Shown here: one piece after another, positions 1 to 20,542 of the stretch | Layout: every line of letters begins with the position of its first letter | Numbering within the stretch: position 1 is the stretch's first letter | The notes under the pieces: generated by a model | What the model saw: the letters and a program-made list of their open reading frames with translations, nothing else | What the model was told of the DNA's origin: nothing | Databases searched by the model: none | Made by a program: the position numbers and the translations under genes | Virus record (IMG/VR): IMGVR_UViG_3300044470_000050 | Coordinates: 1 to 20,542 of that record | Reading direction: 5' to 3' (one strand) | DNA length: 20,542 nucleotides | Source of the DNA: a virus

Positions 1-3000
1 TGGTGACGGGTTCGTATCGGTCTCGCGCCATAATAGAAGTGAAACATCGCTTATCTGAATGCCGCCTGCTGGAATGGTAATCTTCATTGCAGGAACCCCG
101 TTATAGTTACATGGTTGACCTTCCCACGTACTATACGCACCAGCGTTAAGCGCCCAATCTCCGTCGTGTGTAAAGTTATATGGGTCGCTATGCTGTGCCC
201 ATTTATTATACGACTGATGAGTAGTCGTGTTTCTTCCGACCCTCATTCCGGTATCTCTAGGGGTAACGCCCGGCGTATAACCGTCACAGGAGATAAAATC
301 ATTATCCGGCGTAACTTTAAACATTACGTACTCTCCGACTATATCGGGATTTTGTAGCTTTACGAGCGGGAGATAATAAGATGGAGAGTTAAGTGTCATT
401 TCACCCGGTGAGCTTCCCGCACCGCGCGGATAAAGCTGCGTTACGATTGGTGAATAGTCATATTGAACCGCTACGCCCGTCATATTCTTACCGAATGAGA
501 TAACCGGAGGTTGTGCTGTGTGATAGCCGCTTGGGTTATACTTACCGTTAAGAATCCATAAGTCCGCTAGATAATTGTTCGCGCATACCGCAGAAGAAAG
601 TCCCACATTATACTGTCTAAATACAGCTATCGAGGCGTATATGTTATTAGAAAGCGTATAGTCATTTCCGAGGTAAATATCGAACTCGTTAGTCTCACCG
701 AAATTACCCCACGATTGACCGTTATTAGATGAGTTAATTGTATAAAGACTGTAATCGCTTCCGCACGCGTAAATATTAAGATTTCCGACGTCTGACGCGA
801 TTATCGCCGTTGTGCCGTTTATAATACCGCCTAATGACGTCCAGCTAGCCCATAGACCAAGATTAAACCAAACTGCGTTATCAGTGCCGTGTACAGCTAA
901 CGCGATACTTCCGTCAGACGTCACACACGCCGATGGGCCGGTTCCTAACGGTAACATGCCGCCAGCAGTCGACGCAGCCCACGCGCTAAACGTAGAGCCG
1001 TCGGTTGTATTAGTCTGCCATGTTGTTCCATCGCTCCCTCGACCGAATACCGAAATAACACCACTAGCCGTTGTTACGGCCGCTGGCGCTGACGAGAGAG
1101 TTGCGCTAATCGAAGTCCACGCACCCCACGTTGAACCGCCGTTCGTGCTCGTGAGTTGCCAAAGGTTGTTATCGGTTCCCTGTATGAAAACATCGATTCT
1201 ATTTCCGTATTGACATACACTTGGCCCCGATGCTAGTTGTGCCCCTAAAGACGCCCACGCACCCCACGCGCCACTTGAATATGTAAGCCACCATAGGGCG
1301 TTATCACCGCCTCGCGCGAACACATGCATTGTGCCTACCGATGGTGCTACCGCTGCTGGTGAAGCTGAGATGTTACCCCCGCCGATGTTTTCGAAATTCA
1401 CTATGCCAGTGCCGGGGTCATACGTGTGGAAGATGCTACCGCTATTTGAGTCAACTATGAACACATCTTTTCTTCCACCACCCCACGAGCACGCCGCGGG
1501 GCCGGTTCCGCTCTTTATCCGCCAAGAGTCATACATCCACGACGACGCGGTACTACTCTGCACCTTCAAAAGCGTCTGCGCTACGCCATCGAGATAAACG
1601 GTCGGTGCGACCTGCGTATTATTAGACCATACGACTTGTAGATAGTACCATTTACCAATCTGTACCGAATTAATCGGGGTTCGATACGTCTCGGGACTGT
1701 TATTTATCGTATTTCTACTTACAACAAGATAATTATCGTCATTAAATACCCAAATACCCCAAAAACCATACTGCTGTCGCTTCGTCCATAGCATCCCGTT
1801 TGAGCTTTCCTTATTAAGCATAAACATCATTTCGGTTGTCGAACCGGCGAGGTTATCCGTCGCTGCGCCGTGAGGCACGTCGATGTAGTCGTTAGTGCCG
1901 TTAAACGTCCACTCGCCGTATGATTTCGCCGCTATAGCATATACAAGCTCGCCACCAGCCCATGGGGAGATACGCGCCATATGTGTAGCATCTCCGGCAT
2001 AGTAGAATCGCATAACGTGATTACCAAGCGGCGCCTTATACGTAATAGACCATTTACCTGTCGCGTCTGTTGTGGTCGTGGCGATAGTCTGCCAACCATT
2101 ACTCGACCCCCAATAGTCGGGCGTCGTTACCGTTGGGTCTTCTTGTAGTTCTATTACCGCGTTCGCGACAGGTGAAAAGTCTGTTGCCGTGCGAAGCACA
2201 CCAGAGAAGTTAAGCGGATTTGATTGCGAACCGAAACCGAAGCCAGCACCTAGGTTAAGCGTACAAATCTGCGTATCTTCTGCGGGTTCCCATAAGGCAC
2301 CAGACGGGGGATAATATTCCATTAATGAATTTGTAACAGACTCATAGCCCCACGACTGATATTGGTTCTCTACTAAATCGGCGCCCATCGACTCAGTGCC
2401 GTATGTCTGCGGGAACCATACAAGAAAAGAGGTCATCCCGACGTTATTCGCGTATGACCAATCAATAATATCCTTATACGTCGGACTAACGTCTTCCATC
2501 GAGTGCGTTTGCATCTCGTTAAAATTCGCACCAGCGTCAACTAGTAGGCCGTTTTTAATGCCCCTCGCGTGTGCGGCCTTAGTTCCGTCTTCGATATCTG
2601 GAACATTAATAAGCTCGTAACATTCCCAAGCGTTAAGAACGGTGCCGGTTTCTATGTAAATATCCTTCCAGAGTCCTACGGGGTAGTTGTAGTTAACATA
2701 ACCCTCAAAGTAATTCTCGGTTAACCACGTCGCGACGCCCTGTTGTCCTGCTTCTGAACATACGATTGTCCAACCAGCGTTTTTCATCATCTGGAAATAG
2801 GAGTCGTAGTTAGAAAGAATACCGCTGGTAGTGTCGATATCGACACCTTCGAGGTCGAGCCACGCCTGCATTCCGTAACTTTCTATTAAAGTTTTCTCTG
2901 CCGCGTAATTATTAGTAGAATCCATTGCTAAGAGAATACACGTATCGAATCCCCTATAAGCAAAGTATTGAATCTGTCCATCATTTATCGCCGAAGGTGG

Positions 3001-6000
3001 AAGACATACCTGATATGAAATATGTGGTAAACCGGCTTTTTGCGTAGTAGGGCGTCGTAGCTGTTCGTTCGATAGCGCCGCATAATCCTGTTGATACGCT
3101 AACCCGTTGTACTGTGCGCCGCCGTTACCTTCATTTAGAATGGCTAATCCAGTAGTTGGCCACATATCATAAATAATCGCCGCGTCTGCTGTGTCTGCAT
3201 CTACGCGCCATCTGTTTGCGTAATACTCACTTGATAGCGTTTGGTTATCGAGTGCTTTCGAATGGTATTTCATATACGAAAGCGTCATAGGGAGATTTTC
3301 GTATAGGTTCGCGTCGTTACCGATGAATATGTCATAACCAGCGTCAGAAGCCCAACTACCGCTACCGTGTGGTGTTGCGCGTGTCATCGATAAAGGTGTG
3401 CCGTTTATATACACAACCGGTCTAAAACCGACGCCCTGTGAGCACTCCCATACGACTTGTAAATATAACCAATAAAGATAAGGGATGCTGTTAGTAGCTG
3501 AATACCATACGTCACCAACACCGCCCGTCGTTTGTCGCCATATGGCTAGTCGTTTATTCCAAGAATCAACCGTTATCTCAAAACCGTCTTTAGAGAATAA
3601 ACAGCCATACTGGGCGTTTCCGCCGCCGTTAATTATAAGAATCGCTTGGAACGTAATATCCATAACGTCGTCTAGCGTATCACACGAGGCAATTTTAATG
3701 TTGTCCCCAACGCCGTTAAACTCCCACGCGGGGGCGCCGTTATTAAGAACCGTATAGCCATTAGTGTAGGTTAAACCGTTACCATCGGTTCCGGCAAGAC
3801 CTCCGTCGTTTGTAATACTATTTCCGATTGAGGGGAAGTTATCGTAGACGATAAGCGCGGCTTCTGTTACGTTTTCGGGCATATACGCGTTCTGAATCGC
3901 GGCGAAGGAAGAGGCAATAGTTAGAATACGTACCGAGGGATTCGACGGCGGTACGTAGACCCTTAAATAACCACCCGTTTGTTGAATTATCTTATCTACG
4001 CCCGTCTTTATCGTTTCCCAACTTAAATCAACGTCTAAAGGAATATCTAGCGCGGGGTCGATGTAAATTCCAGTAATCACCCCGTCATCTAGCGCTTCTT
4101 GACTAATATCGGCAACAACCTGTGAGGTTCGTCGTTGCGCGCTCGTGTACTCAAAAGAAATCTCGTATCTATTTAGGTACTCTTCGGGGCCATCGCACGT
4201 AACGAGTATATTATATCCCGAGCCAGTACCGAGTAATTGACCACCACTCCCCTGTACGCCGCCTATGTCGCCGTATCCCTCTACCTTTTGAAGTACGTAT
4301 GCTTGTTTAAACTGGTTATCTCGTCCATAGTGCCATACCTCGATGCCATTCGGCTCACCTTGAAATAGCGCGGATTTCGGGTCGTCGAGTTGAAGATTAA
4401 ACGTTAACGAATCGGGCATACCGATTTCTTGCTGAGTCTGTGGTGCTATGTTCTTATCTAGAACGCCGAGCAGGTTATAGGCATTTACGATTCCGATTTT
4501 ACCCCAACTACCCCAATTTGTGCTATCCTTAGATTGAATACCCCATAGCGCGGCGTCGTTTCCCCGACCATATACTGAGATTTCGTTCGCGGAATTTGAA
4601 ACCGCCGACGGCGAGGACGTAAGCATACCACCTAAGCACGACCAATTAGTCCACGTGCCGGATATGTCTGAGACCTGCCAATACGCCTGTTCGACGCCCA
4701 TTATAAATACATCGAATCGATTATTCGCACTCGATACGAGCGACGGTGCCGCGTTAGTGTAAAGTTGACCGCCTAACGTAGCCCACGCGTTCCAATCAAA
4801 GCCGGTGGTAGTCCATCTTAGCCAACACGCACCGTCGCTGCCGCGCACTGCGACAGCAACGCTCGAACCTCCGTACCACGTACAACCCGGGCCCGACGTT
4901 AGGCTTCCGCCTAATGACGACCACGCCGACCAACCTCCGCCGCCATTCTCAATATGCCATAAGGCGTTGTCTGTGCCTTTAATAAAAACATCAATTCTTC
5001 CGCTCGCCCACGCACACGCGGTAGGGCCGGTGTTTGGTGCTATTAGCGCACCTAAAGACGTCCAGTCCCCCCATGTAGTCCCGCCGTCGTTTGTTTGAAT
5101 ATGCCATACTGCTAAATCTGAACCCGACGCGAAAACATGAATAACATTAGTAGCAGTAGCGACGGCCGCGAGATTCGAGAATGTAATCCCCCCTAAATCA
5201 GTAGACGATTGCCACTGGTCGGCGTTTGAGAGATGAATAAGCGTTCTATCGGTTTCTTGAATAAATATATCCTCTCTACCATTACCCCATGAGCACGCTG
5301 CCGGAGATGAGCCGTCGTTTATGAGCCAGCCCGGCGCTTTCTGACGAACTTCTAACGTATATGGAACGGTTATCGGAATTGGTGAGGATGGTAAAAGAAT
5401 TCTATTAACGTCGACGCTTTCTTGAATCGAGAGCGTTATATATTCAGTTATTTTAACCGGTGCTTCGTTTAGTCCTACCTGACTTCGTTCAATTACGTCT
5501 AATCGAATAGTTTCAGTTGAGCCGATAGACGGAACGCGGGTAGTATCGGTAATAGAAAGATTAAGCGTCTCGGTGCTTGCTATACCAATCTTAGCTACTT
5601 GGTCGGTAACGGATAGATTAATTGTTTCGGAAGAGCATACATACGTAACAAAGCTTCCTACCGGCGAAGATATTTCTCTAAAGGAAAGTTGGATGGTCTC
5701 TGTTGAGGTAACGGTTGGGGATGGTGTTACGGTTGTCTGAGAGAACTCTTTTACTGAGAGTGCGATTATTTCCGTAGAAGGTGCTGTTGTGTGACTCGAC
5801 GTAGAATACGCCGAAGTTTCGTGAAACGAAAGAGGAATAGTTTCTAATGAATAGACATTAACCGACTGTCCGGTAATCTGTGTGGTATGTTGTTCTATAA
5901 TATTAAGTTTAATATTCTCAGCGTCGGTTATGTAGGTCTTAAGTGAGGTTGATTGCGTAAGCGAGAGATTAATCGTTTCGCTTGACGATTTATTAACGAC

Positions 6001-7446
6001 CGGAATACCCCACCGAACGCGGTCGGTCGCGTAATCGGTAGCCATTTGCGCTACCGTTTGATTCGTATTAAGCCACCGAATTATCGCTATGTCGGCGTCT
6101 AGGCCTTCGTTCCTACCGACACTTGTGTCCTGCTGACCGAATATGATAGACGAGCTACCGTCAAAGAGCCAATCACCTGTTCCGACCATACCATGCGTAA
6201 CGCTAACTTGTACGCCGTTTACGCAGATGATGGGTGGGGAATTAACGGAATCATACGGCAGCGACGCGGGGCCGCTTCCACATCGCCAGCTTATAGAGAC
6301 GTAGTTCCACGCGTTCTGTGTAATAACGCCGCTATTTGTACACCATACATCAGAGTTATTATCCGTAGTCGGTCGCGTGAGCCAAATAGCATTAGTAGTA
6401 TCTAAAAACGACTGAAACATCCTATCAAGAGAGGGTGGCGGCGTAAGCTTAGTAAAGAGCGCCGGATACATGCTATAATTAAATCCTCTATGATAGAATC
6501 CAATCTCGTAGGTAAACTTATCAATGTCATTAATTAGGTTATATTCACCAGAAGTAGTATTATAAATACAATCAGTTGAGTCGGAGAAGACCCACTGCGC
6601 GTAGCTGTTTAGTGGCGCGTAATCGTTATTTTCTCCGATTCCGGGATACGCCCCTGTAGAACCTGAATCCGGTATTACCGTTGTATTCGGCTGCCAGTTA
6701 GAATAAATAATCGACCCGCGAGGCAATGGGTCGTTACTTGCGTTATAGCGGTGAAGTCTATCCACATACCACATCCCATGGCTCGGGCCGGTAAAGTCTT
6801 GAACTGAATTATACTGTCTAAACGTATAAAGCCAGCCGGGGAAGCCCGGGGTGAGGGGCGACCAGCATAGGTAGTGAGGTACTCCGTTATCACCCGCCCA
6901 CGAACCCTTCGGGGTGCCAGTCGATACAATCGATACGGCTTGGCCCGTAGGTACTGCCCCATCAATGCCGAGGTAAACCGCCGGATATGAAAATGTGGTA
7001 GGTGTAGCGGCGTTCCACGCTATCTGTAGATAATAGTCGTGTTGTCCCGATGAGAGGTTAGCGATTGCAAAAGTTACCGCGCCGCCACCACTACTACTAG
7101 AAAAACATCGGGTAAGATTAAGCGTATTATTATATATATAAATCTGGAACGGCTCTGCTGCTCCAGTGCCGGTTTCTTCCGTCCAAAGTGCATATGGCCC
7201 ACTACTACTATTAAAGCTAAATCCAATCTCCCACGAGACTTGAGCAAGGTTACTCGCTGCAGTACCGCCGGGTAATGTTATCTCATCATTAGTACCAAAC
7301 GGCCCCCACGCGGTCGTACCGTTTGGTAGGGTATGAAAGTTAGTAGTAGTATTACCTAGAACTTGCGCGTAGTAACCATTGGATACTGCTACTTTATTCT
7401 GCCACGTCGAGGCGTTTATAGGTGTAAAATAGAGAATTTGAGACAC
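1..7446 (-). CDS. Giant tail-tip hub (Tal-like) protein with nested lectin, LamG and TIM-barrel modules; 3' end outside window
   Basis: The frame is open for 2482 codons from GTG at 7446 to the left edge, with no stop seen; an in-frame TAG just upstream rules out an earlier ATG, and GCGGAG lies about six bases before the GTG. Domains I read, in rough residues: LamG-like 1-250; LamG-like 257-480; nine STETI-type repeats 486-681; start of a tail-hub domain about 693; six-module PLL/DUF346-like propeller 705-982; hub continues 985-1175; LamG-like 1189-1415; TIM-barrel-like enzyme domain 1455-1715; Ig-like 1740-1826; LamG-like 1836-1975, resuming at 2250-2300, with a second six-module propeller between; hub resumes about 2313 with FGKN and VTQLYPRG. 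Known for the family: Tal/gpJ-type hubs close the tail tip and carry receptor-binding or degrading modules. Inferred: this is the adsorption apparatus. Hub assignment rests on motif resemblance and position after Dit; the substrate is unknown. Confidence 0.85.
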   Translation of the reverse strand, partial: MSQILYFTPINASTWQNKVAVSNGYYAQVLGNTTTNFHTLPNGTTAWGPFGTNDEITLPGGTAASNLAQVSWEIGFSFNSSSGPYALWTEETGTGAAEPFQIYIYNNTLNLTRCFSSSSGGGAVTFAIANLSSGQHDYYLQIAWNAATPTTFSYPAVYLGIDGAVPTGQAVSIVSTGTPKGSWAGDNGVPHYLCWSPLTPGFPGWLYTFRQYNSVQDFTGPSHGMWYVDRLHRYNASNDPLPRGSIIYSNWQPNTTVIPDSGSTGAYPGIGENNDYAPLNSYAQWVFSDSTDCIYNTTSGEYNLINDIDKFTYEIGFYHRGFNYSMYPALFTKLTPPPSLDRMFQSFLDTTNAIWLTRPTTDNNSDVWCTNSGVITQNAWNYVSISWRCGSGPASLPYDSVNSPPIICVNGVQVSVTHGMVGTGDWLFDGSSSIIFGQQDTSVGRNEGLDADIAIIRWLNTNQTVAQMATDYATDRVRWGIPVVNKSSSETINLSLTQSTSLKTYITDAENIKLNIIEQHTTQITGQSVNVYSLETIPLSFHETSAYSTSSHTTAPSTEIIALSVKEFSQTTVTPSPTVTSTETIQLSFREISSPVGSFVTYVCSSETINLSVTDQVAKIGIASTETLNLSITDTTRVPSIGSTETIRLDVIERSQVGLNEAPVKITEYITLSIQESVDVNRILLPSSPIPITVPYTLEVRQKAPGWLINDGSSPAACSWGNGREDIFIQETDRTLIHLSNADQWQSSTDLGGITFSNLAAVATATNVIHVFASGSDLAVWHIQTNDGGTTWGDWTSLGALIAPNTGPTACAWASGRIDVFIKGTDNALWHIENGGGGWSAWSSLGGSLTSGPGCTWYGGSSVAVAVRGSDGACWLRWTTTGFDWNAWATLGGQLYTNAAPSLVSSANNRFDVFIMGVEQAYWQVSDISGTWTNWSCLGGMLTSSPSAVSNSANEISVYGRGNDAALWGIQSKDSTNWGSWGKIGIVNAYNLLGVLDKNIAPQTQQEIGMPDSLTFNLQLDDPKSALFQGEPNGIEVWHYGRDNQFKQAYVLQKVEGYGDIGGVQGSGGQLLGTGSGYNILVTCDGPEEYLNRYEISFEYTSAQRRTSQVVADISQEALDDGVITGIYIDPALDIPLDVDLSWETIKTGVDKIIQQTGGYLRVYVPPSNPSVRILTIASSFAAIQNAYMPENVTEAALIVYDNFPSIGNSITNDGGLAGTDGNGLTYTNGYTVLNNGAPAWEFNGVGDNIKIASCDTLDDVMDITFQAILIINGGGNAQYGCLFSKDGFEITVDSWNKRLAIWRQTTGGVGDVWYSATNSIPYLYWLYLQVVWECSQGVGFRPVVYINGTPLSMTRATPHGSGSWASDAGYDIFIGNDANLYENLPMTLSYMKYHSKALDNQTLSSEYYANRWRVDADTADAAIIYDMWPTTGLAILNEGNGGAQYNGLAYQQDYAALSNEQLRRPTTQKAGLPHISYQVCLPPSAINDGQIQYFAYRGFDTCILLAMDSTNNYAAEKTLIESYGMQAWLDLEGVDIDTTSGILSNYDSYFQMMKNAGWTIVCSEAGQQGVATWLTENYFEGYVNYNYPVGLWKDIYIETGTVLNAWECYELINVPDIEDGTKAAHARGIKNGLLVDAGANFNEMQTHSMEDVSPTYKDIIDWSYANNVGMTSFLVWFPQTYGTESMGADLVENQYQSWGYESVTNSLMEYYPPSGALWEPAEDTQICTLNLGAGFGFGSQSNPLNFSGVLRTATDFSPVANAVIELQEDPTVTTPDYWGSSNGWQTIATTTTDATGKWSITYKAPLGNHVMRFYYAGDATHMARISPWAGGELVYAIAAKSYGEWTFNGTNDYIDVPHGAATDNLAGSTTEMMFMLNKESSNGMLWTKRQQYGFWGIWVFNDDNYLVVSRNTINNSPETYRTPINSVQIGKWYYLQVVWSNNTQVAPTVYLDGVAQTLLKVQSSTASSWMYDSWRIKSGTGPAACSWGGGRKDVFIVDSNSGSIFHTYDPGTGIVNFENIGGGNISASPAAVAPSVGTMHVFARGGDNALWWLTYSSGAWGAWASLGAQLASGPSVCQYGNRIDVFIQGTDNNLWQLTSTNGGSTWGAWTSISATLSSAPAAVTTASGVISVFGRGSDGTTWQTNTTDGSTFSAWAASTAGGMLPLGTGPSACVTSDGSIALAVHGTDNAVWFNLGLWASWTSLGGIINGTTAIIASDVGNLNIYACGSDYSLYTINSSNNGQSWGNFGETNEFDIYLGNDYTLSNNIYASIAVFRQYNVGLSSAVCANNYLADLWILNGKYNPSGYHTAQPPVISFGKNMTGVAVQYDYSPIVTQLYPRGAGSSPGEMTLNSPSYYLPLVKLQNPDIVGEYVMFKVTPDNDFISCDGYTPGVTPRDTGMRVGRNTTTHQSYNKWAQHSDPYNFTHDGDWALNAGAYSTWEGQPCNYNGVPAMKITIPAGGIQISDVSLLLWRETDTNPSP
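697..1521 (-). other. Second PLL/DUF346-like beta-propeller, inserted in a LamG domain
   Basis: Six modules of about 46 residues, each with a D-V-F-x-x-G-x-D-N-A-x-W core and a W-x-x-W-x-S-L-G end (for example VFARGGDNALWW and GAWASLGA). It begins with the signature PAACSWGGGRKDVFI, nearly the same as the first propeller. The flanking sequences SSWMYDSW and EFDIYLGND are adjacent strands in the uninterrupted LamG at residues 1189-1415 (GSWASDAGYDIFIGND), so the propeller appears to be an insertion. Related lectins (Photorhabdus PLL family) bind fucosylated or O-methylated sugars; the ligand here is unknown. Confidence 0.7.
2290..3090 (-). other. TIM-barrel-like enzyme domain in the tail-tip protein
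   Basis: Residues about 1455-1715 of the giant protein alternate hydrophobic strands and helices in the manner of a (beta/alpha)8 barrel: FDTCILLAMD, MQAWLDLEGVDID (E near 1533), WTIVCSEAG (E near 1565), LNAWECYEL, NGLLVDAGANF and SFLVWFPQ. Acidic residues sit at several strand ends, as in retaining or inverting glycosidases, but I do not recognise the family and cannot assign the catalytic pair. Its place between LamG domains in a tail-tip protein suggests a depolymerase of a host surface polymer. It could also be an inactive binding barrel. Confidence 0.5.
4492..5335 (-). other. First PLL/DUF346-like beta-propeller in the tail-tip protein
   Basis: Six modules of about 46 residues with the repeated core D-V-F-x-x-G-x-D-N-A-L-W-H and end W-x-x-W-x-S-L-G-G (for example IDVFIKGTDNALWHIE, GGWSAWSSLGG). 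It opens with PAACSWGNGREDIFI. On its left is VPYTLEVR and on its right NLLGVLDKN; joined, they look like the first beta-hairpin of a tail-hub domain. Six sequence modules are visible; PLL-type lectins are usually seven-bladed, so a seventh blade may be divergent or formed by the ends. Confidence 0.7.
5404..5991 (-). repeat. Nine-copy STETI-type protein repeat in the tail-tip gene
   Basis: Residues about 486-681 contain nine copies of a short motif, S-[TS]-E-T-I-x-L-S-[VFI]-x-[ED], separated by 8-13 variable, Thr/Ser/Pro-rich residues. Examples: SSETINLSLTQ, STETIQLSFRE, SSETINLSVTD, STETLNLSITD, STETIRLDVIE. The period is about 19-25 residues, irregular in length. DNA copies are diverged, so this is an old repeat rather than a recent slippage product. 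It most likely forms a beta-strand stalk between the N-terminal LamG domains and the hub. I do not recognise a named family. Confidence 0.75.
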
Positions 7447-7508
7447 GCTACGCTCCGCTAGGTAAGCTAACTAAAGAGAGGCGTATGAGGCGCATATGCC
7501 GCGCTCCC

Positions 7509-7913
7509 TTACGCTGAAGCTATGACTATTGTTTTAGTAAGAACAACTGATTCGTTGCTCGTCTTCGTGATGAGGTTTTCCTGTGCTCGAGTGAGCATAC
7601 AGTTCGGTGCCGAGCCGTTAAACGATGCCGCACCAGAGGCGTTAAATACACCATTCTCGTACCACGTAAATACCGCATCCGCAGCCGCAAAGGTCGCAAC
7701 GAAAACCATAGAGTTAGCCGTTACCGTTACAGAATCGCATTGCTTCCAGAGTTTATTAGAACCTGATGCTTGTAGTGTGTGCTGACTTGAGCTAAAGGCC
7801 GTTTGCCCGTCGCCTACTGCTAGATATGAATTAGCAGCGCTAAATCCGTTCCAATTTCCATCATCCGCGATTAATGAGGCAATCGCGTTTAATCCGTCGT
7901 TGGTTACTCCCAT
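7509..7913 (-). CDS. Small tail structural protein of a widespread virion family (134 aa)
   Basis: ATG at 7913 follows CTAGGAGAAAATGAA, a clear ribosome binding site. The pattern N-x-F-x-x-A-N-S-Y-L-A-V-G-D-G-Q-T-A-F near residues 24-40, the K-L-W-K-Q-C-D-S-V-T-V segment and W-Y-E-N-G-V-F-N-A-S-G near 83-93 match a small phage tail protein family recurring in siphovirus tail-tip clusters (the 'NEWGVFNA' type). The C-terminal half is strand-rich. It lies between Dit and the giant hub gene, so a role in the tip or as a fibre base is likely; no enzymatic residues are evident. Function is inferred from family resemblance and position only. Confidence 0.75.
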   Translation of the reverse strand: MGVTNDGLNAIASLIADDGNWNGFSAANSYLAVGDGQTAFSSSQHTLQASGSNKLWKQCDSVTVTANSMVFVATFAAADAVFTWYENGVFNASGAASFNGSAPNCMLTRAQENLITKTSNESVVLTKTIVIASA

Positions 7914-7924
7914 TTCATTTTCTC

Positions 7925-8068
7925 CTAGATGTAGTTCTCTCTCTTTCGTTCGATTATTCTCTTTTCACACGTAGGCCAGTAGAGCCCACCCGCCCAAAAG
8001 AGAAAGGGGCGGGTTATCTCTAGCTTATCTATTTCTATTATTTTTAATCTAAGTTTATTCTCTTCCAT
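7925..8068 (-). CDS. Possible 47-aa ORF between Dit and the 134-aa gene
   Basis: ATG at 8068 lies nine bases after the Dit stop (TAA), with AAAGG as a ribosome binding site seven bases upstream, and the frame runs to TAG at 7925, twelve bases before the next gene's ATG. It fills the gap almost exactly. The product begins MEENKLRLKIIEIDKLEI, has a short hydrophobic centre (PFLFWAGGLYWP) with one Cys, and a basic end (KRIIERKREN). It matches no family I know. A perfect 8-bp hairpin lies inside the coding sequence, so the stretch could instead be a structured intergenic RNA. Confidence 0.55.
   Translation of the reverse strand: MEENKLRLKIIEIDKLEITRPFLFWAGGLYWPTCEKRIIERKRENYI
7988..8014 (-). promoter_or_regulatory. 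Strong 8-bp hairpin inside the small ORF
   Basis: ACCCGCCC and GGGCGGGT form a perfect 8-bp, mostly G:C stem with an 11-base pyrimidine-rich loop on the minus-strand transcript. No T-run follows on the minus strand, so a standard intrinsic terminator is not supported. It lies 75 bases upstream of the 134-aa gene start and may affect mRNA processing or set expression of the tip genes relative to Dit. Confidence 0.5.
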
Positions 8069-8077
8069 TTCGTACCT

Positions 8078-8878
8078 TTACTGTTGTCCAATTAACCATC
8101 TATCGCGCCATCTCGTTTCTAAGGTTCCCGAGCTTGGCCCACTAAACATAATATCATTATCACCGGGATTTAGGTGCGGCCATCCCGGCGCGGTTATCGT
8201 AGCCGTCGCGGGGTCGCCGTTTAAGAGCGCCGTCATAGGCACGCCGTATTCATCCATAATTAAATCGAGAATATCTCCACTACCTAAACTCCCATACCAG
8301 CTAATCGTCTCTCCCGTTGTGGTATTCATCCATGAGACATTACCGATATACGGGTTCGTTGAGACGTACCGCCATCGCGGCGATGCTTTAACGTCACCAT
8401 TAGATGTAAGTTTAAACTCCGTTGCGTCTTCTAATACGTTCGAAGAAACCACTGATTCGCTAATTGAATATGCGGGGCCGCTGCACGCAAAGTCAACTTC
8501 CATCTCAGAGATATACGGAGAAACATCTTCCTTTGATACGTTTGATTTTTGACGTAACGCCATAAAATAAGAATTCGGATACTCGTCGAATATTAGCTTC
8601 TGTTGGCCGTTAAGCGGATTAATTAACTGTGCTAACGCCGTTCTACTTGCTAGCATCGTCGAACGTTTATAATCTGGTGCGATGATTCTAAGCTCTAGAC
8701 TAATAAGCCAATCCTTTAAAATCGGTAATGTTGGGATAAGAGACGTCTGCCCTACCGGAAATTGGTCGAACGTAAAGCCATCTAACCACCACATCTTCGC
8801 GGCGATTGTCATATACGCATTATACGGTGATTGCGTTATGTCGTGTCCAGCGTAGGTAAATTTCGTTGCGTCGGTCAT
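8078..8878 (-). CDS. Distal tail protein (Dit-like)
   Basis: 266 aa, close to the usual Dit length of about 250-300. It directly follows the tape measure gene (one base apart) and precedes the tip genes, the classical siphovirus position. Dit hexamers join the tail tube to the baseplate hub. Visible features are an N-terminal strand-rich half with paired LISLELRIIAP and MEVDFACSGPAYS strands, typical of the Dit tube-like domain in which the target strand ends '...F.C..P..Y', and a C-terminal galectin-like half (residues 150-266) with PRWRYVS, DILDLIMDEYGVPM and a final PGDNDIMFSG strand. That final motif, just before the C-terminus, is common in Dit proteins ('..pG.N.i.fsg'). Start ATG at 8878. 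Confident on role from order plus motifs. Confidence 0.85.
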   Translation of the reverse strand: MTDATKFTYAGHDITQSPYNAYMTIAAKMWWLDGFTFDQFPVGQTSLIPTLPILKDWLISLELRIIAPDYKRSTMLASRTALAQLINPLNGQQKLIFDEYPNSYFMALRQKSNVSKEDVSPYISEMEVDFACSGPAYSISESVVSSNVLEDATEFKLTSNGDVKASPRWRYVSTNPYIGNVSWMNTTTGETISWYGSLGSGDILDLIMDEYGVPMTALLNGDPATATITAPGWPHLNPGDNDIMFSGPSSGTLETRWRDRWLIGQQ

Positions 8879-8879
8879 C

Positions 8880-11800
8880 TTAACCCCTCGCGTGTCCTAT
8901 TCTTCGGTTCATATCGTTAGTTCTACGGCTTAATTTTCGGCTAATGACGTCCGCTAGTTTATCCATATCATTCGCGTTACCTATCTGCGGGTTGTTTATC
9001 TGAATCGCGCCGCTATGAAGATGAACGCTTGAATCAATACTACTACTACCAACTGAACCGCCGGTGTGTAGTGGTGCGAGCGACCCACCACTTACAACTG
9101 CACCCTCTGCTAATTGTGGTAAGCTATTTATGTCGGTTCCTAGCTTATGTTTTGGTATAATATATTCCTCTTCTCCGGCTTCTCCAACAACTACGTGAAC
9201 ACCCCCCGTTCGTGGCGCGACTGCTGCACCTTCGGCGAGGTTAAACGAAACCGTTTGATTGATAACCGGAATAGTAAACGAAATCTTTGTGTTACTAAAC
9301 GCGTTCGCTAAATTACCTGCGCCGTTTTCGATAGCGCTTATAATAGCGTTAATGAAATTACTACCAATTTGCCCCCAATCTATGCTCGTAAATGCGTTAA
9401 GCACATCACCGACGATTGCTTGTATGCCGGATAAGATGTTTTGCCCTATCTGCCCCCAATTCTGTGTCGTTACCGCAGTCCACAGCTCACCCGGAATTGG
9501 TGTAAGTAAGCCCCATATCCACGTCCCTAACGTAGCCAGCGCGGTAGTGAATCCACTCCATAATTCGCCGGGAATCCCCTGTAGAAGACCCCACACCCAC
9601 GTACCTAATTGTCCTAAAGCGCTCTCTATCGCTGTCCATAGCTGATTCGCGATGCTACCCCAATCTAATGTAACTAAATAATTAAGAATCGCGAGCCCTA
9701 ACGCTTCGGCTATTTTCGGGAATATTAAGGCTAGCGCGACAGCGAGACCGCCTAACGCACCGACGAGTTTTGTTAGAACCGTTGGCGCTGCTTGTGTCGC
9801 GCCATCTACGAGGGACTTATTCATTCCGGTAGAAACCGACGTCGTAGCCGACTTGCCCCCTCCGCCGCCTCCGCCGCCGAATAAACCGGTAATTGCTTTT
9901 ACAAGCCCGTCTATAACGCTATTCCAATCAATGCCGTTTAAGAAGTTTGTTATTGTATCTGCGATGTTAGATAAACTCGAAAGACCATTTAAGATGAAAC
10001 TACCGATATTGCCAACACTTTCTTTTATCGCGACAATCATCTGCGCAGCCCAACCACCGAAATCGAAATGCTCTAGTGAATCGAGCGCACCCTGTAATCC
10101 ACTCTTTAAGTCATCGCCGAACTTAGAGAAGTTTCCACTTGTTAAGTCGCCGACAAGCTGACCAACCCATCCAACGATGCTTTCGATGGTATTAAGCACA
10201 CCACCGAGCATACTTCTAAACGTACCCGACGTAGCGGTAAGCGTCGCGAAGATGCCTATTACCGGTAGCAGCGCCCAACCGACAACGGGAACCGCAGCGG
10301 CAATACCGGTGACACTACCAAGTAGGCCACCACCACCGGCAGCGGCACCAGCACCGGCGATACCTTCGCCTATTCCGCCTACGCCGCCGAGTATTCCAGC
10401 TAACGGCCCGGGTAAAGCGCCAATTATACTACTAAATATGCCACCACTACCCGCTGCGGCCTCGACCCCTTCCGCGACGTCACCCGTTCCACCTGCTAGC
10501 TCGCCTACGTTACCGCTCGCGTCTTGAATTAATCCGTCGAACTTAGAACCCTCATTCGACATATTCTCAATTTCGCTAGTCGAGCCTTTCGCGTTTTGAG
10601 TAAGTTTATCGAAACAAGCAGGGTCAACGGGGCATTTCTTACTCGCACCGGCGTTTTCCATTTCGCTTGCTGCACCGGCCGCTTTACCGCTACTACCCCC
10701 GCCTAAACCGACCATTCCCTTAAGTTTAGTAGCTATATCATCAAGACCGGCACCCTTTAGACTAGTGATACTTTTAATAACGTTACCAATATCGATGTTA
10801 AACATCTTAAGCGCAAGACCAGCGGCGGCTACACCACCGGCAATTAACCCAATGGCTAACATTCCCGCTTGTATCGGCATAGGTAGCGCCGCGAAGCCTT
10901 TTGCTAATAAACCGATAAAATCGATTACCGGTGTTAATTCGGTAATGAAGTTTTTAAGAATTGTAAGAATAGAAGTACCAAGCGGTGCAAATGCTTCCGT
11001 TAATTTATTTTTAAGCTCCGTTAGCGACTCCCCAAACGTCTCATTTGCTGTTCCCGCTTTTTGAGTCGCCCCTGCGCTATTCTGAAGTGAGTCTATGAAA
11101 CCCTGATTAGTAATTGTTCCCGACTTCGCCGCTGCGGTGAAGTTATCTACATTCTTACCGAGAAGCTTTAACTCGTCTGTACTATAGTTACCGGTCTGGG
11201 CGTCTTTTAAGAGGTTATTCCAAAAAGTTGTCTGACTCTCTCCGGCCTTTTGTGCGGCGGGTGCGATTCCCTGTAATATAGAGGTTAACTGTCGCGCTGG
11301 TATCCCGGCCTGCGTAAATCCAGAAAGTGCCGCTACTTGTGCAGGAATAGACATACCCATCGCAGTCATCGACGCGGTAGCTTTATCGAACGCGGGACCC
11401 CAATCTTGAATTCCTTTTCCGGTCTTCTGAAAGGCGACCGTTGACATATCGGATAGCTGAGTCGTCGTTATAAGTGGCTCGTGCATTGCAGCAAGCCCTT
11501 TATTCGCGCCGATTAACCCGGATGTGAAGGCGTCGGTATCGCTCGCAGCGTCTGTTTTGGTAGCAATACCATACTCAATAATGTTCTGTGTAGCGTCTGT
11601 TAACGCTTGACCCTGCAAGCCTAACGCATTATTTACTTTATCTACAACCGTAGCAACGGTGCTCGCTGATGCCGGAACATTAGCATATACCTGATTCCAC
11701 GTACCTTCTAACGCTTGAAGCTGAGTACCCTGCAAGCCCGTAGCTTTCGCCATCTGACTATACGCATCCTCTACCGTCGAACCGGCCTTCAACGCGAAGC

Positions 11801-12218
11801 CAATAACGGCAACGGTGGCAAGGCCTATACCAGCCGCGCCTAACGTACCCGCGCTTGAAAGAGCACTACCGAGACCACCGGCTTCGGTGCTCGCGTCAGC
11901 CATTCCAGCTTTTGCGTCGTTAGCGGCCGATTCTGTGTCCTTTAAACCACCAGAGGCAGCGGTAGCGCCAACCCCCGCGCTTTCTAATCCGGTTCCTAAC
12001 TCCGTCGACGACGTAGCGGCGTCATCCATTCCCGACGATAAACCCGCTGTAGAGGCTTCTGCTTCACCGGCACCAGCAGCGAAACCTGCGGAACTAGCAC
12101 CGGCAGCATCCATCTCACCACCGAACGCTTCAGTAGACTCGCTACCTTCAGCTAGAGCGGCCTTTAAGCCGTCTGCATTTCCGGTGATAAGAACCATTAA
12201 TTCGCCGAGACTTGGCAT
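8880..12218 (-). CDS. Tape measure protein (1112 aa)
   Basis: Sets tail length and occupies the tail lumen. The N-terminal 120 residues are Ala/Gly/Ser/Glu-rich, followed by hydrophobic stretches at about 128-146, 443-472, 630-662 and 813-850. A TP901-like core spans about 150-420. A Gly8 run at 781-788 and W-rich repeats (DWGSIANQLWTAI, NWGQIGQNILSGI, DWGQIGSNFINAI; also two copies of LGT-W-x-WGLL-x-x-IPGELW) occupy 763-965. The C-terminus has VVVGEAGEEEYIIPKHKL near 1009-1026, a hallmark of tape measures. A CPVDPAC motif at 529-535 is odd. At about 1.5 angstrom per residue the tail would be near 165 nm. ATG at 12218 follows GAGAGG. Upstream are the tail chaperone and H1-like genes; Dit follows by one base. 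Confidence 0.95.
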   Translation of the reverse strand: MPSLGELMVLITGNADGLKAALAEGSESTEAFGGEMDAAGASSAGFAAGAGEAEASTAGLSSGMDDAATSSTELGTGLESAGVGATAASGGLKDTESAANDAKAGMADASTEAGGLGSALSSAGTLGAAGIGLATVAVIGFALKAGSTVEDAYSQMAKATGLQGTQLQALEGTWNQVYANVPASASTVATVVDKVNNALGLQGQALTDATQNIIEYGIATKTDAASDTDAFTSGLIGANKGLAAMHEPLITTTQLSDMSTVAFQKTGKGIQDWGPAFDKATASMTAMGMSIPAQVAALSGFTQAGIPARQLTSILQGIAPAAQKAGESQTTFWNNLLKDAQTGNYSTDELKLLGKNVDNFTAAAKSGTITNQGFIDSLQNSAGATQKAGTANETFGESLTELKNKLTEAFAPLGTSILTILKNFITELTPVIDFIGLLAKGFAALPMPIQAGMLAIGLIAGGVAAAGLALKMFNIDIGNVIKSITSLKGAGLDDIATKLKGMVGLGGGSSGKAAGAASEMENAGASKKCPVDPACFDKLTQNAKGSTSEIENMSNEGSKFDGLIQDASGNVGELAGGTGDVAEGVEAAAGSGGIFSSIIGALPGPLAGILGGVGGIGEGIAGAGAAAGGGGLLGSVTGIAAAVPVVGWALLPVIGIFATLTATSGTFRSMLGGVLNTIESIVGWVGQLVGDLTSGNFSKFGDDLKSGLQGALDSLEHFDFGGWAAQMIVAIKESVGNIGSFILNGLSSLSNIADTITNFLNGIDWNSVIDGLVKAITGLFGGGGGGGGKSATTSVSTGMNKSLVDGATQAAPTVLTKLVGALGGLAVALALIFPKIAEALGLAILNYLVTLDWGSIANQLWTAIESALGQLGTWVWGLLQGIPGELWSGFTTALATLGTWIWGLLTPIPGELWTAVTTQNWGQIGQNILSGIQAIVGDVLNAFTSIDWGQIGSNFINAIISAIENGAGNLANAFSNTKISFTIPVINQTVSFNLAEGAAVAPRTGGVHVVVGEAGEEEYIIPKHKLGTDINSLPQLAEGAVVSGGSLAPLHTGGSVGSSSIDSSVHLHSGAIQINNPQIGNANDMDKLADVISRKLSRRTNDMNRRIGHARG

Positions 12219-12231
12219 GTTATTCCTCTCT

Positions 12232-12606
12232 CTACATATAGCCGCTTAGTATCGCGGATTTTTTCGCGCCTTTTGCCGATGTTTGCGTGCTCTTTTCGAC
12301 TAAGCCTTTGGGGTTTTTCGTCGTCGATTTAGCTTTTACTTTTATTGTTAGATGTACCGTGTTCGAAGATTTACCGCTTTTACTTGACAGGTGCGTTGTT
12401 TTTGATTTCGCTTTATGTGTCGCGACTTTTTTCGTTGTGTGAAGCGCTGTGGTGCTCTTTTTCTTCGAAGTAGATTTTACCTTATGGTGCGCGGCTTTCG
12501 TTGTTTTATGGTGCTTCGCAGTAGTTTTCGCTGTAGCTTTCGCGTGTTTACTCGCGGTTTTATGCGCTTTAGCGTGCGCTTTTGCCTTACTTTTAGCTTT
12601 AACCAC
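12232..12606 (-). CDS. Histone H1-tail-like lysine-rich basic protein
   Basis: 124 aa from GTG at 12606, with AGGT six bases upstream, just after the stop of the tail chaperone extension; it ends 13 bases before the tape measure start. By my count it has 33 lysines and 11 histidines, a single Glu, and no Asp, Arg, Trp, Cys or Phe; the rest is mainly Ala, Ser and Thr. Motifs such as KAKSKAKAHAKAHK and STSKKKSTTALHTTKK resemble histone H1 C-terminal tails and bacterial H1-like proteins. Residues 85-95 (VHLTIKVKAK) may form a strand. It is probably disordered and nucleic-acid or polyanion binding. It lies where most siphoviruses have nothing between chaperone and tape measure, so a role in tape measure chaperoning, tail-lumen charge or DNA passage is possible. 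No function is assigned. Confidence 0.75.
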   Translation of the reverse strand: MVKAKSKAKAHAKAHKTASKHAKATAKTTAKHHKTTKAAHHKVKSTSKKKSTTALHTTKKVATHKAKSKTTHLSSKSGKSSNTVHLTIKVKAKSTTKNPKGLVEKSTQTSAKGAKKSAILSGYM

Positions 12607-12614
12607 GTCGTTAC

Positions 12615-13136
12615 CTAGTCGGGAAAGTTACACCATTCTTTCGGCGCTCTTCCAAAGATTCGTGCGCCGGGTGCGTCTAATTGCGAAGCGACTTCGGCGT
12701 TTACTGCATTTACCTGTAACTCGGCAAGTTCTTCGGGCGTTAATTCTTCCTTTTTCTTACCGGCGGTTAGAAGGTATTTCTGCGTTATCTCGTCGATGCT
12801 TTTGTTCGGGGGCGTCGTTGGTTTTTTCTTATTACCTTTTTTAAGCCCCTTTGACTTCTCTCGCCACGTCTTAGAAAGTTTCTCGCTTTGTATCTCGTCT
12901 TCTTCAGCCCAATTAAGTAAGTCTCTTACTTTTATTATCGGGTCTTTCTTATCTCTCCACGCGTTGAGGATATTCGCGACTTTCCACGCTTCGCGGTACT
13001 CAGTTTCTTTTCGCCTAAACACGTAGCCATCATAAAGCAACTGAAATTCAAACGGGCAAAGCGCCCAAAACTCTTTAGGCGTTAGGTTAAGCGGTCCCGT
13101 TGCGATTGTTAGAAGCGCTTTAAAGTCGAACTCTAG
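12615..13136 (-). CDS. Tail assembly chaperone, -1 frameshift extension (gpT-like part of gpGT)
   Basis: This frame has no ATG at its head. From the slippery site at 13136-13142 it is open without stops, giving L-E-F-D-F-K-A-L-L-T..., then LTPKEFWALCPFEFQLLYDG, continuing for 173 codons to TAG at 12615. The 'EFW.L.P.EF..L..G' segment is typical of the second half of siphovirus tail chaperones. A TTG start at 13040 is formally possible but would cut through this conserved segment. The later part is charged and lysine-rich (KSKGLKKGNKKK). Fused to the upstream 150 residues it would give a 323-residue product. In lambda and relatives gpG and gpGT bind the tape measure before tube assembly. The H1-like gene starts nine bases downstream. 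Confidence 0.8.
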   Translation of the reverse strand, partial: LEFDFKALLTIATGPLNLTPKEFWALCPFEFQLLYDGYVFRRKETEYREAWKVANILNAWRDKKDPIIKVRDLLNWAEEDEIQSEKLSKTWREKSKGLKKGNKKKPTTPPNKSIDEITQKYLLTAGKKKEELTPEELAELQVNAVNAEVASQLDAPGARIFGRAPKEWCNFPD

Positions 13137-13585
13137 TTTTTTGGGTCTATTCGCTCTCCCGAATCTGTTTCTTTACCACTTACGGCAATAGCCCGTACTC
13201 TCATATTTTTAACGTCGGCTGCTGCATCGCCTTCGAACCAATCTTCCATTATAAGACTCGCGGCCTCGATTACTTTAGGTAGAATCTTAAAGAATTTCTC
13301 GTGCTCAAGAATATCGCCAGCTATGTTAGCCGTTATGCCGGGGAATTGATGCCGAAGTCCTTCAGCGAGAAGAATTCTTAAATCGTCGGTAGTTATCGTC
13401 GAAGGATTAGTCATTAGCAGCATCATACTCGCGCCGCCGGATTTCTTTAGTTGTCTATCCGCTATAGCGATTTGATTATAGCTAAATTTTAGATAAATCG
13501 GGTCGTCTTTTGGTAGGTCTAGAAACTGTCGTTCTTTGTCGATTTCTATCTCAACAAAGCCACTCATCGGGTTCTGTAAGGTCAT
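13133..13585 (-). CDS. Tail assembly chaperone, short form (gpG-like)
   Basis: 150 aa from ATG at 13585 to TAG at 13133. Residues 10-50 contain FVEIEIDKERQFLDLP and YLKFSYNQIAIADRQL, a strand followed by a helix that begins as in chaperones of HK97/GTA type; the middle (TTDDLRILLAEGLRHQFPGIT, residues 65-86) resembles the 'lr.lL..gLr' part of such proteins. The C-terminus ends on a -1 slippery sequence. In known phages many copies of this form coat the tape measure together with a few of the long form. A GGGAG motif lies 13 bases before the ATG, rather far. A hairpin with a T-tract precedes the gene, so it may be regulated apart from the tube gene. Confidence 0.8.
   Translation of the reverse strand: MTLQNPMSGFVEIEIDKERQFLDLPKDDPIYLKFSYNQIAIADRQLKKSGGASMMLLMTNPSTITTDDLRILLAEGLRHQFPGITANIAGDILEHEKFFKILPKVIEAASLIMEDWFEGDAAADVKNMRVRAIAVSGKETDSGERIDPKN
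13136..13142 (-). promoter_or_regulatory. Programmed -1 ribosomal frameshift site (A_AAA_AAC)
   Basis: On the minus strand the upstream frame reads CCA AAA AAC TAG, so A_AAA_AAC fits the X_XXY_YYZ rule exactly and is followed at once by the zero-frame stop. Slipping back one base gives CTA GAG TTC and enters the open frame that continues to 12615; the distance to 13040 is 96 bases, confirming the same frame. This position, at the end of the gene before the tape measure, is where tail chaperone frameshifts are conserved. Confidence 0.85.
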
Positions 13586-13608
13586 TTTAAGTTTTTTTCT
13601 CCCATTTT

Positions 13609-13657
13609 AAAAAAATTCATCGTTACTCATCGAGACTTATCTAAGTCACTCGTAACG
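13609..13657 (-). terminator. Candidate hairpin plus T-tract before the tail chaperone gene
   Basis: In the gap after the 133-aa gene, the minus-strand transcript can pair CGTTAC with GTAACG and, inside, GACTT with AAGTC around an AGAT loop, with unpaired bases between the two stems. Seven T residues follow five bases after the outer stem. This resembles a weak intrinsic terminator or attenuator that would reduce transcription from the abundant tube genes into the chaperone and tape measure genes. The bulges make it uncertain. Confidence 0.4.
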
Positions 13658-13671
13658 ACTTCGTAATTTAT

Positions 13672-14073
13672 TTACTCGGGCATTGGCGAGAACGGATACG
13701 GTAGCTGGAAGACTGAAATCTTCGGGCTTCCCGTTACGTCACCGGAATACGTTATGAGCGCAGTACCAGTAAACCATTCAACCGGGAATGGGCCGAGCAT
13801 CCGGCCTAAACTTGGGCCAATATTAGCGACAACATCGTGGTCGAAGCCGTGGTCACACGCACTCTGGTCGTTTATCGTCACGATAAGCGCCCCTGACGAG
13901 ACGCCGTTCGTGATATAGATAAACTCGTGACCTGTGTTCGGAAAACTATCTCCTACACTCGCGCCGGTATGGCACGCGTTTGATAGCGTAGGCGCAAGCC
14001 CTATAGTCGTTGGGTCTGATTTCCACGTAGTGTTTATCGCCTGTACTGTGTTAGTGGTGTAAGTTACAGTCAC
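13672..14073 (-). CDS. Small virion protein with NTG-x-E / GPFPVxW motif (133 aa)
   Basis: Starts at GTG 14073 with AGGTGGTG seven bases upstream, just after the tail tube gene. It is strand-rich: residues 44-58 contain FPNTGHEFIYITNG, then ALIVTINDQSACDHGFDHD, a GRMLGPFPVEWF segment at about 88-102, and a final ALITYSG...ISVFQL strand pair. Small beta-sandwich proteins with this layout (polar NTG strand, 'GPFP' turn, closing strands) recur in phage structural operons and are usually thought to be decoration or minor tail proteins. The C-terminal domain of the 837-aa protein (17065-16859) has the same motif order, suggesting a shared fold. The exact virion location is unknown. Confidence 0.65.
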   Translation of the reverse strand: MTVTYTTNTVQAINTTWKSDPTTIGLAPTLSNACHTGASVGDSFPNTGHEFIYITNGVSSGALIVTINDQSACDHGFDHDVVANIGPSLGRMLGPFPVEWFTGTALITYSGDVTGSPKISVFQLPYPFSPMPE

Positions 14074-14090
14074 GTTTTTTCACCACCTGA

Positions 14091-14597
14091 CTATGTTCCC
14101 GTGTCTGTTGCGAGGTCGATTGAACCGCTGCCGGTAAAGGTAATCGTCATCTTACCCATCTTAGCGTCGTCCATCTGATAATCGACTTTAAACGCTACGA
14201 GGCCGACCATATGTGCCTGTGTGCTCGGGGTAACGCCCTGTATATCCTCTTGAATTCTCCACCCAATTCTTACTATTGGCCCGGGTGCGCCACCAATAGG
14301 TGCAGCCTGACCGACTGAAAGAATAACGTTTCGAACCATCTGTTGACCTGCGTCGTCGTCGAGGAAGTCGGTATCGAAACTGCCGTTCCACTTGTATCGA
14401 GTTGGGTAATAAACAATTGCGTCACTGTCTTTTGTTGTATAATCCTCGAGTTGTGGGTCTATTGTCCACTTACCGGACAACTCACCTCCAACTATCGTCC
14501 ACGACGGGATTCCGGTATTGGAACCGCTCGTGTCGATGAAGAACCTAGTAAAGCGCCCGTTTAAGAACCCAGACGCAGTACTCTTACTAATTGCCAT
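14091..14597 (-). CDS. Major tail tube protein
   Basis: 168 aa, within the range of siphovirus tube proteins, from ATG at 14597 with AGGAGA nine bases upstream, the strongest ribosome site in this stretch and fitting a highly expressed protein. The sequence is beta-rich throughout: FLNGRFTRFFID, WTIVGGELSGKWTIDPQLED, RYKWNGSFDTDF, IVRIGWRIQED, and a closing AFKVDYQMDDAKMGKMTITFTGSG. That last region, where a strand ends in 'K...tf.g.G', is typical of tail tube monomers. It lies after the tail terminator genes and before the chaperone and tape measure, the classical order. Monomers would stack as hexameric rings around the tape measure. No C-terminal Ig-like decoration domain is present. Confidence 0.8.
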   Translation of the reverse strand: MAISKSTASGFLNGRFTRFFIDTSGSNTGIPSWTIVGGELSGKWTIDPQLEDYTTKDSDAIVYYPTRYKWNGSFDTDFLDDDAGQQMVRNVILSVGQAAPIGGAPGPIVRIGWRIQEDIQGVTPSTQAHMVGLVAFKVDYQMDDAKMGKMTITFTGSGSIDLATDTGT

Positions 14598-14615
14598 AAT
14601 ATCTTCTCCTAAATT

Positions 14616-15080
14616 TTATTTTTTGACTGCGCGTGTGACGGTAAGGCATAACGTCACGTAGCGCGAGCCGCCTTCGCTATGTTCAGTATGTCGTGAAAAA
14701 GTGATTTTAACGCGTTTAGAGCCCACGTTATGCTCGCCGTTTATGACGCCGAGAACTCGCTGAGAGAATCCTCTCGCGCGCCCTAAACTTCCATAGCCTT
14801 TTTCTACGAAACAATGAATCTTAATTTCGGTGTTTGCTATGTCGTCAAACGATAGCCCACACTCGCCGAAAGTATCACCTATTTCTACATAAGGAAACTT
14901 AGGTTCTTTCGGGTTAACTATGATATTAACACTTGTTAATTGGTCACAGAGGACTTTTGCTAATTCGCGCACCGTATTAGCGCGCTCTTTAGACCGCTTC
15001 TCTGCTGGTAATGTCTCGATACTTGCCTTTTCCTTAACCGAGAACGTTACCTTTTCTTTTGCTTCTGATTTTTCTTCCAT
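14616..15080 (-). CDS. Tail terminator/completion-like protein (154 aa)
   Basis: ATG at 15080 with GAGGT five bases upstream. The first 35 residues are charged and lysine/glutamate-rich and look disordered. After that comes VRELAKVLCDQLTSVNIIV, PYVEIGDTFGE, EIKIHCFVEKGYGSLGRARG, VLGVINGE and a closing SRYVTLCLTVTRAVKK strand. This helix, PYV strand, strand with 'I.cfv', helix, closing strand order matches the tail terminator fold of the DUF3168 protein encoded just upstream. Two adjacent proteins of this type would be unusual; the second may be a tail completion or neck-tail adaptor protein. The assignment rests on secondary-structure pattern only. Confidence 0.5.
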   Translation of the reverse strand: MEEKSEAKEKVTFSVKEKASIETLPAEKRSKERANTVRELAKVLCDQLTSVNIIVNPKEPKFPYVEIGDTFGECGLSFDDIANTEIKIHCFVEKGYGSLGRARGFSQRVLGVINGEHNVGSKRVKITFSRHTEHSEGGSRYVTLCLTVTRAVKK

Positions 15081-15091
15081 TATAACCTCGA

Positions 15092-15583
15092 TTAACTTAC
15101 TTGTACGACCTGCACGTTACACGTGAGAACGTCGTGTTCTGCTTCTTTCGCACCCCAAACGCTCACGTCTTCGCCGCGCACGCCTATCTCAAATACACCC
15201 ACCATAAACGGACTCTCTTCGGGAAACTGAAGTGTCGGTGGGACACTCGCCCACGCACTCGAGAGCGCAAAGATAACATCGTTCATAAGTTCGGAAACTT
15301 GTTTCTTACCGCCGTAGTGTGTGAAGCAGTCTATTTCAACGAGATAATTATCAATGAACAAATCTTTCGTTTGTTTTTCTTTATCGATGTTAATTGCCGC
15401 CTTACCTATCGCCACGTAGGGTCTCTTTGCCTCGGGCGGTACGGTATCAAAAATTCTAGCTTTTACGTCGTTACCGTGCTCATCTTCGTATTCTGTTTCG
15501 GTAAGCGTTGGGTCGCTTGTAAGCACGTTATATAATAATAACCGTAACTCGTATCCAGCGTGGCGTTTAATTAGAATACTCAT
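15092..15583 (-). CDS. Tail terminator/completion protein, DUF3168-like
   Basis: 163 aa. The ATG at 15583 overlaps the stop of the gp10-like gene in an ATGA, implying translational coupling. The family pattern is clear: an N-terminal helix (GYELRLLLYNVLTSDPTL), a RIFDTVPPEAKRPYVAIGKA segment where the PYV strand follows a Pro-rich turn, FIDNYLVEIDCFTHYGGKKQ, a helix (VSELMNDVIFAL) and a final HDVLTCNVQVVQV strand. Tail terminators of this fold cap the tail tube as a hexamer and attach it to the head. The position after head closure and gp10-like genes and before the tube gene agrees. Confidence 0.8.
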   Translation of the reverse strand: MSILIKRHAGYELRLLLYNVLTSDPTLTETEYEDEHGNDVKARIFDTVPPEAKRPYVAIGKAAINIDKEKQTKDLFIDNYLVEIDCFTHYGGKKQVSELMNDVIFALSSAWASVPPTLQFPEESPFMVGVFEIGVRGEDVSVWGAKEAEHDVLTCNVQVVQVS

Positions 15584-16044
15584 TTCATTAACTCCATTTG
15601 AATCGCAAGCATCACAGACGCCTTTATGTCTTCTACATTCTCTTCAAGAGCGGGTTCCATAAACGGATACGCCTGTGAGCCCGGGTGTTGTACTTGTTTT
15701 GTGAATACGTCGCCATCATCTGCAACGAAGTGTAATGCTAGGGCTTTTACCGGCACGATTAGGTGTGGTTTCGTTCCCTTCTCAAGATACCAGCCATATG
15801 ATTTCGATGTATAGACTCTTCCTTCGAGGTTTCCGGGCGTTGCCGGTATCGTGTGGATGCTAATCTTAAGCTGGCCGCTTTTTACGTGTACCTTTATCTT
15901 AGCGGACGTCTCTACGATAGCTAAACCTGCATTAATCGCGGCAACTAGCATCGGATTCGTTGCACTAATCTTCTCGCCGAACCTAGCCACAACTGCGGAT
16001 ATACCTTCTACTTTACATCCTACGCCGGTTTCAGCATCGACCAT
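15580..16044 (-). CDS. HK97 gp10-like neck/tail morphogenesis protein
   Basis: 154 aa. ATG at 16044 lies directly against the stop of the head-closure gene. Typical family features are the helix with AINAGLAIVETSAKIKV, VKSGQLKISIHT at about 58-69, GRVYTSKSYGWYLEKGTKPH at about 79-98 (the 'Y..y.E.GT' motif) and AYPFMEPALEENVEDIKAS near the C-terminus (the 'PFm.PA.e' motif). A hydrophobic segment, LIVPVKALALHFVADDGD, lies between. Members of this family are encoded between head closure and tail terminator and act in neck assembly. The overlap with the next gene suggests coordinated output. Confidence 0.85.
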   Translation of the reverse strand: MVDAETGVGCKVEGISAVVARFGEKISATNPMLVAAINAGLAIVETSAKIKVHVKSGQLKISIHTIPATPGNLEGRVYTSKSYGWYLEKGTKPHLIVPVKALALHFVADDGDVFTKQVQHPGSQAYPFMEPALEENVEDIKASVMLAIQMELMK

Positions 16045-16488
16045 TTATGTTCCCTCGTCGTCGTATTCTATGATTTCAACAGCACCAATACGAAGATAAT
16101 GCCATTCGAAGTCTAGGTTTACGAGTGTTACGATGTACCAATACCGAGATAGCCCCGTTTTAAGGTTCGTGTATTTAATAATCATTCTCGGGTCTATTCT
16201 CGCGTCATAGCGAACCAATATCGAATGAGTTAAGATTTCTTGTTGCTGACCCGCCATCATTACGTCGTCGGGATGTGGCGTTTGAATGTCGCAATATACG
16301 CCGGTTCCGTCATAGCCGGTTAGATAGTCGACATAATCCTGATATGGATGCCCCCCTATTTCGTCGCCGGTTTTTGGGCCTTCGTATCGCTGAAATACGA
16401 TTTTTCGCCTAAGTTGAAATAGCGTATTCCTCGGGTTTCGCTTAGTCGGCGATGGTGAGGGGTCGAATCTAATATCGGTAATGGTCAT
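16045..16488 (-). CDS. Head closure / head-tail adaptor protein
   Basis: 147 aa. The N-terminus has NTLFQLRRKIVFQRYEG at about 21-37, the 'LR..I.iqr' start typical of SPP1 gp16/HK97 gp7-type head closure proteins. The middle has TGVYCDIQTP followed by EILTHSILVRYDARIDPRM, corresponding to the conserved 't....iRy...i....' strand, and RYWYIVTLVNLDFEWHYL, the 'y.I..v.n' strand, then AVEIIEYDDE. Such proteins close the portal channel and receive the tail. It starts at ATG 16488 with GAGAG seven bases upstream and overlaps the end of a possible short ORF. Together with the gp10-like and DUF3168 genes it forms a standard neck cassette. Confidence 0.75.
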   Translation of the reverse strand: MTITDIRFDPSPSPTKRNPRNTLFQLRRKIVFQRYEGPKTGDEIGGHPYQDYVDYLTGYDGTGVYCDIQTPHPDDVMMAGQQQEILTHSILVRYDARIDPRMIIKYTNLKTGLSRYWYIVTLVNLDFEWHYLRIGAVEIIEYDDEGT

Positions 16489-16577
16489 TTTTTCGCTCTC
16501 GTCTTTCGAAACCCGTTTGGAAACTTCTTTATGAGCTGCGCCTTTCGGCTAAGTGATTTTCCTTTTACTTTCGTCAA
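16485..16577 (-). CDS. Possible 30-aa basic ORF with TTG start
   Basis: A frame runs from TTG at 16577, overlapping the TGA of the 94-aa gene, to TGA at 16485, which overlaps the ATG of the head-closure gene. The product would be very basic (TKVKGKSLSRKAQLIKKF then NGFRKTRAKK). The exact interlocking at both ends and lack of stops are suggestive, but there is no convincing ribosome site before the TTG, and the region may be only an 85-base spacer. Confidence 0.3.
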   Translation of the reverse strand: MTKVKGKSLSRKAQLIKKFPNGFRKTRAKK

Positions 16578-16858
16578 CAGAACACCGGCATAAGGGTGAT
16601 AACATCATTAAAGCCGCCAGCGTTAATTACGTGAATAAACGTCGCACTATCTACGTTTGCGAACTGTGGTGACTTTGCAGGGTTATAAGTAATAACTGCA
16701 TATTCGCTAACGAAAGTAGATGGCGCTATAATACCAACACTAACGTTCGACGTGGCGGAGTGTAGAAGTCTAATGCTCGGCTGATACTGTGAGACAAAGG
16801 GGCCAACGAACTCTTGCGTTCCCGCGAATACGGTCACGTTGTATTGATATGAGGTCAT
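16574..16858 (-). CDS. Unknown 94-aa strand-rich protein
   Basis: ATG at 16858 directly follows the TAG of the 837-aa gene, with AGGTGA five bases upstream. Predicted strands include QYNVTVFAG, PSIRLLHSATSNVSVGII, YAVITYNP and ATFIHVINAG, ending VITLMPVFC. No signal peptide, coiled coil or catalytic motif is seen. It does not match a family I know. Its place after the large surface protein and before head closure suggests a small virion component that works with the 837-aa protein, perhaps as a decoration or adaptor. The C-terminal Cys is odd for a virion protein. Confidence 0.6.
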   Translation of the reverse strand: MTSYQYNVTVFAGTQEFVGPFVSQYQPSIRLLHSATSNVSVGIIAPSTFVSEYAVITYNPAKSPQFANVDSATFIHVINAGGFNDVITLMPVFC

Positions 16859-19372
16859 CTAGTCACCTAATATTATGATATAAACATTATCAGTAGCCGA
16901 GGTTACTTCAATCGTACTTCCCCACGTCGCTACCGGAAATTGGCCGAAGAACGCGCATTGTTGCGGCTGTAACGTAAACGTATATAGTGTATCTTTAATC
17001 GTTAGGTTATACGTATGAGCGGTTCCGTATTGTTGATTCTGTACGCAAATAACTTCGATTCCGGTATTAGTAAACGCCGTATCGACGGGTGCGGGGATGT
17101 ATGTGTAACTTGGTACAGTACCGGAACTTGAAAGGGCGATTGCAGAAAGCGCCGCCTCTAGTGGGGTATTCGCTCTCATCTTCGCAGTCGCAGTTACACC
17201 TAAAATTGAAACCTGTACGACCGGAACGTTCGCGGTCGGGGTAACAACTGCTGTAACACCTGTAACGGCTGTCGGGATAACGCCAACGTTCGCGGTCGGA
17301 TGAGCCGTCGCGGTAATTCCAACGGTGCTTGTCGAGATAACCGACACATATGCCGTAGGGGCGTTAGTAGCGGAAACACCATAGATGCTTACGTTAACTG
17401 GAAGTGAATTCGCGGTAGGATTTACCGTAGCTGTTACGCCCGATACACTCACGCCCGGTTGCGAGACATTTGCAGAAGGACTAATACTAGCGGTAACTCC
17501 CGAGACTATTATCTCAGAATACCCAAATAAAACATAACAAATCTGCGTCGCTACAGCGTTATTAGTCGACCAGAACGGGGCAAAGCCGCCCTTTTGGAAT
17601 AGATAGGCGTTAGGGTTATGGCTATCGTTGTTTACAATCATCGTGATTCCGTAACTATTAATCCAAAAGCCTTCTCCTTCATCGAGTGAAAGCTGAGCGT
17701 AGAGCGGATACGATTGCGCCCCGCCGCTAGTATTCATTTTTAAAATATCGGTATAAAGAGGATTGTAGCCGAGAGAGAGATAGAGATTCCCGTCGTAGTA
17801 TTTTATATCCTGCACGCACGAGATAGTGGGACTTGGCGTTATAGCGCCAATATACGCTCCCGTCGTTAAATTGTATTGATAAATATACTGTGGATTATTA
17901 TAACAGCCAGTGACCCATAGGATGTTATGGTCGGGGTCTGCCGCGCATCCCGACGGGTCGAATCCCTGTGCAGAGACGTCCCAATAAGTAACAAAGCTTA
18001 AATCCGACGCGTTAAATATGCCGATTCTACCCTGATTATGAGACGAACCGTTCATTTGTGCGGTGTAAATCTTTCCATCATAATACGTGATACCACCACA
18101 ATGGTCGTCACCGGTCTGTGTAGCTATGTTAGTATTCGTAGCGATAACGTTCCAATTTGAATCGTATTTATAAAGCGCGGTCGCTCCTGAACCATAGGTG
18201 TACACTCCATCACTTTCGACGCCCTGACTACAACTAAGCGCTCCGCTTACCGCTACCGTTCTCATCGCCGATATTACGCCTAATGCTTCGGTAGTAGCCG
18301 TGTCGTTATCGCTTATCTGTAGACTTTCGGTAGTATATTGCCCCTTTTTAGTTACCGTTGTCGTAGCGCCATTCTTATCGGTATGCCACGCGACCTGAGA
18401 GTTGTTAGACGAGTCCGTAGCGCCTATCATTAGTCTATGCCCGGTTAACACGCTTCCCGACGCGGCGTGACTATCCGACATTAGCAATACGCTAGTTGAC
18501 GATATTCCCGAAGCCGCTACTGAATCGAATACGGGGCCAAGTGTGCTAGTTGATTTTGACCAATTTCCGACCTGATACTTTCCGCCTTTTAGGCATAGTG
18601 TAATCATATAGTAACTTGCATAGCCGCTACTATTCGTGTCCCACGCGAGTCTAAACCCATTCGAGAGCATCGCGCCCGTCGCGTGACTCGTTATCGTCGT
18701 ACCAGCGCCCACGCACGCGACTACAGAGCCATCGGTGACTTGTAACCTTGTAGCGGAAGACGTAGTTTGACCCGCGAGGCTATACCCCCATTTAGCCCAT
18801 TGATTCGTTCCGTCATACGCGCCAAGCATATAGAGTAAATTTGACGTATTACTTCCTGACGCGACTGCCGCACCTGCGTGAAGTACGACGTCGGGCTGAA
18901 ATCCCGGGCTTGTAATATCTTGATTTCCTGTAGTAGTCTGTGCAGTCCACGGTACAACCGTTGCGTTCGTTATGTCGCTTCCGCCGAGAGCGAGGAAGTG
19001 ATACGTCGGGGCGAATGTGGTCGTTGTCCAGTTTATCGTAAACCCATCAGCGTCAAGCGACGTAAGTGCGCCTTCGTGGATAGTACTACCCGTATATTGT
19101 ACATAGCCGCATATTGCGCTATTATTCATTCTACGATACGACGAGGTAGTAGTAACGCCGCTATTCGCGACGATAGCGATATAGCCTTGATGAGTGCTAT
19201 CCGTAGCGAAGCCGTAGCAGAACTGACAATCGGTTCCGGCAGACCACCCCTCGGCAGCTTGCGCGGTTCCCCAAATGATAAGTGCCTTCGGCTGGAAGCC
19301 CACACCCGTAATAGATTGCGATTGCGGACTCGCTGGCGCGTCAAAGTTACCTGTTTTGGAGTAAAACGTCAT
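16859..19372 (-). CDS. Large multidomain virion surface protein (837 aa)
   Basis: ATG at 19372, four bases after the upstream stop, without a clear ribosome site, so translation is probably coupled. Residues 18-131 and 151-264 are two copies of a strand-rich module marked by G-F-Q-P (GVGFQPKALIIWG, SPGFQPDVVLHAG) and ending NGFRLAW or DGFTINW; a third, weaker copy follows from about 285 (SGISSTSVLLMSD). Residues 385-590 look like a beta-propeller (GVYTYGSGATALYKYD, GGITYYDGKIYTAQM, NILWVTGC, DIKYYDGNLYLSLG). Six 20-residue repeats cover 621-740, and 741-837 is a beta domain with NTGIEVICVQN and FGQFPVATW. No enzymatic residues are evident. GFQP modules occur in phage structural proteins. Its location between the connector and head-closure genes is unusual; it could be a head or neck fibre, or a misplaced tail fibre. 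Confidence 0.8.
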   Translation of the reverse strand: MTFYSKTGNFDAPASPQSQSITGVGFQPKALIIWGTAQAAEGWSAGTDCQFCYGFATDSTHQGYIAIVANSGVTTTSSYRRMNNSAICGYVQYTGSTIHEGALTSLDADGFTINWTTTTFAPTYHFLALGGSDITNATVVPWTAQTTTGNQDITSPGFQPDVVLHAGAAVASGSNTSNLLYMLGAYDGTNQWAKWGYSLAGQTTSSATRLQVTDGSVVACVGAGTTITSHATGAMLSNGFRLAWDTNSSGYASYYMITLCLKGGKYQVGNWSKSTSTLGPVFDSVAASGISSTSVLLMSDSHAASGSVLTGHRLMIGATDSSNNSQVAWHTDKNGATTTVTKKGQYTTESLQISDNDTATTEALGVISAMRTVAVSGALSCSQGVESDGVYTYGSGATALYKYDSNWNVIATNTNIATQTGDDHCGGITYYDGKIYTAQMNGSSHNQGRIGIFNASDLSFVTYWDVSAQGFDPSGCAADPDHNILWVTGCYNNPQYIYQYNLTTGAYIGAITPSPTISCVQDIKYYDGNLYLSLGYNPLYTDILKMNTSGGAQSYPLYAQLSLDEGEGFWINSYGITMIVNNDSHNPNAYLFQKGGFAPFWSTNNAVATQICYVLFGYSEIIVSGVTASISPSANVSQPGVSVSGVTATVNPTANSLPVNVSIYGVSATNAPTAYVSVISTSTVGITATAHPTANVGVIPTAVTGVTAVVTPTANVPVVQVSILGVTATAKMRANTPLEAALSAIALSSSGTVPSYTYIPAPVDTAFTNTGIEVICVQNQQYGTAHTYNLTIKDTLYTFTLQPQQCAFFGQFPVATWGSTIEVTSATDNVYIIILGD
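17153..17512 (-). repeat. Six tandem 20-residue repeats in the 837-aa protein
   Basis: Exactly six 60-base units with no insertions or deletions between them, encoding G-V-T-A-x-x-x-P-T-A-N-V at a fixed place in each. Units read, for example, VSGVTASISPSANV, VSGVTATVNPTANS, VGITATAHPTANV, VTGVTAVVTPTANV; the last (LGVTATAKMRANT) has lost the PT. DNA copies are diverged at third positions while protein motifs are kept, implying selection. The repeats look like stacked beta-strands forming a stalk before the C-terminal domain. Confidence 0.85.
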
Positions 19373-19376
19373 TTAT

Positions 19377-19808
19377 TTAGTAATCATACCATCCATTTGT
19401 CGGACACGAAACCGTGAAATTACCGCCCTGTGCGGCTTTAGCCGTGCCGTAGGTGATGTAGCCGATTAGATATTTCGAACCCGCGTTATTATAAATCACA
19501 ACGGTCTGCGCGCCGGTAAACGAAGCGCCTGTCCACGTTTGGTCGGAACTATAGAGTTTCGCATACGCGTTAGGCGCGGTTCCGGTAACTACCGGGTCGT
19601 TAAGCGACATAACTGCGCCGCCCTGTGTATAGCCGTTCGCCGTCGCTAGTTCGTTTGTATTACTATACGTTTCGTCGTTTAATTGGTCTGGTGTTAGACT
19701 GCTCGTGTAGAGCGCCATATATACTGTAGAAGTGGCGGCTTTCCACGTTATATCGCCTTTCACGAAGTGCAGTCTAGCCTTTGCGTAAGCATAAGCAACA
19801 TCTGTCAT
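19377..19808 (-). CDS. Small virion structural protein (143 aa)
   Basis: ATG at 19808 with GAGGGAGAAA just upstream. The layout YAYAKARLHFVKGDITWKAA, VYMALYTSSLTPDQLNDETY, a G-A-V-M-S-L strand, WTGASFTGAQTVVIYNN, YLIGYITYGTAKAAQGGNFT and final NGWYDY matches a common phage structural family ('G.i.w..dtikv.l...', 'a.vvY.d...s.Li.y.d......gg.f.i.w...g'). Members are abundant virion proteins of unclear position. It lies between the connector gene and the 837-aa protein, so it may link the surface protein to the neck or act beside it. No enzymatic motif is present. Confidence 0.7.
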   Translation of the reverse strand: MTDVAYAYAKARLHFVKGDITWKAATSTVYMALYTSSLTPDQLNDETYSNTNELATANGYTQGGAVMSLNDPVVTGTAPNAYAKLYSSDQTWTGASFTGAQTVVIYNNAGSKYLIGYITYGTAKAAQGGNFTVSCPTNGWYDY

Positions 19809-19824
19809 TTTCTCCCTCTCGTTA

Positions 19825-20475
19825 TTATCTGTACCCGTAACCTAACGAAGCGGTGCCAAAAGGACTCCACTTCACGGCCGAGCTGTCGGCGTAGTCGAAC
19901 ACGTCGAGTTTCCAATCCTGTAAAAGAACCTCTACTTGTGGTGAAATCGTATAATCCATCTCTTCTCTACTCTGATAGAGCTGAGAAACAAGCATTAGAA
20001 TCGCTACTTTAATCTCCGGCGGAACGGCGCTTCTATCATTACCGAATCCGGCAGTATAATCAACCGAGTAATAGCCAAATACGTAGTAATCCCACCAGAA
20101 CCCCATAAGGAGCTGAAGACGTCCCGGTATTGTCATCGTGTCAACGTGATAAATATCTGAATGTTGTACGTGTGCGACGCCTTCTTGGTCGTAAGCAGTA
20201 ACGTTTAAAACCTCTTGTAGAGGTGCAGCTCTAAATAAATGAAGCCGCATTGGTAGAATCTCAGGCGGATTCGGCATATACTCCATTCGAAGCGTCTGCG
20301 TTAATAGCGCCCTACCTATGTATTTCTCGGCCATTCCCGTCGCTGCCGCTATGAGCACTTCAATCGTCTGGTCTTCGCTTTCATTCGATGGGTCAACGTG
20401 AAGATAATCCGAAGCCTCGTCAAGCGTGATAGGATAACCTTCCGGCGGCGTGAGAACTTCAATAGAGCGCTTCAT
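19825..20475 (-). CDS. Head-tail connector (gp6/gp8-like)
   Basis: 216 aa from ATG at 20475, which overlaps the stop of the preceding gene by one base; GGAGTTGAT lies ten bases upstream. Residues 1-60 hold the family signature: VLTPPEGYPITLDEASDYLHVD followed by EDQTIEVLIAAATGMAEKYIGRALLTQTLRMEY, a helical 'a..yi.r.l..qt' motif typical of the phiE125 gp8/HK97 gp6 connector family. The middle contains strands (IPGRLQLLMG, YYSVDYTAGFG), then PPEIKVAILMLVSQLYQSRE, the C-terminal helix of the family. Connectors form a ring under the portal. This marks the head-tail junction and places the capsid genes just beyond the right edge. Confidence 0.9.
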   Translation of the reverse strand: MKRSIEVLTPPEGYPITLDEASDYLHVDPSNESEDQTIEVLIAAATGMAEKYIGRALLTQTLRMEYMPNPPEILPMRLHLFRAAPLQEVLNVTAYDQEGVAHVQHSDIYHVDTMTIPGRLQLLMGFWWDYYVFGYYSVDYTAGFGNDRSAVPPEIKVAILMLVSQLYQSREEMDYTISPQVEVLLQDWKLDVFDYADSSAVKWSPFGTASLGYGYR

Positions 20476-20542
20476 TATGAATCAACTCCGATAAGTGTGA
20501 TACTCTGCCCGAGCCGTAACAATCCCGACGTGATAATATTCT
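20475..20542 (-). CDS. C-terminal end of an upstream gene (partial)
   Basis: On the minus strand the frame entering from the right edge reads NIITSGLLRLGQSITLIGVDS and ends in TAA, whose last base is the A of the connector ATG. This tight overlap and the lack of a stop support a real gene end. Only 21 residues are visible. By order it could be a capsid or neck gene, but I cannot assign it. Confidence 0.5.
   Translation of the reverse strand, partial: NIITSGLLRLGQSITLIGVDS

Follow-up and report, generated by a model that had tools for sequence, protein, structure and literature searches.

The window, which is the whole analysed stretch of a 20.5 kb virus record (20,542 nt), carries a tail module with all of its genes on one strand. 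The module codes for a head-tail adaptor, a neck protein, a tail terminator, a tape measure protein, the distal tail protein Dit, the product of a small ORF and the giant protein P0001. The tape measure gene (8880-12218, minus strand) was assigned by its match to phrog_991 (E 2e-24), and the Dit gene (8078-8878, minus strand) by its match to phrog_33 (E 2e-21); the Dit of the window is 52% identical to that of its relative L001. The small ORF in the gap between the Dit and hub genes (7509-7913, minus strand) corresponds to phrog_23653. The gene for the tail hub protein P0001 occupies positions 1-7446 of the minus strand, on which all parts of P0001 described below also lie. It starts with GTG and codes for 2482 aa, its 3′ end being missing. 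The start is at the same place as in the homologue L001, which is complete (3045 aa). When the gene position typical of Prophage_tail proteins was tested, P0001 was found directly after Dit in the tail module, in the order tape measure, Dit, small ORF, hub, which is the Tal slot. P0001 is not an evolved Dit itself, because Dit is encoded by a separate gene in the window. The Dit proteins of contigs L108 (9684-11117), L110 (8145-9581) and L113 (10001-11437) have about 477 aa and are longer than that of the window (266 aa). In L122, a very large evolved Dit of 1881 aa that contains several Ig domains (Big_3_5; 4296-9941) lies directly upstream of the split hub gene. Between its neck and adaptor genes, the window also codes for an 837-aa protein (16859-19372, minus strand) with no significant Pfam match. 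Downstream of the hub, L120 and L121 carry a gene for a papain-family (C1) cysteine peptidase (13235-15229 in both), into which an intein bearing an HNH motif is inserted. The papain-family peptidase of L001 (16310-17344) is free of an intein.

P0001 contains a single Tal/gp27-type hub in two pieces, residues 989-1184 and 2312-2360, with a giant insert between them, as had been proposed in a preliminary description of the window. The hub motifs quoted there were all located in the translation: NLLGVLDK at residue 991, MPDSLT at 1010, IASSFAA at 1177, ISFGKN at 2316 and LYPRG at 2338. Hub piece 1 (3895-4482) is 70% identical to its counterpart in L001. Hub piece 2 (367-513), which extends from PPVISFGKN to LYPRG, gave a weak match to PF06605 and was aligned by hhalign to the Tal profile with an E value of 3e-7. 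The insert, estimated before at about 1140 residues, measures ~1,127 residues (1185-2311). According to the same description, the FGKN/LYPRG part normally follows the first hub part closely in Tal-type hubs; the ordinary Tals examined are contiguous through all three sites at which P0001 is interrupted. The idea of one polypeptide with a Tal-type hub and a giant multi-domain insert was upheld, but the description recognised one interruption instead of three. It missed that the first propeller also lies inside the hub (site 1) and that a further insert comes after LYPRG (site 3). Strand 1 of the hub (ITVPYTLEVRQ, residues 692-703, 5338-5373) stands apart from hub piece 1 in the window and is contiguous with it in L119-L122, e.g., DYVLEVRKKDGKNWDLVGVLEN.

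The relatives L119-L122 were reached via a Dit search followed by a search with a three-row hub alignment; hub piece 1 as the first query had revealed one relative in viral contigs and none in genome contigs. L001 has the same order of parts as the window, with hub pieces 70-71% identical, and it supplies the 3′ hub end that is absent from the window (YGMIEGTY...LYDLN...LGTNVLV), located after an interruption of ~340 residues. With the Pfam family Prophage_tail (PF06605, cutoff 31.3 bits), L001 scored 54.7 bits and L120 ORF B 55.7 bits, and the 3′-incomplete window copy scored 16 bits. The hub pieces of the window, L001, L119/L115 and L120 were then joined by script and aligned to a profile built from 30 ordinary Tals, which resulted in alignments over 361 columns with E values of 7e-22 to 1e-22. 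Hub piece 1 by itself showed a weak link to the Tal profile (E 0.003). In the right order, however, it added 12 bits to the score, i.e., 165.4 vs. 152.5 ± 1.3 for shuffled or reversed columns (maximum 159.9), for which the average gain in the Tal-profile score was zero. Wrong orders of the hub pieces scored 34-44 bits below the correct one. As L001, 70% identical in the hub piece, shows the same order together with the missing 3′ hub end, the sequence comparison indicates that the split hub is not a product of chance.

The structure of hub piece 1 of L119 was predicted with AF2 from six sequences (pLDDT 72). The model contains strands 8-15 and 18-25 and matches approximately residues 1-181 of solved hubs. 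It was superimposed on 80alpha Tal (6v8i, residues 2-181 of 387) with a Z score of 11.7 over 174 residues and on Listeria gp18 (3gs9) with a Z score of 9.0. The top Foldseek matches were hubs as well, the best with an E value of 3.7e-6. In this model, the N-terminal half has a gp27-like fold. The model of L120 ORF B is of low confidence (mean pLDDT 57.6); it matched phage hubs with Z scores of 6.8-9.4, which overlap the middling range, with rows for CBM and Eph domains interleaved. At the sequence level, the homology of this half to the Tal hubs is strong. The ranges covered by L119 hub piece 1 and by the low-confidence L120 ORF B model abut in 9m7n (phage NF5 Tal; 3-182 and 181-372), 9j1k (1-179 and 179-326), 8v3w (1-183 and 181-313), 1wru (Mu gp44; 3-180 and 179-341) and 9h4p (HFTV1, an archaeal virus; 20-205 and 203-346). 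In all five chains the two half-ranges meet within three residues. Judged by the alignments and the predicted structures, the hub pieces follow each other in the right order and complement one another.

The N-terminal region of P0001 begins with LamG-like module A (residues 1-232, 6751-7446), which resembles other LamG copies in the window and L001 and has no Pfam match of its own. It is followed by LamG-like module B (residues 233-490, 5977-6750), aligned to an L119 LamG with an E value of 3e-11, and by repeats of the type ETInLSvtE (residues 491-690, 5377-5976) that were read in the sequence and correspond to the same stretch in L001 at 35%. Site 1 is the first hub hairpin, between hub strands 1 and 2. 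In the window it is interrupted by PLL-like lectin propeller 1 (residues 704-988, 4483-5337), composed of six repeats; the same hairpin is uninterrupted in L119, L120, L121 and L122. A phmmer search related propeller 1 to PLL2 (6rfz) with an E value of 3e-72. Propeller 2 (residues 1975-2255, 682-1524) also has six repeats and was matched by phmmer to PHL/PLL lectins. For all eight solved PLL/PHL members listed, the E value was 2e-45 or lower, the above 3e-72 being the best. The propellers are, on sequence homology, related to PLL-family lectins. We call them PLL-like and not family members, because each consists of six repeats, not of the seven blades characteristic of the family. Among 50,697 phage records, none matched propeller 1. 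Each PLL-like propeller of L001 holds another repeat-like module of ~250 residues, missing in the window; this second, propeller-like module gave no Pfam match and no convincing PDB match. Residues ~375-590 of the 837-aa window protein mentioned above read like it.

Site 2, the seam between the hub halves, carries cargo at residues 1185-2311 (514-3894). The first part of it is LamG module C (residues 1190-1416, 3199-3879), 48% identical between the window and L001. LamG module D comes next and is divided into three parts. The first (residues 1417-1459, 3070-3198) is contiguous with the second in L001 and L119 ORF B; the second (residues 1840-1974, 1525-1929) aligns to residues 87-221 of L119 ORF B, and the third (residues 2256-2303, 538-681) to the same ORF from residue 224 onward. 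Between the first two parts, the window contains a TIM-barrel-like module (residues 1460-1735, 2242-3069) and an Ig-like module (residues 1736-1836, 1939-2241), a pair that is missing from L001. Between the last two, propeller 2 is inserted in both the window and L001 and is missing from L119 ORF B, where the alignment passes from 221 to 224. The earlier view of a LamG holding a propeller has to be corrected in that the TIM-Ig pair and propeller 2 are both nested in LamG D. The presence of LamG in the insert was corroborated by the L001 and L119 copies, which reach PF13385 (Laminin_G_3) with 36.9 bits (L001 module C) and 34.3 bits at a cutoff of 27.6. The window copies were assigned only by homology. 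For the Ig-like domain, Pfam gave weak support (CarboxypepD_reg, 8e-5; Big_3_5, 4e-4), and the TIM-Ig pair recurs in the methanogen protein L123. A TIM fold of the preceding module is plausible. This module showed no Pfam or PDB match, and zero matches in 50,697 phage records and in viral contigs; D1531, E1533, E1565 and E1608 are conserved in its methanogen relatives. The identity between the window and L001 is 35-48% in the cargo vs. 70-71% in the hub pieces, which is as expected if the frame is fixed and the binding parts change fast.

The third interruption starts at residue 2361 and is cut by the contig end at residue 2482 (1-366). Site 3 comprises ~340 residues where ordinary Tals carry a short loop (alignment A8). 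The region ~103-320 of the low-confidence L120 model resembles CBM15 (Z 8.6), so the site 3 domain may be described as CBM-like, the model being too weak for a finer assignment. The region is present in every relative reaching that far and missing from ordinary Tals; for each of the other interruptions, at least one close relative lacks it.

A search of 393 genomes of one phylum located the TIM module in seven of them, which are all of the searched genomes that belong to one methanogen class (0 of the 386 others), and no match was found in 400 genomes of another phylum. The class is that of the MAG titled 'Methanomicrobia archaeon isolate SPRUCE'. The methanogen proteins (L123-L134) form a family with 1-5 matches per genome, in which the TIM-like part, itself without a Pfam or PDB match, is combined with Ig, a PLL-like propeller or a C-terminal anchor. 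Most of the cellular proteins begin with signal-peptide-like segments. TIM is joined with Ig in L123, L124 and L131 and with a PLL-like propeller in L126, L127 and L132; a further combination is TIM with a C-terminal hydrophobic anchor. The cargo looks host-type and adhesive, because the TIM module was found, among the genomes searched, in this methanogen class alone and occurs in proteins with signal-peptide-like segments, several of them with PLL-like propellers or Ig. Since the virus and the cells use the same module set, a methanogen of that class is the likely host. The window probably comes from a virus of a peat-bog methane-making archaeon. Between the DNA of the window and the seven methanogen genomes, all matches were short and, as we read them, did not exceed chance, and no CRISPR spacer or DNA-level host link was found. 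A search with hub piece 1 in Halobacteriota and a capsid protein search in eight genomes gave nothing useful. The TnpB of the L001 virus had Methanosarcina/Methanomicrobia among its mixed matches. TnpB-type transposase-like genes lie on the virus contigs L006 (8397-9521, minus strand) and L117 (10189-11289, minus strand); for that of L006, the closest copies include those of Methanosarcina and Methanomicrobia (61-68%).

In the relatives, the seam of site 2 coincides with a gene boundary. In L120 and L121, the gene with hub piece 1 ends at the seam and the next gene starts at GKN...LYPRG with an ATGA overlap, without cargo. The first hub gene of L122 ends, cargo-free, at the same point, where the contig also stops. 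In L119, cargo is present on both sides of the boundary: a LamG ends the first gene, and repeats and a LamG start the second. A frameshift as the cause of the L119 split was rejected, because ORF B has its own repeats and its own complete LamG start, as well as a GAGGTGG site 7 nt upstream of its GTG. The preliminary description had the binding cargo growing from a hub loop. The cargo is indeed inside the hub chain, but its insertion point is a gene boundary in close relatives, and growth from a loop is one among several possible histories. A history in which the loop insertion came first, with later gene splitting in or at the insert in some lines and loss of the cargo in L120-L122, has, in our estimation, a little less than an even chance. 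It agrees with the single-chain state of ordinary Tals and with the evolved Dits, in which loops of tail-tip proteins acquire binding modules (PMC9692632). A tree built on the sequence from GKN to the end, with Tal outgroups included, places L001, a single-chain hub, outside L119 + L120 (support 0.67/69), which weakly supports the same order of events; this history would, however, require L120-L122 to have lost their entire cargo and to have been cut precisely at the seam. In the other history, which we hold to be somewhat less likely, the hub would have been split at the seam, the new chain ends (the C-terminus of the first chain and the N-terminus of the second, as in L119) would have gained modules, and the genes of the window and L001 would have been fused, trapping the cargo, so that the 'insert' would be two terminal extensions and not a loop insertion. 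In its favour are the two bare hub genes of L120 and L121, the L122 gene ending at the same point and L119, with a LamG at the end of the first gene and repeats and a LamG at the start of the second; in the window and L001, the counterparts of these modules, LamG C and LamG D, follow one another in a single chain. The position of L001 in the tree slightly favours a single later split instead, although the root is weak. We regard it as possible, with the balance somewhat against it, that the window gene is such a re-fused split hub and that, in this group of probable methanogen viruses, the seam is an evolvable place, left closed in some hubs, divided between two genes in others or filled with modules; entire TIM, Ig and PLL-like lectin modules of host surface proteins would then have been captured there, and the virus tip would display adhesive or glycan-processing parts of the host itself.

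We consider it quite probable that P0001 is a siphovirus Tal/gp27-type hub, probably of a methanogenic archaeon, with sugar-binding modules at three places, some of them nested, and probably exchanged with host surface proteins. Of the three loaded places, the first beta-hairpin holds a PLL-like propeller, the seam where the hub halves join holds LamG C and LamG D with TIM-Ig and the second propeller, and the loop after LYPRG holds a CBM-like domain. The hub pieces would fold together into a trimer of the ordinary Tal type that closes the tube of the tail beneath Dit, and the modules would hang outside as a multivalent adhesin projecting from three points per chain. Such a trimer would show six PLL-like propellers and the LamG modules, and could bind host envelope glycans multivalently. 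The TIM module, with its four conserved acidic positions, may trim or cut glycan. The modules were probably exchanged with surface proteins of the host, which combine the same parts. It is unlikely that they are mainly structural spacers, decoration or tail-tip enzymes, with adhesion due to other tail proteins such as those of the large ORFs downstream. That module binding is inferred and that other LamG-like proteins come after the hub in L001 and L119 would agree with this; PLL lectins and LamG are, however, binding folds, and the cargo varies much faster than the hub. An assembly artefact joining unrelated genes is very improbable, for although every sequence comes from metagenomic contigs, L001 independently has the same architecture (34-51% identity over its length), and L120 and L121, from different metagenomes, have the same split. 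With P0001 read as a loaded hub, the binding parts lie within the hub chain, one inside another like Russian dolls, whereas fibres or terminal extensions are usually held responsible for host range in tailed viruses. As there are relatives without most of the layers, one can trace step by step how a receptor-binding apparatus was put together. The shared modules tie these viruses to a group of methanogens from peat and provide a testable hypothesis for how archaeal viruses of this kind attach.

P0001 shares the order of hub pieces, the tail-gene position, the predicted fold of the N-terminal half and, going by a low-confidence model, perhaps that of the C-terminal half with the ordinary Tal/Prophage_tail hubs (PF06605), such as 80alpha Tal (6v8i), Listeria gp18 (3gs9) and phiEf11 Tal. 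Unlike P0001, those examined are contiguous through sites 1-3, and the known CBMs in Tals sit before or after the hub domain, at the N-terminus and C-terminus (Vinitor162, PMC8540738). Both predicted halves also match the baseplate hub gp44 of the archaeal siphovirus HFTV1 (9h4p), for which a sugar-binding domain was proposed. This domain is C-terminal and, in the passages of PMC12494034 consulted, a split gene, PLL propellers and nested inserts are not described. Hub domains with inserts (HDII-insertion, plug, FNIII) are known from lambda and T5, as are hub domains divided between genes, two in the case of lambda (PMC10721106), and in this they are like P0001. The inserted Ig-like domain of lambda gpJ has, however, ~144 residues (72-215), compared with ~1,100 residues of nested lectin-like modules in P0001, and the lambda division is at a different domain boundary (HDI in gpL) than the seam in the relatives of P0001. 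The evolved Dits with a CBM insertion (C41431, BK5-T; PMC9692632) share the principle that a ring protein of the tail tip carries a sugar-binding module in one of its loops; they are a different protein with a single CBM, no nesting and no gene split. With the PLL/PHL lectins of Photorhabdus (5c9o, 5mxe, 6rfz), whose ligands (fucose, O-methylated sugars or galactose) are held between the blades by Trp stacking (PMC5584973, PMC6943638), most repeats of the window share the blade sequence and the paired Trp pattern, the homology being one of sequence. The window propellers differ from them in having six repeats, not seven, and in being embedded in a viral hub. In the open-access literature we found no Tal/gp27 hub described as having PLL propellers, or cargo this large, within the hub fold. 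Relative to the known precedents, P0001 and its relatives are new in how large and how nested the cargo is, in having PLL-like propellers and in a seam that is loaded or cut, which suggests a route for tail tips to acquire cell-binding parts without a tail fibre.
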